From contig NZ_KI650982.1 of the NCBI RefSeq assembly GCF_000506985.1, positions 124,001 to 188,000 on the forward strand: a stretch of 64,000 nt of DNA, read 5' to 3'. Numbering within the stretch: the first letter of the stretch is position 1; each line of letters begins with the position of its first letter. Shown piece by piece: positions 1-64,000 of this stretch. Under the pieces are notes generated by a model that worked only from the letters and a program-made list of their open reading frames with translations, had not been told where the DNA came from and did no database searches. The position numbers and the translations under genes are program-made. The DNA comes from Advenella kashmirensis W13003 (GTDB lineage: Bacteria; Pseudomonadota; Gammaproteobacteria; Burkholderiales; Burkholderiaceae_B).

Positions 1-195
1 CCGATAGAGCCACATGACCGCCAGGATAGAACCCAGCTGAATCACGATTTCATAAACCTTGAATTGCCCGGAGTCGAATCCGATCCAGTCGCCCAGAATC
101 AGCAAATGAGCCGTGCTGGAGATCGGCAAAAACTCGGTTACGCCCTCAACCACGCCCAGCACGATGGCTTTAAACAGATACCACACTTGATCCAT
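1..195 (-). CDS. uppP: Undecaprenyl-diphosphatase UppP, N-terminal part
   Basis: Integral membrane phosphatase that converts undecaprenyl diphosphate to the monophosphate, recycling the lipid carrier of cell-wall synthesis; loss or overexpression changes bacitracin sensitivity. Only the first 65 codons are in the window and the rest lies beyond base 1. The start ATG is at 193-195. The visible part holds the family's ExxxE motif (Glu17 and Glu21) followed by PISSTAH (24-30) in the first membrane-associated segment. It is co-directional with suhB, which ends 28 bases upstream. Identification is firm despite truncation by the window edge. Confidence 0.9.
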
Positions 196-223
196 AACAG
201 CTGCTCCGAACGGGGCTTAAAGC

Positions 224-1018
224 TTACTGCTTCAGCGAAATTAGCATTTGGGTGAAGATTTTGGGACTGGCTGCCAGCACATTGCCGGTCTTCTGCCACG
301 TCTGTTCCCCTTCGAAGTCTGCAATGAGGCCACCCGCTTCCAGAACCAGCAGGCTGCCTGCCGCCAGGTCCCAGGGTTTCAGGTGCACGCCGCAATAGCC
401 ATCGAAACGTCCGGTGGCAACATAGGCCAGTTCCAGCACCGTCGCGCCCAGCCGACGAAAACCGGAGCATTCGTCTACCAGGCCGTAATACCGTTCTGCG
501 CCGGTGCGATTCGAACCGGAAACGGATGGAAAACGACCGGCGATCAGGGCGTCGGAAAAGCGCGTGCGGCTGCCGACGCGCACGCGCCGGTCATTCAGGA
601 AGGCGCCACCGCCCCGGGTGGCCGTGAACATTTCATTGCGCGCAGGGTCATAGACGACCGCCTGCGTGACCACGCCTTTGTGCAGCAGCGCGATGGAGAC
701 TGCATAATTGGGAAAGCCGTGGACGAAATTGGTGGTGCCGTCCAGCGGATCAATCACCCACTGGTACTCGGGCATTTCATTTTCCTTGTCCTTGGGACCG
801 GGAATATGGCCGGACTCTTCGCCCAGAAACGCATGGTCCGGATAAGCCTCGCGCAACACCTCGATGATCGCCTGTTCTGCATTGCGATCGATTTCGGTAA
901 CATAATCGTTTGGTCCCTTGCGTGCAACCTGGACTTTATCCAGATCGAGACTGCCACGATTGATAATGGAGCCGGCACGGCGGGCAGCGCGTACGGCAAT
1001 GGTGAGCATGGGGTGCAT
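224..1018 (-). CDS. suhB: Inositol monophosphatase family protein SuhB
   Basis: Mg2+-dependent phosphatase of the inositol monophosphatase superfamily, 264 aa, the usual length. In enterobacteria SuhB also joins the rRNA antitermination complex. The metal-binding motifs are intact: GEES at residues 66-69, DPLDGTTN at 90-97, and a WDLAAG motif in the C-terminal third. It is divergent from trmJ across about 110 bp, which therefore carries both promoters. No strong Shine-Dalgarno is visible before the ATG, and an internal Met at position 4 could also serve. Whether it works mainly as a phosphatase or as a transcription cofactor here cannot be read from the sequence. Confidence 0.92.
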   Translation of the reverse strand: MHPMLTIAVRAARRAGSIINRGSLDLDKVQVARKGPNDYVTEIDRNAEQAIIEVLREAYPDHAFLGEESGHIPGPKDKENEMPEYQWVIDPLDGTTNFVHGFPNYAVSIALLHKGVVTQAVVYDPARNEMFTATRGGGAFLNDRRVRVGSRTRFSDALIAGRFPSVSGSNRTGAERYYGLVDECSGFRRLGATVLELAYVATGRFDGYCGVHLKPWDLAAGSLLVLEAGGLIADFEGEQTWQKTGNVLAASPKIFTQMLISLKQ

Positions 1019-1129
1019 AACTATCCAGACTTCGGTTGAGTAGTAAAATACGCATTTTAATGGACATTAAAGCAGACTTCTGCAAATCCATTGGTTTGTG
1101 TCCATATTCATGCCGTTCGAAGGAATATT

Positions 1130-2008
1130 ATGTCACCGTTGCATACCCGGGTCCGTTTTATCATGGTGTCCCCCACCCACCCAGGCAATGTAGGCGCTGC
1201 CGCCAGGGCCATCAAAAACATGGGGTTTGGCGAGCTGGTACTGGTTCGCCCGCGGGATCCGGACATTCTGGGCAATGACGAAGCCCGAGCGCTGGCCAGT
1301 GGCGCAACCGATATCCTGGACAGCGCCCGCATCGCCCCCGATCTTGACGCGGCGCTGACAGGCAGTACCCTGGCCTTTGCCCTCACGGCCCGCAGCCGCG
1401 ACATGGGACCGCCGTCGCTGGATATCCGCCAGACAGCACAATTATCCCGCACGCATCTGCATAATCACGCCAATACCCGTATTGCAATTGTGCTCGGCAC
1501 AGAGCGGACCGGCCTGGAAAATGACGATATCAGCCGTTGCCATCGCATTTGCCATATCCCGGCCAACCCGACATACAGCTCGCTCAACGTTTCCCAGGCC
1601 CTGCTGCTGGCCGCCTGGGAATTGAACTATGCCTTGCAGGCCCCCGTGGCATCCCACCAGGCTGCACCAACAGCAGACAGCCCTGCGGTGTCACCTCCTG
1701 CTGCAGCGACAGTAGACAGCAGCCCCGCACACATGCATCCGGCCCTGGCCCGGCTCGCTTCACTGGCGACCGACCCGGCGGCGCCGGCTTTGCCTGACCG
1801 CGACTATGCGCCTGCGGAAAAAGTCGAGGCCTTTATCAATCATTGGGAGAGTGCGCTGATCGGGATTGATTTTCTGAACCCGAATCATCCGAAAAAACTG
1901 ATGCCGCGCATGCGCTATATGTTTACCCGCATTCATATGACACAGGAAGAAGTGGATATGATGCGCGGTGTGTGCACCAATATTCTGAAGACCGTCTATC
2001 GTCCTTAA
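1130..2008 (+). CDS. trmJ: tRNA (cytidine/uridine-32-2'-O)-methyltransferase TrmJ
   Basis: SPOUT-class methyltransferase that 2'-O-methylates position 32 of tRNA anticodon loops, using S-adenosylmethionine. 292 aa from the ATG at 1130, chosen over the longer upstream frame because AAGGA lies 8 bases before it and the family N-terminus (VSPTHPGNVGAAAR) follows. The knot motifs are present: the GTERTGL loop and IPANPTYSSLNVSQA. A low-complexity Ala/Pro/Ser insertion separates the catalytic domain from the C-terminal helical extension, which is common in beta-proteobacterial TrmJ. It is divergent from suhB. Confidence 0.92.
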   Translation: MSPLHTRVRFIMVSPTHPGNVGAAARAIKNMGFGELVLVRPRDPDILGNDEARALASGATDILDSARIAPDLDAALTGSTLAFALTARSRDMGPPSLDIRQTAQLSRTHLHNHANTRIAIVLGTERTGLENDDISRCHRICHIPANPTYSSLNVSQALLLAAWELNYALQAPVASHQAAPTADSPAVSPPAAATVDSSPAHMHPALARLASLATDPAAPALPDRDYAPAEKVEAFINHWESALIGIDFLNPNHPKKLMPRMRYMFTRIHMTQEEVDMMRGVCTNILKTVYRP

Positions 2009-2095
2009 CCCACAGGCATGGCAGACCCTTTTGGGTGGTGACATTCACCGGGGTACCATGCCAGGCGGCATACGAAGGTCAGTCTTCGCATTGAC

Positions 2096-2917
2096 TCACG
2101 GATGCTTCCCGGTGTCCACGGCAACCCGAACCGGCATGGGGCTTTGGAATCCCTCCTGCTCCAGTCGCATCTGAACCTGGCGATTCAGGTCATTCTGCAG
2201 ATTCGTGAAATCACCGGCGCTGGACCAGACACGCAAGGTCAGCGTAATGGTTCCGTCCTTGCGATCACTCACAAAGACAGAGGGTTCGGGCATCTTCAGC
2301 GCCACAGGCTGCTCGTCCAGCAGCTTGAGCAGAACCTCGATGGCCCGATTGACATCTTCCCCATACCGGATAAACGCCAGAATATCCATCCTGCGATTAT
2401 GATTGCGGCTCAAGTTGATGATATTGCCGTTCCATACGGTGCTGTTCGGGATCGTAACCTGCACGCCATCGGCTTGTACGATGCGTGTCAGAAACAGGCC
2501 TACTTCATCGACTGTTCCGGACACGCCACCGGCGACCGTTACGCTTTCCCCGGCACGCAAGGGCCGCAGCCCCAGCAACATAATCCCGGCAGCAATGTTC
2601 TGCAGGGTTCCCTGCAGCGCCAGACCAATGGCCAGGCCGGCTGCGCCTAGTACGGCAATCAGACTGGCTGTTTGCACACCGAATTGCGAGAGCACCGCGA
2701 TTACGGTGAAAATCCGGATACTCCAGACCACCACCGTGCGAAACATGGGGATAATGGTCGGATCAATCCGGTCTGAGCGTGCGCTCAGACGTTGCACCAC
2801 GTTGCCCAGCCACCTGGAAATCGTCCAGCCCAGGGCAAGAATAAGAACGGCGACAACCACATCAATGGCAAACCGCTGGAAAAAAGGCCAAAAGCTTTCA
2901 ATATGCTGAATATCCAT
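2096..2917 (-). CDS. Small-conductance mechanosensitive channel, MscS family
   Basis: Inner-membrane channel that opens under membrane tension and releases solutes on hypo-osmotic shock. 273 aa from the ATG at 2917, close to E. coli MscS length. The N-terminal membrane region is followed by the glycine/alanine-rich pore helix (GAAGLAIGLALQGTLQN and onward, about residues 90-115), then the beta domain (GESVTVAGGVSGTVDEVG) and the cytoplasmic vestibule. A longer frame begins at 2977, but the Met at 2917 starts the normal family N-terminus. It is convergent with trmJ. Its proximity to the ectoine uptake operon fits an osmotic-stress theme, though they are separate transcription units. Confidence 0.88.
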   Translation of the reverse strand: MDIQHIESFWPFFQRFAIDVVVAVLILALGWTISRWLGNVVQRLSARSDRIDPTIIPMFRTVVVWSIRIFTVIAVLSQFGVQTASLIAVLGAAGLAIGLALQGTLQNIAAGIMLLGLRPLRAGESVTVAGGVSGTVDEVGLFLTRIVQADGVQVTIPNSTVWNGNIINLSRNHNRRMDILAFIRYGEDVNRAIEVLLKLLDEQPVALKMPEPSVFVSDRKDGTITLTLRVWSSAGDFTNLQNDLNRQVQMRLEQEGFQSPMPVRVAVDTGKHP

Positions 2918-3141
2918 ACAAATCACTCTATTGAGGTTAATTGAAGGGGTGTGGCCGACGCAGACGTGTGCACCCAACTACACCGACAGCCCCATCCCGG
3001 CGATGGGCATTCGTTGTTTCAGGATTTTAACGTGTCATAATGACAGAATATACTTCAGGATTATCAAGCAGCGCCGATTTCAACTGAGCTCTTTCATGAA
3101 ACGGCCTGCATTTTGTCGAAGACTGTGACACAAGCCTATTC

Positions 3142-4635
3142 ATGAATACTCAGCAAAGCACCCCTTCTCCCTTTTATTCTCCTGAAAGAATCGGATTTTC
3201 CAGTTTCCACGAGCCTGCTCAGGCTTATGAAGCACTGCTGCACATCTACGAGCGCAACACACTGTTCATTCGCGAATCCTTTTACCGTTATATCAGCGAC
3301 GAAAACCGGTCAACCCGGCGCACGCGTGCCTGCTACCCGGCCATCCGCCTGCATGTACCTGATCACCAGGAAGTTGATTCGCGCCTGTCCTACGGCCATA
3401 CCACCGAACCAGGCCTGTATCAGACCACGATTACCCAGCCGCAGCAGTTCAAAAGCTACCTGCTGGAACAAATCGCGCTCATCATGAAAAACCACCAATT
3501 GCCGGTCGAGATCGGGGAGTCGGATGTTCCCATCCCCCTGCACTTTGCATTCACGGGCGGCCAGTATATCGAAGGGGTGTATGCAGACACGCTTGGATCG
3601 TCGCTGCGCAATTATTTCGACGTACCCGATCTGGCCGTGATGGATGACGCGATCGTCAACGGTACATTGCGCGAGGAGCCCGGCCAGCCGGGGCCGCTGG
3701 CACCGTTTACCGCACCCCGGATCGACTATTCGCTGCACCGGTTGCAGCATTACACCGCCACCGCCCCCGAGCATTTCCAGAATTTTGTCCTGTTTACCAA
3801 CTACCAGTTCTATGTCGACGAGTTCATCAGCCGCGCGACCCAACTCATAGACGATGATGCTTCAGGCTATACAGAACTGGTGGAGCCGGGCAATCATATT
3901 TCACGCAAGAATCAGCCCGACACCTCGCAGAAGCTGCAAAGACTGCCACAAATGCCGGCGTATCACCTCAAGCGGGCAGACGGCAACGGCATTACACTGG
4001 TCAATATCGGCGTGGGGCCTTCCAATGCCAAAACCATTACCGACCACATCGCCACCTTGCGGCCCTCAGCCTGGATTATGCTGGGCCATTGCGCCGGTCT
4101 GCGCAATACACAACGCCTGGGCGATTATGTGCTGGCTCATGGCTATGTGCGCGAAGATCACGTGCTGGATGCCGACCTGCCGCTGTGGGTACCGGTTCCG
4201 CCACTGGCTGAAATCCAGATCGCCCTGGAGCATGCCGTAGAGGAAATATCCGGTCTTTCCGATTGGGAACTTAAACGCATCATGCGTACCGGAACGGTCG
4301 CCACGATTGACAACCGTAACTGGGAATTGCGTGACCAGCACGAACCCGTCCAGCGTTTTTCCCAATCACGGGCGATCGCGCTGGACATGGAATCGGCCAC
4401 CATTGCCGCCAATGGCTTTCGCTTTCGCGTTCCCTATGGCACCCTGCTCTGTGTGTCAGACAAGCCACTACATGGCGAGCTGAAACTGCCGGGCATGGCT
4501 TCTGATTTTTACCGCAAGCAGGTGAGCCAGCATTTGCGCATTGGCATGCGTGCCCTGGAAAAACTGCGCGAAATGCCGCGCGAGCGCCTGCATTCGCGTA
4601 AACTGCGCAGCTTTATTGAAACCGCCTTTAAGTAG
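3142..4635 (+). CDS. amn: AMP nucleosidase
   Basis: Hydrolyses AMP to adenine and ribose 5-phosphate and regulates adenylate pools. 497 aa, the length of Amn. The N-terminal Amn-specific domain (about residues 15-180) is followed by a nucleoside phosphorylase-type catalytic fold, with VNIGVGPSNAKTITDHIA and, near the C-terminus, ALDMESATIAANGFRFRVPYG, whose MES(A)T segment contacts ribose in this superfamily. The gene stands alone; the 220-bp leader shows no structure that I recognise. It ends 8 bases before the downstream AEC gene, so the two may be cotranscribed. Confidence 0.93.
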   Translation: MNTQQSTPSPFYSPERIGFSSFHEPAQAYEALLHIYERNTLFIRESFYRYISDENRSTRRTRACYPAIRLHVPDHQEVDSRLSYGHTTEPGLYQTTITQPQQFKSYLLEQIALIMKNHQLPVEIGESDVPIPLHFAFTGGQYIEGVYADTLGSSLRNYFDVPDLAVMDDAIVNGTLREEPGQPGPLAPFTAPRIDYSLHRLQHYTATAPEHFQNFVLFTNYQFYVDEFISRATQLIDDDASGYTELVEPGNHISRKNQPDTSQKLQRLPQMPAYHLKRADGNGITLVNIGVGPSNAKTITDHIATLRPSAWIMLGHCAGLRNTQRLGDYVLAHGYVREDHVLDADLPLWVPVPPLAEIQIALEHAVEEISGLSDWELKRIMRTGTVATIDNRNWELRDQHEPVQRFSQSRAIALDMESATIAANGFRFRVPYGTLLCVSDKPLHGELKLPGMASDFYRKQVSQHLRIGMRALEKLREMPRERLHSRKLRSFIETAFK

Positions 4636-4643
4636 TTTGTATT

Positions 4644-5573
4644 TTGAATGCCGTTATTAATGCCGCCTTCCCGGTCTTTGCGCTGATCCTGGTTGGCTTC
4701 CTTGCCGCGCGTACGCACATTTTGTCGGAGCAGGCCAGCCAGCACCTGAACAGTTATGTCGTCTGGCTGGCTCTTCCGGCGCTGCTGTTTCATTCCATGG
4801 CCACGGTCAGTTGGGAATCACTTAACCAGATTCCGTTTATCCTGTCCTCCATCGGCGGCATGCTTGCGACATTTATTATATTCATGGTCTGGCAGCGACG
4901 TGCATTCAGCCTGTCTGACAATAGTGTTGCCAGTTTGTCTGCTTCCTACAGCAATACGGGCTATATGGGCCTGCCGCTGTGCATGCTGGCATATGGCGAG
5001 GCGGGTATCACACCCGTCATACTATCGATGATCCTGACGGCCTGCGTGCTGTTTGCACTGTCCATCGTTTGCCTGGAAATGGGCCTGCAAAAACACGGTA
5101 GTGTCTGGACGAGCGTGCGTCACTCGGGCATGGCTTTACTGAAGAACCCGCTGATCATCTCACCGCTGGCGGGCATGGCGCTCTCCGGCCTGGGTATCCC
5201 ATTGCCCGACCCGGTGGCTGAACTGGCACGGCTGCTGGGCAGTTCGGCCAGTCCGTGTGCGCTGGTAACGATTGGTCTGTTTCTTGCGCAAACCCGCAGC
5301 GCGCGGCCCCATCCGGCACTGGCCGCAGTCCTGTTCATGAAGATGCTGTTTCTGCCCGCCATCACCGCCGTACTTGCTTTTCTCGTATTCGACATGCCGC
5401 AGATCCAGCGTGAAGCAGCCGTGCTGCTCGCTGCCCTGCCCATCGGCACCGGGCCGTTCATGCTGGCATCCATGTACCGGCGCGATACTCAGCTTGTCTC
5501 GCAATCTATTTTTATTTCAACTGTGCTGTCGGTCGTAAGCGTCTCGGTGCTGCTGGCCTTGTTTCACAACTAA
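4644..5573 (+). CDS. AEC-family membrane transporter (auxin efflux carrier / malonate transporter type)
   Basis: Ten-helix secondary transporter of the auxin efflux carrier family; bacterial members export or import dicarboxylates or amino-acid-like solutes, and the substrate cannot be inferred here. 309 aa. The frame opens with TTG at 4644, right after amn, and reads as a normal AEC N-terminus (NAVINAAFPVFALILVGFLA); no ATG lies further upstream in frame. The mid-protein SASYSNTGYMGLPLC segment, with its conserved Asn and Gly, is typical. The close spacing to amn suggests one operon. A strong hairpin follows the stop. Confidence 0.83.
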   Translation: MNAVINAAFPVFALILVGFLAARTHILSEQASQHLNSYVVWLALPALLFHSMATVSWESLNQIPFILSSIGGMLATFIIFMVWQRRAFSLSDNSVASLSASYSNTGYMGLPLCMLAYGEAGITPVILSMILTACVLFALSIVCLEMGLQKHGSVWTSVRHSGMALLKNPLIISPLAGMALSGLGIPLPDPVAELARLLGSSASPCALVTIGLFLAQTRSARPHPALAAVLFMKMLFLPAITAVLAFLVFDMPQIQREAAVLLAALPIGTGPFMLASMYRRDTQLVSQSIFISTVLSVVSVSVLLALFHN

Positions 5574-5587
5574 GATCGGACGCCGCT

Positions 5588-5623
5588 ACCATCGTGACGG
5601 CCAGGCGTCATCACGATGGTTTG
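5588..5623. terminator. Hairpin between convergent genes
   Basis: A perfect 10-bp inverted repeat (5588-5597 with 5611-5620, 13-base loop) is followed by a short T run on the + strand. It lies between the AEC gene (+) and ehuA (-) and probably terminates the amn-AEC transcript. The rest of the 5574-5769 spacer shows no gene. Confidence 0.6.
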
Positions 5624-5769
5624 CCCTGATCAGAGCATCACCTCGATGAGTAGCCTGGTTACAGGAGATCATCTCGGCGACTTACCCTAATCGCAGCATA
5701 TACCTGACCGCAGCATGTACCCCAAAGGAAATCGGGCCGCCATGACTCCGTTTCCCGGAGCATGCCGCT

Positions 5770-6645
5770 TCAGTGCTGCTCGATAAAGCTTTTGAGAAAT
5801 TCTTGTGTACGTGGCTCTTGCGGGTTGGTCAGCACTTCGTCTGGCGTGCCCTGTTCCACAATTTTGCCTTTGTCAAAGAAACAGACCCGATCGGAAATCT
5901 GCTTGGCAAACTGCATTTCATGAGTCACCAGCAGCATCGTCAGATCGTGCTCTTCGGCGAGACGTTGAATGACATTGAGCACCTCGCCGACCAGCTCGGG
6001 ATCCAGCGACGAAGTCGGTTCATCGAACAACATGATATTGGGCCTCATGGCCAGGGCGCGTGCAATCGCGACACGCTGCTGCTGTCCGCCTGACAGCTGG
6101 CTCGGAAACTTATCGGCCTGATCCGACAGACCGACCAACTCCAGATAGGTGTCGGCACGTTCATTGGCCTCTTCCTTGGACAGTTTGAGCACCTGCACCG
6201 GCGCCTCGGTCACGTTGCGCCGCACCGTCATATGCGGAAACAAATTGAACTGCTGGAAGACCATACCCATTTCCTTGCGCATCTCGCGCAAGTGATCCTC
6301 TCCGGCAGCAACCAGTTCGCCATTTTTTTCCTCATGCCATAACGGCCTGCCGGTCACATAAATCACGCCTTCATTGATATTTTCAAGTGTCATCAGAATG
6401 CGCAGAACGGTCGATTTACCCGAGCCGGATGGCCCGATAATAGTGACCTTTTCGCCTTTGCGAACGTCAAAATCCAGCTCGTCCAGCACGGTCACATCAC
6501 CAAATTTCTTGACAACTTTTTCAAAACGAATAATCGGTTCGCCGGTGTCCAGACGCCCTGCAGCGCCATCGACTTCGACGATGTCTTCGCCCTGTGTCTG
6601 ATTCTGCACTGGCGTGCTCTGATTGTTCTCTATCGAATTATTCAT
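5770..6645 (-). CDS. ehuA: Ectoine/hydroxyectoine-type amino-acid ABC transporter ATPase EhuA
   Basis: ATP-binding subunit of a polar amino-acid-type importer, 291 aa. Walker A is GPSGSGKST (about 73-81), the signature is LSGGQQQRVAIARALA, and Walker B is IMLFDEPTSSLDPE, followed by the H-loop VTHEM. About 35 hydrophilic residues precede the ABC domain, longer than in most paralogues. It is the last gene of ehuB-ehuC-ehuD-ehuA and overlaps ehuD by 4 bases, indicating translational coupling. The Ehu assignment rests mainly on the binding protein and gene order; another compatible-solute or amino-acid substrate is possible. Confidence 0.8.
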   Translation of the reverse strand: MNNSIENNQSTPVQNQTQGEDIVEVDGAAGRLDTGEPIIRFEKVVKKFGDVTVLDELDFDVRKGEKVTIIGPSGSGKSTVLRILMTLENINEGVIYVTGRPLWHEEKNGELVAAGEDHLREMRKEMGMVFQQFNLFPHMTVRRNVTEAPVQVLKLSKEEANERADTYLELVGLSDQADKFPSQLSGGQQQRVAIARALAMRPNIMLFDEPTSSLDPELVGEVLNVIQRLAEEHDLTMLLVTHEMQFAKQISDRVCFFDKGKIVEQGTPDEVLTNPQEPRTQEFLKSFIEQH

Positions 6646-7334
6646 CGTAATGGTATTCCTCGTTTTGGCAGGTGGGTATCCAGATAGCGCACACCATAGG
6701 ATGCCGCAATGGTCAGAATCAGGTAGATTGCCCCCACCATGGATATCGGTATCAGGTAATTAAAAGTACGGTCACCAATGATTTTGGCCACGTTGAGCAT
6801 TTCAAGCACCGTCACAACCGACAGCACCGGTACATCTTTCATAATGGACACGAGGTAATTCCCCATGGCCGGAATGATGCGCGGGATCGCCTGCGGCAAA
6901 ATCACAAACCCGAACGTGCGCACGGGCGGCAGATCCAGCGCCCGGGAGGCTTCAGTCTGGCCGCGGGGAATCGATTCGATCCCGGCCCGGTACACTTCGG
7001 ACAGATACGCGCTGTACTGCACGCCCAGCGCCAATGCGCCGGTCAAAAATGCGGGCAGAACAATGCCATGCTCCGGCAACACGTAATATAAAAAGAAAAG
7101 CTGGACCAGCAGCGGTGTATCACGAATGAATTCAGTGATAAATTTTGCCGGCCAGGAGATGATGGCCAGACGCGCGCTTTTGAGGCCGGCCAAAATCAAT
7201 CCCAATACCATGGCGACAAAAAAGCCCACCACGGTTGCCTGCAGCGTCACCACCAGCCCCTTGAGCAGGATCGGAAAAATCGAGACCGCGAACGCCCAAT
7301 TGCTGCTTGTATCCCATTCAATACCAAATAGCAT
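6642..7334 (-). CDS. ehuD: ABC transporter permease EhuD
   Basis: Inner-membrane permease of the HisM/HisQ family, 230 aa, with five predicted helices. The EAA loop that contacts the ATPase is visible (EASRALDLPPVRTFGFVILPQAIPRIIP). It overlaps ehuA by 4 bases and follows ehuC by 2 bases. Such importers use a permease heterodimer, here EhuC-EhuD, to bring ectoine-like osmoprotectants in as solute or carbon and nitrogen source. Substrate assignment follows from the operon, not from this subunit. Confidence 0.8.
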   Translation of the reverse strand: MLFGIEWDTSSNWAFAVSIFPILLKGLVVTLQATVVGFFVAMVLGLILAGLKSARLAIISWPAKFITEFIRDTPLLVQLFFLYYVLPEHGIVLPAFLTGALALGVQYSAYLSEVYRAGIESIPRGQTEASRALDLPPVRTFGFVILPQAIPRIIPAMGNYLVSIMKDVPVLSVVTVLEMLNVAKIIGDRTFNYLIPISMVGAIYLILTIAASYGVRYLDTHLPKRGIPLR

Positions 7335-7336
7335 AA

Positions 7337-8008
7337 TCAGGCCCTCCCTGCACGCCAGCGCCCGACCGAGCGCTCAAGCAGTTTCATGATTCCTGTCAGA
7401 ATCAGCGCCATGCCAAAGTACATAAAGAGCAGGATGGTATACACCGTAGTGCTGTCCTGCGTATAGTTGCGAATCTGTTCGGCACGAAATGCCATATCGC
7501 CCAGGCTGATCAATGACACGAGGGCGGTGTCCTTCAGATTCTGCACGGCAAGATTACCAAAGCTGGGCATCATCTCGGGAATCGCCTGAGGCAGGCTGAT
7601 AAACCGCAGGGTTTGCCGTGGCGTGAAATCCAGCGCCTTGGCCGCTTCATATTGCGAGCGTGGTACGGCCTGAATGGCGCCACGCACCACTTCTGCCCCA
7701 TAGGCGCCAATATTGAAGCCAAGCGCCAGCGTGCCGGCAACCAGCGGCGCCATGCGAAAATCCAGACCCAGTGCCTGACCCAGCAGGGGCAAGGCAAAAA
7801 ACAGCCAGAACAGCTGTACCAGCAACGAAGTACCACGGAAAATCTCAATAAAACAGATAGAGAATCCGCGATAGAACCAGTTGCTTGAACGTTTACCGAT
7901 ACCGAAAACAAACGCTGTGATGGCGCCAAGTATGGTTGAATAGACTGTCAGTTGAACGGTTACCCACGCCCCTTGCAAAAGGGGCGTCAGATATATATTC
8001 CAATCCAT
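7337..8008 (-). CDS. ehuC: ABC transporter permease EhuC
   Basis: Second permease of the ectoine-type importer, 223 aa, same family as EhuD, with an EAA loop (EAAKALDFTPRQTLRFISLPQAIPEMMP). Its ATG is at 8006-8008. A 200-bp spacer with an inverted repeat separates it from ehuB upstream, whereas the downstream genes are packed tightly. This is common where the binding protein must be made in excess over the membrane subunits. Confidence 0.8.
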   Translation of the reverse strand: MDWNIYLTPLLQGAWVTVQLTVYSTILGAITAFVFGIGKRSSNWFYRGFSICFIEIFRGTSLLVQLFWLFFALPLLGQALGLDFRMAPLVAGTLALGFNIGAYGAEVVRGAIQAVPRSQYEAAKALDFTPRQTLRFISLPQAIPEMMPSFGNLAVQNLKDTALVSLISLGDMAFRAEQIRNYTQDSTTVYTILLFMYFGMALILTGIMKLLERSVGRWRAGRA

Positions 8009-8150
8009 CTGTCACCTTTTATTGTGTTGAAAATAGATGAAGAATGCAGCAGGCGCAACTGGGCCAGGACCCGCATTACGACGTGATACCCGTCACAAAC
8101 GGATGCAATGCATTTGACACCGCAAGAATCTGACGTCGCGGTGCCGGCAA

Positions 8151-8194
8151 CAGGAGCGTGCCATACCTTCTCGGCAAGATCGTTCACGCTCCTG
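8151..8194. repeat. Inverted repeat in the ehuB-ehuC spacer
   Basis: A perfect 10-bp inverted repeat (8151-8160 with 8185-8194, 24-base loop) lies between ehuB and ehuC. On the ehu transcript it would form a stem just after the ehuB stop. A plausible role is to stabilise ehuB mRNA or partly stop transcription so that EhuB exceeds the permeases. No U run follows it directly, so it is not a clear rho-independent terminator. Confidence 0.4.
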
Positions 8195-8209
8195 GCAATA
8201 ACGCCAGCC

Positions 8210-9073
8210 TTACTTCGCAGCGCAAAGCTGTTCAGTCGTCTGCTTAGTGGATTCCTCAAGATCATGATCGGTAAAGCCATAATCGGTCAGGATTTTTTTC
8301 CACTCCGGCGTCTTTTTGAACTTGGCCAGCTCGTCGTTCACGGCCTTGCGCAGGTCATCGGAATCCTGGGAGAAAGCAAAACCGCCCCAACTACGCGCAG
8401 GTTTGCCGTCAATAACGGGATCTTCAAATTTGGCAGCCGGCTCCACCTTGTCGCTCTTGCCTGCCAATTCACTGACCGTCAGGCTGGTCGCAGCGTAGGC
8501 GGCAGCACGCCCGGTGGACACCGTTGAAATGGCGTCGGCATTATTGGAAATCGTGACCATCCGTCCGTCATCAACACCCAGCTTTTGCATCATTTCAAGC
8601 TGGTCAGCGCCTGCCATGATGGCAATTTTTTTATCGGACTTGGCAAAGTCTTCATACTTATGCAGATTATCCGGATTGCCCTTGGCAACAAGCAGTCCTT
8701 CACCATAAGAACTATTGGGTTCGGAAAAAGCCACTTGCTGGCAGCGCTGCGGCAGGATAGCCATTTCGGCTGCCACCATATCAAACTGATTTGCTTTCAA
8801 GCCTGGAATGAGCGAACCAAAACCGGTGGTGACCCACTTGATTTCCTTGACACCCAGCTGTTCCATAATGTGCTTGGCTACGTCCGGGCCAGCACCTTTT
8901 GCCGCGCCGGTGGGGTCGACAAAACCGTAGGGAATTTCGTTGGCCACGGCGATCCGTACAACGCCCTTATCCTTGATTTCCTGCAACGAGGCGGCCGATG
9001 CCACTGTACCAAAAGCCGCAGCGGTTGCTACAGCGAGAGCCAGCAGGGTTTGAGTTTTGCGGATTCTATTCAT
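8210..9073 (-). CDS. ehuB: Ectoine/hydroxyectoine-binding periplasmic protein EhuB
   Basis: Periplasmic solute-binding protein of SBP family 3, 287 aa, first gene of the ehu operon. An N-terminal signal peptide (basic MNRIRKTQ, hydrophobic core, cleavage after AASA near residue 27) is followed by the mature start LQEIKDKGVVRIAVANEIPYGF. The EhuB-like N-lobe IAVANEIPYGFVDPTG and the mid-protein GFGSLIPGLKANQFDMVAAEM favour ectoine/hydroxyectoine over glutamine or arginine binding proteins. A strong ribosome site (AAGGGGAG) lies 8-9 bases before the ATG. No ectoine degradation genes are in the window, so use as osmoprotectant or nutrient is open. Confidence 0.8.
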   Translation of the reverse strand: MNRIRKTQTLLALAVATAAAFGTVASAASLQEIKDKGVVRIAVANEIPYGFVDPTGAAKGAGPDVAKHIMEQLGVKEIKWVTTGFGSLIPGLKANQFDMVAAEMAILPQRCQQVAFSEPNSSYGEGLLVAKGNPDNLHKYEDFAKSDKKIAIMAGADQLEMMQKLGVDDGRMVTISNNADAISTVSTGRAAAYAATSLTVSELAGKSDKVEPAAKFEDPVIDGKPARSWGGFAFSQDSDDLRKAVNDELAKFKKTPEWKKILTDYGFTDHDLEESTKQTTEQLCAAK

Positions 9074-9556
9074 AGTCTTTACTCCCCTTGAAGTTGGTTT
9101 ATCCTGAAGTTTTTATCTGCACTACTTAGATAAAAATCGCATTTGAAATTACCTTCATACGCAGCGAAAACGCTTCTCATACATGCTGAAAATTCATTGC
9201 ATGGAAAAACAGTTTAGCTGCGCGAGTGGTTGTCGCTTCATATATAGAAGTAACATACATAATTGGTTCTGCACAACCGGATGAACCTCATATCTTCATA
9301 TTTGTTACATTCGCCACGCGTCATTAATATGAAATATATGCACGGAATTTACTGGCAATATTTCATTTGAAATACCATTTTTCAATGGCAAAATTGACCC
9401 GATAAAATTTCACAATGCCGTGCTATCAGGCGCTCTCACGCCGCTTGTGCGGCAGCGAATGCACCAAGCCCTCCGGCCTATATTCGCTGCCATTTTATTA
9501 TTACTGATGCAGCGATCAGGACAGGCACGATTTTTGCGTACCCGGCTGCGTCGTGC
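9074..9556. other. Intergenic region upstream of ehuB
   Basis: About 480 bases of AT-rich DNA with no convincing gene on either strand. It must hold the ehuB promoter (on -) and the 3' end of the aldolase transcript. Open frames on + from about 9420 overlap the aldolase gene and look like its shadow. I see no clear operator or terminator. Confidence 0.5.
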
Positions 9557-10480
9557 TTATCCGTGTACGGGCGAATCCCAGGTTTTCAGCAATTGCTTCA
9601 GCGTTTCGAGCGCAGTCGGAGTCATGGGCCACGCCGCTGGCGGACGAGCCAGCCCGCAATCATCTCCCAACAGCTGTAAGGCGGTTTTCACCACCGTCAC
9701 ATTGGTTCCGTTATTTTCCTGCGCCCGCAATACCTCAAACGGCAACATCTGCTCAATCAAATGATTTGCCGAAGCATAATCGCCCGCTTCCAGTGCCGTA
9801 TGGATGGCGACACTTCGCTCGGGAACAACGTTGATGAGCCCGGAAGTGAAGCCGCGCGCACCTGCCGCATAAAACGCAGGCGCCCAGGTTTCGGCCAGCC
9901 CGCCGACCCATGCAATATCCCGTTGACGGGTACGACGTATCGCTTCAGCCAGCAACAGCGGCGTTGGTGACGCCCATTTCACGCCAATGACAGACGAAAT
10001 ACTGCAAAGTTCTTCTATGGCTTGCATGCCAATCGCTTCATTGCGCAGATACAGCACCAGCGGCAGCCCCGGCGCGGCCTTTTCTATTCTGCGCACATAG
10101 GCAACCACGCCCCTTGGCGCAACAAACGGATCGGGTGGCTGATGGATCATTAGCGCATCTGCGCCTGCTGCCTGCGATGCCGTCGCAAGATCGCAAGCCT
10201 CTTCTACCGAACGACCTACACCGGCCAGCAGCGGCACCCGGCCTTGTACCTGCTGGGCTGCGGCTTGAATCATGGCCTCGCTTTCGCTGTATCGCAAGCT
10301 GTAATACTCACTGGTGTTGCCGTTGGCGACCAGTACATGTACACCGGCGTCAACCGCACGATCAACAACGGGTTGCAAACGCCCAGGGGCAATCTTGCCC
10401 GTATCATCGAACGGCGTTACCAGAATGCCTGAAATGCCGTTAAGCGCAGCGCGTACTGCTGCACGGTCAAAATGGGCCAT
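9557..10480 (-). CDS. Dihydrodipicolinate synthase / KDG-aldolase family protein
   Basis: Class I (Schiff-base) aldolase/dehydratase with a DapA-like TIM barrel, 307 aa. The lysine-bearing segment SSVIGVKWASPTP holds the probable Schiff-base Lys. LVLYLRNEA supplies the Tyr of strand 5, and GNTSEYYSL replaces the GTTGE pyruvate-binding motif of true DapA. The genuine dapA is elsewhere (56,896-57,801), so this is a catabolic paralogue. Next to an enolase-superfamily dehydratase it most likely cleaves or dehydrates a 2-keto-3-deoxy sugar acid. Third gene of the operon divergent from the GntR regulator. Confidence 0.75.
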   Translation of the reverse strand: MAHFDRAAVRAALNGISGILVTPFDDTGKIAPGRLQPVVDRAVDAGVHVLVANGNTSEYYSLRYSESEAMIQAAAQQVQGRVPLLAGVGRSVEEACDLATASQAAGADALMIHQPPDPFVAPRGVVAYVRRIEKAAPGLPLVLYLRNEAIGMQAIEELCSISSVIGVKWASPTPLLLAEAIRRTRQRDIAWVGGLAETWAPAFYAAGARGFTSGLINVVPERSVAIHTALEAGDYASANHLIEQMLPFEVLRAQENNGTNVTVVKTALQLLGDDCGLARPPAAWPMTPTALETLKQLLKTWDSPVHG

Positions 10481-10510
10481 GAATTTTCTCCGTGATAAAT
10501 TACCTGATGT

Positions 10511-11716
10511 TTACAATGGCAACACGCTGCGGCGCACACACGCCTGCGGATCTGCCTTGACAGCCTGCGTCAGCGTCGTACCCAGTCCGGGCTCGGTTGG
10601 ACGTAATAAAAATCCTTTTTCAAGCACAGGCAATTGCGTGACGAGATCTTTATAGAAGGTGTTGAGAAACGCGCGAACCACTTCCTGGAAAATCGCATTG
10701 GGCGAAGCCAGCGCCACATGCAACGAAGCCCATAGTACAACAGGACCGGTGCAATCGTGAGGCGCAATAGGTTTCTGATAGGCATCAGCCAGACTGGCAA
10801 TCTTTCTGGCTTCGGTAATGCCGCCACACCAGGACAGATCAAGCATCACGATATCCAGCGCATGCGCCGCCAGCAGATCACGAAATGTACTCTGGGCCGC
10901 CAGGGTCTCGCTGCCGCACACCGGAATTTGCGCATGCTGGCGATAGTCGGCCAGCAGGCCCGGGCTATCCATCTTGATCGGGTCTTCAGCCCAGAAGGGT
11001 CGGTATTGCTTCAGTTCACGAGCGATAGCCAGCGCGCTGGTCAGATTCCACATCGAATGAAATTCGCACATCACTTCGATTCGATCTCCGACGGCCAGCC
11101 GTATTTTTTCGAATACTGCCAGACCCTGGCGCATATGTGCCGCGCTGATATATTGGCCACCTGTTTGGGTGGCAGCCGCATCAAAGGGCCATATCTTCAT
11201 GGCACCAAACCCTTCCTCGATCAGACTCTGGGCCAGCTCGGCCGGATTCTCGATAAAAGCCACCTGATCATCGTAGCGGCCGCGGATTTTTTCTTCACCG
11301 GTCTGAATCAATCTGCGCTGAATGCTCTTACTGTTGTAGTCGACACCCGCACAGGTATTGTATGTGCGCATGCGCTCGTGACAAGCCCCGCCAAGCAATT
11401 GGTAAATAGGCTGATTGCAGACTTTGCCGAAAATATCCCACAGCGCAATATCAATGGCCGAAGCGGCCCGGGTTTCGACGCCACTTCCGTTGAATCCCAG
11501 ATATCCCCGAAAAAGGATTTTGTGCAGGCGCTCGATGTCCAGCGGATTTTCGCCCAGGATGAGTGGCGCGGCCATGGAATGCAAATAGGTTTCCACCGCT
11601 TCTGCGCCGCGGAATGTTTCGCCCAGCCCGGTCAGGCCTTCGTCGGTTTCAATCTGGATCCACAGTAAATTTGGCTGGGACTTCAGTCGAATGGTTTCAA
11701 AGCCGGTAATACGCAT
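10511..11716 (-). CDS. Mandelate racemase / muconate lactonizing enzyme family dehydratase
   Basis: Enolase-superfamily enzyme that abstracts a proton alpha to a carboxylate; with the neighbouring aldolase, a sugar-acid dehydratase such as a galactonate-type enzyme is likely. 401 aa from the ATG at 11716 (MRITGFETIRLKS). The lysine-bearing GAMKIWPFD is followed by metal-ligand segments EVMCEFHS, FWAEDP and CGSETL, and by the catalytic-His segment APHDCTGP. A frame to 11767 exists upstream but lacks family similarity. It lies 8 bases after the tctC-like gene and 30 before the aldolase. Confidence 0.8.
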   Translation of the reverse strand: MRITGFETIRLKSQPNLLWIQIETDEGLTGLGETFRGAEAVETYLHSMAAPLILGENPLDIERLHKILFRGYLGFNGSGVETRAASAIDIALWDIFGKVCNQPIYQLLGGACHERMRTYNTCAGVDYNSKSIQRRLIQTGEEKIRGRYDDQVAFIENPAELAQSLIEEGFGAMKIWPFDAAATQTGGQYISAAHMRQGLAVFEKIRLAVGDRIEVMCEFHSMWNLTSALAIARELKQYRPFWAEDPIKMDSPGLLADYRQHAQIPVCGSETLAAQSTFRDLLAAHALDIVMLDLSWCGGITEARKIASLADAYQKPIAPHDCTGPVVLWASLHVALASPNAIFQEVVRAFLNTFYKDLVTQLPVLEKGFLLRPTEPGLGTTLTQAVKADPQACVRRSVLPL

Positions 11717-11724
11717 ATTTTTAT

Positions 11725-12693
11725 TTACTCTGTGGTGATATGTTGTGTGCGGATCAGTTCTGCCCATTTGTCATGTTCGGACTTGATATGCCCGGCAAGC
11801 ACAGAAGGCGCCCCGCCAATCGCCCGGATGCCTGACTGACTCAGTGTTTTGATCACGGACGGATCCTTCAGCGCCTTGTTGAACGCGGCATTCAATCTGT
11901 TGATAACCGGTTCTGGCGTGCCTGCCGGTGCGCCGATGGCGAACCAGGGTTCGATCACGAACCCTTTATAGCCGATTTCCTCCATGGTCCGCACATCCGG
12001 CAAATTGGCCGAACGCGTCTTTCCCGTGACGGCAAGAACCCGGACTTTTTCAGACTTGATAAAGGGCAGAATAGACGGCTCGTTGTCGAAAAACACATCG
12101 ATCCTGCCGCCAAGCAGATCGGTGATTGCCGGACCAGATCCCTTGTAAGGCACATGCAAAAGCGACACCTGGGCCATTTTCTTGAGCAGTTCGCCTGCCA
12201 GGTGATTGGACGCGCCAATCCCCGACGATCCATAACTCACGTTGCCTGATTTGGCCTTTTCAAGCAGAACCTCAACGCTGTCTATACCCGTATCGGGCCC
12301 GGCAACCAGTGCATTGATGGACGACCCCAGCAAAATGACGGGTGCGATATCCTTGAACAGATCAAATCCAGGATTCGCATACAGGCTTGAATTGACTGAA
12401 CAGTTCCCAATACTGCATAGAAAAATGGTGTAGCCATCTGCAGGCGAATTGACGGCGGCAACCGTGCCGATATTGCCGGTGGCACCGGGGCGATTATCAA
12501 TGACGATCGGCTGCTGCAGGTCTTTGGCGGCAGCGCTGGCCACCAGACGCGACACCAGATCGCCCGAGCCACCGGGCGGTACCGGCACAATCATGCGGAT
12601 GGGTTGGGCGGGGAATGTTTCGGCACCCGCCTTGACCGGCCCCAATAGTGCGCCTGCCAGTATCAGCGCCATTCCAGTTAACGGCTTTTTCAT
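11725..12693 (-). CDS. Tripartite tricarboxylate transporter substrate-binding protein (TctC/Bug family)
   Basis: Periplasmic carboxylate-binding protein of the Bug family, expanded in Bordetella and other Burkholderiales. 322 aa from the ATG at 12693, preceded by AAGGAG. The signal peptide (about 1-25) is followed by the family start FPAQPIRMIVPVPPGGSGD and a DNRPGATGNIGT loop that binds the substrate carboxylate. No TctA/TctB membrane subunits are encoded nearby, as is usual for orphan Bug proteins. First gene of the sugar-acid operon; it probably delivers the operon's substrate. Confidence 0.85.
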   Translation of the reverse strand: MKKPLTGMALILAGALLGPVKAGAETFPAQPIRMIVPVPPGGSGDLVSRLVASAAAKDLQQPIVIDNRPGATGNIGTVAAVNSPADGYTIFLCSIGNCSVNSSLYANPGFDLFKDIAPVILLGSSINALVAGPDTGIDSVEVLLEKAKSGNVSYGSSGIGASNHLAGELLKKMAQVSLLHVPYKGSGPAITDLLGGRIDVFFDNEPSILPFIKSEKVRVLAVTGKTRSANLPDVRTMEEIGYKGFVIEPWFAIGAPAGTPEPVINRLNAAFNKALKDPSVIKTLSQSGIRAIGGAPSVLAGHIKSEHDKWAELIRTQHITTE

Positions 12694-12742
12694 GCACTGT
12701 CTCCTTAATATGAACTGCACGGCTTGTTATTGTTTATGATTT

Positions 12743-12765
12743 AATCATATAATCATTATATGATT
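12743..12765. promoter_or_regulatory. Perfect 23-bp palindromic operator between tctC-like gene and gntR-like gene
   Basis: 11-bp arms (12743-12753 and 12755-12765) around one central base form a perfect AT-rich palindrome in the divergent intergenic region. Placement and symmetry fit the site for the adjacent GntR/FadR repressor, controlling both itself and the catabolic operon. The ligand is presumably the operon's sugar acid (inference). Confidence 0.65.
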
Positions 12766-12817
12766 AATGTCAATCATTCCGTTTCCGCATTTGAACCTTA
12801 CGGTTATACTTGACGCC

Positions 12818-13507
12818 ATGTCTTCATCTCCGTTGCGCAACTTCCATCACCAACTCGTCGATACCCTAGGCAGCAGTATCGTTGCCGGCCGCTACGCCGA
12901 AGGCACACAGTTGCCTACAGAGCCCGAACTGGCCGACACTTACGGCACCAGCCGCCTGATCGTCCGAGAAGCAATGAAAAGCCTGGCCGCCAAAGGCCTG
13001 GTCTCGATCCGCCCCCGCACGGGCACGCACGTGTTACCGCGCAGCCAATGGAATCTGTTCGACACATCCGTGCTTGAGTGGTATGGACGACGGCCGCCGG
13101 ATAAAAAACTGATGGCTGATCTGATGGAACTGCGCCAGGCAATCGAACCACAGGCAGCACGACTGGCGGCCATGCGGGCCGCACCGACCGATATTGAAGC
13201 ACTGCATGCGGCATACCAGGCCATGGCATCGGCACGCAATCGCTCTGACTATATTGCGGCCGACCTTGAGTTTCATGGCGCAGTCTTGCGTGCCAGCGGC
13301 AATGTATTTATTCAGCAGTTGGAAAAGGCCCTGTCGGCAGTGTGGACCACCAGTTTTCGAGCATCCAGCGGCGACTGGGGACCAGACCCGCAGGCGCTGG
13401 CGCTTCATAAAGCCCTTCTGGACGGCATCGGGGCAGGCAACCAAAAAGCGGCGGAAAAAGCGGTGTTGGCGCTGATAGAGAGAGCGGTCATACGAATCGC
13501 CGGTTGA
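12818..13507 (+). CDS. GntR family transcriptional regulator, FadR/FCD subfamily
   Basis: Winged-helix regulator of 229 aa from the ATG at 12818. A longer frame starts at 12767, but only sequence after 12818 resembles the family. The N-terminal wHTH holds PTEPELADTYGTSRLIVREAM and the wing segment KGLVSIRPRTGTHV. The C-terminal FCD helical domain (about residues 90-225) contains the usual metal-ligand positions, including the ADLEFHGAV helix. Divergent from the sugar-acid operon, with a perfect palindrome between them, so a local repressor. The prophage begins just downstream. Confidence 0.85.
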   Translation: MSSSPLRNFHHQLVDTLGSSIVAGRYAEGTQLPTEPELADTYGTSRLIVREAMKSLAAKGLVSIRPRTGTHVLPRSQWNLFDTSVLEWYGRRPPDKKLMADLMELRQAIEPQAARLAAMRAAPTDIEALHAAYQAMASARNRSDYIAADLEFHGAVLRASGNVFIQQLEKALSAVWTTSFRASSGDWGPDPQALALHKALLDGIGAGNQKAAEKAVLALIERAVIRIAG

Positions 13508-13530
13508 CGCGTTCCATCGTCCAGTCCTTC

Positions 13531-13558
13531 GCCAGAAAATCGTAAAATAGCCGATTGA
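13531..13558 (+). repeat. Host mutS leader segment, matched at 51776-51803
   Basis: 28 bases that match 51776-51803 at 26 positions, the last 20 of them identical. The segment contains TAAAAT (13543-13548), a plausible -10 element. It lies 33-60 bases upstream of the displaced mutS start at 13591. In the right copy it lies at the same distance (within one base) from the functional mutS start. The left copy is the original host sequence because it adjoins the left host flank. Confidence 0.7.
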
Positions 13559-13590
13559 GTGACGAACTACCTTTGGACAGCCCACACCTG

Positions 13591-13653
13591 ATGCCCGCAG
13601 AACCCAACACACAAGCAGCTTCCGGCCACACCCCCATGATGCAGCAGTACTAA
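13591..13653 (+). pseudogene. mutS: Displaced 5' end of host mutS (20 codons)
   Basis: The host's original mutS start, cut off by prophage insertion. It begins MPAEPN, continues through [10 protein letters not shown], which is identical to residues 11-20 of the intact MutS at 51835, and then hits a TAA at 13651-13653 in phage DNA. At protein level 15 of 20 residues match the phage-supplied start. The upstream leader is in place, so a 20-residue peptide could still be made. Excision would rejoin this start to the mutS body. Confidence 0.85.
13619..13646 (+). repeat. attL core (28-bp direct repeat, inside mutS)
   Basis: These 28 bases are identical to 51863-51890 and sequence diverges on both sides. 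They encode part of the SGHTPMMQQ segment of MutS. They mark the left junction, with host mutS codons 1-10 to the left and phage DNA to the right. Crossover must fall within or beside this core. Confidence 0.88.
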
Positions 13654-13699
13654 TTACTGGCGCATAATGCTTTGATTTATAATAATAATCATGCTGTTT

Positions 13700-13773
13700 T
13701 GTCTAAAACTGATTTGTATTATTAGGCGGAATTTGTCCTTATTTATCAAGGCTCACGTTTTTTGTTTTAGACA
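13700..13773. repeat. Candidate integrase arm-type sites (TTTTAGACA motif)
   Basis: The motif TTTTAGACA occurs on - at 13700-13708 and on + at 13765-13773, just inside the left phage end. The same motif forms a perfect palindrome at the right end (51815-51831). Repeats of one short motif on both sides of the core are the arrangement expected of arm-type integrase or accessory-factor sites. No gene lies between the attL core and 13824. Confidence 0.5.
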
Positions 13774-13824
13774 GGTTACAATCCCATTTCTAGGCCCCTA
13801 ATCTGCCCACCCCATGGAGCAGAT

Positions 13825-14175
13825 ATGAAACAATTTCCCTTGACCCGAACCGATCTGATAAAGATCAGGGACACCAACAAAAGCGAGCAAGTCCGGGTAT
13901 TATTACGAGAAATCAGCCGGTTGCACCAGGTCATGCGATCGCTCAATATTCAGGTCGAGCGTATCCGCATTGCTGTCGCGAATGGCCGTGCCGCCGATGA
14001 CATCATTTTTGATGCAGCCGAACGCATACTGGAGCATGAGATGCGGCTTTATGGTCCCCCGCCGTTTGATTACAAACGGGATCGCAAGCAGGCCCAACTC
14101 GAAGCCAGTGAAAAACTGATAGACGAAGCCTTGAAAAGGGAAGCGAATGTGCGGAAGAATCAGACAGGGAAATGA
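13825..14175 (+). CDS. Hypothetical phage protein
   Basis: 116-residue hydrophilic, probably helical protein with no domain that I recognise and no signal peptide or membrane segment. GGAG lies 7 bases before the ATG. Its 3' end overlaps the SRAP start by 29 bases, so the two are probably translated as a pair. It is the first gene inside attL, on the opposite strand from the lysis genes, which is the usual location for genes expressed from the lysogen. Confidence 0.6.
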   Translation: MKQFPLTRTDLIKIRDTNKSEQVRVLLREISRLHQVMRSLNIQVERIRIAVANGRAADDIIFDAAERILEHEMRLYGPPPFDYKRDRKQAQLEASEKLIDEALKREANVRKNQTGK

Positions 14176-14821
14176 CCCGGACGAGTATTTTGCGACGATC
14201 TTTACGAATATGCGCAAGGTGTTCGACGTCGACCCCGGCTTACGCTTCAATGTGCCGCCTGGCAGCGAACCGATGGTGATCCACGAGCTGGCCAGCACAC
14301 GGACCGTAGAGCGGCAGTTCTGGGGATATAAGCCCGTCTGGTACAAACGCAAGCCCGTCATCAACGCCAGGTTAGATAAGATCGTAGCCGGCTCCAAGTT
14401 CTGGGCGCCGCTGCTGGAGCACGGGCGGATGATAGTTCCGGCTGACGGGTGGTTTGAGTGGACTGGTGAGAAGCCGAATAAACAGCCTTGGTTCATCCGG
14501 CCAGTGGATGGTCAGCCTATTCTAATGGCGACTATCGCGGCATGGAAAGAAGGCGCTGAGCCAGGGGAACAGCACGGCTTTGCGATTGTGACGGACGATA
14601 GCGCGGGTGGCATGGTGGACGTTCACGACCGGAGGCCTGTGGTTTTAACGCCTGAGCACGCCCGCGAATGGCTGGATCCGGACACGACCGTCGACCAGGC
14701 GAAGGAATTATTGTCTGTGGCCCGTCCTGAATCGGCGTTTGAATGGTATGAGGTGACGCGGAAGGTGGGGAATTCGAGGTATCAGGGGGACGACGTCGCG
14801 GAGCCCGTTAGGAATCAATAA
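14147..14821 (+). CDS. SRAP domain protein (YedK/HMCES family)
   Basis: 224-aa SOS-response-associated peptidase family protein. YedK and HMCES form a covalent thiazolidine cross-link with abasic sites in single-stranded DNA through the N-terminal Cys after Met removal. All key residues are visible: Cys2 (MCGR), Asn35, Glu104 (DGWFEW) and His160 (VHDRRPV). The gene is phage cargo, overlapping the upstream hypothetical gene by 29 bases. Several phages carry SRAP genes, perhaps to protect single-stranded or modified DNA; its role here is inference. Identification of the family is firm. Confidence 0.9.
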   Translation: MCGRIRQGNDPDEYFATIFTNMRKVFDVDPGLRFNVPPGSEPMVIHELASTRTVERQFWGYKPVWYKRKPVINARLDKIVAGSKFWAPLLEHGRMIVPADGWFEWTGEKPNKQPWFIRPVDGQPILMATIAAWKEGAEPGEQHGFAIVTDDSAGGMVDVHDRRPVVLTPEHAREWLDPDTTVDQAKELLSVARPESAFEWYEVTRKVGNSRYQGDDVAEPVRNQ

Positions 14822-14855
14822 CTGAGCGGCTAATTTTTTAACTCGAACGAGTCAC

Positions 14856-15716
14856 ATGAAAAAAATAAAATCCATTCTTTTTAATTTTGGGCTACTAAAC
14901 TTGATGTGGTCAGGCGTAGCAGTCACGATCGCAACAATAGCGTTTTTCTTTTATATTTTCAGAACAATGCCTTTAGAGAAGGACGTTACAAAGTGGGGCG
15001 CCTTTGGCGATTATATTTCTGGAACAGCAGGAACTTGGATCTCATTTATTACATTGATAATGGTCTGGATTACCTTCTTGTCCCAGAAACGGGAATTAGA
15101 AGAGCAAAAGAATCTCAACGCCCGTCAAACAATTGTGATGGAGAGGCAGGCGTTTGAACAAACTTTTTTTTCCTGGATTGGTCACATAAAAAATATCCAT
15201 CGAGATTCGGACATAAATGCACTGTTTTCAGATTTTCGCACACAGGCAAGCGAGTCTTTTGAAAATCTCGTTGGGTATGCCCGAAACCATCGTCAAGATG
15301 TAAATTATAAGAATCAATTCAGCACGAATATTGCCTCATATATCAGCGGAATTCAGGATTTTTACAAACGAGGGCAAAGGTTGGGGAATCACAGAAAATC
15401 GTGGCTGGAACAAAACATACAGAATTTAGAAACCCTCGTTGCATTTGTGGATCGAGCAGACAAATACCCTGCTACGCTCGAAGAAAAATCTATATATTTC
15501 AATATACTTAAAGCACAATATACGAATTATGAACGATATGTTTTAGGCTTAGAAATTATGGAAGTAAATAATGATATTCTGTTTACCTTGACGAAATTTA
15601 GGTTTTTCGACTCCGAAGAAAGACATTTTATTCCAAAATTAATAGAGCGTAGACTCAGAGGAAAATTAACGGACGAGTTTATTAAGGAAGAAATTAATTT
15701 ACGTCTTGGTCAGTAG
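14856..15716 (+). CDS. Membrane protein resembling putative phage abortive infection proteins (putAbiC)
   Basis: 286 aa, with two N-terminal membrane helices (about 14-36 and 48-70) around a WGAFGDYISGTAGTW segment. A charged helix (QKRELEEQKNL) and a large soluble domain starting FEQTFFSWIGHIKNIH follow. This layout is that of the putAbiC family, linked to exclusion of other phages. The gene is clearly more AT-rich than its neighbours, as expected for mobile defence cargo. It sits at the attL end, convergent with the spanin genes, so it can be expressed from the lysogen. Weak Shine-Dalgarno. Family call from architecture only. Confidence 0.6.
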   Translation: MKKIKSILFNFGLLNLMWSGVAVTIATIAFFFYIFRTMPLEKDVTKWGAFGDYISGTAGTWISFITLIMVWITFLSQKRELEEQKNLNARQTIVMERQAFEQTFFSWIGHIKNIHRDSDINALFSDFRTQASESFENLVGYARNHRQDVNYKNQFSTNIASYISGIQDFYKRGQRLGNHRKSWLEQNIQNLETLVAFVDRADKYPATLEEKSIYFNILKAQYTNYERYVLGLEIMEVNNDILFTLTKFRFFDSEERHFIPKLIERRLRGKLTDEFIKEEINLRLGQ

Positions 15717-15750
15717 AAGGTAAAACATTTCTAAAAAATATCACGTAGTT

Positions 15751-15975
15751 TTACCACTGCTTCACCACAAAGTCGTGCTTCACCTTGCACTCATAGAACC
15801 GAGTGATCGCATCTCCCAGCGCAAGCGCGATCGAGTCATATGCAGCATCAGTCGGCGACTTTGGCTCCACGCATTCAGTCATGCCGCCCGGTAGCGGTGG
15901 ATGGGTAGAGGTTGAGGATACTGCGCAGCCGGCCATCAGTGCCGATGCAATCAATAGGGTTGACGCGCATTTCAT
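15751..15975 (-). CDS. Rz1-like outer-membrane spanin lipoprotein
   Basis: 74-aa lipoprotein: signal MKCASTLLIASA followed by lipobox LMAGC, then a short Pro-containing mature part. Its first 101 bases lie out of frame inside the Rz-like gene, the classic Rz/Rz1 overlapping arrangement. Rz1 lipoproteins in the outer membrane bind Rz in the inner membrane and fuse the two membranes as the last step of lysis. Proline content is lower than in lambda Rz1. It is the last gene of the lysis cassette and faces the putAbiC-like gene. Confidence 0.7.
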   Translation of the reverse strand: MKCASTLLIASALMAGCAVSSTSTHPPLPGGMTECVEPKSPTDAAYDSIALALGDAITRFYECKVKHDFVVKQW

Positions 15976-16222
15976 TTTGGTACGCCTCTTGGAATGTGGT
16001 GAATTTGGTTTGCGTGGTGTTCAGGACGGCTTGCGCGGTCTGGCTGGCGTTCAGCAGGTCGGTGGCGGCTTTCTTGTAGGCTTCCAAGTCCGCGACTTTC
16101 AGCTCTTGCACGGCATCGGCATGGCCGGATCGGTACTGGATGGCACCATACCCCCATGCCGCCACCAGCGCCAGCCCGGCGCACACGGCATAGCCTTTCC
16201 AGCCGGTGAGAAAGGTCAACAT
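15875..16222 (-). CDS. Rz-like inner-membrane spanin
   Basis: 115 aa with one N-terminal membrane anchor (about 9-28), then a long periplasmic helix (HADAVQELKVADLEAYKKAATD and onward), then the terminal segment NPIDCIGTDGRLR typical of Rz proteins. Its 3' part contains the start of the Rz1-like lipoprotein in another frame. It overlaps the endolysin by 7 bases. Together they form the spanin complex that disrupts the outer membrane. Confidence 0.78.
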   Translation of the reverse strand: MLTFLTGWKGYAVCAGLALVAAWGYGAIQYRSGHADAVQELKVADLEAYKKAATDLLNASQTAQAVLNTTQTKFTTFQEAYQNEMRVNPIDCIGTDGRLRSILNLYPSTATGRHD

Positions 16223-16851
16223 AGAACCGCCTTCGCCCGTGATAGCCGCGCCTTGCGGTCGTCCAGTCCGTAAGGGGTGATATCAGACGTCGCGCTGCCG
16301 GTGTTGATCAGTTTGGACAAGGCCAGCACATTATCTTGATCCATCCACTTTATTGCCCCATGCGACCATAACCACCAAGCCGAAGCGCGGGCGGCTGTAT
16401 CGGGGTCGTTTTCCAGTAGCTCCAGCATCCGGTCAACAGGGATACCCAGCGCCTCAGAAGCGACCGCCGTGTTGTTTTTCCCGGTGATCTGAATCAGGCC
16501 ATGGCCACGATACTTCCATCCGTCGCCAGAGCCTTCAGGGCCGTTACCCATGCGGTTTGCATAGACCCTATTTGCAATCGCCACCGGCTTGCGGGCGTAC
16601 TGCTGGGCGAGCGCCATTGTTGGGAAGTATTTACGTTTGTCGCTGTAGAGCGCTTCGGCTGAATAATTCAGATTCTCTGTGGTTCGGGCGAACCCCATGG
16701 ACTCATGCCCGACTTGCGCCAGAAAATGCGCCATACGCAAGCCTGTGTATGGGATGTATTCGCCAAAGGCCGTCACGACAGGCTCATACCATTTGTCAGC
16801 CAGCGCAGCAGATATGCCAGCAGCGCGCTGAAATTCATTCTTCGACATCAT
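16216..16851 (-). CDS. Phage endolysin, glycoside hydrolase family 19
   Basis: 211-aa lysozyme-like muramidase of the GH19 (chitinase-like) family. The catalytic region is visible: AHFLAQVGHESMGFARTTENLNYS with the catalytic Glu, and later YRGHGLIQITGKNNTA, the second conserved substrate-binding block. No signal peptide, so export depends on the adjacent holin. It overlaps both holin (17 bases) and Rz-like gene (7 bases), which places it in the middle of a compact lysis operon. Confidence 0.88.
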   Translation of the reverse strand: MMSKNEFQRAAGISAALADKWYEPVVTAFGEYIPYTGLRMAHFLAQVGHESMGFARTTENLNYSAEALYSDKRKYFPTMALAQQYARKPVAIANRVYANRMGNGPEGSGDGWKYRGHGLIQITGKNNTAVASEALGIPVDRMLELLENDPDTAARASAWWLWSHGAIKWMDQDNVLALSKLINTGSATSDITPYGLDDRKARLSRAKAVLC

Positions 16852-17167
16852 CCTTTTTCACTCCAAGCCAGTCGCGTAATTTTGATTTCATGACGCCCGG
16901 CAACATGACCCGTGACAGGTCGAGAAAATAAACGCCCAGGAAACCAACAATCACCCCAGCGCCCAGGTAGGCAAATGGGTGATATTTTTCCGGGTCGAAC
17001 CAATAAGTTGTTGTGGAAACGGAAGCCACCACCGAGATACAGAAATTGGTGATGGATTCGCCGATGGGATTTTTATCGTCGTCGGTCGTGTAAAACGCTT
17101 TCAGGCCGCCAAGGGCGCCGCCCGCTATAGACATCCAGACGTGCACAGTAAATAGTTCATGCATCAC
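16835..17167 (-). CDS. Putative holin
   Basis: 110-aa protein with three likely membrane segments (about 11-28, 40-58, 66-86) and a charged C-terminal tail ending KKDDVEE. Size, helix count and position immediately before the endolysin make a holin the best call, but the family was not recognised by motif. It overlaps the preceding membrane protein by 4 bases. Confidence 0.65.
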   Translation of the reverse strand: MMHELFTVHVWMSIAGGALGGLKAFYTTDDDKNPIGESITNFCISVVASVSTTTYWFDPEKYHPFAYLGAGVIVGFLGVYFLDLSRVMLPGVMKSKLRDWLGVKKDDVEE

Positions 17168-17589
17168 GTCCCCATGCGTTTAGATTTCTCGATAATGCTG
17201 ATTCCGACGACCAGATTGAAATAGGCGAAGAGAAGGTATAGCGACATGGCCGGTATCAGCGGTGGATAGGCTCCCCAGAACTCGACCGCCGTCATAAACC
17301 AAGCCAGCGCGCCACAGACCATCACGTAGCCTGCAATGAAGCGCAGGCGGCTGGTTTTGCGCAGGCCAGCCAGCGACAGTACGAACATCCCCAAATACAT
17401 ACTGGCGTAGGCCCCGGCTGGCCATTCGAATCCCCGGTAGGTCGGCAGCCCGAACAACCGCTGGTCAAGAAAGAGCGTCAACGCCCATACCAGATAGGCG
17501 GCTGCATTGAACATTTCCCAGGGCCGGGATCTGATGAGGTCGATTTTGAGCAGAAACAGATTGACGAAGAACATCAGGAAGCGTTTCAT
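17164..17589 (-). CDS. Multi-pass membrane protein of the lysis cassette
   Basis: 141 aa from the ATG at 17589; a longer frame to 17655 exists, but this ATG overlaps the upstream stop as ATGA and begins MKRFLMFFVNLF. About four membrane helices, no recognised domain. Its place between a lipoprotein gene and the holin suggests a lysis-timing or second holin/antiholin role (inference). Overlaps of 4 bases on both sides imply translational coupling. Confidence 0.6.
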   Translation of the reverse strand: MKRFLMFFVNLFLLKIDLIRSRPWEMFNAAAYLVWALTLFLDQRLFGLPTYRGFEWPAGAYASMYLGMFVLSLAGLRKTSRLRFIAGYVMVCGALAWFMTAVEFWGAYPPLIPAMSLYLLFAYFNLVVGISIIEKSKRMGT

Positions 17590-17828
17590 TTGGCGCACTC
17601 CTTGTACATGCGAATGACCGTACGCTGCCAGGCGCTGACCTCGGCGGGTTGCCAAGCAGGGTTAAATTCTGGCAGAGCTGGGCAATCGCGCATGACCGTG
17701 ACTGTTTTGGTTCGGGTCACTTTCTTGACCTTTTCCACTGGCACGGCAATGATCTTGTACCGGTCCACAGGCTCCGGAGTGCTACACCCGGCCAGAGCAA
17801 CCGCCAGAACGATAACAGCGGCCCTCAT
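17586..17828 (-). CDS. Small lipoprotein of the lysis cassette
   Basis: 80 aa with signal MRAAVIVLAVALAGC, a clear lipobox, then a mature part with a basic stretch (VEKVKKVTRTKTVTVMRDCP). Overlaps both neighbours as ATGA. It directly follows a gene for a one-helix anchored coiled-coil protein, the same pairing as Rz/Rz1, so it may be a second outer-membrane spanin-like partner. No family recognised. Confidence 0.6.
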   Translation of the reverse strand: MRAAVIVLAVALAGCSTPEPVDRYKIIAVPVEKVKKVTRTKTVTVMRDCPALPEFNPAWQPAEVSAWQRTVIRMYKECAK

Positions 17829-18118
17829 TTTTCAATCTCCTGCTGAATGGCGTTCTTTTGCTCGGTGAAGATATCATTAGCGCTTTTCGCCGCTTGATTT
17901 GCGGTATTTGCTGCCCGAATTGAGCGAAATGCAGCCGCCGAGCACATGGTGGTCACAGGCGTCATAGCCAAGGCGAAGCCGTCACGCAGGGCCTGTACAT
18001 CAGCTTCCTTTTCCGCTTTGAGCTGGGCGCGCAGCTTTTCCATTTCCCAAGATCGGGCGGCCATAGCCCCGATCCCCATGAACGCCACGCATAGTAGCGG
18101 TATCAGTAGTCGTCGCAT
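17825..18118 (-). CDS. Single-anchor coiled-coil protein, spanin-like
   Basis: 97 aa from the ATG at 18118 (MRRLLIPLLCVAFMGIGAMA); the longer frame to 18271 runs through a terminator and is unlikely. One N-terminal helix, then a charged helical region. First gene of the lysis cassette on -, overlapping the next lipoprotein gene by 4 bases. Possibly an inner-membrane spanin-like component or a tail-lysis accessory; no family recognised. Confidence 0.55.
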   Translation of the reverse strand: MRRLLIPLLCVAFMGIGAMAARSWEMEKLRAQLKAEKEADVQALRDGFALAMTPVTTMCSAAAFRSIRAANTANQAAKSANDIFTEQKNAIQQEIEK

Positions 18119-18130
18119 TGTCGCGGCTCC

Positions 18131-18158
18131 AAAAGAAAACCCCGACCGAAGCCGGGGT
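18131..18158 (-). terminator. Rho-independent terminator between tail and lysis genes
   Basis: A hairpin (18139-18144 with 18153-18158) followed on the - strand by a T-rich run. It would stop late transcription coming from the tail fibre gene just before the lysis cassette unless antitermination reads through. Confidence 0.6.
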
Positions 18159-18179
18159 AGTGGTATGTATAATAGGTCT

Positions 18180-18252
18180 GCAAGTAATTTCCTCCCTATG
18201 CAGACGTTACTTGCCGCCCCGCGCTTCCGATCAGTTGACGTGGGGCGTTTTT
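18180..18252 (+). ncRNA. Candidate small RNA unit 1
   Basis: On the strand opposite to the genes on both sides. TATAAT at 18168-18173 is followed by a stem (18176-18182 with 18199-18205) whose loop holds a CCTCC run complementary to Shine-Dalgarno sequences. An interleaved second pairing (18181-18187 with 18207-18213) would allow a pseudoknot. It ends in a GC-rich hairpin (18215-18220 with 18242-18247) and five Ts. No coding frame accounts for it. No good -35 seen. Confidence 0.4.
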
Positions 18253-18267
18253 GTATATAATTGCCGG

Positions 18268-18338
18268 GCAATCGATCGCGCAGCTGTCAGAGGGTGCGCA
18301 ATCAGTTGCCGCCCCGGTCCATCCTTCGGGGCGTTTTT
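18268..18338 (+). ncRNA. Candidate small RNA unit 2
   Basis: Second copy of the same layout: TATAAT at 18256-18261, a GCGCA/TGCGC stem, a linker with the same TTGC sequence as unit 1, then a 7-bp GC-rich terminator stem (18310-18316 with 18327-18333) and five Ts. This terminator is the strongest of the three and is oriented for + transcription, although no + gene precedes it. Confidence 0.4.
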
Positions 18339-18388
18339 ATTGGTTGTAGGGTTTCTCCCAATATTGACAGCTTCTATATACTCAAGTG

Positions 18389-18470
18389 GCGCAGTACAAA
18401 AGCCAATCCTATCTCTTGGGCTGCGCCGCTTCGCCCGGGCCGTGATTTGTCCGGGCGGGGTGTTTTACTT
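18389..18470 (+). ncRNA. Candidate small RNA unit 3
   Basis: Third unit: TATACT at 18377-18382, a 7-bp GGCGCAG/CTGCGCC stem with a 26-base pyrimidine-rich loop, then a 7-bp terminator-like stem (18432-18438 with 18451-18457) and a T-rich end. More diverged than units 1 and 2. The end abuts the tail fibre stop at 18473 on the other strand. Confidence 0.35.
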
Positions 18471-18472
18471 CC

Positions 18473-21400
18473 TCATACAGTGATGTAGTCATCACCACTG
18501 ACGACCATCGTATGCGCCGATTCACCTGCAACTGAATGACTCAATACTGAGTCGAACGTCGCGGAAGTGATATCCGAGCCTATCGCGTACCCGCCCTTGA
18601 ATTCGTAAGACGGGTTTTCGTCGTTCAGCACTGTCGGTGTGGTTCCGTTGACGACAACCCCTGCATATACCTTACTATTGCCCTCAGTGCTTGAACCTCG
18701 GAACCTCGGTTCCGCAGATGCAAAATTCTTCGTACCCACCGCAGAATCCATCCACAAAGCAGCCTGACCGTTAGCTCCTTTCAAAATCATCGCCCAAGCG
18801 TTCGGATACGCAGAGGATGCGCCGCTGGTGTCATTGACGCTATACGCCTTGCGAGTCGCGATTTGGCTATCGAGTATCAAAACGGTGTCGTTAAAGCCGG
18901 AACCCACCATTTGCAAGCCATAGTCGCGATACACATTGACGTCTTCCAGTTTCACGATCTTGCCATGCACCCGCGCACCACCAGCTACGAAGTCCACCTT
19001 AAAGTTTTGTCTAAGCACGTATCGGCTTACCGTGATCGTGTTCCGGGCCATCAACTCATTGCTGATCAACGCGGTGACGGATGTCGCATAGCCCGACACC
19101 GCACCATCGGGTAGGGAAGCGCCATCTACGAGGAGCTTATAAAGCACGTTGCGGGCCGTTTTGTCGCCTGAGGCCGAATTGGTAGAGCCATGATTGCCAC
19201 CAGTGAACCAAAAGAAATTGCCGTCATGCTGGCCGTCGCCATCGTTTACCGCCTCGATCACCATAGGCGGCAAGTAATCTGATAGCGTGTTGTTGATCTG
19301 TGTCCAGGTAGCTGTCTCAATGTCACCGAGGGGTGCGGTGTCAGCCCCATAGAAATTCGGCAACTCATTGAAATTATTGATACCAAACCGGTACCGGTAC
19401 ATCTTGTCGGTGTCTTTCCACGCTACGGTGAGGGCGCCGTTAGCGTCTTTTGTATAGAAGACGTTGTTTGGCATACGCATAGCAGTTGGTACAGGTATTT
19501 TTGAATCAGTGTATTCATTCGCGGATACCAGCGTTGCAGCGTCTTTCGCGTCAACCTGTGCGACTGTAGGATATTCTTCAGTTGGCTTATACGAGTAATT
19601 GGCTGGGTCAATAATCCATGAATATCCTGAACTGCCAGTGCCATTCATGGCAATGTGTGAGAACGCGCTCGCAGCAGGAAGCTTGCTTGTGTCAAGGGTG
19701 ATAATGAATTTCAGGCCAGCAACGACATCGGATTCTATCACGACGGTTTGGACACCACTGCGCGGAATCGTAGGAACTGGCGTTGTGTTAGAGAGAAGCT
19801 TGATAACATCCAGCCCTGTTGGGCTTGTTGTTTCATAGTTTTCCGCATCATACTCGACAATCTGCCAGGCATCAGGGTATGGATTTGAAGAGAAAATACC
19901 TGCTGTAGAGCCATTACGGAAATACCGGATACCGTAATACTTTCCTGGGCGGTCCCCAATCACCTTGATCGAGAGAATTGCATCGCTCAGGAAGGTGTTG
20001 GCACCGCTCACGATGCTGTTTCGAGCAATAATCTTGTTGGGAAAGGCCGCTCCCTGATTTCTCAAAAGTGACCCCAGAGCTTTAACCGCTAAATCAGCTG
20101 AATCAGCATAAGCGTTTGCTTCCTGGATATCCGCCTCTGTTGCCTGTTTGATCCACTCTCCCCATATATCCTGATACAAGGTTCTTTTATATGACCTATT
20201 CGCGCTTGTTCTAACAAAAGGGGTGTACTCCTGGTATACGTAAGAAGATGCCCCCACGCCCGACGAAGAACCCACATTCACCTTTAAAATTCCTGGCTGA
20301 TTTACGGGTGAATTTATTAATGTATTTGCCACAGCGGCTACGTTTGTAAAATATGTGCCAGATGTCTTGTATTCATTAAAATCTGCATTTTCCAGAATAA
20401 CTTTTGGTATAACAAAAGATTCAATAGCGGTAACCCGAGAGTCTACCGCCGGGATACCCGATGTCTTTTCATCGGTATATGTTTTTGAGTCCGCCAGCGT
20501 TGTCGCATCAGCCGAGGTGTAGTCAGCGCGGATATCTATCTCTCTGGCATCTGTATAAGAGTTTGCCGAACTTAGGGCGGCAGCGTCGGCTGCGTTAAAA
20601 TCATCCCTGATTGATGTTTCTCGTGCGTCGGTGTAAGAATTCGAGCTGATAACCGCCTGAGAATCACCGCTAGAAACATCTACGGTAGTCGCGTCTTTGA
20701 TCCAGATGCTCCAAGAATCAAGGTACAGCGTACGCCGGTAGCTGCTGTTGCCGGTGTAGGATGTGACGGTTTGATAAACAAAAGAGGATTCTTCCACCCC
20801 CGCAGGGTCTGCAACGTCCACTTTAACAATACATGCCACGCTGATAGGACAGTTAAGCCAAGTCGCAACCGTGGCGTTTGAATTTGAGTAGTAAACACCA
20901 GCGGTCTTTATGTTGTTTAAATCTGTTGCCGTTGGCAAGGCTTGCGGAATTACAAACGGCTCTATAACTCCTAAAGCTTCGTCTGTGTATTGCTTGGCGG
21001 CATTCAGATTTGCAGCATCAGCAGTCGCCGTATCAGACCTGATAGCTGTCTCGCGGGTTGCCGTGTATTGGTTTGCAGAACCAAGCGTAGCTGCGTCACC
21101 AGCCGCCATGTCTGTTCTGACAACAGAGTCCTTGCCGTCCGTGTAAGACTTAGAGGAAGAAAGTGTCGCGGCGTCTGCCACAGCATAATCCGTTCTGATC
21201 GACGCCTCTCTTGAAGCTGTATACTGATTTGCCGCAGCAAGGGTGTCGCCTTCTCCGGCCGCCATATCGTCCCTTATAGCGGCCTCACGTTCATCCGTAT
21301 ACTGTTTAGCGCTAGACAGTGTAGCGGTAGCAGAGCTGGTCACATCAGAAATCGTTGCATCCTTAATCCACGCTGACCAGTTATTGTTATACAAGGCGCG

Positions 21401-22285
21401 CCGGTAGCTGCTGTTGCCGGTATAACTTGTAATTGTCTGGTAAACAAACGTCGATTCATCACTACCTGTTATGCTCCCAACATGGACCTCAATTACGCAT
21501 GCAACGCTGATAGGACAATTCAGCCATGTTGCTACAGTGGAACTTGACCGAGAGTAGTAAGTTCCAGCGGTCTTGATGTTATTTAAATCGGTATTGCTCG
21601 GCAGAGCCTGCGGAAGAACAAAAGGCTCGATAACTGCCACGCGCTCGTCAGTGTAGTTTTTCGCGGATTCAAGCGTAGTGGTAGCGGTCGCGGTCACATC
21701 AGTGATGGAAGCGTCTTTAAGCCACTCCCCCCAGACTCCGTTATACAGAGTCCGTCGGTAGCTGGAGTTGCCGGTGTAGCTGGTGATCGTCTGATAAACA
21801 AAAGACGTTTCATCGGTCCCTGATGGATCGCCGACCGTAACGTCAACGACGCACGCAACAGAGATCGGGCAATTCAACCAGGACGCCACAACCGAATTTG
21901 AATTTGAGTAATAGACTCCGGCTGTTTTTATATTGTTCAGATCGGTACTGCTTGGTAGCGCCTGAGGAATGACGAATCGACCAAACTTGTCAAGCGGATC
22001 ATCCGTTTTCACCCACGCGCCATCCCACAAATACAGACCTTTATCCGGACCTTCAGTGACGCGCGACATTGCATGAGCACCATCCGGAGTAATTGCCAGC
22101 AATTCGGGCAACGTCGTGACGCCGATCGATTGGCTCGATGTAACCTCCAGCATCGCGCCGTAAAGGGTCTTTTTGGTCAGGCCGTTAATATCCACAAACG
22201 TCTGATTTGTAGAGTTTGTGAATTCGTTCGTTTTCTGCAGGTTGATAGCAGCCCGGTCAAAGTCCGCAGGAGTTGGGATCGCCAT
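18473..22285 (-). CDS. Phage tail fibre with repeated pyocin-knob-like domains
   Basis: 1270-aa receptor-binding fibre. Four knob-like repeats (about residues 109-190, 222-312, 442-532, 624-715) each run from LNNIKTAG(V/T)YY through WLNCPISVAC to SYTGNSSYRR and end WxxWIKDA; the fourth is diverged. Between them are runs of a repeated SANQYTxxREAxIRxD unit likely to form a coiled coil. The C-terminal ~550 residues are unique and probably carry the receptor-binding tip. AAGAGA precedes the ATG. It lies downstream of the J-like gene, separated by a terminator. DNA identity between knobs is high enough to allow recombination. Confidence 0.85.
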   Translation of the reverse strand: MAIPTPADFDRAAINLQKTNEFTNSTNQTFVDINGLTKKTLYGAMLEVTSSQSIGVTTLPELLAITPDGAHAMSRVTEGPDKGLYLWDGAWVKTDDPLDKFGRFVIPQALPSSTDLNNIKTAGVYYSNSNSVVASWLNCPISVACVVDVTVGDPSGTDETSFVYQTITSYTGNSSYRRTLYNGVWGEWLKDASITDVTATATTTLESAKNYTDERVAVIEPFVLPQALPSNTDLNNIKTAGTYYSRSSSTVATWLNCPISVACVIEVHVGSITGSDESTFVYQTITSYTGNSSYRRALYNNNWSAWIKDATISDVTSSATATLSSAKQYTDEREAAIRDDMAAGEGDTLAAANQYTASREASIRTDYAVADAATLSSSKSYTDGKDSVVRTDMAAGDAATLGSANQYTATRETAIRSDTATADAANLNAAKQYTDEALGVIEPFVIPQALPTATDLNNIKTAGVYYSNSNATVATWLNCPISVACIVKVDVADPAGVEESSFVYQTVTSYTGNSSYRRTLYLDSWSIWIKDATTVDVSSGDSQAVISSNSYTDARETSIRDDFNAADAAALSSANSYTDAREIDIRADYTSADATTLADSKTYTDEKTSGIPAVDSRVTAIESFVIPKVILENADFNEYKTSGTYFTNVAAVANTLINSPVNQPGILKVNVGSSSGVGASSYVYQEYTPFVRTSANRSYKRTLYQDIWGEWIKQATEADIQEANAYADSADLAVKALGSLLRNQGAAFPNKIIARNSIVSGANTFLSDAILSIKVIGDRPGKYYGIRYFRNGSTAGIFSSNPYPDAWQIVEYDAENYETTSPTGLDVIKLLSNTTPVPTIPRSGVQTVVIESDVVAGLKFIITLDTSKLPAASAFSHIAMNGTGSSGYSWIIDPANYSYKPTEEYPTVAQVDAKDAATLVSANEYTDSKIPVPTAMRMPNNVFYTKDANGALTVAWKDTDKMYRYRFGINNFNELPNFYGADTAPLGDIETATWTQINNTLSDYLPPMVIEAVNDGDGQHDGNFFWFTGGNHGSTNSASGDKTARNVLYKLLVDGASLPDGAVSGYATSVTALISNELMARNTITVSRYVLRQNFKVDFVAGGARVHGKIVKLEDVNVYRDYGLQMVGSGFNDTVLILDSQIATRKAYSVNDTSGASSAYPNAWAMILKGANGQAALWMDSAVGTKNFASAEPRFRGSSTEGNSKVYAGVVVNGTTPTVLNDENPSYEFKGGYAIGSDITSATFDSVLSHSVAGESAHTMVVSGDDYITV

Positions 22286-22297
22286 GTCTCTTTTCCA

Positions 22298-22323
22298 TAA
22301 AAAAAGGCCACCCGTAGGTGACC
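22298..22323 (-). terminator. Terminator after the tail-tip gene
   Basis: Stem (22306-22312 with 22317-22323, one mismatch) followed by a run of seven Ts on -, placed between the J-like gene stop and the fibre start. It should lower or condition fibre expression. Confidence 0.65.
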
Positions 22324-22341
22324 TGTTGTGTTACCGTGTGA

Positions 22342-25176
22342 TCAGTTAATGACCGTTTCTTTTGCCGGTATAGGCTGAGTATCCGCTTCGTAGTAGGCAT
22401 CGGAATAATTGATTCCAGTAACCTTCACGTACTTCTTATCCTTCATGTCCAGATCGGTGATGAGATATGCCATCGCCGCCCTGCGTCCCTCTGGTGCAAA
22501 GCTGAAAATTGTTCGGATGCCCTGATCCGAGCCATATTCTGTGACCGGGTTCTCTGACGGCAGATTCTGCAAAACGACATGTTCAGCGTCTGCGCCCGGC
22601 GTGACCGGGATTGAATCAAGTGAGCCGTCGCGCTTCATCAGGACAATGCTGTGATCCTCGCCAGGGGTGAATTCCGCCGGCTGGCTTAGTCTCAGCGTCA
22701 GCGCCCCGTCCCATCCCACCACATCCCCATCAAAGGACTTAAATCGCGTGTTGTCCACGACATCAATGCGCTTATTTGGCAGCAATGCCCGACCATCCAG
22801 GGTGACGCCCGTCTCTACCCTCACCCGCTGGCCCATCAGCTTCTTGTACTCCCGATTGGCCCGCAGCCAGGCCTGCGCGAATGACCGGATACCTGGTATC
22901 TCGAACCGCTTCAGGCGTGTGTAATTGCCATCTGTAGGCAAGATGATGGTTTCCGTCTGGTTACTGTCCGGGTCCGTGTATAAGAACTCCACCCCGTCGT
23001 ATTCACCGTCGTTGGCGAACGTACGGGTGATCGTCTCCGATTTGGGCTGTTTGTTCCGGTGCGTGAACATGGCTACGGACCGATCTTGCCGAAGGTCCGG
23101 CGCCAGCCTGATCTGGGTCGGCTGCCGGTACGCCACGCAGAAAGCAGCATTGGCGATCATCGAAATGGTGTCTTCCAGGGACAAATTGTCCGAGTCGAGC
23201 GTGTAGTTGAACTGTCCCATCTCCCAGTGCGTCTGGTTTAACTGATACTGGACGCCGTAAATCTGTGCCATGTCCACGTCGTCCACAGACCGATTGCCGA
23301 TCTTGGGGTCCAACATCACGGCGCCGATAATGTCCACGATCTGGCTTGTTTTATGGATCGTGCCGGAAACATGCCGACCTTCCGCATCAAACGCACCCGA
23401 GAACACCGAACCATTGAATGTCGGAATCAGGCGGCTTGCCAAACAGTTCAGTTGACGGGTTCGTGCCGATGTTGCCCGGGCGGTCGGATACGTCACCGTG
23501 TGGATCGTCGTCTTGTTGCCGAAATGGGCCTTTGCAACCGGAGTCACCGCATAAAGGTCCGTCCATTTGATCTCATCCATGACCGTGCCTTCATAGCCAT
23601 AGTCATAGTCAGTCAGGCGGCGCATGCGCACTCGAATTGGCCCCGTCCATCCTGTGACGTGCTCCAGCGTCGTGGCACGCTCATCTGTGACCGATCCGGA
23701 GACAGACCCCCATACCTGAATAATCGGGCCCTGGGGGTTGAAATTGGCATCAAGCTGCTGCCATTCGAGATGAAATTCCACTGTCGCCACTGAATAACCA
23801 CCATCGAATTTGTACATCCCGTTGTTGGCCACAACATTTACCCAGACCTCGGTTCGATCCTTTTGAGGCAAAGTCACCCAATCTGTAAACTGGCTTCGTC
23901 CGTTGATCTGGAGTCGGCCGGTCGGAGCTGACCCGCCGTTATTCAGATACGCAGGGAAAGTCGAGGTTGTCAGGCGAATCTGCTTATCGCCCACTTCCGC
24001 TACTTCATACGTCCCGTCGAAAGAGTAGGTCTGCACCGCGCGCGACACAGTACCGTTTGCCGCGTCAGGTGCGCTCGGCGATATGGATTCCGCCACGCCG
24101 ATCGAGTTCAGACTGACAAAATCCACCGTATAGGTTCCATTCAAAAAGTCAGTTGGCGCAAAGCCGGTAACTTGAATCGTGTCACCAACAGCCAGGCCGT
24201 AGTTCGTAATATTTCCGAACCCCGAAGTACGGGAGAACAACCCTGTCGTCGCGTCATAATTGACTTGATCGTAAGACCGGGCCGGACGGGTGAACGACGA
24301 GTTTGAAACCGTGATAGTGTCGCCAATGTCAATCACTGAATTGAAATTTGGCCGCGCTGGTGAACCCTGGGAAATATAGTCCCCGCCAGGGTTTGCGGCG
24401 AACCCATACTCTTGCACTGAATTTGGCAATTGCACCTGGTTCCATGCCTTGAGCGTCATGCCGTCGATCTCGACAGCCCTGTCCACCGTTAGGATCGGGT
24501 CAATGATGGCGTCGCCGATTTGCGTCACCGGCGCGTCACCGCTATTCGGAGAGGTGAACGGCTTGTATATTGCCGCGCTGGCGCCGTCGATCCCAGAGAC
24601 AAGCGTATCTGCATCCTTGATGTCGTTCAGCTCGTAATAACCTCGCCCGACGCAGTAATACCCAAACTCCACCCGCCGGTGCTTGATGTACTTGTTGTAA
24701 GTCGGCATCATCAAGGATGGAACAGACAGAACCGTGCCAAAGATATCTTCGACCCGCTCCATGTACCGGACCTTGTTTTCCCGGTCGGCCAGCTTGTTGT
24801 TGTCCGAGGATTGGGTGCGGTTTACGTTACCGGGCTGACGTGGAGGCGGGAACAGGATCGCAGAGACGACCGTGAGGGCGACGGCGACCGCGATATTGAT
24901 CAGAATCGCGCCAACAGTGGTAGCCGGGTCCCCGGGATTCTGGAACACCACATAAATCGGCCCATTTTCCTCACGCAACTGCGCCAGCCGCTCGTCCGGA
25001 CTGCCCGTATGCAGAATTTCATTGCCGGCAGCTGCTGTGTCCCGGAAAAACTGAATCGATCCAACAATAGGCCGATCCGCATAGTACGTTCGCACCCAAT
25101 CGTACAGACTGTCCGCCCGAAAATCCTTCGCCGCCGTGCCAGCCAGCGGATGATCATAGAACCGGATTAGGGTCAT
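22342..25176 (-). CDS. Tail tip / host specificity protein (lambda J-like)
   Basis: 944 aa. N-terminal domain begins MTLIRFYDHPLAGTAAKDFR; a hydrophobic segment (ILINIAVAVALTVVSAILF, about 90-110) is typical of J-like proteins of this group and precedes FPPPRQPGNVNRTQ. The middle part carries the baseplate-hub-like domains of siphophage tail-tip proteins. It assembles at the distal end of the tail tube and anchors the fibre. It overlaps the peptidase gene upstream by 4 bases. Shorter than lambda J because fibre functions reside in the separate downstream gene. Confidence 0.85.
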   Translation of the reverse strand: MTLIRFYDHPLAGTAAKDFRADSLYDWVRTYYADRPIVGSIQFFRDTAAAGNEILHTGSPDERLAQLREENGPIYVVFQNPGDPATTVGAILINIAVAVALTVVSAILFPPPRQPGNVNRTQSSDNNKLADRENKVRYMERVEDIFGTVLSVPSLMMPTYNKYIKHRRVEFGYYCVGRGYYELNDIKDADTLVSGIDGASAAIYKPFTSPNSGDAPVTQIGDAIIDPILTVDRAVEIDGMTLKAWNQVQLPNSVQEYGFAANPGGDYISQGSPARPNFNSVIDIGDTITVSNSSFTRPARSYDQVNYDATTGLFSRTSGFGNITNYGLAVGDTIQVTGFAPTDFLNGTYTVDFVSLNSIGVAESISPSAPDAANGTVSRAVQTYSFDGTYEVAEVGDKQIRLTTSTFPAYLNNGGSAPTGRLQINGRSQFTDWVTLPQKDRTEVWVNVVANNGMYKFDGGYSVATVEFHLEWQQLDANFNPQGPIIQVWGSVSGSVTDERATTLEHVTGWTGPIRVRMRRLTDYDYGYEGTVMDEIKWTDLYAVTPVAKAHFGNKTTIHTVTYPTARATSARTRQLNCLASRLIPTFNGSVFSGAFDAEGRHVSGTIHKTSQIVDIIGAVMLDPKIGNRSVDDVDMAQIYGVQYQLNQTHWEMGQFNYTLDSDNLSLEDTISMIANAAFCVAYRQPTQIRLAPDLRQDRSVAMFTHRNKQPKSETITRTFANDGEYDGVEFLYTDPDSNQTETIILPTDGNYTRLKRFEIPGIRSFAQAWLRANREYKKLMGQRVRVETGVTLDGRALLPNKRIDVVDNTRFKSFDGDVVGWDGALTLRLSQPAEFTPGEDHSIVLMKRDGSLDSIPVTPGADAEHVVLQNLPSENPVTEYGSDQGIRTIFSFAPEGRRAAMAYLITDLDMKDKKYVKVTGINYSDAYYEADTQPIPAKETVIN

Positions 25177-25541
25177 GCCTTACTCCAGAACTCGATCAGT
25201 GGGTATATGTCTTTGAGGGATGCCATGTCCTGGTAGACAACGCCTTCAGGCAATGCATGCAGAACGTGGCCATCCAAAAAGATGCCGCAGTGATGGATGC
25301 CGAGCTTGTGCGATTTGCCCATCAGGACGATGCACATATTTACTGGTTCCGGTATCTGCATGAATCCATTGTTTGATTTCTGCAGGGCAAATCGGAACGC
25401 ATTCGCTATATCCCGGATAGAATCGGTTACTGTTCTGAAATCCTGAACACCCTGCCCCAGTTCCCGCGTATACACGTCGGCGACCATGTTCCAACACGGG
25501 GGATTCGGATAGTTTTGCTCTTGGTAGTACTTGACATCCAT
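25173..25541 (-). CDS. NlpC/P60-like tail assembly peptidase (lambda K-like)
   Basis: 122 aa from the ATG at 25541. NlpC/P60 papain-like fold with the Cys in NPPCWNMVADVY, a His in HHCGIFLDGHVLHALP, and a downstream acidic residue. In siphophages this enzyme sits at the tail tip and may cut peptidoglycan during entry. Gene order DUF1833 - peptidase - J is conserved in related phages. A longer start at 25565 lies inside a terminator and is less likely. Confidence 0.8.
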   Translation of the reverse strand: MDVKYYQEQNYPNPPCWNMVADVYTRELGQGVQDFRTVTDSIRDIANAFRFALQKSNNGFMQIPEPVNMCIVLMGKSHKLGIHHCGIFLDGHVLHALPEGVVYQDMASLKDIYPLIEFWSKA

Positions 25542-25553
25542 CACGGCCGTCCA

Positions 25554-25576
25554 TAAAAAAAGCACCCGAAGGTGCT
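25554..25576 (-). terminator. Terminator hairpin before the tail peptidase gene
   Basis: A 6-bp stem (25561-25566 with 25571-25576) and GAA-type loop, followed by seven Ts on -, between the DUF1833 stop and the peptidase start. Like the other terminators inside the late operon it would need readthrough by an antiterminated polymerase. Confidence 0.65.
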
Positions 25577-25596
25577 GGTATGTTTTTTATCAATGC

Positions 25597-26103
25597 TCAC
25601 TGGAACCCCCGAAGCATCGGTATTTCTCTCGGGCTGTACACCTCACCAGTGCGCAGCAGGTTGTATCTCGGGGACACGGCGTTAACGTTTGCCGCCCCTT
25701 TTACATAGGTCAGTGATTCAGCCTGGAGCCTCGCCAATCCCGTCGGCGCGTCCAGGACTGGGTACAGGAACGATCGGTACACAATCACAATCCGTTCTTT
25801 CGTGGTAAGCGGTATGCTATCCAACTCCTCTCGGAGTTCATCCTGAGAATCCACTACATCCACCGCGATCCTGAATAACTGATCCAGGTTCGAATTTGTG
25901 CCGTTTTGCTCAATTTGGAAATTCACCGACCTGTGTTCCATCAGCGTGCCTTCCACATCAAGCCATCCAACCCCAGGCTGATTCCAGAACCGGAACACTT
26001 TCGACAGGTCAGAATGCGCGATTGCAAGCGTATAGATCGGGTACTCGTCAGGCGGGTTGCTCGCCCAATACCGCTTCATGCGGTCGTCAATATCAAGGGC
26101 CAC
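25597..26103 (-). CDS. Minor tail protein, DUF1833 family
   Basis: 168 aa; the block WASNPPDEYPIYTLAIAHSDLSKVFRFWN is characteristic of the DUF1833 phage family, found between tail genes and the NlpC/P60 gene. Probably part of the tail-tip complex (lambda L/M position). It overlaps the upstream tail gene by 11 bases. No enzymatic motif. Confidence 0.75.
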   Translation of the reverse strand: MALDIDDRMKRYWASNPPDEYPIYTLAIAHSDLSKVFRFWNQPGVGWLDVEGTLMEHRSVNFQIEQNGTNSNLDQLFRIAVDVVDSQDELREELDSIPLTTKERIVIVYRSFLYPVLDAPTGLARLQAESLTYVKGAANVNAVSPRYNLLRTGEVYSPREIPMLRGFQ

Positions 26104-26593
26104 TGATCACCCCCAGAACGTTGACATCGTGGTTGATGTATTTGTCGAGGCCGGCAAAGAGTGCGCCATAATTACTCAGGCCGTCATTCCACAGATCAAT
26201 CTCAGCCTGCGCGTCCTCTATCGAGCGTTTATAGGCCGATGGCTGGACATTCACCGTAAACGTCACAAATGAATGCTGCTGGTTTCGAACCATCGAATAT
26301 GACTTGACCACCATGAAACACGTGTGCAGCTCTGCGCCATCACCAGAATCGATCATCATATCGAATGGCTTACTGCCCTTCTTAATGATACGGTGGTAAA
26401 ACAGTGTCCAAATATGGTATTTCTCCGGCGTCAGTGGAAGCGTCACTGTAAATGGCTGCACACCACCATCATATTCAAGTGCGGTGCGCGGTGATCCGCC
26501 CTCCACCGGCGTTTCCATCACACCACCTATGTCGCCGCCCGAGTACGCACTGATAAGTGGGCACATGCCACGCGGAATCTGCGGATTTGCCAT
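26093..26593 (-). CDS. Minor tail protein
   Basis: 166 aa, beta-rich, no signal peptide. It lies immediately downstream of the tape measure (1-base overlap) and upstream of DUF1833, the lambda M position, so a distal tail protein or adaptor is likely. Contains YDGGVQPFTVTLPLTPEKYHIW, as in several phage minor tail proteins. Function assigned by synteny. Confidence 0.65.
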   Translation of the reverse strand: MANPQIPRGMCPLISAYSGGDIGGVMETPVEGGSPRTALEYDGGVQPFTVTLPLTPEKYHIWTLFYHRIIKKGSKPFDMMIDSGDGAELHTCFMVVKSYSMVRNQQHSFVTFTVNVQPSAYKRSIEDAQAEIDLWNDGLSNYGALFAGLDKYINHDVNVLGVISGP

Positions 26594-28935
26594 TATCTTG
26601 CGAACTCCACTTTAAAATTCTTCCGCAATGCGCTTGCGTGGTCACTATTGGGATTATTCAGTTCGGCCACCACCTGGCGCTTTGCTTCCTGAATAATCAG
26701 CATGCGTTCGCCGTCTGGTAATGTTCGCTCCTGAACGCTGTCAATCCGGCCTGTCGTTTGGTTCAAAATGGTGATGCCTGATGATTTGGCTGGGCCTGTA
26801 GCAACACCAACCGCTCCACCACTAGCATAACCACGCAGCCGCAGTGCCTCTACCCTGCTGACGCCGCCATGACGCTGTACGTCATCCTGAGAAAACACCA
26901 CCTCGCCCTTATGGACGATGCCGGCAGGATCATATTTACCACCCGCGCCTGTGTATCCGCCGTCGTCGAACCCAATGCTACCGAAACCGTAAGAGCCGCC
27001 GTAATTAGGCAAACCTGCGCTACCGCCTACCGTCGTTGCGCCGCTTAATGCGCCACCAGCAAACGCACCAATGGCCGCCTTCGTAATCGTGCCAAACAAA
27101 CCGCCACCACCGCCTGCCGCCTTCCCAAATAGGGCTTCGTTCAACTGAGTAGCCAGGGCCTGAGCTACCATCTTGCGCAACAGATCCTGCCATGCCTTGG
27201 CAATGTTATCGAAATTACCCGCAAGCACATCTTCCAGAGTCTGACCAAGCTGATCTTGAATATTCGCAGACGCTTGTTTAGCAAACTCCGACATTTCTTC
27301 AGTCGATTCCGAATATTTTTCGTTCAGCTCATTCAGGTATTTTTCATATTCCTGTTGGCCGAATACGCCATCTTCCCAGGCTTTGCGCAGATATCCAATT
27401 TCTTGCAAATGCTGATCAAGTTTCCCTTGGCCGGTTACTTCAGATAAGAATTTTTCGTATTTCTCGGCTTCTTCAGTCTGTTCCTTCATGAAGTCCAGAG
27501 TTTGCGCGCGCCCGAGAATCTCGTTTTTCTGAGCCTCTCCAACCTTGCCATATTTTCCAAGTTGGATATTTTCGAGCGCCTTCTCATACTCGGTTTCTTT
27601 TCCCAACAACGCGATTTGTTCATTTAATTGCTTGATATAGTCGCCCGCAAGGTCGCGCTGAGATCCTGCCGACTTACCGCCAGATTTCTTTGTGCCGCCA
27701 GCGCCACCCCGCTTTTCATCGTCAGCTGGAATAGCCCCAAGCAAAGGAATATCATCGACTCCGATGAGCTTACCCATCCTCTGATTTGCGGCATTAGCGC
27801 GAGCTTGTGTCCACATGTCGGAGTATTTCGTATCTCCAACCTTCCCGGCAGCATCGTTGAATTCAGCGAGAATGTCATCCACTAGTTTCTGTGATGCATT
27901 TGCGCGAGCGACGGTTTCTTTTACCATTTCCGGGTTAACAGTATTTGCCAGTGCATTGTTACTCAGCGTAGCATCAACATGATTAATCAGATTACCCGTT
28001 GCTGCGCCCGTCAGTTTCGCCGCGGCAATGAATGCCCGGACCGCATTGGCAGCAGATATGGCAAAATCAGCAACACCGGCCAGAAGACTGCCAACATCCA
28101 TCAGCCATGTTTTGATTGACCCTTGTCCCGCCAAATCATCAACCGAACCTTTAAGACCATCGGTCTTTGTGGCAGAATCAGTGGCCAATTTAATGAAATT
28201 ATTGATTTCAGGCAGAATCTCATTGGCAATGGTGACACTCAACCCCTTGAACATCGTTTCCAGGCGTTGTAGGTTCTTATCCAATTCTTTGGCGGCCTTG
28301 ACTGTGTCATTATTCATGACGCCACCAAGTCTCGCAGCCTCATCACCCAAGCGCTTCATTTCTTCGCCATTCCTGGCGAGCAACGGAGCCAGCAGGGCTG
28401 AGTCAGAAGCCATTGCCTCCATATAGAAAATCATCTGGCTCTGAGAAACTCCTGCCTTTTGGAGGGAGTCGTAGAACGATTGCAACGCGTCAGGCCCGGA
28501 AAGGCGAGCGAACTGATCAGCTGTAACGCCAATTTTGGGCGCGATGTTTTCAAAGAAATCCTTCATCGGGCCGCCGCCCGTTGTCATGAAATCACCTACG
28601 CGATCCTGGACATCCTTAAATATGTCTGCCAGCTTCTCGTTTTCGATGCCGACCGTATTAGCCGCATATGCCATGCGTTGAAAGGTTTCCGCAGACGTAT
28701 TGCTCAGCTCGGATAGTCGCGATACCTCCTTACCGGTACTAGCAACAGACTTTGCCCAGACCGTCGCAGCTGTGGCTGCCGCTGCACCGATAGCAAGGCC
28801 GACGGTCCCCATGGTCGCGCCAAGAGACAATGCATTTTTTTTCAGTGTCTCCAGGGAATTAACTGCTTTCTTGGTGTTTGTCTCGAAACTGCCCGTCTTC
28901 ATGAGCAGATCGATAATAATACTTCCGGCTGCCAT
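26593..28935 (-). CDS. Tail tape measure protein
   Basis: 780 aa. N-terminal region has alternating helices and a hydrophobic Ala-rich stretch (ATMGTVGLAIGAAAATAATVWA, split by the membrane-active segment usual in tape measures). The middle is coiled coil rich in Lys/Glu, and the C-terminus resembles the lambda-family tape measure end (GEVVFSQDDVQRHGG). Tape measure length sets tail length; about 780 residues suggests a siphophage tail of roughly 110-120 nm by the usual 0.15 nm per residue rule. It follows the G/GT chaperone pair, as in lambda. Confidence 0.88.
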   Translation of the reverse strand: MAAGSIIIDLLMKTGSFETNTKKAVNSLETLKKNALSLGATMGTVGLAIGAAAATAATVWAKSVASTGKEVSRLSELSNTSAETFQRMAYAANTVGIENEKLADIFKDVQDRVGDFMTTGGGPMKDFFENIAPKIGVTADQFARLSGPDALQSFYDSLQKAGVSQSQMIFYMEAMASDSALLAPLLARNGEEMKRLGDEAARLGGVMNNDTVKAAKELDKNLQRLETMFKGLSVTIANEILPEINNFIKLATDSATKTDGLKGSVDDLAGQGSIKTWLMDVGSLLAGVADFAISAANAVRAFIAAAKLTGAATGNLINHVDATLSNNALANTVNPEMVKETVARANASQKLVDDILAEFNDAAGKVGDTKYSDMWTQARANAANQRMGKLIGVDDIPLLGAIPADDEKRGGAGGTKKSGGKSAGSQRDLAGDYIKQLNEQIALLGKETEYEKALENIQLGKYGKVGEAQKNEILGRAQTLDFMKEQTEEAEKYEKFLSEVTGQGKLDQHLQEIGYLRKAWEDGVFGQQEYEKYLNELNEKYSESTEEMSEFAKQASANIQDQLGQTLEDVLAGNFDNIAKAWQDLLRKMVAQALATQLNEALFGKAAGGGGGLFGTITKAAIGAFAGGALSGATTVGGSAGLPNYGGSYGFGSIGFDDGGYTGAGGKYDPAGIVHKGEVVFSQDDVQRHGGVSRVEALRLRGYASGGAVGVATGPAKSSGITILNQTTGRIDSVQERTLPDGERMLIIQEAKRQVVAELNNPNSDHASALRKNFKVEFAR

Positions 28936-28937
28936 CG

Positions 28938-29258
28938 TTATTCCTTACCAAAATTAGCGGGCGGCGTCATGCCAAATGCTGCAAATGTATTCAGGTCCGC
29001 GTCTGTAACCTGCCGGGTCTGATCGTTTACAAGCATTTCGACATAATCTTCGTACTTCCCACCACCCATCTTCTGAGCAACGAGCGCGGCGGGTCTGTGG
29101 TACCTGTGGAGGTCATCGAATGGGCTTTGTTCATAGAAAGCCACCCACCGATTAAACTCTGCCGTTGACATGTATCGTTTCCACTCGGAAACCGATCGGC
29201 CCCCGAGCGCCAGGGCTATCACATGCCAGAACCACTCATCGCCCTTTATTCGTTTCCC
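28938..29258 (-). CDS. Tail assembly chaperone T extension, reached by -1 frameshift (GT)
   Basis: The -1 frame opened by slippage at 29252-29258 runs without a stop to 28938 (107 codons, including GDEWFWHVIALALGG and WKRYMSTAEFNRW). Its first possible conventional start is a GTG at 29220-29222, with no good ribosome site. As in lambda GT, the fused product would link the tape measure to tail-tube subunits during assembly. It ends 3 bases before the tape measure start. Confidence 0.75.
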   Translation of the reverse strand, partial: GKRIKGDEWFWHVIALALGGRSVSEWKRYMSTAEFNRWVAFYEQSPFDDLHRYHRPAALVAQKMGGGKYEDYVEMLVNDQTRQVTDADLNTFAAFGMTPPANFGKE

Positions 29259-29557
29259 TGGGACTTGTTGACCTCCATGATTGCGGCAAACAGCGCGTTC
29301 ATGGGCTCAGCCTTCAGAAGCAACGCCTCTTCATAGGTAATTGCTGGCTCGCCGCCAGGCTCGCAAAGGCTGGCGGCAACGAGTTTTGCCAATGCGCCGG
29401 CCTGAACGTTGTCATCTGCTGACTGCTGCGCAATCCGAAACTTCTGATACTCCACAGCAGGAATCTCCTTGAAGTACAGAATATGCTTGCTGCCGTCGGC
29501 CAACTCCACTTCCTTTTCGTGAATTTCCTGAGAAACGAAGAATGTTTTATCCAGCAT
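29246..29557 (-). CDS. Tail assembly chaperone G
   Basis: 103 aa from the ATG at 29557 (MLDKTFFVSQEIHEKEVELADGS). This start is 3 bases past the major tail protein stop; an ATG at 29572 would overlap it. Lambda G-like tail chaperone that acts in tail assembly and is not in the virion. The slippery site lies in its last five codons, giving the longer GT form by -1 frameshifting. Confidence 0.78.
   Translation of the reverse strand: MLDKTFFVSQEIHEKEVELADGSKHILYFKEIPAVEYQKFRIAQQSADDNVQAGALAKLVAASLCEPGGEPAITYEEALLLKAEPMNALFAAIMEVNKSQGNE
29252..29258 (-). promoter_or_regulatory. Programmed -1 frameshift site GGGAAAC
   Basis: On - the heptamer reads G GGA AAC in the zero frame, exactly the X XXY YYZ phase for tandem slippage, six bases before... 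the G-gene stop region, with codons GGA AAC then GAA TAA. Lambda uses the near-identical GGGAAAG at the same place. The -1 frame then continues into the T region with no stop. Confidence 0.8.
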
Positions 29558-29559
29558 GA

Positions 29560-30042
29560 TTAAGATTTCCAAGTCCAGGTTGTTTTGCCCGAGCGCTGAA
29601 GGGTAAGCGTGCCGGTGACGATCGTATTGGTCGCGATATCAATCGCCACATCCGCGACAGCCGCAGTAAATCTAGCTGAAGTACGATCGGTCGGTGGCAC
29701 CATGACATCATCGGTGCCAAGCGTGGGAGCAGCAATGCCGTCGGAAAATCCCACAGTCCATTCGAGATTTTCTCCAAGCGCCTTGAGGTCAAACAGAATT
29801 TGATGCGATACCTGGCGTGGGTCGAAATTAAACGGAATTGCCATTTGCGCCGGCACTGCCAGGCCCAACAGGTATGTTTCCTCTTCGGTCTCGTCGAGAC
29901 ACGTTGTAGGAATGTTGCTGCGAGCACCTGCGCCCACCCCCGGGATTCCCGTCGGGCATACCAGCTTAATAATTGCCCGCGTTGCCGGAACAGTGATGCT
30001 GTCGACGAAGTAAAGGCCGGAACCTTGAGTCTTAATTGCCAT
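29560..30042 (-). CDS. Major tail tube protein
   Basis: 160 aa from the ATG at 30042 (MAIKTQGSGLYFVDS); an upstream frame to 30093 crosses a terminator and is unlikely. Beta-rich, with the N-terminal arm and SKTTWTWK-like end of siphophage tube proteins. It sits between the tail completion (DUF3168) gene and the G/GT chaperones, which is the major tail protein position. Two terminators separate it from the genes upstream. Confidence 0.75.
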   Translation of the reverse strand: MAIKTQGSGLYFVDSITVPATRAIIKLVCPTGIPGVGAGARSNIPTTCLDETEEETYLLGLAVPAQMAIPFNFDPRQVSHQILFDLKALGENLEWTVGFSDGIAAPTLGTDDVMVPPTDRTSARFTAAVADVAIDIATNTIVTGTLTLQRSGKTTWTWKS

Positions 30043-30059
30043 TTGGACGCTCCAAAGTA

Positions 30060-30107
30060 AAAAGCGCCCCGGAGGACGCATTAAAAAAACCACCCCGCAG
30101 GTGGCTA
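30060..30107 (-). terminator. Tandem terminators before the major tail gene
   Basis: Two GC-rich hairpins, each followed by a T run on -, lie back to back: one ending at about 30085 (seven Ts) and one at about 30060 (five Ts). They fall between the DUF3168 gene and the tail tube gene, so transcription of tail genes probably depends on readthrough or on a second promoter here. Confidence 0.6.
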
Positions 30108-30479
30108 TCTATTTGTAATAAAATCCGCTTCAATCGAGATTCGGAACAACTTGGTGTCCGCCTCACGCATTTGAATAATTAACCTATTTGCTATTCCAGC
30201 GTCATCCAGCGCTTCCCGTACTGCCCTGGCTAGCCCACGAACAGTGGACCGCTCGCTGTCGTCAGGGCCAGCATATATGTCGATCTGCACGCTATCAAAA
30301 TCACCGCACGGTGCACCAGATACTTGCTCATATGGAGCATCTGCCACATTCCGGAAAGTCATATAAGGTTTAGTAACGTCTTGAGGCGCGCTGCCGAAGT
30401 CATATATTCTGGGGTCTAAGGCCCCGACGTAACTTTGAATTCCTGGGACGTTCAATACTGGGAACACTGAAGGCAACAT
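30105..30479 (-). CDS. Tail completion protein, DUF3168 family
   Basis: 124 aa; begins MLPSVFPVLN and contains YDFGSAPQDVTKPYMTFRNVADAPYEQVSG, typical for DUF3168 proteins, which cap the tail tube at the head-proximal end (like HK97 gp10 neighbours and lambda U). It abuts the HK97-gp10-like gene with a 1-base overlap. Position in the connector-to-tail series supports the call. Confidence 0.8.
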   Translation of the reverse strand: MLPSVFPVLNVPGIQSYVGALDPRIYDFGSAPQDVTKPYMTFRNVADAPYEQVSGAPCGDFDSVQIDIYAGPDDSERSTVRGLARAVREALDDAGIANRLIIQMREADTKLFRISIEADFITNR

Positions 30480-30958
30480 TATTTGCCCTCCGACAAGTAT
30501 TTCTGTGCCGCCTTATCCACTCTCTTTTTCAAGTCGTCTGTGATCGTTGCGATGGATGTAGAAGCGGTTGCCACAAACGCAGGTCGGACCCACGGCTGTT
30601 CTGGCTGATGGCTGGAGCCATACTCCATCAACTGTGCTGTCTGACGCGTTGTGGCTGCCTTTTTCTGTCCTTCCTTCTTGGGATAGGATTTTCTCCGCAC
30701 TGTCAAGACTAACTTATGTCCATTGTTGGTGCGACCACGCTTGATCTGTAAATTCTTCATAAGCAAGCCAGTGGATTCACTGCCGTTCTTATCGATAGAT
30801 GCCTGGAGCATAACTTTCTGTTTAGCCTGGATCAACCGTGCGCCCTTACGCATCGACAAATTGACCATACCCCCTTGACTGCTGGACGCCACATCTCGCG
30901 GAAGCTTATTGAGAGTGTTAAGAACATTATCAATACCCTTGATATCAATGTCAGCCAT
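30479..30958 (-). CDS. HK97 gp10-like head-tail protein
   Basis: 159 aa, basic. Contains the family features: N-terminal IDNVLNTLNKLPRDVAS, a Lys-rich middle and QLMEYGSSHQPEQPWVRPAF near the C-terminus. Found in the head-tail junction of HK97-like phages. Overlaps the head-tail adaptor gene by 8 bases. Confidence 0.8.
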   Translation of the reverse strand: MADIDIKGIDNVLNTLNKLPRDVASSSQGGMVNLSMRKGARLIQAKQKVMLQASIDKNGSESTGLLMKNLQIKRGRTNNGHKLVLTVRRKSYPKKEGQKKAATTRQTAQLMEYGSSHQPEQPWVRPAFVATASTSIATITDDLKKRVDKAAQKYLSEGK

Positions 30959-31295
30959 TATTCACCCCTTGGGAGACGGGCATCGTCAGATATTCCAGTC
31001 CTGACTTATTGTCAGGCTGAATACCATGCAGGTTATAAATCTTTCCCCGAAAGACGATCCGGTCAGAGGCCCTAATATCCTCGCGGTACCGAACAGTTAT
31101 CCTGGCTGTAACTTCACTTTGGGTTGCTCCCGCCTGCAAAAATTCTCGCGAAGAAAGCGGTGTGACATTCGCGTACAAGACGGCCATATCCTTCCATTCT
31201 CCAGACCGATCCCCAGTTTCAGGGTCAAGCGTTCCTGCGGCTCGGTCATATCGTTGCAAAACCACGCGGTGAATCAGCTTATGTGCGAGCGCCAT
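30951..31295 (-). CDS. Phage head-tail adaptor (SPP1 gp16 / HK97 gp9-like stopper)
   Basis: 114-aa head-closure protein: HRVVLQRYDRAAGTLDPETGDRSGEWKD at the start and RITVRYREDIRASDRIVFRGKIYNLHGI, both typical of the head-tail joining family. It overlaps the connector gene by 1 base and the gp10-like gene by 8. Acts as the stopper below the portal. Confidence 0.85.
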   Translation of the reverse strand: MALAHKLIHRVVLQRYDRAAGTLDPETGDRSGEWKDMAVLYANVTPLSSREFLQAGATQSEVTARITVRYREDIRASDRIVFRGKIYNLHGIQPDNKSGLEYLTMPVSQGVNNG

Positions 31296-31570
31296 TAGAT
31301 GCCCAACTTTTCGCGATAAGGAAAAAGAATGGACTCAGCACGTTCTCGCCGAATCCGGAATTCGTCTGGCGTCAGGGTATCGTGCGCACACTCGACCAAC
31401 AATGCGATCGCCGGCACAATTTCTGATTCATCAGGCAACTGATCCGCGTCAATGAACTGCAGGGCTTCCGCTTCAGCCGCAGCAATCAGTACGCCCAATT
31501 GCTCATCATCAAGCGCAGACGAATCATCAATGCGCAACATGAATTTGATCGTTGCGATATCTGTTGCCAT
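31295..31570 (-). CDS. Head-tail connector (HK97 gp6-like)
   Basis: 91 aa; starts MATDIATIKFMLRIDDSSALDDEQLGVLIAAAEAEA, a helical fold of gp6-like connectors that bind beneath the portal. It lies 57 bases downstream of the capsid gene. Length and pattern fit the family. Confidence 0.83.
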   Translation of the reverse strand: MATDIATIKFMLRIDDSSALDDEQLGVLIAAAEAEALQFIDADQLPDESEIVPAIALLVECAHDTLTPDEFRIRRERAESILFPYREKLGI

Positions 31571-31626
31571 GTCATAGACCCTTTGTAACCGGATCGGACT
31601 GTAGCAGCCCGATCCGAACTGCTCAA

Positions 31627-32847
31627 TTACTCGCCAGCGCCATCATCAACAGGCAGACCGGTGAAGTTACCCTTCACAAACGCTTCTGGCCGGTACACAG
31701 TCAGACCAACGCGCTCTTCGCACAGGATCGTCACCATGTTTTTAACCAGGTTGTCCCGGTCCTCTGTCGAAACAACGACCGTGACATCTTCCCGATCCCA
31801 ACCCTGGGCACCTTGTGCAAAAGCGCCCACCAGGAACTCATTTGCATCCAAGGCTTTTGTTGGCACCACAGGACGACCCCACAGGCCAGGAACAGCCAGA
31901 CCGCGCGGCGTCGTGAACAGATACTGGTTGTCCGTCGTCTTGGTCAGCTCAATCTGGGCCCAGTCAATCGGGCTCAGCACAATACCGTCGGCGTCGTATT
32001 CGGCAAGAGCGGCCTGCAGCATGGCAATACGCAGACGGTCAATGGCTGTTTCATTCTGGACCGTCACACCGGGATTGGCATATGTCGAAGCCTGGGTGAA
32101 AATGCCGTTCAGATTCAGGCCGGTACCATCACCCTTAAGCAGCTGCACCTCTTCTTTCAGCTTCAAGCCATAGCGCAGACGACCGTCAATGTAGCTCATC
32201 AGCATGGGCACATCGGACAGCACCTGTTTTGAAGCAACGATGTGGTGAGCAATTGTGGCCACCGGCGCAGACCGCAGTGTGAACGTGATATCAGACAACG
32301 GCTTCACGGTGCTGGGGTTTTCAGCGACGGGCGCCGCATTGTTGGTGAAACCCGTCTCTACCGCATATTCGATGCTGTTTGATGTGGTGCGTCCCCAGTT
32401 CAAGAGATCACGCAGGAACAGTCGCTGACGGGTTGGCTGGATCAATCCAACGCGATCAGGTTCGATCAGCTCGCCTGCGGACGACCCGAGGCTTGTAATG
32501 GCAGCCTGCACTGTGTGAGAAAAACTGGCTTTGGCACCGCTGGCGCCGCGGCGGGCGAAATCGTCGTAACCCTCGGCTGCAACAAACATGGCGCCCATCG
32601 ATTCTGGCGGCGCAGTACGGCCGCCACCTGAATCCAGTGCAACAATGGTTTGTTCAGCGGCCTGCAGGCGTGCCTGCAGCTCGCCCTGGGTTACCAACAA
32701 TTTATCCACTGATTCTTTCGTTTCAGCAGACAGCGCCTGGTGCTGCTTGATCTGCGCATGCGCAGTTTCGGCGTGTTCCTTCAGCTCACCACCGACTTTC
32801 TCCAGAGCAGCCTGGATGTCCTTATACTCTTGACCGATATTACTCAT
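31627..32847 (-). CDS. Major capsid protein, HK97 fold
   Basis: 406 aa. An N-terminal coiled-coil delta domain (about 1-75, rich in Glu, Gln, Ala) is followed by the HK97-type body from about residue 115. Phage HK97 removes such a scaffold-like region during maturation using the protease, here encoded immediately upstream. The RQRLFLRDLLNWGRTTSNSIEY segment and APVAENPSTVKP are common in this group. It overlaps the protease gene by 4 bases (ATGA). Confidence 0.9.
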   Translation of the reverse strand: MSNIGQEYKDIQAALEKVGGELKEHAETAHAQIKQHQALSAETKESVDKLLVTQGELQARLQAAEQTIVALDSGGGRTAPPESMGAMFVAAEGYDDFARRGASGAKASFSHTVQAAITSLGSSAGELIEPDRVGLIQPTRQRLFLRDLLNWGRTTSNSIEYAVETGFTNNAAPVAENPSTVKPLSDITFTLRSAPVATIAHHIVASKQVLSDVPMLMSYIDGRLRYGLKLKEEVQLLKGDGTGLNLNGIFTQASTYANPGVTVQNETAIDRLRIAMLQAALAEYDADGIVLSPIDWAQIELTKTTDNQYLFTTPRGLAVPGLWGRPVVPTKALDANEFLVGAFAQGAQGWDREDVTVVVSTEDRDNLVKNMVTILCEERVGLTVYRPEAFVKGNFTGLPVDDGAGE

Positions 32848-33710
32848 TTCAAAACTCCTAATAGATTATTGGCTAGTTGTGCAGCGATACCCGGTGACGG
32901 GTCATTGACGGCAGCGTCACGCGTGCCGTGTCCGGTAGCGCCAGGCGTACCGCTGCCAGCGGCATCACGCGCGCTGGACTTAATTTCATCGAATAGTTTT
33001 TTGCGTTCAGTGCGAGGCATGCCGCTTCTGGCCATGGCCCGATCAAATTTGCGGGCAGCAAAAGCAAGGTTTTGTGCGGATCCGCCCTCATGCACAGCGT
33101 CACGAGACAGCAGCACATCGGCAAATCCCTGGTCAATGGCGTCCTGACCACCGATCCAAGACTCAGCATCCAGAAGCGCTTCCAGCTTTTTTTCATCCAA
33201 GCCGGTGCGCTCCTGGTAAATGCCCGCCATGGCCCGGTCAAAGGGTTCCATCCAGTCGGCGATTTCACGCAGGGCATGCCGATTGCCGGCGGCAAGCACC
33301 CAACAGTTATGGATCATGACGAAACCGGCGCGGGAGATTTGCACTTCGTCGCCGGCCATTGCGATGATGGAAGCCGCCGATGCAGCCAGCCCCAAAATCT
33401 TGACGGTGATCTTTCCCTTGTGTTCTCGCAGGGTGTTGTAAATAGCCAGCCCTTCGAACATATCGCCGCCAGGACTGTTGATATTGACAGTCACATCTTT
33501 ATCGCCGATATAGCGAAGCGCGGCCGCAATTCGCTTCGCAGTCACGCCCTCGCCAGTCCAGTAGTCCTCCCCAATAACGTCCAATACGCTGATCGTGGTG
33601 TTGCTGTCAGAGTCCGCTGCTTGGATGCCCGGATTCCACTTTTCCAACGCCAAAGGGGAAAGATCGTAATTGACTTTATTTCGTAAAGTCTGAATGTCAC
33701 TGGTTTTCAT
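32844..33710 (-). CDS. ClpP-like head maturation protease
   Basis: 288 aa, Clp-protease fold (S14 family). The serine-bearing segment GLAASAASIIAMAGDEV and the following VMIHNCW with the catalytic His are present, and INSPGGDMFEGLAIYNTL matches the family N-terminal block. It cleaves the capsid delta domain. A C-terminal extension (about 205-288) rich in Arg/Gly/Ala may work as scaffold. Overlaps the portal gene by 14 bases and capsid by 4. Confidence 0.9.
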   Translation of the reverse strand: MKTSDIQTLRNKVNYDLSPLALEKWNPGIQAADSDSNTTISVLDVIGEDYWTGEGVTAKRIAAALRYIGDKDVTVNINSPGGDMFEGLAIYNTLREHKGKITVKILGLAASAASIIAMAGDEVQISRAGFVMIHNCWVLAAGNRHALREIADWMEPFDRAMAGIYQERTGLDEKKLEALLDAESWIGGQDAIDQGFADVLLSRDAVHEGGSAQNLAFAARKFDRAMARSGMPRTERKKLFDEIKSSARDAAGSGTPGATGHGTRDAAVNDPSPGIAAQLANNLLGVLK

Positions 33711-34938
33711 TGGTAGCCTTTATTTGTCCGATGCTGTCAAGGGTTGTCATAGCGGCTTGCACGGTCAGCACATCTGCATTACCGCCTTTGGCAGGCAGGT
33801 TTTCTTCGCGCCGCACATCATCGCGAGTCTTAATGCCGTTATTCACCTGGATTGCCTGGTATTCAGCGCGAGTCTTACTGTCGGCACGCAGAAGCCCTTC
33901 AATCGAAAATTCCGCGTAAAAGCGCTGTTGATCCACGGGAGAGAACAAGTCTTTATTGATGGCCTGCTCAATACGTGTGAGCCAGGGGCGTAGTGTGAAA
34001 GTTAGAAACCCGATCATCTGCTGCTCAATACCGGCGCCCCAGCTAGTGCTGTTGGACGTATGGCCCACCATGTGCGGGGGGACGCGGAACCACCGGCAAA
34101 TTTCTTCCACAGAGAAGCCCCGAGACTCCAGCAGTTGCGCGTCTTTCGGAGGAATACCTATTGTTTTCGCATCCATGCCCGCCTCAAGCAATGGAGACTC
34201 GCCGGCATTTAATGCGCCGGAGATTTTTTTCATGCTTTCCCGAAATTTGTTGCGCTGGTCCTCTTTTATGACTCGGTCCATCGTGAATGCCACGGTCGGC
34301 GCCAAACCCTTTTCAAACGTGCTATTGGCCGCCTCCGCAGCGGCCAAGGCAGAACCAAACACTTTGGCACCGTATTCAATGACCGAGACCCCCCATTTGC
34401 CGTCCAGCGTGAATCCAGGAATGCGAAAGATCCGATCCTCTGGTATTTCTCGCTGCTTGCCGTTCTCCGTGTAGAGATACCGCAACTTCCCATTTGCTCC
34501 GCGATTGATCGTCAGCCTGGCAGGGACAAGGAAATCCAGCGCGACCAGGCGGTTACCGATATACTTTTTCTCGGACAACCCGTTGCCACGCAGCAGCATG
34601 GCCACAATTTTGGCTTCCCAGAAGACCGAGGCGGTCGTGTCTTTATTGGGCTGAGCATGAAGGATCGAATAAATGGGATGTTGGGTCGCGATAACGCGAC
34701 TATCCGAGCGCTTTTCATACACTTTCAACGGCAAGGTTGAAATGGTTTCAGCAATGATTCGAGCGCAAGCCCACACGGTGGACAGCTGCATAACCGATTT
34801 CTGATTCACAGTCTGGCCAGCCGAGGTCGTACCAAACTGACTCCAGAAAGCAGTGTCTGTCAAAGCGATAGGCACACCCAGCCATTCCAGAAGCGCCGTT
34901 TTTACGCGGCCTGGTTTCTTGCGTTCTGTTCTGGTCAT
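33697..34938 (-). CDS. Portal protein, HK97 family
   Basis: 413 aa from the ATG at 34938 (MTRTERKKPGRVK); the longer frame to 35109 overlaps the terminase and is rejected. The portal dodecamer forms the DNA entry channel. Family blocks include AETISTLPLKVYE and VPPHMVGHTSNSTSWGAGIEQQ, the latter highly conserved. It begins 4 bases after the terminase stop. Confidence 0.88.
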   Translation of the reverse strand: MTRTERKKPGRVKTALLEWLGVPIALTDTAFWSQFGTTSAGQTVNQKSVMQLSTVWACARIIAETISTLPLKVYEKRSDSRVIATQHPIYSILHAQPNKDTTASVFWEAKIVAMLLRGNGLSEKKYIGNRLVALDFLVPARLTINRGANGKLRYLYTENGKQREIPEDRIFRIPGFTLDGKWGVSVIEYGAKVFGSALAAAEAANSTFEKGLAPTVAFTMDRVIKEDQRNKFRESMKKISGALNAGESPLLEAGMDAKTIGIPPKDAQLLESRGFSVEEICRWFRVPPHMVGHTSNSTSWGAGIEQQMIGFLTFTLRPWLTRIEQAINKDLFSPVDQQRFYAEFSIEGLLRADSKTRAEYQAIQVNNGIKTRDDVRREENLPAKGGNADVLTVQAAMTTLDSIGQIKATNENQ

Positions 34939-34942
34939 AGGT

Positions 34943-36676
34943 CTATACGATAATTGGGTCGTTAATAAAAGAGCTGATGTCTTCCAGGTACTCGCTGCCC
35001 GACGCAATCCCACAGGCCATGATGGAAGCAACAATGCCATCCACCCGTCCCGTGGCTTTATCTTTGGCCACTTTCCGGTTACCTGCAGGATCCTTCGTGA
35101 CAACAGCATTGGCAGCGCACCAGGTCATGACCGGATTGCCGTCGTGCCGGATCTGGCGATCGAGCAGCAAGGCTTCGAACGTATCCAGAGCCGGGCTCAT
35201 TTCCTTGAAGCCCTGACCGAATGGCTTCAACTCCGGAAGACTGATCCCTTCGTTTTCTGCCAGCATTTTCAAATCCTCGATCCGCCAGCGGTCATACGCC
35301 ACACCCAGCAGATTCACATATTCTGAAATCTGCGTCAGGCGCTTCAACACGGCCAATTTGTTGATAGCGCGCCCGTCCTGTGTTTCCAGGTATTCCATAT
35401 CGCGCCAATTCAAGTACGGCACCCGATCCTGATCTGCCTTCGTGTGCAGGTCATAACCCGGTAGCCAAAAGTACGGCTTCAGGCGCCAGTACGGATCGTC
35501 CTCGGTCGGCATAAACAGCAATGCCAGACAGGTCAAATCGGTCGTGGACGATAAATCAAGACCCCCATAACAATCCCGTCCGTAATACGGCTCCAGCCCA
35601 ACGAGGCTGTCATCCTGACAATCCATCCAGGTCTCACCCGAGATCCAGGGAGACGCCGCTTCAGTCCAGATGCAGAAGTTGATTCGTTTCACGGCCGCTT
35701 GCTTGGAAGGCATGCCACGCGCCTGTGTGACCTGTTCCCGAAGGTATTTCACGCCGGGCAGCCCCGCATCCAGACTGGGGTTGGATTTCGGCCAGCATGA
35801 TTCATCCCTGAACGGGTCATCACCTTCATCGTGACCGCAGATGAAGGCGAAGAACGAATCATCATCCTTAAGGCCCGAGCACACCTGTGAGCCGTATTGG
35901 TGATAGTCCCATCCCACACTTACCTTGTCGCTACCGCTGTTCGTGATCATGAAAATCAGCGCCTGTAGCCGGCTTTTGGTGCCGGCGCGAAGCATTTCCA
36001 CAGCGGAAGCATCGCGGTGCTCATGAATCTCATCCAGCAGGCCGACGTGCGGGCGTTCTCCAGAACGCGCCTTGTCCGAACTCAACGTGCGAAAGTACGA
36101 ACCGCTTTCAACATGAGCAAGGTTCCACTCCCGGCCCGGTGCGCCAGATGTTTCAATCCGATCTGTCAGCAGCGGCGATTGATTTACCATTGCCACCGCA
36201 TCTCGAAACAGCACCATCGCCTGTTTGCGGTTCGCAGCAGCCGAGTAAATCTCTGCTCGCGGCTCACTATCGGAGGTCATGCAATACAAACCGACGCCCG
36301 CCGCCAGCGGGGATTTACCAGACCCCTTGCCGGTTTCGATGTACGCCACCCGGAACCGCCGATAGCCGTCCGACCCCTTCCATCCGAACAGACTGCCAAG
36401 TACAAATGCTTGCCAGCCGAGAACCTCGAATGGTTTACCCTCATATTGACCACCATTCAGGCAAAGAACCTCTTCGAAGTACCCTAGGACATGCGCCTGC
36501 GCCTCCAGGTCCCAGTACAAGCCGCGCGCAGGACCGTCTACCAAATCCTTCAAGTGTCTGCGACAGGCTGCCCGCACGTCCGGGCCGGCGACGATCTCCC
36601 CGGCTACGACCGCCTGCGCATACGCCGTGGCACGGTCAGAAGTATTTATTTGCGACTTGCTGCTGCTCATTTTCAA
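34943..36676 (-). CDS. Terminase large subunit
   Basis: 577-aa packaging motor. ATPase domain with a Walker A-like segment TGKGSGKSPLAAGVGLY (about 111-127) and Walker B HVGLLDEIHEH; the nuclease domain begins around DCYGGLDLSSTTDLTCLAL with the first metal-binding Asp. The YfdQ-like family of HK97-type terminases has this length. It overlaps the small subunit by 41 bases. An internal Met at 36670 is an alternative start. Confidence 0.92.
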   Translation of the reverse strand: MKMSSSKSQINTSDRATAYAQAVVAGEIVAGPDVRAACRRHLKDLVDGPARGLYWDLEAQAHVLGYFEEVLCLNGGQYEGKPFEVLGWQAFVLGSLFGWKGSDGYRRFRVAYIETGKGSGKSPLAAGVGLYCMTSDSEPRAEIYSAAANRKQAMVLFRDAVAMVNQSPLLTDRIETSGAPGREWNLAHVESGSYFRTLSSDKARSGERPHVGLLDEIHEHRDASAVEMLRAGTKSRLQALIFMITNSGSDKVSVGWDYHQYGSQVCSGLKDDDSFFAFICGHDEGDDPFRDESCWPKSNPSLDAGLPGVKYLREQVTQARGMPSKQAAVKRINFCIWTEAASPWISGETWMDCQDDSLVGLEPYYGRDCYGGLDLSSTTDLTCLALLFMPTEDDPYWRLKPYFWLPGYDLHTKADQDRVPYLNWRDMEYLETQDGRAINKLAVLKRLTQISEYVNLLGVAYDRWRIEDLKMLAENEGISLPELKPFGQGFKEMSPALDTFEALLLDRQIRHDGNPVMTWCAANAVVTKDPAGNRKVAKDKATGRVDGIVASIMACGIASGSEYLEDISSFINDPIIV

Positions 36677-37154
36677 ACAACTGGCCCTGCTGCTGCGACG
36701 CCTTTGGTTTTGAGCGCGCAGCGGGGTTCATGCCAAAGGAGTTCCCGGCAGAACGCATCATTTCGATGGCCTGTTTCTCCAAGGTTTTCCAGGCGCTGAT
36801 CTGCTGAAAGCCATTCTTTGTGATGAGCACGTGGCCGGTGCTGTGCCGCGCTTCCTCTTCAACAATTTTCTGGCGGTAGCGAACCACGTCGCTATAGGCC
36901 TGGCAATACACCGCCAATTCGTCCCGATCCAGGCGCCCCAGCAATCCCAGGGAATGCAGGTCCCCGGAAATTTCTTCCCATCGTTGCCGGGCCACTTCGT
37001 CCAAATGACCCGGACATTGCGGCAGCGTTGCTACGTCGCTCCAGGGCACTTCGCCCGACAGGAGATCATTGAAATTTTTTTTCGAAGGGTTCCCACGCAA
37101 CAGGTGGATAGCCGCCGGCACTGGCCGGCGACCAGATGATGAGTTTCCGGCCAT
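36636..37154 (-). CDS. Terminase small subunit, P27 family
   Basis: 172 aa. P27-family features: N-terminal RGNPSKKNF, CPGHLDEVARQRWEEISGDL and DRDELAVYCQAYSDVVRY, a helical DNA-binding fold that recognises the packaging site. It starts the packaging block and overlaps the large subunit. The non-coding stretch before it is the likely packaging site. Confidence 0.88.
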   Translation of the reverse strand: MAGNSSSGRRPVPAAIHLLRGNPSKKNFNDLLSGEVPWSDVATLPQCPGHLDEVARQRWEEISGDLHSLGLLGRLDRDELAVYCQAYSDVVRYRQKIVEEEARHSTGHVLITKNGFQQISAWKTLEKQAIEMMRSAGNSFGMNPAARSKPKASQQQGQLFENEQQQVANKYF

Positions 37155-37298
37155 TATTTTTCCTTAAAGTGTCTTATACCCCCCACCCCATATTTCCCGC
37201 TGATGCAAGAAGCGATGGGCGGCTGGTCTAGAAGCGGCAGGTCTTGAACTTTTGACCCACCCCTCCCCTCTATAAAATCGTGTCAATGAGAACGTTTC
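37155..37298. other. Candidate cos / packaging site region
   Basis: 144 non-coding bases between the HNH and small-terminase genes. They contain G/C tracts (a run of Cs near 37180 and a CCC-rich stretch near 37256-37273). In HK97-like phages with an adjacent HNH endonuclease, cos lies in this spacer. No gene or strong hairpin is visible. Placement is by synteny only. Confidence 0.4.
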
Positions 37299-37634
37299 TC
37301 ATTTGTTCTGTCGCGATTCCACATTCCAATGGTGTCGCGCATCAACCGGCACGCCCGTGAGGTCACATCCCCTCACGGTGCCAGTGCTTTCTTCCTGCTG
37401 TTTGATGGAGTTGTGGCATGTGTCGCAAAGTGACTGCCAGTTCGTTTTGTCCCAGAACAACGCCATGTCGCCTCGGTGCGGAATCTTGTGGTCGACGACT
37501 GTCGCCGGTGAGACCCTTCCAATCTGCTTGCAGTAGACACACAGTGGATGAAGTTTCAGATAACCCGCTCTGGCTTGCTGCCATTTGTATCCATAGCCGC
37601 GTTGCGTGCTGGACTTGTCTTCACGCCAGCTCAT
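37299..37634 (-). CDS. HNH endonuclease
   Basis: 111 aa. HNH fold with CVYCKQIGRVSPATVVDHKIPHRGD (first Cys pair and the His of the active site) and WQSLCDTCHNSIK (second Cys pair and Asn/His). In many cos phages the HNH protein acts with terminase in cutting DNA during packaging. It overlaps the preceding small gene as ATGA. Confidence 0.88.
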   Translation of the reverse strand: MSWREDKSSTQRGYGYKWQQARAGYLKLHPLCVYCKQIGRVSPATVVDHKIPHRGDMALFWDKTNWQSLCDTCHNSIKQQEESTGTVRGCDLTGVPVDARHHWNVESRQNK

Positions 37635-37789
37635 AGCATCGGGATATCGCGATCAGTTCCAAACGGCGAAGCGTCCAAGGAGAAGTCTTCTGGCAACTGC
37701 ACCTCTGTGTCCTCGTCATCCAGCAGCATCGCCAGAATTAAATCCAGCTTCGCCTCAATGCGTTCAATAGGATCATTGCTGTCGATCAT
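37631..37789 (-). CDS. Small acidic phage protein
   Basis: 52 aa (MIDSNDPIERIEAKLDLILAM then an acidic stretch LLDDEDTEVQLPEDF). A GGGGG tract lies 6 bases before the ATG. Its stop overlaps the HNH start as ATGA, strong evidence that it is translated. Likely a short coiled coil in its first half. First gene of the late operon after the tR'-like terminator; no family recognised. Confidence 0.65.
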   Translation of the reverse strand: MIDSNDPIERIEAKLDLILAMLLDDEDTEVQLPEDFSLDASPFGTDRDIPML

Positions 37790-37804
37790 TTCGAACCCCC
37801 AATA

Positions 37805-37836
37805 AAATGGCCCGGATCACTCCAAATGATCCGGGC
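37805..37836 (-). terminator. tR'-like terminator before the late operon
   Basis: A perfect 10-bp stem (37810-37819 with 37827-37836, 7-base loop) followed on - by CATTTTATT. It lies between the Q-like gene with its promoter and the first late gene, the position where lambda-type Q proteins act. Confidence 0.6.
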
Positions 37837-37888
37837 CTGTCCCTACTACACATCCAGTGCTGTCGCAACAACCGCCTGAACGTATCAC

Positions 37889-37916
37889 ATATTACCCATG
37901 TCGGTATAAGTTGCAA
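37889..37916 (-). promoter_or_regulatory. Candidate late promoter (pR'-like)
   Basis: On -: TTGCAA (37911-37916), 16-base spacer, TAATAT (37889-37894). It lies between the Q-like gene and the terminator, about 45 bases before the hairpin. A short terminated leader is expected without the Q-like factor. Confidence 0.5.
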
Positions 37917-37924
37917 AATTGTTT

Positions 37925-38305
37925 TTAATCCAACACCACAATTTCTTTTCCAATCTCTCTCACCACAAACCGCCTGCCAGCAAGGTAATCATCAAGCCGT
38001 AGGTCAGCCTGGCACAGCCGACGATGAATTGTTGCTCGTGTGACTCGAAGGCGATGTGTCACCATCATCAGACCGCCTTCCCATGTGTACACCGCAACTA
38101 CTGTTTTCTTTAATTCAGGCGGCAACGACGCGATCGCCAAGTCCATCTCCATGCAAGCCTGATCCTGATCTGCCGTGTAATCCACAAAAGCACGCGGCGT
38201 TTCGTTGCCTTCCGATTCGAAATCAATACCACGATAGCCAGAGCCGCCCACGCGCCATTCTGCCCATTCAATTAACCGACCATCAATGTAATTAATTCTC
38301 TGCAT
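37925..38305 (-). CDS. Late transcription regulator (antiterminator Q-like / sigma region 4-like)
   Basis: 126 aa. The C-terminal half has a helix-turn-helix (HRLRVTRATIHRRLCQADLRLDDYL), preceded by LPPELKKTVVAVYTWEGG, a pattern shared with sigma-70 region 4-like phage regulators such as Q and RinA/ArpU types. It lies directly upstream of a promoter, a terminator and the packaging genes, the classical place of the late gene activator. Exact family uncertain. Confidence 0.65.
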   Translation of the reverse strand: MQRINYIDGRLIEWAEWRVGGSGYRGIDFESEGNETPRAFVDYTADQDQACMEMDLAIASLPPELKKTVVAVYTWEGGLMMVTHRLRVTRATIHRRLCQADLRLDDYLAGRRFVVREIGKEIVVLD

Positions 38306-38657
38306 ATTCCCCTCGCCTTACCAGATAATTTTCAAGACAACGTTGGACGTTTAAATAATTATTTAATATCAATAACTTATATATCACCCTAACCTACCTG
38401 ACATGGATGTACATACGCGTGTGCGTGCGCACGGGCAGGCGGGCGCCCGCACGCGCCCACGCATGCACGTGATGGGGCTGGTTGGAAAGGTCGGACGGTA
38501 GGACAGGTCATTGATTTATATAGTGTTTTCATTGTCTAACCTCGTAATAGTGACTGGAAGGACGATCCGTTTAGTAGGCGCGTAAATATCCCTGACCAGC
38601 ATGTAAAGCCAGTCAGGCGTGCAAGTGAATAGAGCGAGAATGAATGCTGGCGCTAAG
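38306..38657. other. Non-coding region with alternating purine-pyrimidine tract
   Basis: 352 bases without a convincing gene. An AT-rich part (about 38350-38385) is followed by about 60 bases of mostly alternating purine and pyrimidine, very GC-rich (38412-38471), then an AT-rich stretch again. Two imperfect inverted copies of a GGTAGGxxAGG-like element flank the GC block. Such a layout could hold a replication origin or a Q-gene control site next to the primase gene. Confidence 0.4.
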
Positions 38658-41003
38658 TCATGGCACATGCCCTTTGTGGTTTATTGCCGCTTCCTGCGTG
38701 TCCGGCCGCTGATAGTAATAGCCTCTAGTGCCCGCAGAAGAGCGCTTTTTTCTCCAACCCAGCTTATGCATGATAGCGCCGACCTTCGTCTCAGACTGCC
38801 GTGTGGGATTGATCCTGGCCGCTTCAAAGCCCAGGCAATCCATCAGAATCTGACTTGTTGTAAACGTCCGGGTTGATTTATTAATCGGCGCGTCCAGCCA
38901 GTTCTGAATGATCTGCTGCCATGAATCGACAATCTCGCGCATCTCCTGCTCAGGCACAATCAGTGTTTCTTCTTCCTCTCTTGTCGGGTAGATTCGTTCG
39001 CCAGCTCGCACCTCATGCAAGGCTTGCGCGAAGAGCTGATCTCTTACGGTCCGCAGGCCGGCAAGGTCAATTCTGGAACAGCGCACAGACCAGAAGCGCC
39101 GGTTCCCCGTCGTGTCCTTATGGTATTCATAATTGTTCGTTGTGCCAGCAAACACCGTATGCCTGGGCTGATCGATCATGCGTTTCTCGTAAGGCAACCG
39201 GTACCGGTCAATCGGCTGCGTAATGAACGCCTTGATCCTTGTGGCCTCAGAGCGATTAAACGCATCGAGCTCAGCGATCTCGTAGAACCAAACCCCATTG
39301 ATGGTCTGATAGACGTCCTTGCTATTAAGGTCCAACGGCGCGTCAGAGAAGAAGTCGCCACCCAGTGCGCGCAAAGCACTGGATTTCTGAATGCCCTGCA
39401 GGCCTTCGAGAATAAGCACATAGTCGGCCTTGCTACCCGGATTCATAGCGCGGCTGACCGCCTGTCGCAGCCACAGCGGCCCAATTAGGCGAACATAGTC
39501 ACTATCAGGCACGCCGAGCAGATCGGTCAGCCAGACCGTGTTTCGATCAACATGATCCCATTTCAACGCGTTCAGATAGTCTTGCAGTGGATGAAATTTA
39601 TTTCGGTGCGCAACCAGCTGCACGCCATGCCCAACATTGGCCAGAGATTTAAACACCATGGGTCCCTGACGCGCCAAGAAATCACTCAACTCCAAATCGT
39701 CGTTATCTGTCCACTCTCCGGGCTTGTCATTCCACGGCACTGGCTTAACGCGCATGACGCGTGCGGTGAACGCGTTGAAGGCCAGGCGACCCTTCAATTT
39801 AGGATGGTGCTCAAGACATGCAGCGACGTTTTCACGGCAATCTTCCAACTTCCCGCGATCATCCCGCAGCAGCCGATCATATAACGTCGTGGCGCCAGCC
39901 CGCGAAGGGGTCTCCTCCCCTTTCTCAGCTACCGCAGGAGCGGAATCTTTCGCGTCCGATACAGCAAAGGAGTCGGGTGAAACGATCCTGCCCCTCATCC
40001 AAGCCAGCAGCGCTGCCTGATCCATGCCTTGCGCAATGGCGTCGAAAATATCCCATCCGTCAGAAATAACGCCAGGTTTGTCGATTTGAATGATATTGAC
40101 AGTGCATGAATGCGCTTGAAGGAGGGACGCGATCTTCAAAGCAGCCTTCAGTCCAGGTTGATCGTGATACTCCAGGTACGCCGTTTTAGCCTTGTTCATG
40201 ATCGAATCGGTATCAGGCCAAATTAACACTTCCCGTTGGGCGAGAACTGACCAATCCGCTTTATGTACGGCATTGCTGCCGCCCGACCAGGTAATCACAT
40301 CGTATAAATCCGCCAATGCAGTTCGGGCTGCATCCGCGCATTTCTCACCCTCCACGATCAATATCGGCTTTGCATCGCCCAGATACGCAAGGCCATACAG
40401 CGGACGTGGTTCAGAAAAATGCATCCACCGCCATTCGTACCGATCCCCTTTGGCATTGGTGTTCTTCGCATAGACCAGCGGCGCAATTTCTTTTCCGCCA
40501 TCTGATGTTGTAAATCTGCACACATATCCGAGAATTCGGGCTTGCTGATCCTTATAAGTCCATAGCGCATCAGGCAGCCCTCGAAACGGATGCGCACGGG
40601 GCGGCGTGGAGGCACTGTCGGGCACTGGTAATACTGGCACCCAAGACGTTCGGGGCTTAGCGTCGGTCTTCGCGACCGAATTGGGCGTTCTCCGAGGAGC
40701 GTCATCGGGCTCAGGAGGTATCCCTAACCGCTCCGCAAGCTCGCGCAAGGCTTTGATCTTATCGCCTGGAGTATATTTTGCGGCATACAGATCAATCAGA
40801 TCCGCCCCGCTCTCACCGGTTGCGAAATCGGACCAGACACCCTTTACAAGGTTTACGCTTAGCGATCCGCCGGGATCACCATCCAGATTTCCACACTTCC
40901 ATTCAGGACCCGATCTGACGCCGCCGGGTAACCATTGGGGAACCAGGCGCTCCGCATCCGCTAAGGCAGCTTTAGCGACTTTTGAAAAAGAATATTTGAC
41001 CAT
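38658..41003 (-). CDS. Primase/helicase with Toprim-like N-terminus and VapE-type (SF3-like) helicase
   Basis: 781 aa, the main replication protein of the phage. N-terminal primase part has a Toprim-like segment ILIVEGEKCADAARTAL (about 215-235). The C-terminal virulence-associated E domain has Walker A GLQGIQKSSAL and the conserved block EIAELDAFNRSEATRIKAFITQ, then FAGTTNNYEYHKD and GNRRFW. It probably primes and unwinds at an origin. Its start is 10 bases after the wHTH gene. Many temperate phages of Burkholderiales have this single-protein replication system. Confidence 0.88.
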   Translation of the reverse strand: MVKYSFSKVAKAALADAERLVPQWLPGGVRSGPEWKCGNLDGDPGGSLSVNLVKGVWSDFATGESGADLIDLYAAKYTPGDKIKALRELAERLGIPPEPDDAPRRTPNSVAKTDAKPRTSWVPVLPVPDSASTPPRAHPFRGLPDALWTYKDQQARILGYVCRFTTSDGGKEIAPLVYAKNTNAKGDRYEWRWMHFSEPRPLYGLAYLGDAKPILIVEGEKCADAARTALADLYDVITWSGGSNAVHKADWSVLAQREVLIWPDTDSIMNKAKTAYLEYHDQPGLKAALKIASLLQAHSCTVNIIQIDKPGVISDGWDIFDAIAQGMDQAALLAWMRGRIVSPDSFAVSDAKDSAPAVAEKGEETPSRAGATTLYDRLLRDDRGKLEDCRENVAACLEHHPKLKGRLAFNAFTARVMRVKPVPWNDKPGEWTDNDDLELSDFLARQGPMVFKSLANVGHGVQLVAHRNKFHPLQDYLNALKWDHVDRNTVWLTDLLGVPDSDYVRLIGPLWLRQAVSRAMNPGSKADYVLILEGLQGIQKSSALRALGGDFFSDAPLDLNSKDVYQTINGVWFYEIAELDAFNRSEATRIKAFITQPIDRYRLPYEKRMIDQPRHTVFAGTTNNYEYHKDTTGNRRFWSVRCSRIDLAGLRTVRDQLFAQALHEVRAGERIYPTREEEETLIVPEQEMREIVDSWQQIIQNWLDAPINKSTRTFTTSQILMDCLGFEAARINPTRQSETKVGAIMHKLGWRKKRSSAGTRGYYYQRPDTQEAAINHKGHVP

Positions 41004-41013
41004 GTGAACCGTT

Positions 41014-41292
41014 TCAGAAGGGAAAGGACATTCGAACCGCTGGCGACAACGTCAGCCGCCGCACCGTTGCGTAAACAGCTACCGGCTTATTGACTCCTGG
41101 CAAGCGTTCGCGGCGCACCACCCTGATCAGCCCACGACTCTCTAAGCGGCTGCAGGTGTATTTGGCAGTATCAAGAGAGAGCAGAAGCAAGTCTGCAATT
41201 TGACGCACTGTGAGCATTCCCTTTTCGGATAAAAGCTCCAGCACTGATTCTGCAATGGGCCCCGCGGGGCGTCCAGGCAATTTCTCCTGCAT
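41014..41292 (-). CDS. Winged-helix DNA-binding protein
   Basis: 92 aa with a clear wHTH: LLSEKGMLTVRQIADLLLLSLDTAKYTCSRLESRGLIRVV. It abuts CII (1-base overlap) and the primase, so it may help control early gene expression or replication. It could also be the DNA-loading partner of the primase. No family name assigned. Confidence 0.65.
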   Translation of the reverse strand: MQEKLPGRPAGPIAESVLELLSEKGMLTVRQIADLLLLSLDTAKYTCSRLESRGLIRVVRRERLPGVNKPVAVYATVRRLTLSPAVRMSFPF

Positions 41293-41627
41293 TACTGACC
41301 TCCTGCGCAGGCCCCGGCCATGTTATTGCGCTCGCACCAGCAGTTGGCACCGATTTGCGCGCCGTATTTAAGCCAATTCAAATATCTGGGATCAACTAAT
41401 ACCATCCCGCAGGCCGATATCAGCTGGTTAATATCGCGCAACTGGATACCCTGTTGGCCGGACAGGACACGGGAACTACTGCTGCTAGGGTCTTTCCAGC
41501 CAACAGCAGAAGCGACTTCGTCACGCGTGGCGGGGTTGCCCAGGTGACTTCGAATTATTTGTTCAACCGATTTGGTTTGATACATGGGCTGAACTGGAGC
41601 ATGTTGTAGGGACATATGCAACCTCAT
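41292..41627 (-). CDS. CII-like transcriptional activator
   Basis: Up to 111 aa; possible later starts at MSLQHA (position 5) or MYQTKS (15). Helix-turn-helix block RDEVASAVGWKDPSSSSSRVLSGQQGIQLRDINQLI matches the phage CII family. CII activates the repressor and integrase promoters during the lysogeny decision. The C-terminus is Cys-rich (GANCWCERNN). Co-directional with cro, upstream of the primase, as in lambda. Confidence 0.75.
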   Translation of the reverse strand: MRLHMSLQHAPVQPMYQTKSVEQIIRSHLGNPATRDEVASAVGWKDPSSSSSRVLSGQQGIQLRDINQLISACGMVLVDPRYLNWLKYGAQIGANCWCERNNMAGACAGGQ

Positions 41628-41699
41628 TCAAAATTCTCTGCGTGCGGTTGAACGTGCATCCGCGCAGAATGGAGTTAATGAAATTTCCTTGGAGTGAAA

Positions 41700-41873
41700 A
41701 TGATGAAAACCCTTACTGCCGATAAGACAGAAGAGCTGATGGAGCTGGCCGCATGCATGGCACATGAGACCTTCGAAAAACCGGTACCGGAACACACGAC
41801 CGGCATATACGAGCGCCTGGTGTTCGGGTACTGGCATGCAGAGTGCCCGAGTCGGGCCGCCACATTGCATTAG
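41700..41873 (+). CDS. Small phage protein, antisense to the cro-cII interval
   Basis: 57 aa (MMKTLTADKTEELMELAACMA, ending SRAATLH). GGAG lies 7 bases before the ATG. It is on + in an otherwise - strand operon. No domain known, but its composition is natural, while the opposite-strand frame here is Ser/Cys/Phe-rich and unlike a protein. Together with the next gene it forms a two-gene + unit. Confidence 0.5.
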   Translation: MMKTLTADKTEELMELAACMAHETFEKPVPEHTTGIYERLVFGYWHAECPSRAATLH

Positions 41874-41937
41874 GGCGGCCGGTTTACCTATAGAATTGAA
41901 GATCCGACCCAACAACCCTTTCTTAAGGAAACCGACC

Positions 41938-42168
41938 ATGGAAAATGGAAATTCGTTTGAAAAAATAGAAATACGGCTTAACGCGTTGCAGAAGGCGCTT
42001 GAAGTGACGATTGCAACAATTGAAAAAAATGAGACAGGTATCGGATTATTAGCCGCACTGAAGGCGAAAAAAGACGAACTCATCAATTTGGACGGCCCAT
42101 ATGATGAGGTTGGACATTGCTTTGATGTACTTTTCAAGAATGCCCAGGCATTAGCACAGGAAGATTGA
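41938..42168 (+). CDS. Small helical phage protein
   Basis: 76 aa (MENGNSFEKIEIRLNALQKA), predicted almost wholly helical with heptad-like spacing. A clear AAGGAA is found 7 bases before the ATG. Second gene of the + pair lying between cro-side genes and cII. No recognised family. Confidence 0.55.
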   Translation: MENGNSFEKIEIRLNALQKALEVTIATIEKNETGIGLLAALKAKKDELINLDGPYDEVGHCFDVLFKNAQALAQED

Positions 42169-42172
42169 ACGC

Positions 42173-42385
42173 TCATCTGTTAACGAGCTCTTGAATTTTG
42201 GTATCCAACTGGCTGCACTCAACCGTCCGTCGGTTTATTCGGATCCGATGTTTTTCGATAGTTTCTTCAGCTCTATTCAACCGCACCACTGCCCGGCCTA
42301 ACAGCCGGGCGCACACAAACAGGACCGAGCACATGATCAGGATCAGCAGGAACTGGACGGACAGGAGGATGTATATGAGGGACAT
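42173..42385 (-). CDS. Small membrane protein with coiled-coil tail
   Basis: 70 aa. One N-terminal membrane helix (about 4-27), then a charged helix (RLNRAEETIEKHRIRINRRTVE). Second gene of the cro transcript, 9 bases after cro. Its end is just 5 bases from the stop of the + strand helical gene. Function unknown. Confidence 0.55.
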   Translation of the reverse strand: MSLIYILLSVQFLLILIMCSVLFVCARLLGRAVVRLNRAEETIEKHRIRINRRTVECSQLDTKIQELVNR

Positions 42386-42394
42386 GGGATTTCC

Positions 42395-42583
42395 TTAGGA
42401 GCGTTTATTTAGAAAATCGCTCAGCTTCGATAGTGTTGCAAGACCGGGATTCGGTATGTGTCCATTGGAGAATTTAGACAGCCAGGAATAGCTGACACCC
42501 GAATTCTTTGCAATATCCTGCCAATCGCCTTTCCGGGCAATTAACTGGTTCATTAACGAATGTCTGAAGTCTTGAATGTTCAT
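42395..42583 (-). CDS. Cro-like repressor
   Basis: 62 aa with an XRE-type helix-turn-helix (DWQDIAKNSGVSYSWLSKFSNGH). It is divergent from the cI-like gene across a paired operator and is the first gene of the leftward (-) early transcript. The ATG coincides with the expected transcription start of its promoter, with no room for a ribosome site, so it may be translated from a leaderless mRNA. An internal Met at residue 11 is a less likely start. Confidence 0.75.
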   Translation of the reverse strand: MNIQDFRHSLMNQLIARKGDWQDIAKNSGVSYSWLSKFSNGHIPNPGLATLSKLSDFLNKRS

Positions 42584-42589
42584 AATCGA

Positions 42590-42618
42590 ATAATAGCAAA
42601 ACTTTGCTATTTAAACAA
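42590..42618 (-). promoter_or_regulatory. Promoter of cro (early leftward)
   Basis: On -: TTGTTT (42613-42618), 17-base spacer, TATTAT (42590-42595). Operator 42594-42609 covers the -10 and spacer, and the operator at 42617-42632 overlaps the -35, so repressor binding would block it. Confidence 0.65.
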
Positions 42619-42632
42619 GCAACACTTTGCTA
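42594..42632. promoter_or_regulatory. Operator pair OR-like (two 16-bp sites)
   Basis: Two 16-bp near-palindromes of the form TAGCAAnACTTTGCTA at 42594-42609 and 42617-42632, centres 23 bp apart. They lie in the cro-cI divergent region. The same two-site design, with the same 23-bp spacing, recurs at 43587-43625. Confidence 0.75.
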
Positions 42633-42655
42633 GAGTTATTCGGCATATTGGCGCC

Positions 42656-43009
42656 ATGAATAAAAAACCGATCAACATCGTACTGGCTGAGAATTTGGCC
42701 CATTTCATGAGCCAAAGAAAATTAACCCAGAAAGGGTTGAGCGCATTATCGGACGTCGGTCAGACTACGATCAGCCTCTATTTGAATCCGGAACGGCGCC
42801 AAACCAGCAAATCAGGCAAAATGCCTTCCGCCAAATTAAGCGAAGTCGAAAGCTTAGCGCTCGCCTTGGAAGTGGATGTATGGGAATTGCTCCGGCCATT
42901 CACAGAGCAGGAACGGATCGCTTACAAGCATCTCGAAGCTGCATACAAAGCTATGTCTGATGGAAAACAGGAGGCCGACGATACAAAAAGCGGTAGCGAG
43001 GCAGCGTAA
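42656..43009 (+). CDS. CI-like prophage repressor
   Basis: 117 aa from the ATG at 42656 (MNKKPINIVLAENLAHFMSQ); upstream in-frame sequence passes through the operators. XRE-type HTH: QKGLSALSDVGQTTISLYLNPE, then a helical C-terminus. No peptidase (S24) domain is present, so it is not a LexA-like self-cleaving repressor; induction must work by another route, such as an antirepressor. No ribosome site is visible, as for lambda cI made from pRM. Confidence 0.78.
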   Translation: MNKKPINIVLAENLAHFMSQRKLTQKGLSALSDVGQTTISLYLNPERRQTSKSGKMPSAKLSEVESLALALEVDVWELLRPFTEQERIAYKHLEAAYKAMSDGKQEADDTKSGSEAA

Positions 43010-43115
43010 GAAAGGAAGGCACGTAGGGAATGTTATTTTTGATGTTTTCCCAAATTTTTGAGAACAAGTAACAGACTATGTAATATGTCTTCACTTATAA
43101 CCAAGGGGTTTGACG

Positions 43116-43529
43116 ATGAATGGCGCAGCTTTTAAAACGATAACGGCAGCGGCGTGCATATTCACAGCGCAATGGTCCTATGCCAGCGACATCCAATTAA
43201 AGGAGTTAACTAACGCAGCACAGCATTGGATATTTCTGACCGAGGCATGTCGTTTCACATATCCGGAACTGAACAAGCCAACCATATACCGCAAGATGGC
43301 ATTGGATATTGTGCGAATTACAGGAAAACCCTATGCAAACGCTCAAGATTTAGCAGATAAGCAATTTGCATTTTACGAGGAAACATTACACGCTTTGGAT
43401 CAAGAAAGATTACAAAAAATAAGACAAATTGACGATGGCTCCCAGGGGCATTTTATTTATTGCGAAACATCGGCCTTTGAAACCCAACAAAATTTCAGAA
43501 GCAAACTACGCAGCGCCTTTGAAAAGTAG
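43116..43529 (+). CDS. Exported protein of the immunity region
   Basis: 137 aa from the ATG at 43116 with AAGGGG 8 bases upstream. An N-terminal signal peptide (cleaved after SYAS near residue 22-24) leads to a helical periplasmic domain with two Cys (about 43 and 118). No family recognised. It lies between cI and the second operator pair, so it is probably co-expressed with the repressor in the lysogen. A periplasmic location suits superinfection exclusion, but this is inference. Confidence 0.6.
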   Translation: MNGAAFKTITAAACIFTAQWSYASDIQLKELTNAAQHWIFLTEACRFTYPELNKPTIYRKMALDIVRITGKPYANAQDLADKQFAFYEETLHALDQERLQKIRQIDDGSQGHFIYCETSAFETQQNFRSKLRSAFEK

Positions 43530-43547
43530 AAGAATTGGTCTCCTCAC

Positions 43548-43570
43548 CCGCCGCTAACGCGGTTTTTTTT
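43548..43570 (+). terminator. Terminator of the cI operon
   Basis: Short CCGC/GCGG stem (43551-43554 with 43559-43562) followed by eight Ts, right after the exported protein gene and before the second operator pair. Confidence 0.5.
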
Positions 43571-43586
43571 GGTCACTTCCTAAAAC

Positions 43587-43625
43587 TAGCAAAGTTTTGC
43601 TTGATTGACTAGCAATACTTTGCTA
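43587..43625. promoter_or_regulatory. Operator pair OL-like (two 16-bp sites)
   Basis: Sites at 43587-43602 and 43610-43625, of the same TAGCAA...TTGCTA type and the same 23-bp centre spacing as the pair beside cro. About 990 bp separates the two pairs, which flank cI and the exported protein gene. The second site covers the spacer and -10 of the early + promoter. Confidence 0.75.
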
Positions 43626-43629
43626 TATT
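43601..43629 (+). promoter_or_regulatory. Early rightward promoter
   Basis: TTGATT (43601-43606), 17-base spacer, TATATT (43624-43629). It overlaps both operators, so it is repressed in the lysogen. It points into a structured leader and then the early operon ending with int. Confidence 0.65.
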
Positions 43630-43637
43630 GTGAGCCA

Positions 43638-43674
43638 TGCATTCGAAATACAGAATGCACTGTTCTTTAAAAAC
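43638..43674 (+). promoter_or_regulatory. nut-like leader: boxB-like hairpin then boxA
   Basis: A 7-bp perfect stem with 8-base loop (43638-43644 with 43653-43659) is followed two bases later by TGTTCTTTAAAAAC (43661-43674), which matches the boxA consensus of rRNA and phage antitermination leaders. The order hairpin then boxA is that of rrn leaders rather than of lambda nut. No N-like gene is recognised. Confidence 0.55.
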
Positions 43675-43683
43675 TGATTGAAA

Positions 43684-44256
43684 TTAAGGTTTGGACGAAT
43701 TTTTCGCTGATTTTTGTTGCGCCTTATCGGCAATTTTCTTCTGCCTGAGCAATTGCCTGATTTGAATTTCACATTCTGGATATTCGCCGATGATGTGCGC
43801 AAAGATCTTTTCCGCGCGCGTTAGGCGGCGTTCTTCGACAAGTAGATGGTCGCTTTTATAACCTAACATGGACAGCGAGTTAAGCCGAGCGCAGTGGGCG
43901 AGCAGTTGAATTTCATCGGTATCTTGATGCGTTATTTTTCTGTACTCAGTCCAGATTTCCTCATCGGACAGTTCGCTAAATCGGTCATAGATATTCTTGT
44001 AGGCTTGAAATTGAAACTTTGCAAACGATGCCTTCTGGCCAGGAGCGTAAACAAACTGATATGCGGTGAGAATCGCCATAATCAAGCCTATCGCGATCGA
44101 CCAAATATTAAGCTGCGCAATGACTGCGCTGGAGAATAAGAGCAAAACAAAAGCAAATATTTTGTCTACTCTTCCATATAGTTTGTAGAGCGCCTTTTCG
44201 TAGCACATTGAATAAGCCAATGTAAATTTTTCTGTAGAAACGGCATCGTTTTGCAT
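43684..44256 (-). CDS. SLATT-like two-helix membrane protein
   Basis: 190 aa. Two close membrane helices (about 32-49 and 52-71) are preceded by YKLYGRVDKIF and followed by a helical cytoplasmic region, the layout of SLATT (SMODS/SLOG-associated two-TM) effectors, which are thought to form pores or sense ligands in bacterial conflict systems. C-terminus Lys-rich. It is the second gene of a two-gene - unit inside the + early operon, 9 bases after the small Pro-rich gene, with AAGGAA upstream. AT-richer than its neighbours. Family call is tentative. Confidence 0.5.
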   Translation of the reverse strand: MQNDAVSTEKFTLAYSMCYEKALYKLYGRVDKIFAFVLLLFSSAVIAQLNIWSIAIGLIMAILTAYQFVYAPGQKASFAKFQFQAYKNIYDRFSELSDEEIWTEYRKITHQDTDEIQLLAHCARLNSLSMLGYKSDHLLVEERRLTRAEKIFAHIIGEYPECEIQIRQLLRQKKIADKAQQKSAKNSSKP

Positions 44257-44265
44257 AGTATTTCC

Positions 44266-44409
44266 TTATTTATTCCCTCCTTTGTTCGGAGGAGGTGGAG
44301 GGGCTGGCATTTTCGGCGCGTGGTCTTTCTGCGAATAATTGGGTGGTGCTGGCTGCTTGATCGAATGGTTCGGTACCACGTTACCGCTGCTTTTGTTTTC
44401 GTTGCTCAT
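44266..44409 (-). CDS. Small proline-rich protein upstream of the SLATT-like gene
   Basis: 47 aa (MSNENKSSGNVVPNHS, then APPNYSQKDHAPKMPAPPPPP). GGTGAG precedes the ATG by 2-3 bases, close but usable. It ends 9 bases before the SLATT-like start, so they are probably an operon. Disordered, low-complexity; it might be a regulatory or linker partner of the membrane protein. Confidence 0.5.
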   Translation of the reverse strand: MSNENKSSGNVVPNHSIKQPAPPNYSQKDHAPKMPAPPPPPNKGGNK

Positions 44410-44431
44410 ATCTCACCTATTTTGTGATGGG

Positions 44432-44569
44432 TTGGTTTGGAAACTTGATCCTATCACGGAACGCGTCACCTGCGTAGTGGTGAGAAACCCGGGGCTGACC
44501 GGGACCTTCAAGAATCTTAATTTCAGTCAGTTTTTAAAGTCCGCCGAACAATTCCGGAAGGATGACTGA
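44432..44569 (+). CDS. Small phage protein with uncertain start
   Basis: Open frame up to TGA at 44567-44569. The part after 44432 (VWKLDPITERVTCVVVRNPG) reads like a real protein; upstream it overlaps the Pro-rich gene on the other strand. TTG at 44432 is the best start, giving 45 aa. First gene of the + early operon if real. Four bases before the next ATG. Confidence 0.4.
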   Translation: MVWKLDPITERVTCVVVRNPGLTGTFKNLNFSQFLKSAEQFRKDD

Positions 44570-44572
44570 CGA

Positions 44573-44803
44573 ATGAATGCAATCCACTCCCTCGCTTTTT
44601 ATCTGGCCGCCGGTATATTCACCTGGGCCTTCGTTGAAATTTCAGATCGAAGAAAGCTGAATAAGCCAGGACTCTCCTACAGCGAGTACCTGCGCCTGCA
44701 GGAAGAACGCATCCCCGTCTGGGGTTGGATCGGCGGCCTGGTCTTTTTCCTGATCCTGTTCGTCCTGGTCCCCTTCGTGGGGTTTGCGGCAGATCTGACA
44801 TGA
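44573..44803 (+). CDS. Small two-helix membrane protein
   Basis: 76 aa with two membrane helices (about 6-22 and 50-71) around a charged loop (DRRKLNKPGLSYSEYLRLQEER). Its stop overlaps the next start as ATGA. Early gene; possibly a superinfection-exclusion or host-takeover factor. Not recognised. Confidence 0.6.
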   Translation: MNAIHSLAFYLAAGIFTWAFVEISDRRKLNKPGLSYSEYLRLQEERIPVWGWIGGLVFFLILFVLVPFVGFAADLT

Positions 44804-44991
44804 AACCCAGCATCGCTGACCTTCAAGAGGCCGCCCGTCGATCCAGATTGACGATCCCCCTTGAGGTCGCGATGCAATCCCCTGCCCTTGCCTATTGCTT
44901 AAACAAAACGGCGCTGATCATTGCGAAGCGCCGAACATCCACCCCGCCTAAGCCCGATTTCAAGAGACTGGCCGCCGGCGACATTGACTGA
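44800..44991 (+). CDS. Small phage early protein
   Basis: 63 aa (MKPSIADLQEAARRSRLTIP, ending RLAAGDID), soluble and basic. It starts on the overlapping ATGA of the preceding membrane protein and ends 7 bases before the first DUF1566-like gene. No family recognised. Confidence 0.55.
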   Translation: MKPSIADLQEAARRSRLTIPLEVAMQSPALAYCLNKTALIIAKRRTSTPPKPDFKRLAAGDID

Positions 44992-44998
44992 GAGAACC

Positions 44999-45619
44999 AT
45001 GGAAACCATCCAAATCGAAGAAGTTCAGAACACCGACGTCCCTGCTACCCCTGGTATAGCTTTCGCCGGCGGGTTCTATTTCGGCCAAATCAACATCAAC
45101 GGCGTCGCCCACGCACTGGTTGTATCTCCCAAAGAGGCCGGCGAGTTCGAAGGCGTCTGGGGCGAGTATGGCCAGGCGGTTGACGCTCGCAGTATGGTCG
45201 ACGGCTTAACAAACACACTGGCCATGGCCGCAGCTGAATCAGAACTTGCTCAGCAGGCATTGGCTCTGACCATCAACGACAAATCAGACTGGTATATCCC
45301 TGCACGCGACGAGCTGGAGGTGCTGTATCGCAACCTGAAACCAACCGCCCGGCTCAATGGTTGCTGGTGGCGTGATGGCGAGAACATGAATGCCGTGCCG
45401 CCCACAGCTGCGTACACCAAAGACAATCCAGCCCAGACCGCCGCAACAGCCTTCCAAGATGACGGCGAGCAAGCAATGGCTGACGATTGCTATTGGACTT
45501 CGACGCAGGTCAGCGCCGACAGCGCTGCTATTCAGCTTTTCTACGATGGGTATCAGGGCTACTACGGCAAGGGTATTGAGTTCCGAGTCCGCGTTGTCCG
45601 CAGATTAAAAATTTTGTAA
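44999..45619 (+). CDS. DUF1566-like C-type-lectin-fold protein A with DGR-type variable C-terminus
   Basis: 206 aa from the ATG at 44999; a longer frame to 44921 lies inside the preceding gene and is rejected. It starts METIQIEEVQNTDVP. The fold blocks WYIPARDELEVLYRNL, WWRDGENMNA and YWTSTQVSA are typical of DUF1566/Lcl-type domains, which have a C-type-lectin/FGE-like core. The last ~35 codons form the variable segment, ending FRVRVVRRLKIL. Its nearest paralogue (48,462) is clearly diverged in the body but identical outside the variable codons at the C-terminus. No signal peptide. Ligand unknown. Confidence 0.75.
   Translation: METIQIEEVQNTDVPATPGIAFAGGFYFGQININGVAHALVVSPKEAGEFEGVWGEYGQAVDARSMVDGLTNTLAMAAAESELAQQALALTINDKSDWYIPARDELEVLYRNLKPTARLNGCWWRDGENMNAVPPTAAYTKDNPAQTAATAFQDDGEQAMADDCYWTSTQVSADSAAIQLFYDGYQGYYGKGIEFRVRVVRRLKIL
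45503..45607 (+). repeat. Variable region VR-A (105 bp)
   Basis: 35 codons from ACGCAGGTC to the shared CGCAGATTA. Compared with VR-B and VR-C it differs only at first and second codon positions; all third bases match. The 3' thirty bases, where mutagenesis would initiate, are identical in all three. Identity with copy B continues past the stop to about 45630. Confidence 0.75.
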
Positions 45620-45661
45620 TTCAGTCATTTCCAGCATCCAGTCCATAAAGGAATTCCAAAC

Positions 45662-46003
45662 ATGGCCCAAACCCCATTTGACGAAACCCTGCGCAAGATC
45701 CGTCGCGGCGTCCTGATCAACGAACTCACAGAGCAGCTGCAGGACATTGTGAAAGCGGTTGAAGACACCGGCAAAAGCGGCGAAATCGTCATCAAGCTGA
45801 CCATAAAGAAATTTTCGCGCATGAATGCCATCGACATTACCGACAAGGTGACGGTCAAGGTGCCGCAGGATCAGCCAGAGTCCACGATGTTGTTTGCTAC
45901 GGCAGAGGGCAACCTCGTCACCGAGGATCCGCGCCAACAGAAATTGCCACTGAGCGCGGTCAGTATTCCCGGCTCAGCGGATGTCATCGCCCTCAAAAAA
46001 TAA
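45662..46003 (+). CDS. Phage early protein of unknown function
   Basis: 113 aa (MAQTPFDETLRKIRRGVLIN), soluble, with IKLTIKKFSRMNAIDITDKVTVKVP suggesting a beta-rich domain. It lies 42 bases after DUF1566-like gene A and 10 before the DUF2303 gene, which it often accompanies in phages (recollection, not checked). No catalytic motif. Confidence 0.6.
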   Translation: MAQTPFDETLRKIRRGVLINELTEQLQDIVKAVEDTGKSGEIVIKLTIKKFSRMNAIDITDKVTVKVPQDQPESTMLFATAEGNLVTEDPRQQKLPLSAVSIPGSADVIALKK

Positions 46004-46013
46004 GGAGCTTACC

Positions 46014-46892
46014 TTGAATCCAACCACAGATACACCCAACCTGGCCGAAACAGTCGCGCGTTTGACGCCAAAGCCTTTCACCCTCGTCACCGGGCAGCGT
46101 GGAACGCTGTTTGCCGTCCCGGATGGATATTCCATCGACACCGATGCGAAACTGGAAAAGCTCGAACCCGCACCGTACCGCAAAACCGGTTGTTTAAAGT
46201 TTTCGACGGCAGAATCATTTGCCGAATATGTCAACGCGCATAAAACGCCGGAGACGCGACTGTATGCAATGGTTAATCACGAAAGCACAACATGTCCGCT
46301 GCGTATTGTTGCCATTTTCAACGAACACCAGCCCATCGCCCAGAGCACCGATAGCATTGCTGGCTGGCGTGACTTCCGAGCCGAATTCATTCCCGCTTCA
46401 TCCTATGAGTGGCGTACCTGGAATAAAAAGAACAAAGAGGGATTCAGTCAATTTGACTTTGCTGTCTTTCTTGAGGACAACAATAAAGACATCCATAAAC
46501 CCGACGATGCAGCGAGCTGGCCATCCGGGATTGACATGCTGTCCATGGCTCGGGAGCTGGAAATCAACTCTGACAAAAGCTTCAAGTCGGCGGTTCGTAC
46601 GCAATCGGGCGGCATGGCCCTCACCTTCGTCGATAACGACGATGCGGCCACAGCAGAGCGCATGGATGCCTTCAATAAGTTTGCCATTGGCATTCCCGTT
46701 TTCTGGCAGGACCAAGGCTATGTGATCACTGCCCGCCTACGCTACCGTCAGAAAGCAGGCGCACTAATGTTTTTCTACGAACTGGTCCGCCCTGATCTGA
46801 CTGTGGATGATGCTGTCACCAAACTGCTTGCCAAAGTGGAAGAACAGGTATCCATAAAAACGCTGTTCGTCCAGAACGGGACCGAGGTTTAA
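46014..46892 (+). CDS. DUF2303 (YfdQ family) phage protein
   Basis: 292 aa from TTG at 46014, chosen because AAGGAG lies 7 bases upstream; an ATG at 45981 would overlap the upstream gene. Contains the DUF2303 blocks RLYAMVNHEST, WRDFRAEF, EWRTWN and FAVFLEDN. The family occurs in prophage early regions, including E. coli YfdQ; the molecular role is unknown, perhaps recombination-related. Confidence 0.8.
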   Translation: MNPTTDTPNLAETVARLTPKPFTLVTGQRGTLFAVPDGYSIDTDAKLEKLEPAPYRKTGCLKFSTAESFAEYVNAHKTPETRLYAMVNHESTTCPLRIVAIFNEHQPIAQSTDSIAGWRDFRAEFIPASSYEWRTWNKKNKEGFSQFDFAVFLEDNNKDIHKPDDAASWPSGIDMLSMARELEINSDKSFKSAVRTQSGGMALTFVDNDDAATAERMDAFNKFAIGIPVFWQDQGYVITARLRYRQKAGALMFFYELVRPDLTVDDAVTKLLAKVEEQVSIKTLFVQNGTEV

Positions 46893-46901
46893 GGATCGGC
46901 C

Positions 46902-47306
46902 ATGAGAAAACGGTGCCCACGCAAACCTCGTGCAATCAGGATACCCGTTACGGGCTTGCGCGGCACCGTGGCCCTTGATGCGCGCCTTGCCTATGAAGTG
47001 ATCAAGGCCACGCCCGATATCTACGCTTTCAATCGCTTGGTGGACTCTTTCAACATGATGTCCGTCGCCATGCTCAATGACAAGCGCTTCGAACTCGAAC
47101 TGAACATCTATGGCGGCGCAACCCGCGCCCTGGACGAAGCCCGGACGTTGATCGCTGCCGGCGTCCAACTGCCCGCGCGGCTCCTGGAACCTATCCGCAT
47201 TGGCGTGAATGTGATTGACGAAGTGTTGCCCCGCCTGGACCTGGCTTATCTCGCCAATTCTGAATTGACTGCGGTCAATACAGTTAAAGACATGATGAGG
47301 AACTGA
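46902..47306 (+). CDS. Phage early protein of unknown function
   Basis: 134 aa, basic N-terminus (MRKRCPRKPRAIRIP), then helical. Contains FNRLVDSFNMMSVAMLNDKRFELELN. No recognised domain. It starts 9 bases after the DUF2303 gene and ends 1 base before the next ATG, so it is part of the same operon. Confidence 0.6.
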   Translation: MRKRCPRKPRAIRIPVTGLRGTVALDARLAYEVIKATPDIYAFNRLVDSFNMMSVAMLNDKRFELELNIYGGATRALDEARTLIAAGVQLPARLLEPIRIGVNVIDEVLPRLDLAYLANSELTAVNTVKDMMRN

Positions 47307-47307
47307 A

Positions 47308-47694
47308 ATGGATAACCCAGCAAATCTGATCCCGCGCCACGGGCTCGGTCTGAGCCAAGCAGAGGATGCCATGAAGGAAGATGCCGATCTGATTCCCCAA
47401 AAACGTATCACCGGTGACCTGGCGTACGGGGTTCCGATGTTGAAAATCGGTGACCTCTCACAATCTATTCCAGAAACGCAAGTAGGAGCACTGACTAACA
47501 AACGCTCTTTGCGATTAATCCTTGATCAAAAATCGGACGGCACCTTCGCATACAAGGTCCAAGACAATCATACGTGGCTGGTGCTCTATGGCGGAGAGAG
47601 GAATCAAGAGCACCTAGTTTGGTTGGCAATCCCGCCCGGAGATCGTGGGTTTATCGACCAAGTTCATTTGTACAGCGAGGGAAAACTGAAATGA
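47308..47694 (+). CDS. Phage early protein of unknown function
   Basis: 128 aa. N-terminal part (MDNPANLIPRHGLGLSQAED) precedes a mixed beta region (TWLVLYGGERNQEHLVWLAIPP). No family recognised. Its last codons overlap the next small membrane gene as ATGA-type coupling. Confidence 0.55.
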   Translation: MDNPANLIPRHGLGLSQAEDAMKEDADLIPQKRITGDLAYGVPMLKIGDLSQSIPETQVGALTNKRSLRLILDQKSDGTFAYKVQDNHTWLVLYGGERNQEHLVWLAIPPGDRGFIDQVHLYSEGKLK

Positions 47695-47846
47695 AAATTG
47701 CCCTGTACACCCTGCTGGCTTTCGCAGCATGCATTCTTTTAGCGCTTTGGAGCCGGCAGGCGGTGCTCTATCTTGCCGCCGTCGTGGCATTTGTCGCATT
47801 AATAATGTACGGGTTGAGCGGCCGCGAATATGAGGGGTACCTATGA
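47691..47846 (+). CDS. Small membrane protein
   Basis: 51 aa, mostly two membrane helices (about 4-20 and 24-43). Starts within the stop region of the preceding gene and its stop overlaps the next start. The short coupled series 47691-48225 is typical of phage early regions. Function unknown. Confidence 0.55.
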   Translation: MKIALYTLLAFAACILLALWSRQAVLYLAAVVAFVALIMYGLSGREYEGYL

Positions 47847-48049
47847 TTCCCGTCCAAACAATCGAGCAGTTGGTGCTCAGTCATATTCGCCACCAATTGC
47901 CGCGCCATGAGCTTGACACGCAGATCAAAGACCGCAAGCGCCTCAATCACCTTCTGGACGATATTGGTCACGATTGCGGCGTCGTTATCTATGGCCCTAT
48001 TAATACAGGCGAGGACATAGTGCGGTTCATCCGGGAGCGTCGGAGATGA
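47843..48049 (+). CDS. Small phage early protein
   Basis: 68 aa (MIPVQTIEQLVLSHIRHQLP, ending FIRERRR), soluble, helical. Coupled on both sides by overlapping stop and start codons. Not recognised. Confidence 0.55.
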   Translation: MIPVQTIEQLVLSHIRHQLPRHELDTQIKDRKRLNHLLDDIGHDCGVVIYGPINTGEDIVRFIRERRR

Positions 48050-48225
48050 ATAACTACGCGCCTTTGCTCTGGTTAGCATGCGTGCTGGCATCTGCCGCAC
48101 TCATTCCTCTATTCGAGCTAATTGCTCGTTTCTGCGCCGACCGGCTGTCGGCATTTCCATGTAGGAGATTCTATGTGCGACGGAGCGGATTGCCCCGAGA
48201 ACGACATGTTCATGCCAAAACGTAA
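48046..48225 (+). CDS. Small single-helix membrane protein
   Basis: 59 aa, too short for usual ORF cut-offs. One membrane helix (about 6-28) and a basic C-terminus. GGAG precedes the ATG, which overlaps the preceding stop as ATGA. Its 3' end overlaps a 19-codon frame with a strong ribosome site. Confidence 0.5.
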   Translation: MNNYAPLLWLACVLASAALIPLFELIARFCADRLSAFPCRRFYVRRSGLPRERHVHAKT

Positions 48226-48232
48226 ACGGTAA
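48173..48232 (+). CDS. 19-residue peptide with a CxxxxC motif
   Basis: MCDGADCPENDMFMPKRKR, preceded by TAGGAG 5-6 bases before the ATG, one of the best ribosome sites in the operon. It overlaps the 3' end of the 59-aa gene in another frame. Could be a tiny phage protein or a leader peptide. The spacer after it (48233-48461) shows a small GC hairpin and no gene. Confidence 0.35.
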   Translation: MCDGADCPENDMFMPKRKR

Positions 48233-48461
48233 TTGAACACAACGCCTGCATAGCTGGGATATAAGCATCACCCAGGCTCAGGACCCGCGCTGGCCGGTTG
48301 CCAGCACCTTGATTGCAGTCGCTTTTCGCCCGGCGTTATTCACCGGGTAACGTTAAAAGTAAGTCCGGCTTTTCCACAGTGCAACGAATTAAAACGGAAG
48401 GCGACTGCAATGAAGGTCAGTAGCAACTTTTTCCCCTGCAGCAACGAACATTGAGAGAACC

Positions 48462-49085
48462 ATGGAAACCATTCAAATCGAAGAAGTACGCAAAGCAGAA
48501 GTCCCTGCTACCCCTGGCACAGCTTTCGCCGGCGGGTTCTATTTCGGCCAGATCAATATTGACGGCCAGCTGTATGCGCTGGTCGTCGCCCCGAAAGAGT
48601 CAGGCCAGTTTATCGGCAAATGGAGCGAGCATTACGACAAAATTGAAAGCGCAAATAGCGTGTCCGATGGCTTCAAGAACACCCTGGCCATGGCGGACGC
48701 CGGATCAGACATTGCAAAGCGTGCACTGGGCTTAACAATCAACGGGCAAGTGCCCTGGTACATCCCCGCTCGTGACGAGCTGGAGCAAGTCTACCGTCAC
48801 CTGAAGCCCACCACCCGGGAGAACTATTGCTCATGGCGCGATGGCGAGAACGCGAATGCCGTGCCGGCAACCGATGTCTACAGGGAAGATCTGCCCGAAC
48901 AGACTGCTGCGACTGAGTTCCAAGAAGAAGGAGCCGAAGCCATGGACGCTGGCTGGCATTGGTCATCCACGCAGGTCAGCGCCACCGGCGCTGCTATTCA
49001 GTTTTTCAACGATGGGAGTCAGAACGGCAACGGCAAGGATATTGAGTTCCGAGTCCGCGTTGTCCGCAGATTAAAAATTTTGTAA
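48462..49085 (+). CDS. DUF1566-like C-type-lectin-fold protein B with DGR-type variable C-terminus
   Basis: 207 aa (METIQIEEVRKAEVPATPG), the close paralogue of A. Body identity is moderate (for example LGLTINGQVPWYIPARDELE against ALTINDKSDWYIPARDELE), while the C-terminus outside the variable codons is identical to A, down to DNA and beyond the stop. Same leader GAGAGAACC before the ATG. Variable codons here include ACC, GGC, TTT, AAC, AAC, GGC and AAC, several still AAC as expected for an adenine-rich template. Confidence 0.75.
   Translation: METIQIEEVRKAEVPATPGTAFAGGFYFGQINIDGQLYALVVAPKESGQFIGKWSEHYDKIESANSVSDGFKNTLAMADAGSDIAKRALGLTINGQVPWYIPARDELEQVYRHLKPTTRENYCSWRDGENANAVPATDVYREDLPEQTAATEFQEEGAEAMDAGWHWSSTQVSATGAAIQFFNDGSQNGNGKDIEFRVRVVRRLKIL
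48969..49073 (+). repeat. Variable region VR-B (105 bp)
   Basis: Aligned without gaps to VR-A and VR-C. Substitutions confined to the first two bases of twelve codons; no synonymous change. Flanking 3' block identical to the others. Confidence 0.75.
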
Positions 49086-49126
49086 TTCAGTCATTTTCAA
49101 CGTCGCGCATTCATAGGAATACCAAA

Positions 49127-49720
49127 ATGAGCCAAACAGTCACACTCGCCCTGGAAAACGCCAAGGTTGATATCCCGCTGCGATCACTGCTTGAGCAGAT
49201 CGGCAGCACAATTAAGGTAACGATGCATGTGGATTCGGGCACTCCGCCCGTCCCCAAAATAGGCGAATACTGGCACGGCCAGGGTGGCATTTGTGCCGGC
49301 ATCATGCGTGGCCATGGCGGCAAACCTGATTACCACCTGATCCTTGCTGTCGATTCCAGCGCCAAATTTGACGATATTAAATGGGGCGGTTATGGCACGA
49401 AGATCGACGGCGCAGACGATCAATGGGATGGTCAGGCCAATACACAGGCCATCTTACGCGCAAATGGCACTTTCCCTGCCGCTGAGCTGGCGACAACGGT
49501 GCGTTGCGATGGCCATACAGATTTTTACTTGCCGTCCAAGCGCGAATCCGCATTGCTGTATGCCAACCTTCCAGATCAGTTCGAAAGCGGCTGGCACTGG
49601 ACTTCCACGCAGGTCAGCGCCTACAGCGCTGCTATTCAGAATTTCCTCAATGGGAGTCAGAGCAACTACGTCAAGGATGATGAGTTCCGAGTCCGCGTTG
49701 TCCGCAGATTAACCATTTAG
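49127..49720 (+). CDS. DUF1566-like C-type-lectin-fold protein C with DGR-type variable C-terminus
   Basis: 197 aa with an unrelated N-terminal half (MSQTVTLALENAKVDIPL) followed by a DUF1566-like core (GEYWHGQGGICAGIMRG, DFYLPSKRESALLYANL, WHWTSTQVSA). The final block FRVRVVRRLTI is the same as in A and B although the rest of the protein is not. AGGA precedes the ATG. It lies immediately upstream of the Avd-like gene, the order target - avd being typical of DGR cassettes. Confidence 0.75.
   Translation: MSQTVTLALENAKVDIPLRSLLEQIGSTIKVTMHVDSGTPPVPKIGEYWHGQGGICAGIMRGHGGKPDYHLILAVDSSAKFDDIKWGGYGTKIDGADDQWDGQANTQAILRANGTFPAAELATTVRCDGHTDFYLPSKRESALLYANLPDQFESGWHWTSTQVSAYSAAIQNFLNGSQSNYVKDDEFRVRVVRRLTI
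49607..49711 (+). repeat. Variable region VR-C (105 bp)
   Basis: Same length, no gap. Contributes the adenine state at several sites (AAT at codon 12, AAT at 15, AAC at 20). Downstream identity ends right after CAGATTA, whereas VR-A and VR-B share more. Confidence 0.75.
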
Positions 49721-49733
49721 TCCTTTATCTATT

Positions 49734-49982
49734 ATGGCACTCCACACTGAACTTCCGATACATAAGGAGGCATACAACCTCCTGGACACCCTGCTGCAGT
49801 TGGCAAAACACCTGCCACGCGACATGAAGGTACTAATTGGCACCAAATGGCGCGACGAAGGCATGTATGTCCTTGAAATGGTCTTCAAGGCCAACGGCAG
49901 CATGGACAAAATCAGATTACAGATTGAATCGCTGCAGGGTCGACTGGATGAGTTTATGCAGACAGAACTGGAGGAAATATGA
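49734..49982 (+). CDS. Avd-like DGR accessory protein, shortened
   Basis: 82 aa. The N-terminus MALHTELPIHKEAYNLLDTL, the PRDMKVLIG block and FKANGSMDK match the four-helix-bundle Avd proteins that bind DGR template RNA and reverse transcriptase. Typical members are about 115-125 aa and end in further helices; this one departs after residue ~58 and stops early, overlapping the next gene as ATGA. It follows target gene C at 14 bases. Probably an Avd remnant left by loss of downstream TR and RT, or a divergent short form. Call based on remembered family pattern. Confidence 0.6.
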   Translation: MALHTELPIHKEAYNLLDTLLQLAKHLPRDMKVLIGTKWRDEGMYVLEMVFKANGSMDKIRLQIESLQGRLDEFMQTELEEI

Positions 49983-50521
49983 AGGAACGCCCGATACTCT
50001 TTTCGGCGCCTATGGTAAGAGCTTTGCTGGCCGGCAACAAAACGCAAACACGTCGGATCCTCAAAAGCCAGGGATCTGCGACAAAAGCGACGCTCGGGTT
50101 GGCGAATTGCCATCTTGGCCAGCCTGGCGACCGCCTTTGGGTACGAGAGACGTTCGCTCATATCTATCGTGGGAATGACAAGCCAGAAAGCAGACGTTCT
50201 GATGACGTCGCTTACAAAGCAGACGGATTCTCAGTTGACCCATACGTGTATGGGCCATGGAAACCAAGCATCCATATACCGCGCTGGGCCAGCCGCATCA
50301 ATCTGGTAATCAAATCGGTGCGCGTCGAGCGCCTCCAGGATATCAGCGAGGCCGATGCACTCGCCGAGGGCATCACCTACGGCCAGTTGCCTGATAATCC
50401 GCATGACCAGCAGCGAGCCCGAACCTGGTATCGAGGCCTCTGGGAGCAGATTAATGGCGCCGGATCCTGGGAGGCGAACCCATTCGTCTGGGTGATTGAG
50501 TTTGAAAGGATTGAGAAATGA
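49979..50521 (+). CDS. Phage protein with ASCH-like (PUA-related) domain
   Basis: 180 aa. N-terminus MKERPILFSAPMVRALLAGNKTQTRR is characteristic of a phage family related to ASCH/PUA RNA-binding folds. GDRLWVRETFAHIYRG and ASRINLVIKSVRVERLQDISEADALAEG support it. Role unknown; possibly RNA or modified-nucleotide binding. Coupled to the Avd-like gene by ATGA. A 19-codon frame follows at 50518-50577. Confidence 0.65.
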   Translation: MKERPILFSAPMVRALLAGNKTQTRRILKSQGSATKATLGLANCHLGQPGDRLWVRETFAHIYRGNDKPESRRSDDVAYKADGFSVDPYVYGPWKPSIHIPRWASRINLVIKSVRVERLQDISEADALAEGITYGQLPDNPHDQQRARTWYRGLWEQINGAGSWEANPFVWVIEFERIEK

Positions 50522-50602
50522 CCGACGCCATACGCCGAATGCTGGCAATCACTAAGAAAGAATGGAACCTGCCTTGAGCGATCTTTTTGTTGGAGCAATG
50601 AA

Positions 50603-50809
50603 ATGAATATCCTAACCCTATCAGACGATGAAATCGAGGAAATTACCCAGCGCAAACACCGATCTGCACAGGTGCGGGTACTTAATCAGCTTAAAATCCC
50701 CTGCGCGTTCAGGCCTGACCGATCTATTGTCGTATTGCGATCGGCAGTTATAAAAACCCTCGGAAACTCAATTCCATCCAGTACTGGCCGGCCAAAATTA
50801 CGACTATGA
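50603..50809 (+). CDS. DUF4224 protein
   Basis: 68 aa with the DUF4224 pattern LSDDEIEEITQRKHRSAQVRVLNQLKIPCAFRPDRS. These small proteins are found directly before phage integrases, overlapping them as ATGA as here. A role as excisionase-like factor is plausible by position, and no other Xis candidate is visible. GGAG lies upstream. Confidence 0.75.
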   Translation: MNILTLSDDEIEEITQRKHRSAQVRVLNQLKIPCAFRPDRSIVVLRSAVIKTLGNSIPSSTGRPKLRL

Positions 50810-51795
50810 GCAGACCACGAAAAAAAGACAAGCACTTACCCCCGTGTGTCCATGAGAAGCACGGCGCTTTCTACTATGTCAAAAAGGGCAAATGGAATCC
50901 AATTGGCAAAACCCTCGCCGAAGCGCTGGAGAATTATGCCAGACACGTCGATCAACCCCGCGGCGGCATGCCTGCTCTGATTGAAAAGGTCCTGACCTAC
51001 ATCAAGCCGTCCCTATCTGACAACACCTACGACCAGTATCGACAGGCAGCAACCCGACTGAATAAGATTCTCGCTGAGTTTGCCCCCGATCAGGTCATGA
51101 CAAAGCATGTGGCGGAAATCAAAGTCAGCCTATCTGACACACCGGCAATGGCAAACCGGATCCTCAGTTTTTTGAAAGTTGTGTTTCAGCATGCCGTGGA
51201 GTGGCAGATGGTGGATTCAAACCCCTGTATTGGGATCAAACGCCACAAAGAAGGCCGGCGGGAACGATACATCACGGATGAGGAATATATCGCCATTTAT
51301 GACCACGCCAATATCCGCCTCAAATCCATTATGGAGATTCTATACCTTACCGGCCAACGGATCAGTGATGTATTGTCGATCAGATGTGACGATATATCCG
51401 AATCAGGGATATCGTTCACCCAGAAGAAAACCGGCGCCAAATTGACGTGCGGCATGACGCCGGAGCTACAAGACGCCATACAGCGCGCCAAAGCCCTCCA
51501 TGGCAGGAAAGAGTATCCCTTTCTGTTTGTGAGCCGATATGGGCGGGAATTGACGTATGGGGGCCTCCGTGACACGTGGAGGGAAGCAGTCAAGTCTGCG
51601 GGCGTTGTGGATGCCAATATCCATGACCTGCGGGCAAAATCGCTCACGGACGCTAAAAAACAGGGGATTGACGCGACCGCCCTGGCGGGACACACAACCG
51701 CGCGCCAGACAGAGCGCTACATTCGAAACCGTCAATCTCCGGTTGTAAGCATACCGAAATTAAGCCCAGCACTGCGCCGGAAGATCGTAAAATAG
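50806..51795 (+). CDS. int: Phage tyrosine integrase
   Basis: 329 aa. Catalytic residues visible: Arg185 (TGQRISD), His273-x-x-Arg276 (HDLRAK), His296 (GHTTARQ) and nucleophile Tyr305 (TERYI). The N-terminal arm-binding part is short and basic (MSRPRKKDKH). It mediates recombination at the mutS core. Its stop is 39 bases before mutS, and its 3' end is itself the copy of the host mutS leader (51776-51803), so int coding sequence and mutS control sequence coincide. Same direction as mutS. Confidence 0.93.
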   Translation: MSRPRKKDKHLPPCVHEKHGAFYYVKKGKWNPIGKTLAEALENYARHVDQPRGGMPALIEKVLTYIKPSLSDNTYDQYRQAATRLNKILAEFAPDQVMTKHVAEIKVSLSDTPAMANRILSFLKVVFQHAVEWQMVDSNPCIGIKRHKEGRRERYITDEEYIAIYDHANIRLKSIMEILYLTGQRISDVLSIRCDDISESGISFTQKKTGAKLTCGMTPELQDAIQRAKALHGRKEYPFLFVSRYGRELTYGGLRDTWREAVKSAGVVDANIHDLRAKSLTDAKKQGIDATALAGHTTARQTERYIRNRQSPVVSIPKLSPALRRKIVK

Positions 51796-51803
51796 CCGAT
51801 TGA
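51776..51803 (+). promoter_or_regulatory. Phage copy of the mutS leader (within the int 3' end)
   Basis: Matches 13531-13558 at 26 of 28 bases with TAAAAT at 51788-51793 preserved, 32-59 bases upstream of the active mutS ATG. It doubles as the last codons of int (RRKIVK-stop) and the bases after it. Probably keeps a mutS promoter element in place after integration; no clear -35 is seen. Confidence 0.55.
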
Positions 51804-51814
51804 AAACGGATTTA

Positions 51815-51831
51815 TTTTAGACAGTCTAAAA
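51815..51831. repeat. Perfect 17-bp palindrome between int and mutS
   Basis: TTTTAGAC-A-GTCTAAAA, 3 bases before the mutS ATG. It contains the motif found twice at the left phage end and has no counterpart in the displaced host leader. Candidate integrase/Xis arm site or operator. Bound protein here would cover the mutS translation start region. Confidence 0.55.
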
Positions 51832-51834
51832 CCA

Positions 51835-54468
51835 ATGGTCGAAGAACCCAATAAACATGCGCCTTCCGGCCACACCCCCATGATGCAGCAATATCTGCGC
51901 CTTAAGCTGGAGGCGGGATCGGTGTTGCTGTTTTATCGCATGGGCGATTTCTATGAAATGTTCTATGACGACGCCGAAAAAGCGGCCAGGCTGCTCAATC
52001 TGACACTGACCAAGCGCGGCAACTCCAATGGCCAGCCTATTCCTATGGCGGGCGTGCCTGTTCATGCCATGGAAACTTATCTGGCGCGCCTGGTGGCACT
52101 GGGAGAGTCTGTCGCCATCTGCGAGCAGATCGGTGACCCGGCCACCAGTAAAGGGCCGGTCGAGCGAAAAATCGTGCGTATTGTTACGCCAGGAACGCTA
52201 ACCGACGAGACGCTGCTGCCTTCCAAACTGGATCGCCCTCTTCTGTCGGTGTTCCTGCCTGCCAAAGGCAAATCGCCCAAATATGGCCTGGCCTGGCTCA
52301 ATCTGGCCAGCGGCCAGTTCAAGGTCACGCAATGCGATCAGGAGGCGCTGGAATCGGAAATCCATCGCATCGCCCCGGCAGAAATTGTCCATGCCGACTC
52401 CTTCGCACTTCAGACCAAATTTACCGGCTCAATCAGTCACACCGCCGACTGGCACTACGACATGAACGATGCCGACGCACTGCTGTGCCGGCATTTTAAA
52501 ATCGATTCGCTCGCCAGCTTCGGCATGACCGATATGCCGGCGGCCATTTGTGCTGCCGGTGCCCTGCTGCGTTATGTCGAGCGCACGCAGACCCAATCGC
52601 TGTCGCATGTCCAGCACATCATGGTCGATCATGCTCTGGATTATCTGGTGCTCGATCCGGTCACCCGAAAGAATCTGGAGATCACCGAGACAATCAGCGG
52701 TGAAACACGCCCCACCCTTTTTTCGCTGCTGGATCACTGCGAGACGCCGATGGGCAGCCGCATGTTGCGACACTGGCTGCATCATCCGCTGCGCTCGAAC
52801 AGCCAGATCCGCGCCCGCCAGGAAGCGGTCGCGGCCATGCTGGCTGGCCGCCCGGACGGACCGGTACACCCCCATATCGCCCTGGACAACCTGCGCACCG
52901 AATTGAACGCCTTTCCAGACCTGGAACGTATCGCCACGCGGATTGCGCTGCGCTCGGTCAGGCCACGCGAGCTGGCCAGCCTGCGCGATGCCTTGCAGCG
53001 GCTACCCCAATTGCAGGTTCTGCTGCGTAACCAGCACGCCAATGCGGCACGCCTGGACGCGCTGAACGAAGAGCTGGGTCTGGATACGCAATTGCACTCG
53101 AGCTTGCAGGCCGCCATTGCGCTTGAACCGGCTGCCATGATCCGTGACGGCGGTGTGATCGCCGAAGGTTTCGATGCCGATCTGGACGAGCTGCGCACCC
53201 TGGCCAGCGATAGCGGTGCCTTTCTTGTCGAACTCGAAGCGCGGGAGCGCGAACGCACCGGCATTGCCAATCTGCGGGTTGAATTTAACCGGGTCCATGG
53301 ATTTTTTATCGAGGTCTCCAAGGGGCAGGTCGACAAAGTACCCGCAGACTACCGGCGCCGACAGACGCTGAAAAATGTCGAACGCTATATCACACCTGAA
53401 TTGAAAGGCTTCGAAGACAAAGTATTGTCTGCACGCGACCGGTCGCTCTCACGCGAGAAATGGCTGTACGACCAGTTGCTCGACACGCTGCACGCCTGGG
53501 TGACGCCGTTGCAGCGTTGCGCGCAGGCCATCGCCGAACTGGACGTTTACCTGGCACTGGCCAGCCATGCGCGCGATAACGAATGGATCGCGCCGCAACT
53601 GGCCGACTCCCCGATTATCGATATCGAAGCAGGCCGACATCCTGTGGTCGAACACACGATTGAGCAATTTACTCCCAACAGTTGCCAGATGGATTCCGAT
53701 CGGCGCATGCTGCTGATCACGGGTCCGAACATGGGTGGTAAGTCCACCTATATGCGGCAGACGGCCCTGATCGTGCTGCTGGCGCGCATGGGCAGCTTTG
53801 TGCCGGCCAGCGGCGCAACCATCGGGGTGATTGATCGCATTTTCACCCGCATTGGCGCCGCCGATGATCTGGCCGGCGGTCAGTCCACCTTCATGATGGA
53901 AATGACCGAAGCGGCAACCATTCTGGCTGCCAGCACCCCCAATAGCCTGGTCCTGATGGACGAAATTGGTCGCGGCACCTCTACCTATGACGGCCTGTCA
54001 CTGGCCTGGGCCATTGCGTGCCGGCTGCTGGACCACAATCATGCGCTCACGCTCTTTGCCACACACTACTTTGAAATTACCCGCCTGCCGGATCTGAACC
54101 CGGCGGCGCTCAATGTACATTTGGCTGCGACCGAAGCAGCCAGCGGCCTTGTCTTTTTACATGAAGTTCAAAGCGGCCCGGCCAGCCGCAGCTACGGGAT
54201 TCAGGTCGCGCAGCGCGCGGGCCTGCCTGTTGCCGTTATTCGCCAGGCCAAGCGGGAGCTGGATCGCCTGGAAAGCCAGGCCGGCGATATTTCACAACTC
54301 AATCTGTTCAGCGCCACACACGAAAGCGATGATCAACACAGCGATGATGCGCTTGAGCTGACCGCCTTCCGCGAGGCGCTGCAGGGGTTCGACCCCGACA
54401 ACATGAGTCCGCGCGAAGCGCTGGACGCCCTGTACAAACTGCATAATCGATTTGGCGGAGAATCATGA
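51835..54468 (+). CDS. mutS: DNA mismatch repair protein MutS (phage-supplied N-terminus)
   Basis: 877 aa, full length. The mismatch-contacting Phe-x-Glu is at 39-41 (MGDFYEMF), the ATPase Walker A is [15 protein letters not shown] and Walker [17 protein letters not shown]. Residues 1-10 ([10 protein letters not shown]) and the leader come from the prophage; the host version (MPAEPN...) is stranded at 13591. The join at residues 11-19 is the attR core. No ribosome site is obvious in either version. It is overlapped by the next gene (4 bases). MutS should be functional because the altered residues precede the mismatch-binding domain core. Confidence 0.95.
51863..51890 (+). repeat. attR core (28-bp direct repeat, codons 10-19 of mutS)
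   Basis: Identical to 13619-13646. To the right is host mutS, to the left phage DNA that mimics the mutS 5' end. After the core the two copies differ at once (GTAC against ATAT). Confidence 0.88.
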
Positions 54469-55655
54469 AACCTATCAACATTGACGCGCCCATGACATTG
54501 CTGGGTGGCCGCAGCGCGGCCAATTTCATGAAAAACTACTGGCAGAAAAAACCGTTGCTGATCCGCAAGGCGGTTGAGGCCGGGCACAGCTGCCCGCTGC
54601 CGCCTGCAAGGTTAAAGAAGCTTGCCAAACAGGATGATGTGGAATCACGCCTGATCTGGCAGGAAAACGGGCAATGGAATATGGAAAACGGCCCGTTCTC
54701 GCGCTTTCCGAAAGTAGCCGAGCCGAACTGGTCACTATTGGTACAAAGCGTCGATCTGCATGATGATGTCACCGCAGAACTGATGCAACAATTCCGTTTT
54801 ATTCCCGACGCCCGGCTCGACGACATCATGATCAGCCTGGCCTCGTTGGGCGGCGGCGTCGGCCCGCATTTTGACAGCTATGATGTCTTCCTGTTGCAAG
54901 GCCGCGGCCAGCGACGCTGGCGCATCAGTCAGCAGACCGATTTGTCACTCGTTCCCGACATCCCGTGTAAAATTTTGCAGCACTTTGCGCCTGAAGAAGA
55001 GTTTGTCCTGGAGCCCGGCGATATGCTGTATCTGCCGCCCCATGTTGCGCATGATGGCATTTCGCTTTCCGACGAGTGTATTACCGTTTCCATCGGCTTT
55101 CGGGCACCTCCGCTGGCCGTACTGGCGCGAGGCCTGCTTGAAGTGGCTGCCGACCAGTTAAGCGCACGCGCCGGGCTCGGTTTTGGTCCCTATTCAACAC
55201 CAGCGTTACCGGGGCCGGATTTGTCGGGTATGTTTCGCGACAAAGGCCTGGCAGCGACGGAGACCCCGGCCGCTTTGCCCGAGGAACTCATCAGCAGTGC
55301 GCTGGCTGCCGTGCAGAAAATTGACTTTACCGAACGCATGGCCGCCCGCTTTCTGGGCTGCTGGCTGACCGAACCCAATTCACTGTCTGTTTTCCCAATC
55401 GCAGAAGACATGATCGATATTGAAGACGTGATCGATCGCAACGGCAGCCTGCAACTGGACCGTCGCAGCCGCATGATCTATCGCGGGGCTGACGTGTTTA
55501 TCAATGGCGAAGCACTGGAGACGAAGTCCAATGCCCTTCTGAGAAAATTTGCCGACACTCGCAGGCTTGAGACACGTGATCTGAAAAAAGCCAACGCCGC
55601 AACGCTGACCCTGTTGCAGGAATGGCTGGATGATGGTTGGGTTATCGCCACGTAA
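54465..55655 (+). CDS. roxA: JmjC/cupin ribosomal oxygenase (YcfD-like, L16 arginine hydroxylase)
   Basis: 396 aa. Fe(II)/2-oxoglutarate oxygenase of the YcfD/ROX family, which hydroxylates an Arg of ribosomal protein L16 in E. coli. The iron-binding HxD is in [17 protein letters not shown] and the second His in [17 protein letters not shown] follows the Arg/Trp-rich GQRRW. N-terminal [17 protein letters not shown] is the family start. Overlaps mutS as ATGA, so coexpression is likely. Symbol by family only. Confidence 0.82.
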
Positions 55656-55684
55656 AAAGCGGTAGTTCGACTGAGACGAGGGTA

Positions 55685-55722
55685 TAAAAAAAGGTCCGAC
55701 ATGGATTTTGTCGGACCTTTTT
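55685..55722. terminator. Bidirectional terminator
   Basis: A long stem (GGTCCGACA with TGTCGGACC) flanked by A run on the left and T run on the right, so that it can terminate both mutS-roxA (+) and bamC (-). Confidence 0.85.
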
Positions 55723-55758
55723 GTTTTGAACATCTCCAGTGCGATGAGCTGATATCGA

Positions 55759-56880
55759 TTACATCCGCTCGCCAAGCACCGTCAGGATACGACGTGCTGT
55801 CGCGCTGTTGTCTGCCTGCCCTTCTTCGTTACGTACCGTCACAACAGACTGATTGCCTTCGGAGGTGACCACGATCGTGTAAGGCAAGGGAGTGAGATTA
55901 CCCTTGTCTCCCCACAGGCGACTGATAAAGTTGGACGCCTGACGCTTCTCGCCGGTGTCGGTATCCAGATAACGAACCACATAGGTGCCGGCTTGAGGAT
56001 CACGGCGATCGACCGTGAATCCGGCTGAATTGATCGCTGCCCCGACCTGATTATAAGCCTGACTCTGGCCCATTTGCAGCGGCAGCGCGGCGGCATCGGC
56101 CATCACGACAGGATGGGTTGGCGCGGCGGCGGCCGCCGCGCTCTGGCGAACCTGGGCTTCAGCCTGCTGTTTGGTTGCCCCCAGAAATACCATGAGCCGC
56201 GACAGCATGGCCGCGTTCAGACCGGGATCTTCCTTGGCTGGCAGCCATTTGAATGTGGTGCCATCCCGATCCATTGGTGTTTCGACCATGCGTTCATGGC
56301 TGATAAACACCAATGTCTTGCCGTTGGAGCGCTCCAGACGAGTGCGGAAGCGTTCTCGCTCACCACTGTCTTCAACCATATTGATGATGGAGCCTAGCGC
56401 ACGATTCAACAGGTTGCCCGGAATTTTTGCGCGATTTTCGGCCCAATCGGTTTCAATCAGACCCGCCTGGGGATTGTCGCGATTGATAGTGAAGCCCGTA
56501 TCAACCCAGAAATCAATCAGTTTCGGATAGACTACTCCTGCCTCCTGGCTGACCTCGAGCCAGCGGTTGGCGCCGGAGCTCTGGATTTGCAGGCCGGGCG
56601 TTTGCGGCAGGACGGATGAGCCTGAAGCGGCATTTTTATTAGCCTGGGCCACGGCCTTGTTGTATTCGTTGGCCGATGCGTAGCCACCCGGAGCCTTATA
56701 TGCCGGTTTGATCTGCGAAGATGACAAATCTGGCGGCAGGCTGAGCGGATCGCCCCTTACGGTACTTTTATAGTCAACCTGTTCGGTATCACCCATGACT
56801 TCGTCCATGACGTTACATCCTGCCAGCATGGTGAGCGACAGTAAACCTGATACTGCAAGAAAGCGTGCATTCATACGCAT
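55759..56880 (-). CDS. bamC: Outer-membrane assembly lipoprotein BamC
   Basis: 373 aa lipoprotein (lipobox LAGC at about 19-22), subunit of the BAM complex that inserts beta-barrel proteins in the outer membrane. The N-terminal unstructured region (DYKSTVRGDPLSLPPDLSSSQ) is the part that contacts BamD. Two helix-grip domains follow. It is 15 bases downstream of dapA, the conserved dapA-bamC order. Confidence 0.9.
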   Translation of the reverse strand: MRMNARFLAVSGLLSLTMLAGCNVMDEVMGDTEQVDYKSTVRGDPLSLPPDLSSSQIKPAYKAPGGYASANEYNKAVAQANKNAASGSSVLPQTPGLQIQSSGANRWLEVSQEAGVVYPKLIDFWVDTGFTINRDNPQAGLIETDWAENRAKIPGNLLNRALGSIINMVEDSGERERFRTRLERSNGKTLVFISHERMVETPMDRDGTTFKWLPAKEDPGLNAAMLSRLMVFLGATKQQAEAQVRQSAAAAAAPTHPVVMADAAALPLQMGQSQAYNQVGAAINSAGFTVDRRDPQAGTYVVRYLDTDTGEKRQASNFISRLWGDKGNLTPLPYTIVVTSEGNQSVVTVRNEEGQADNSATARRILTVLGERM

Positions 56881-56895
56881 ATTCTCAATCCTATA

Positions 56896-57801
56896 TTATT
56901 TGACCAGCCCGAGATCTTTCAGGGCAGTCAGAACAGTTTCATGATGCTGGGCACCCAGATCACACATGGGGAGCCGGTACCCGGCCTGAATCAGACCCAT
57001 TTGCACAAGCGCCCATTTAACGGGAATAGGGTTGGCCTCCAGGAACAACACCTTGTTGACACGCGCCAGTTTCGTATTCAGTTCACGTGTTCGTGGGACG
57101 TCCCCAGTCCTTGCGGCAACACAAAGTTCATGCATCAGCGCAGGCGCAATATTGGCCGTCACTGAAATATTCCCGTTACCACCCAGCAGAATCAGCGCGG
57201 CGGCCGTGGGATCATCGCCGCTGAAAACCTGGAAGTGATCCGGCTTGTCCCGCATCAGCAGACCCAGGCGAGCGATATCGGCCGTTGCGTCCTTGATACC
57301 GATAATGCCCTGCACCTCGGCCAGACGCAAAACCGTATCATTGGACAGGTCTGCCACCGTGCGACCCGGCACATTGTACAACATGATAGGCAGGTCGCCT
57401 TCACGGGCAATTGCGGAAAAATGTTGGAACAAGCCTTCCTGCGTGGGCTTGTTGTAATAGGGTACCACTGACAGACCGGCGTCAGCCCCCATTTCCCTGG
57501 CTTTTTTGGTCAGGTGGATGGCTTCGGCCGTGGAATTGGCGCCAACCCCGGCAATAACTGGAATCCGGCCTGCCGTGTGTTCAACCGCGACACGGATAAG
57601 CTCGGTGTGTTCCTTCACATCCACCGTGGGAGATTCGCCCGACGTTCCCACAACCACCAGACCGTCAGACCCTTCCTGGATATGCCAGTCGATCAGCTTC
57701 TTATAGGCGTCGAAATCAATATCCCCATTGGGTTGCATTGGTGTCACCAGGGCAGGAAAACTGCCCGTGAATACAGGATATGAAGAACTGTCGACCGCCA
57801 T
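56896..57801 (-). CDS. dapA: 4-hydroxy-tetrahydrodipicolinate synthase
   Basis: 301 aa. Condenses pyruvate with aspartate semialdehyde in lysine and diaminopimelate synthesis. [16 protein letters not shown] (catalytic Tyr) and [11 protein letters not shown] (Schiff-base Lys) are all present. Unlike the aldolase-family gene at 9557, it has every hallmark of the true enzyme. First gene of the dapA-bamC operon. Confidence 0.94.
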
Positions 57802-58009
57802 GATAGAAACGTCCAGAAAAGGTTGATGTTAATTTGAACAAACTGCCCCACGGGGAGCTAATTCGGTAGTTTAATTGAAATGCGTAAAATTAATAGAAAA
57901 TTTGATGACAAATCCGTAAAACCCATTACAGACGACGTCGGCCCCGATGCGCCGGCTGTGCCAGGCGACAATGGCAAATGATTTACGAGCCTGTATTTTT
58001 GTTGGGAAC

Positions 58010-58639
58010 TTACTCGGCCAGACCGATAGTAGCCGGGTCTCCCGCTCCTCGCCGGACAATTTCCGGTGTCGCCGTGGTCAGATCAATCACCGTGGTGGGC
58101 TGGATCGGGCACGATCCGCTGGCGATAACACCGGCAAGCGCATGGCCATAGCGATCGGTAATCTCGTGCGGATCATTCAGGGGCATGTCCTCGCCATCCG
58201 GGATCAGCGAGGTCGAAAGCAGCGGCGCGCCCAGCTCTTCGATCAGCATCAAGGTAACCGGATGATCCGGCACGCGTACGCCAATGGTCTTTCTCGAGGG
58301 ATGGGAAACTCGTCTGGGCACGTCTTTGGTCGCTTCCAGAATAAAGGTCCAGGGGCCGGGGGTGGCGTTTTTGAGTAAACGATACTGCGCGTTGTCGACT
58401 TTGGCGAATTTGGCAATTTCTGCCAGATCACGCACCAGCAACGTCAGGTGATGCCGATCATCCAGCCCACGCAGGCGGCGCAATCCGTCCGCAGCCGCTT
58501 TATCATCCAGGCGGGCGACCAGCGCATAGCTGGAATCGGTGGGTATGGCCAATAAACGGCCGTTATCCAGCAATTGAGCGGCCTGCTTGAGCAGGCGCGG
58601 CTGAGGATTGACCGGATGTACATCAAACAGTATAGACAT
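58010..58639 (-). CDS. YciO/Sua5-family threonylcarbamoyl-AMP synthase-like protein
   Basis: 209 aa with the YrdC fold: LLDNGRLLAIPTDSSYALVARL, then KNATPGPWTFILEAT and TIGVRVPDHPVT. It resembles YciO more than TsaC (PTDSSY instead of PTEAVYG). YciO role is uncertain; TsaC makes threonylcarbamoyl-AMP for tRNA t6A. Not coupled to its neighbours; 58640-58731 contains no gene. Confidence 0.8.
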   Translation of the reverse strand: MSILFDVHPVNPQPRLLKQAAQLLDNGRLLAIPTDSSYALVARLDDKAAADGLRRLRGLDDRHHLTLLVRDLAEIAKFAKVDNAQYRLLKNATPGPWTFILEATKDVPRRVSHPSRKTIGVRVPDHPVTLMLIEELGAPLLSTSLIPDGEDMPLNDPHEITDRYGHALAGVIASGSCPIQPTTVIDLTTATPEIVRRGAGDPATIGLAE

Positions 58640-58731
58640 AATTGTTATTTACTCTGTGATTGGCTATGCGCCTATTGTAGCGAATTGAGTGACACATGAA
58701 GCCGCTTCGGGTTAGAATCACGGGCTAGACT

Positions 58732-58808
58732 GTCTCCGTAGCTCAATTGGATAGAGCACCCGCCTTCTAAGCGGGTGGTTGTGGGTTCGATTCCCGCCGG
58801 AGGCACCA
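58732..58808 (+). tRNA. tRNA-Arg (TCT)
   Basis: 77 bases with 7-bp acceptor stem (one G-T pair), D arm with GCTCAATTGGATAGAGC, anticodon loop CTTCTAA with anticodon TCT at 58766-58768, T arm GTGGGTTCGATTCCC and encoded CCA. Confidence 0.95.
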
Positions 58809-58833
58809 CTACTCTTTTGGCCGTTAACTTATA

Positions 58834-60288
58834 TTATAAATAAGGCGACGCCAGCCAGATCAACTTGTTGCGCAGTGTCGCCAGCAAACCCTGGCTGCGC
58901 AAAGACTCCAGCGTCACGCGCTCGCCGTGGGCGATTTCATTATCGATTGTCTCGCTGATCCACCCAGCCAGCCGGCGGTCATACACTTCGATATCAATTT
59001 CAAAATTGAGCCGCAGACTGCGCGAGTCCCAGTTGGACGAACCGACCAGCGACCAGCTGTCGTCCACAGTCATGAGTTTGGAGTGATCGAAATTGCCGGC
59101 GCCTTTCCATACCCGGCAGCCGGTCTCAATCACCTGATCAAGCTGCGCCATCATGGCATATTGGATGAGACGAAGATTATTGCGGCCCGGAATCACGATA
59201 TCCACTTGTACGCCACGCCGCGCTGCGGTGGTCAGCGCGCCGATCAGGACCTGGTCGGGCAGAAAATAAGGCGACTGGATCCGGATATGCGTTTGCGCTA
59301 CGGCGCAGGCGGCCAGCAGAAGTTTGTGCGTGCTTTCGATTTCCCGATCCGGACCCGACGGCACGCAGCGCGCCGCCATGTCCGCCGGCATGAGAGGCGA
59401 TTGCGGTGCGAGCCAGTCATCCATTTTCAACTTCTCGCCAGTCGAAAAAAGCCAGTCGTGACAGAAGATGACCAGCAGTTGCGCCACGATAGGCCCCTGC
59501 ACATGAAAGTGGATATCCCGAGCCGTACTGTCACGCGTGATTTCGGTCAGAAACTCCTCACGAATATTCATGCCACCGGCAAACGCCCTTGCGCCATCGA
59601 CAATCATGATTTTACGGTGACAACGCATATTGGCATAAGGCATCCGCCAGGTCACGGCATTGGTTTCAAACAGCTCCACCGTTACCCCATGCTCCCGAAG
59701 ACGATGCACAATCGTGGGGTGCGAGTAGCGAACGCCGATGGAATCAATCAGCACCCGTACCCGCACACCACGTTCATAGGCCGCAATGAGACTGTCCGCA
59801 AAGCGATGACCGACAATATCGTTATCGAAAATATACGTTTGTAGCAGAATGGATTCCAAGGCGGAATCGATGGTGTTCAGCATGGCCGGATACGCCTGAT
59901 CGCCCCCATTGAGCGGCAAGATTTCATTGCCGCCGCATAAAGGAAAACGCGTCACCGTATCGCTGGCTTTTTTCAGGGAAACGCATTGAGGTCCCGCATG
60001 CCGTGTCAGATCGCTTACCGTCACGCTCGCGTGATCGGCCCCCTCCTTGATCAACCGGTCCCGATGCGATTTGATCCGGGTTTGCCGGATCCGGTTGATG
60101 CCTACGACAAAATACAGGACAGGCCCCAGAAAAGGAGAAAAAATCACCACACCCACCCAGGCAATGGCGGCGCGCACGTCCCGCTTGGTCAGCGCGATAT
60201 GAACCGCGGCAGACACGCTCAGGATCACGCTTGCTGCGAAAATCAGATGGGTTTCGTACTCAACCAGAAATTTCCACAGGGAAGACAT
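58834..60288 (-). CDS. cls: Cardiolipin synthase (phospholipase D family)
   Basis: 484 aa. Two N-terminal membrane helices, then two HKD-type motifs: CHRKIMIVDGARAFAGG and FDHSKLMTVDDSWSLVGSSN, as in ClsA. It joins phosphatidylglycerol molecules into cardiolipin in the inner membrane. The first motif has His-x-Lys with x = Arg. It lies between two tRNA genes on the other strand. Confidence 0.9.
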   Translation of the reverse strand: MSSLWKFLVEYETHLIFAASVILSVSAAVHIALTKRDVRAAIAWVGVVIFSPFLGPVLYFVVGINRIRQTRIKSHRDRLIKEGADHASVTVSDLTRHAGPQCVSLKKASDTVTRFPLCGGNEILPLNGGDQAYPAMLNTIDSALESILLQTYIFDNDIVGHRFADSLIAAYERGVRVRVLIDSIGVRYSHPTIVHRLREHGVTVELFETNAVTWRMPYANMRCHRKIMIVDGARAFAGGMNIREEFLTEITRDSTARDIHFHVQGPIVAQLLVIFCHDWLFSTGEKLKMDDWLAPQSPLMPADMAARCVPSGPDREIESTHKLLLAACAVAQTHIRIQSPYFLPDQVLIGALTTAARRGVQVDIVIPGRNNLRLIQYAMMAQLDQVIETGCRVWKGAGNFDHSKLMTVDDSWSLVGSSNWDSRSLRLNFEIDIEVYDRRLAGWISETIDNEIAHGERVTLESLRSQGLLATLRNKLIWLASPYL

Positions 60289-60403
60289 TCAAAAACACCC
60301 GCTTAGCTTCAAAACCACTAAAAAGACAACAAAATAGCCTGTTGCGCGACTTTCTTCTTGTACTGCGCAGGTATAGTTGCTATACTCTTACGCTTACTCG
60401 GAT

Positions 60404-60480
60404 GGTGACTGTAGCTCAGTTGGTAGAGTCCCGGATTGTGATTCCGGTTGTCGTGGGTTCGAGCCCCATCAGTCACCCCA
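60404..60480 (+). tRNA. tRNA-His (GTG)
   Basis: 77 bases including the genomically encoded G-1 (60404) paired opposite C73, the hallmark of tRNA-His; anticodon GTG in loop TTGTGAT; T arm GTGGGTTCGAGCCCC; CCA encoded. Confidence 0.95.
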
Positions 60481-60663
60481 GTAAATTTAATAAAAACAAT
60501 ATCCTAGCATAACCATACCACCCTGGTATTGGCAGCACAAAAATAGAAAAGCGATACATAAACAGCCCTGTCGCTTTTGCGCTCAACGCCCCAAAAAAAT
60601 TGCCTCTCGATTGCATCTGGCTTCTTGTCATAAAAGAAACCCAAACGCGCTACGTTCTATGTT

Positions 60664-60936
60664 TTATTTATCCTCAGGCAAATTACCCTCACGCACAGAT
60701 TGGCGATTCAATTTCCACACTGACACCACTGCAGAAATAAAAAACGAAACCAGCAGCCCTGCGCACGCGGCCACGACGAAATTGCCCAGCCCTATCCAGA
60801 ATACGACCGTCAGCAGCAAGCCCGTTGACAACGGCCTGGCCGCCATGGCAGATACGATCCTGCCCAGTTTTGATAATAAACCCTTCAATTTTCTTTCCTG
60901 ATTGTTGCACTTTGTTGCGCACACGACTAACATCAT
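60664..60936 (-). CDS. Small two-helix membrane protein
   Basis: 90 aa; an Arg/Lys-rich N-terminus is followed by two helices (about 39-55 and 57-74). No family recognised. Start uncertain: MM at 60931-60936 with TAGGG-like sequence about 12 bases before, or an internal Met at about residue 31. Unlinked to neighbours. Confidence 0.5.
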   Translation of the reverse strand: MMLVVCATKCNNQERKLKGLLSKLGRIVSAMAARPLSTGLLLTVVFWIGLGNFVVAACAGLLVSFFISAVVSVWKLNRQSVREGNLPEDK

Positions 60937-61243
60937 TCTAGGACATACCCTAATCCGGGTAAATTCTGTTTCGCCATTGGAGGAAAATGGCTTAACTTTA
61001 CGTTAACGTCAATTGAGTTGCGAAACAGAATTTGCTACCCGCCGCAAGGCGGGCGTTTACCCCGGATCGCTCAAACTGATACGCGACGGCAACGCAAATG
61101 CCGCCAAGCATCAGGACGATATACCAGCGCCACCAAAGGTGGCGACCGTTCCACGCCATTGAACATACCGTTCACAAGACGACTATGGCAATGTCGGGGA
61201 ATCATGCACTTGCGTGCATTTGAACCATATCGGAGACAACTGT
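60937..61243. other. Intergenic region before the oxidoreductase
   Basis: About 300 bases with no gene. A short GC hairpin (61038-61043 with 61048-61053) is followed by CGTTT, possibly a terminator-like element. Promoter of the next gene presumably lies after it. Confidence 0.45.
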
Positions 61244-64000
61244 ATGAATGCCCCGCTACCCAAAGTGGCACACGATGCCCTGAAGAATACCACCATTGAC
61301 GACAAATATAGCCTGGATCGCGGCCGCGTCTACATGAGCGGCACGCAGGCGCTGGTACGGCTGCCCATGCTGCAGAAAGACCGCGACCGGCGCGCTGGCC
61401 TGGATACCGGCGGATTTATTTCCGGTTACCGGGGTTCGCCACTGGGCAATCTGGATCTGAGCTTGTGGAAAGCTAAAAAATATCTGGCCGAACACGAAAT
61501 CTCGTTTCAACCTGGTGTGAACGAAGAGCTGGGGGCCACGTCAGTGTGGGGATCGCAGCAGGTCAACCTGTTTCCGGGCGCCACCAAACAGGGCGTATTT
61601 GCGATGTGGTACGGCAAAGGACCGGGGCTGGATCGCTCCATGGATGTCTTCAAACACGCCAACTCCGCCGGCTCAAGCGAATTCGGCGGCGTGCTGTTGC
61701 TGGCCGGCGATGACCATGCCGCCAAATCATCGACGGTAGCCTACCAGTCCGAGCATAATCTGCAATCGGCCGGCATTCCCGTGCTATACCCCTGCAATGT
61801 ACAGGAATATCTTGACTATGGCGTGCACGGCTGGGCCATGAGCCGTTACTCCGGATTGTGGGTTGCCATGAAATGCGTCACCGATGTTCTGGAGTCCAGC
61901 TCATCGGTTGAACTGGATCCGGACCGTGTCCAGACCCTGATTCCGACGGACTTTGAGATGCCTGAAGGCGGTCTGTCCATTCGCTGGCCCGATCCGCCGC
62001 TGGATCAGGAAGCCCGCCTGAACAATTACAAATTCTATGCCGCACTGGCCTATGTGCGCGCCAATAAGCTGGACAAAATCATCTTCGACTCGCCTAAGGC
62101 ACGGTTTGGTATTATGACCGCCGGCAAGGCCTATCTGGACGTGCGGCAGGCCCTGACCGACCTGGGACTGGACGAGCAAACCTGTGCCGATATCGGCATC
62201 CGCCTGTACAAAGTGGGCTGTGTGTGGCCTCTGGAAGCCCAGGGGGCCCGCCAGTTTGCAGAAGGCCTGGATGAAATTCTGGTGGTCGAGGAAAAACGCC
62301 AGATCATGGAATATGCGCTGAAAGAAGAGCTCTATAACTGGCGCGACGACGTGCGCCCCGATGTCTATGGCAAATTTGATGCGCGGGATGATGGCGGCGG
62401 TGAATGGTCGGTACCTCGCGGCAAATGGCTGCTGCCGGCCAACCACGAACTGTCGCCGGCAATTATTGCAAAAGCCATTGCCAAGCGCCTTGAGAAACAT
62501 GCATTGCCCGATGAAGTGCGTGCGCGCATTCAGGCGCGCATTGCGGTGATCCATGCCAAGGAACAGGACGCCAAACGGCCCGTGGTTGTTCAGGATCGCA
62601 AGCCCTGGTTCTGCTCGGGCTGCCCGCATAATACGTCGACCCGCGTGCCCGAAGGATCACGCGCCGTCGCCGGCATCGGCTGTCACTACATGACCATCTG
62701 GATGGACCGCAGCACCGATACGTTCACCCAAATGGGCGGCGAAGGCGTGCCCTGGATCGGCCAGAAGGACTTTACTACGACCAAGCATATTTTCGCCAAC
62801 CTGGGGGATGGCACGTACTTTCACTCAGGCATCCTGGCGATTCGCGCTTCGATTGCAGCCAAGGTCAACATCACGTATAAAATTCTGTATAACGATGCCG
62901 TTGCCATGACCGGTGGACAACCCATCGACGGGACCCTGACGGTGCCGCAGATCAATGCGCAACTGCATGCCGAAGGTGCGGCCCGCATCGTGATCGTCAG
63001 CGACGAACCGGAAAAATACAAAGGCGTCAGCCTGATCGGCAACCCTGATATCTTCCACCGCGATTCGCTGGATGATGTACAGCTCCAACTGCGCGACACG
63101 GAAGGCACGACGATTCTGATCTACGATCAGACCTGCGCGACCGAGAAACGCCGGCGCCGTAAACGCAATGCCTATCCCGATCCCGACAGGCGCGTCTTCA
63201 TTAACGAAGCGGTGTGTGAAGGCTGCGGCGATTGCAGCGTGAAATCCAATTGTCTGTCGGTCGAACCGGTAGATACACCGCTGGGTACCAAACGCCGAAT
63301 CAATCAATCGTCCTGCAACAAGGACTATTCATGCCTGAATGGCTTCTGTCCCAGTTTCGTGACCGCCGAGGGCGCCAAGGTACGCAAGCCGCAGACCGCC
63401 ACGCTGTCATTTGAAAAAATCGAAGCCGACATTCCCGAGCCTGCCATGCCGGCAATTGAGCGCTCCTACAATATTCTGGTTCCCGGCGTCGGGGGCACGG
63501 GCGTCGTCACCATCGGCGCCCTGCTGGGCATGGCGTCCCACCTGGAACAAAAAGGCGTTAACGTTCTGGATATTACCGGGCTGGCACAAAAAGGCGGTGC
63601 CGTGGTCAGTCATGTCCAGATCGGCAATCGGCCTGCAGACCTGCATTCAACCCGCATCGGCATGGGCGAGGCAGACCTGATCATCGGCTGCGATGCGATT
63701 GTGGCCGCGTCCCGCGAGATCACATCCAAGACCCGCAAGGGCATCACTGTCGCGGCCATCAACAGCGCGAAAGTGCCGACGGCCGAAATTTTCCAGAACC
63801 CCAAATGGCAATTTCCGTCCGCACTGACCGAGCAGGACATGCAGGATCTGCTGGGCAAAGACAAATGTGATTTCCTGGATGCCAACGGCTATGCGGTAGC
63901 ACTGCTGGGCGACGCGATTTTTGCCAATCCGCTGATGCTGGGTTATGCATGGCAAAAAGGCTGGATCCCACTGCATCACGAAAGCCTGGAACGCGCCATT
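61244..64000 (+). CDS. Indolepyruvate ferredoxin oxidoreductase, fused form (partial)
   Basis: Starts ATG 61244 with GGAG upstream and remains open to the window end (919 codons). N-terminal alpha-type domain: GFISGYRGSPLGNLD and thiamine-binding region; later the beta-type domain: CSGCPHNTSTRVPEGSRA and GIGCHYM, ferredoxin-like Cys cluster CEGCGDCSVKSNC, then the gamma-type IorB-like part (VPGVGGTGVVTIGALLGMA). This fusion of IorA and IorB (about 1150-1200 aa) occurs in beta-proteobacteria. It oxidises aryl pyruvates to aryl-acetyl-CoA. Confidence 0.92.
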   Translation, partial: MNAPLPKVAHDALKNTTIDDKYSLDRGRVYMSGTQALVRLPMLQKDRDRRAGLDTGGFISGYRGSPLGNLDLSLWKAKKYLAEHEISFQPGVNEELGATSVWGSQQVNLFPGATKQGVFAMWYGKGPGLDRSMDVFKHANSAGSSEFGGVLLLAGDDHAAKSSTVAYQSEHNLQSAGIPVLYPCNVQEYLDYGVHGWAMSRYSGLWVAMKCVTDVLESSSSVELDPDRVQTLIPTDFEMPEGGLSIRWPDPPLDQEARLNNYKFYAALAYVRANKLDKIIFDSPKARFGIMTAGKAYLDVRQALTDLGLDEQTCADIGIRLYKVGCVWPLEAQGARQFAEGLDEILVVEEKRQIMEYALKEELYNWRDDVRPDVYGKFDARDDGGGEWSVPRGKWLLPANHELSPAIIAKAIAKRLEKHALPDEVRARIQARIAVIHAKEQDAKRPVVVQDRKPWFCSGCPHNTSTRVPEGSRAVAGIGCHYMTIWMDRSTDTFTQMGGEGVPWIGQKDFTTTKHIFANLGDGTYFHSGILAIRASIAAKVNITYKILYNDAVAMTGGQPIDGTLTVPQINAQLHAEGAARIVIVSDEPEKYKGVSLIGNPDIFHRDSLDDVQLQLRDTEGTTILIYDQTCATEKRRRRKRNAYPDPDRRVFINEAVCEGCGDCSVKSNCLSVEPVDTPLGTKRRINQSSCNKDYSCLNGFCPSFVTAEGAKVRKPQTATLSFEKIEADIPEPAMPAIERSYNILVPGVGGTGVVTIGALLGMASHLEQKGVNVLDITGLAQKGGAVVSHVQIGNRPADLHSTRIGMGEADLIIGCDAIVAASREITSKTRKGITVAAINSAKVPTAEIFQNPKWQFPSALTEQDMQDLLGKDKCDFLDANGYAVALLGDAIFANPLMLGYAWQKGWIPLHHESLERAI

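What the first reader, a model, noticed from the sequence alone, without database searches (positions are those of the whole stretch)
45503..49711. Three variable regions with an adenine-directed, third-base-preserving pattern: DGR target genes
The C-terminal 105 bp of three DUF1566-like genes (45503-45607, 48969-49073, 49607-49711) align without gaps. I counted 19 variable positions in 12 codons. None is a third codon position and no synonymous change is present. At 18 of the 19 positions at least one copy has A, and most variable codons look like products of AAC or AAT. The bodies of the proteins are much more diverged (C is mostly unrelated), yet the last 30 bp are identical. Ordinary duplication or selection would leave synonymous differences; adenine mutagenesis copied from a shared template explains all of it. 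Established: C-type-lectin-fold proteins are the classical DGR targets.
Basis: partly seen in the sequence, partly recalled or inferred. Interest (0 to 1): 0.9.

Follow-up and report, generated by a model that had tools for sequence, protein, structure and literature searches.

The report
Orphaned DGR target genes in prophage
A dormant virus in this bacterium carries three copies of a lectin-like gene whose ends bear the marks of a known targeted-mutation machine, but the machine itself appears to have been cut out, leaving varied and probably frozen genes behind.

Summary
The cause is a diversity-generating retroelement (DGR). A sister phage contig, L099, carries RT, Avd, RT-15 RNA and a template repeat with A at 17 of the 19 variable positions (p=1.4e-8), matching 77 of 83 invariant ones.

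But the window's assembly shows no template and no DGR reverse transcriptase; its one RT is a Drt8 defence RT. Against L099, about 2.4 kb is missing right after target C. Window ORF 49734-49982 is the scar: the Avd N-terminus fused in frame to another ORF's tail. So these are orphaned DGR targets.

Among 177 de-duplicated loci that could be judged, 23 (this one included) lack a full RT; HNH-like genes lie beside the targets in 11 of 23 versus 3 of 154 (weaker but holding under stricter grouping). Orphan variable regions look no more decayed than others: loss is recent, or repair comes in trans. New variant of a known kind.

The parts
44999..45619 (+). Target gene A (206 aa, Lcl_C/DUF1566, C-type-lectin-like)
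   Evidence: Pfam Lcl_C (run on the longer ORF 44921-45616), PHROG 4245, alignment A1
45503..45607 (+). Variable region A
   Evidence: 14 mismatches at template A and 5 others to the L099 template over 102 bp
48462..49085 (+). Target gene B (207 aa), paralogue of A (65% identical)
   Evidence: structure model pLDDT 85.6, best Foldseek PDB hits 4eps and Lcl C-terminal domain 8q4e, E 0.0015 and 0.002
48969..49073 (+). Variable region B
   Evidence: 12 mismatches at template A and 6 others to the L099 template
49127..49720 (+). Target gene C (197 aa), shorter paralogue
   Evidence: 67% identical to the second target of L099 over the part aligned
49607..49711 (+). Variable region C
   Evidence: 8 mismatches at template A and 6 others to the L099 template
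49734..49982 (+). Deletion scar: chimeric 82-aa ORF = about 54 N-terminal residues of Avd fused in frame to 28 C-terminal residues of an unrelated ORF (L099 8509-8883)
   Evidence: PHROG 3206 'Avd protein of DGR' E=1.9e-8, hit spanning residues 1-61; Pfam bAvd only E 0.12; junction alignment to L099
49889..49909 (+). Deletion junction (approximate): both flanks of L099 (about 6361-6376 and 8795-8810) align here; short imperfect homology, not an exact repeat
49979..50521 (+). Phage gene right of the lost core (PHROG 874), colinear with L099 8880-9541
50806..51795 (+). Tyrosine integrase of the prophage

Best explanation
The three genes are targets of a phage DGR. An RT copied a template RNA, misreading A, and the cDNA replaced the 3' end of each target, so the three lectin-like proteins vary at about 12 codons on one scaffold. 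Afterwards a deletion of about 2.4 kb removed the 3' part of avd, the RT-15 RNA, the template repeat and the RT, leaving an in-frame avd fusion as scar. In this strain the three variants are now fixed in cis. Shown here: the VR pattern, the matching template in a sister phage, no template and no DGR-type RT found in the assembly, and the junction. Inferred: that a DGR acted in this very lineage before the deletion (rather than the targets arriving already varied), that the deletion used short homology, and that the targets are binding proteins.
For: VR statistics. L099 template: A at 17 of 19 variable positions versus 16 of 83 invariant ones, Fisher p=1.4e-8; the L043 and L118 templates have A at 18 of 19 (ten templates compared there, range 15-18 of 19). 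Colinearity of L099 and window on both sides of the gap. Avd fusion. L099's extra stretch holds the avd 3' end, RT-15 (6541-6720), template (6717-6818) and RT (6830-7930). Own genome: only the three VRs match; one RT in total, which is Drt8 at 535 bits with motif IPVGSAASR where the DGR RTs here have IGNLSSQ or similar; RT-15 not in the window.
Against: The template of this phage itself is lost, so its A content is read from relatives; at codon 14 the L099 template has TCT, not an A codon (positions 40-41), and 4 of its 6 mismatches at invariant sites are not at A. The genome-wide RT-15 search was negative but no control genome rang, so it says little. The deletion is seen in one assembly; the identical IMG/VR contig L017 is probably the same strain and no independent witness. 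Homology at the junction is imperfect. No hairpin was found 3' of the VRs. L099 is itself flawed: its second target stops early within the VR and its avd has ACG where the window has ATG.
Confidence: 0.9

Rival explanations
1. The orphan targets are still diversified, in trans, by the DGR of another phage that shares the cell from time to time; the phage borrows a neighbour's machine.
For: VRs of RT-less loci look as clean as others: 12 third-position differences in 292 over 18 VR pairs, versus 235 in 3507 over 214 pairs of RT-bearing loci (only pairs with 5-35 differences counted). Aurca01 and Medea1 share an identical HNH gene in place of the core (0 of 492 differences) and nearly identical target-1 bodies (2 of 491), yet their VRs differ at 18 of 121 and 18 of 120. 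In Pseudomonas sp. Irchel 3E20 one VR of an RT-less locus (L055) matches the template of a second, intact DGR locus (L063) at all non-A sites. Trans action within one genome is reported for Thiohalocapsa (PMC10907252, passages).
Against: No matching template in the own genome or in 9 other genomes of the genus. The Aurca01/Medea1 pattern also fits HNH homing into phages whose VRs already differed: flanks there are mosaic (target-2 body 29 of 488, post-HNH 10 of 147). In Irchel 3E20 the two loci share ancestry (94.5% over 1336 bp), and L055's second VR has 2 non-A mismatches even to its best template, that of L079.
Confidence: 0.15
2. An intact DGR with matching template exists in this strain but is missing from the 12-contig assembly.
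For: The assembly is a draft; an unassembled plasmid or phage cannot be excluded.
Against: Completeness given as 100; the local locus is contiguous and bears a deletion scar where the core lies in relatives.
Confidence: 0.06
3. Ordinary duplication with diversifying selection or gene conversion, no retroelement.
For: Selection can favour non-synonymous change and conversion can homogenise flanks.
Against: 0 of 19 at third positions against 82 of 154 in A-B bodies; variable sites coincide with A of outside templates; the sister phage carries the machine.
Confidence: 0.02
4. The deletion is an assembly artefact.
For: VR and template are repeats, which can confuse assembly.
Against: The junction lies outside the repeats, in avd and in a small ORF, and gives an open fusion overlapping the next gene by ATGA.
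Confidence: 0.05

Closest known systems
Phage/prophage DGRs of the Avd type with RT-15 RNA (RF03018), e.g. Pseudomonas phage Cruim01 and contig L099
   Same: Paralogous Lcl_C/DUF1566 targets, A-directed variable regions, Avd; Cruim01 and L099 have RT-15, template and RT directly downstream
   Different: Window lacks RT, template, RT-15 and the Avd C-terminus
Degenerate DGR loci diversified in trans (Thiohalocapsa PB-PSB1, PMC10907252) and distal targets beside a mutated RT (Pseudogulbenkiania, PMC3521204)
   Same: Targets persist after local RT loss (passages read)
   Different: There a further DGR is in the genome; here none is found
Bordetella phage BPP-1 DGR
   Same: A-directed mutagenic homing into the 3' end of a C-type-lectin-fold gene (established knowledge, also in passages of PMC6642488)
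   Different: BPP-1's target is a tail protein; here targets lie in the early region near the integrase, away from the tail genes
Aurca01/Medea1 type loci
   Same: Related targets without RT
   Different: Core replaced by a NUMOD4-HNH gene with an RT C-terminal relic, whereas the window has a plain deletion

Membership tests
DGR | Variable repeats at the 3' end of target genes, differences confined to template A | tested here: met
   the template used is that of a relative
DGR | Template repeat in the same element | tested here: not met
   only the three VRs in the whole assembly
DGR | DGR-type reverse transcriptase (IGxxxSQ motif; motif recalled) | tested here: not met
   one RT, Drt8, motif IPVGSAASR
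DGR | Accessory protein Avd | tested here: not met
   only the N-terminal part remains, fused to a foreign tail
DGR | C-type-lectin or similar scaffold of the target | tested here: met
   Lcl_C (A above the cut-off, B and C below it); Foldseek hits 4eps and 8q4e, E 0.0015 and 0.002, none at or below 0.001; profile hit to 8q4e E 0.0024
DGR | Conserved 3' end of VR (IMH; term recalled) | tested here: met
   last 31 bp identical in three copies, close to the L099 template
DGR | Hairpin 3' of VR (recalled) | tested here: inconclusive
   3 window and 3 relative stretches folded, none clearly better than shuffles
DGR | Active diversification | not testable with these tools
   needs reads from a culture

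The most novel reading that the evidence does not exclude
Phages of this group repeatedly lose the DGR core, by deletion or by replacement with HNH homing endonucleases, and live on as 'DGR satellites': their target genes keep being rewritten in trans by the machines of co-resident or co-infecting phages, so that RT and template behave as a shared, swappable module.
Probability: 0.18. Interest if true: 0.8.

Novelty: new variant of a known kind. Interest (0 to 1): 0.5.

Why it matters
DGR finders that start from the RT or the template (from general knowledge of such programs) would not report this locus, yet the VR signature alone was readable. Orphaned targets offer a natural test of whether DGR variation pays continuously or only until a good variant is found. 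The association of HNH genes with lost DGR cores suggests that one selfish element displaces another. Two paper searches bear on whether that is in print: 'diversity-generating' with 'HNH endonuclease' and 'template repeat' gave no paper; 'diversity-generating retroelement' with 'homing endonuclease' gave eight, seen as a listing only, so prior report is not excluded.

Tried and rejected
Looked for the template by DNA similarity, by pattern with up to 3 mismatches and with the L099 template: none. Looked for RT-15 remnants in window 43000-52000 with a permissive threshold: none. Considered the genome's RT as a DGR RT: it is Drt8. First read the 82-aa ORF as a naturally short Avd; the L099 comparison showed a fusion. 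Considered Aurca01/Medea1 as proof of trans action; withdrew this because HNH homing explains it too. Several RT-less loci show a single target (e.g. L062, L074, L089, L104), so their RT may lie elsewhere in the phage: the whole records of 14 RT-less loci were searched for RVT_1 and 5 had matches. Of 13 RT loci (L004, L176-L187) checked with the DGR RT profile, only L180 (Irchel 3E20, taken to be the RT of L063) was DGR-like; ten had other motifs, L185 and L187 gave no hit at E<=1e-5; two further RT places in L096's genome were not looked at. Fold matches to PDB are weak (best E 0.0015) and were taken only as support for the Lcl_C assignment. Search for the window's VR pattern in viral contigs found only the own strain's contig and L099.
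Full report
What is there. Three genes of the Lcl_C/DUF1566 kind (A 44999-45619, B 48462-49085, C 49127-49720) lie in the early region of a prophage, on the + strand, close to its integrase (50806-51795), while terminase, portal, major head and tail genes lie on the - strand at about 18.5-36.7 kb. Direct repeats at 13521-13649 and 51766-51893, overlapping the start of a mutS-like gene (named by recall, not by a search), suggest the prophage ends. The bodies of the same genes differ with many third-position changes (A-B 82 of 154; B-C 89 of 205; A-C 76 of 197).

Why it is a DGR. Seven of the nine first relatives scanned (L018-L022, L025, L027) have a nearby repeat whose mismatches to the target ends fall on A, with 0 or 1 exception in the best 90-bp stretches; two (Aurca01 L024, Medea1 L026) have none, and the window itself gave only one weak pair, VR A against VR B. 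In the wider set 138 de-duplicated loci gave a template; over 297 template-VR pairs (6 misaligned pairs dropped) there were 4135 mismatches at template A and 157 elsewhere; 192 pairs had none elsewhere, the two worst 8 and 14. The contig L099 (IMGVR_UViG_3300012806_000010) is the closest relative: its template has A at 17 of the 19 positions that vary in the window against 16 of 83 that do not (Fisher p=1.4e-8) and matches the window at 77 of 83 invariant positions. The single variable position without A in any window copy is A there (codon GAC). Positions 40-41 are not A there.

What is missing. The window's assembly (4.85 Mb, 12 contigs, completeness 100) has no fourth copy. PF00078 finds one RT, assigned to Drt8 (535 bits, next best 158). 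RT-15 was not found in the genome (no control genome rang, so weak) nor in the window. L099 and the window are colinear to the left (L099 5239-6376 with 48756-49909) and to the right (L099 8795-8959 with 49894-50058) of a gap; L099 6361-8794, about 2.4 kb, has no counterpart. That stretch holds the avd 3' part, RT-15 (6541-6720), the template (6717-6818), the RT (6830-7930, with IGNLSSQ) and two small ORFs. The junction gives an open 82-aa fusion: the PHROG 'Avd protein of DGR' hit spans residues 1-61 (E=1.9e-8), and the last 28 codons align to the end of an L099 ORF (17 unchanged, 3 synonymous, 8 non-synonymous). In the Avd part 16 of 53 codons differ synonymously and 13 non-synonymously.

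How general. 235 had a target by my criteria; L020, which has an RT, fell out. Crude de-duplication left 197, merging Medea1 with Aurca01. 154 carry a full RT; 20 end too soon to tell; 23, the window included, have at least 2.5 kb downstream and no full RT. HNH-like genes, by two profiles built from six of these very loci, lie within the target region or 3.5 kb beyond in 11 of the 23 and in 3 of the 154 (Fisher p=4.1e-9). Because the profiles were made from RT-less loci, this contrast leans towards them. With stricter grouping by shared 60-mers, a mixed group counted as RT-bearing, it is 10 of 22 versus 4 of 157, 10 of 22 versus 4 of 147, or 8 of 20 versus 6 of 131 (p=7e-8, 1e-7, 4e-5). Pfam HNH_3 confirms the L024, L026, L055, L150 and L158 genes; L058 and L100 had no Pfam match and are called HNH-like by eye only; L091, L210, L240, L244 and L283 rest on the profiles alone. 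In 9 of the 11, and in 2 of the loci that end too soon, a C-terminal RT relic follows; one RT-less locus, L167, has a relic without HNH; the remaining 11, among them the window, have neither.

Is the variation still alive? VR pairs in RT-less loci show 12 third-position differences in 292 (18 pairs) against 235 in 3507 (214 pairs) in RT-bearing loci (only pairs with 5-35 differences counted). So orphan VRs are not visibly decayed: the losses are recent, or repair comes in trans. In the window the 86 invariant positions are identical in all three copies, which bounds the age only loosely. Aurca01 and Medea1 would prove trans diversification if their shared HNH replacement were inherited once, but HNH homing is an equal explanation. 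The L055/L063 pair in one Pseudomonas genome is the best place for a test. For Pseudomonas capeferrum (L058, RT relic, both VRs with 0 non-A mismatches to the L079 template) two of the three RTs found in its genome have group-II-like motifs and the third gave no hit to the DGR RT profile, so it resembles the window.

Function. The model of B (mean pLDDT 85.6, low around residues 111-150) resembles a Bacteroides fimbrial protein and the Lcl C-terminal domain (Foldseek E 0.0015 and 0.002, nothing at or below 0.001), consistent with a ligand-binding C-type-lectin fold. Place in the genome speaks against a tail fibre; what the proteins bind is unknown, and a surface or secreted role in the lysogen is my inference.

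Literature. Degenerate DGR loci diversified in trans are described in Thiohalocapsa (PMC10907252, passages), RT loss beside distal targets in Pseudogulbenkiania (PMC3521204, passages); DUF1566 is cited as the most common target domain (PMC6642488, passages). Roux 2021 (PMC8144416) was seen as abstract and two passages. Passages only were also seen of PMC10743442, PMC3091744 and PMC8143477. No paper in the library held 'diversity-generating', 'HNH endonuclease' and 'template repeat' together; eight held 'diversity-generating retroelement' and 'homing endonuclease', seen as a listing only.

Verdict. The finding beyond it is that the element is beheaded: targets remain, machine gone. This is a new variant of a known kind, of moderate interest by itself and of higher interest if trans rewriting can be shown.

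Noticed in passing
L024 8629-9117, L026 8641-9132, L055 1508-1981, L058 10882-11319, L100 2401-2844, L150 4290-4736, L158 5741-6226, L091 10538-10945, L210 7700-8152, L240 6284-6733, L244 7870-8310, L283 8316-8732: HNH or HNH-like genes of several types sit where all or part of avd/template/RT belongs in RT-less relatives, mostly followed by the last 30-100 codons of the RT.
   Followed up: partly
L055 and L063 (Pseudomonas sp. Irchel 3E20): Two related loci in one genome, one with an intact DGR and one whose core is replaced by HNH; one orphan VR matches the intact template at all non-A sites.
   Followed up: partly
L004 (G000 contig C4, around 11210-11647): The genome's only RT is a Drt8 defence RT, with a 334-aa ORF directly upstream that was not identified.
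   Followed up: partly
window 13521-13649 and 51766-51893: Direct repeats around an apparent mutS start and the integrase 3' end: probable attachment sites, with a copy of the integrase end at the left.
   Followed up: no
window 20724-21814: Internal repeats of 71-189 nt, 71-80% alike, in the 1270-aa tail-like gene on the - strand.
   Followed up: no
RF03018 (RT-15) in L020, L021, L022, L025, L063, L099: The Rfam RT-15 RNA ends within a few bases of the start of the DGR template in these loci, so it is probably the 5' part of the DGR template RNA.
   Followed up: partly
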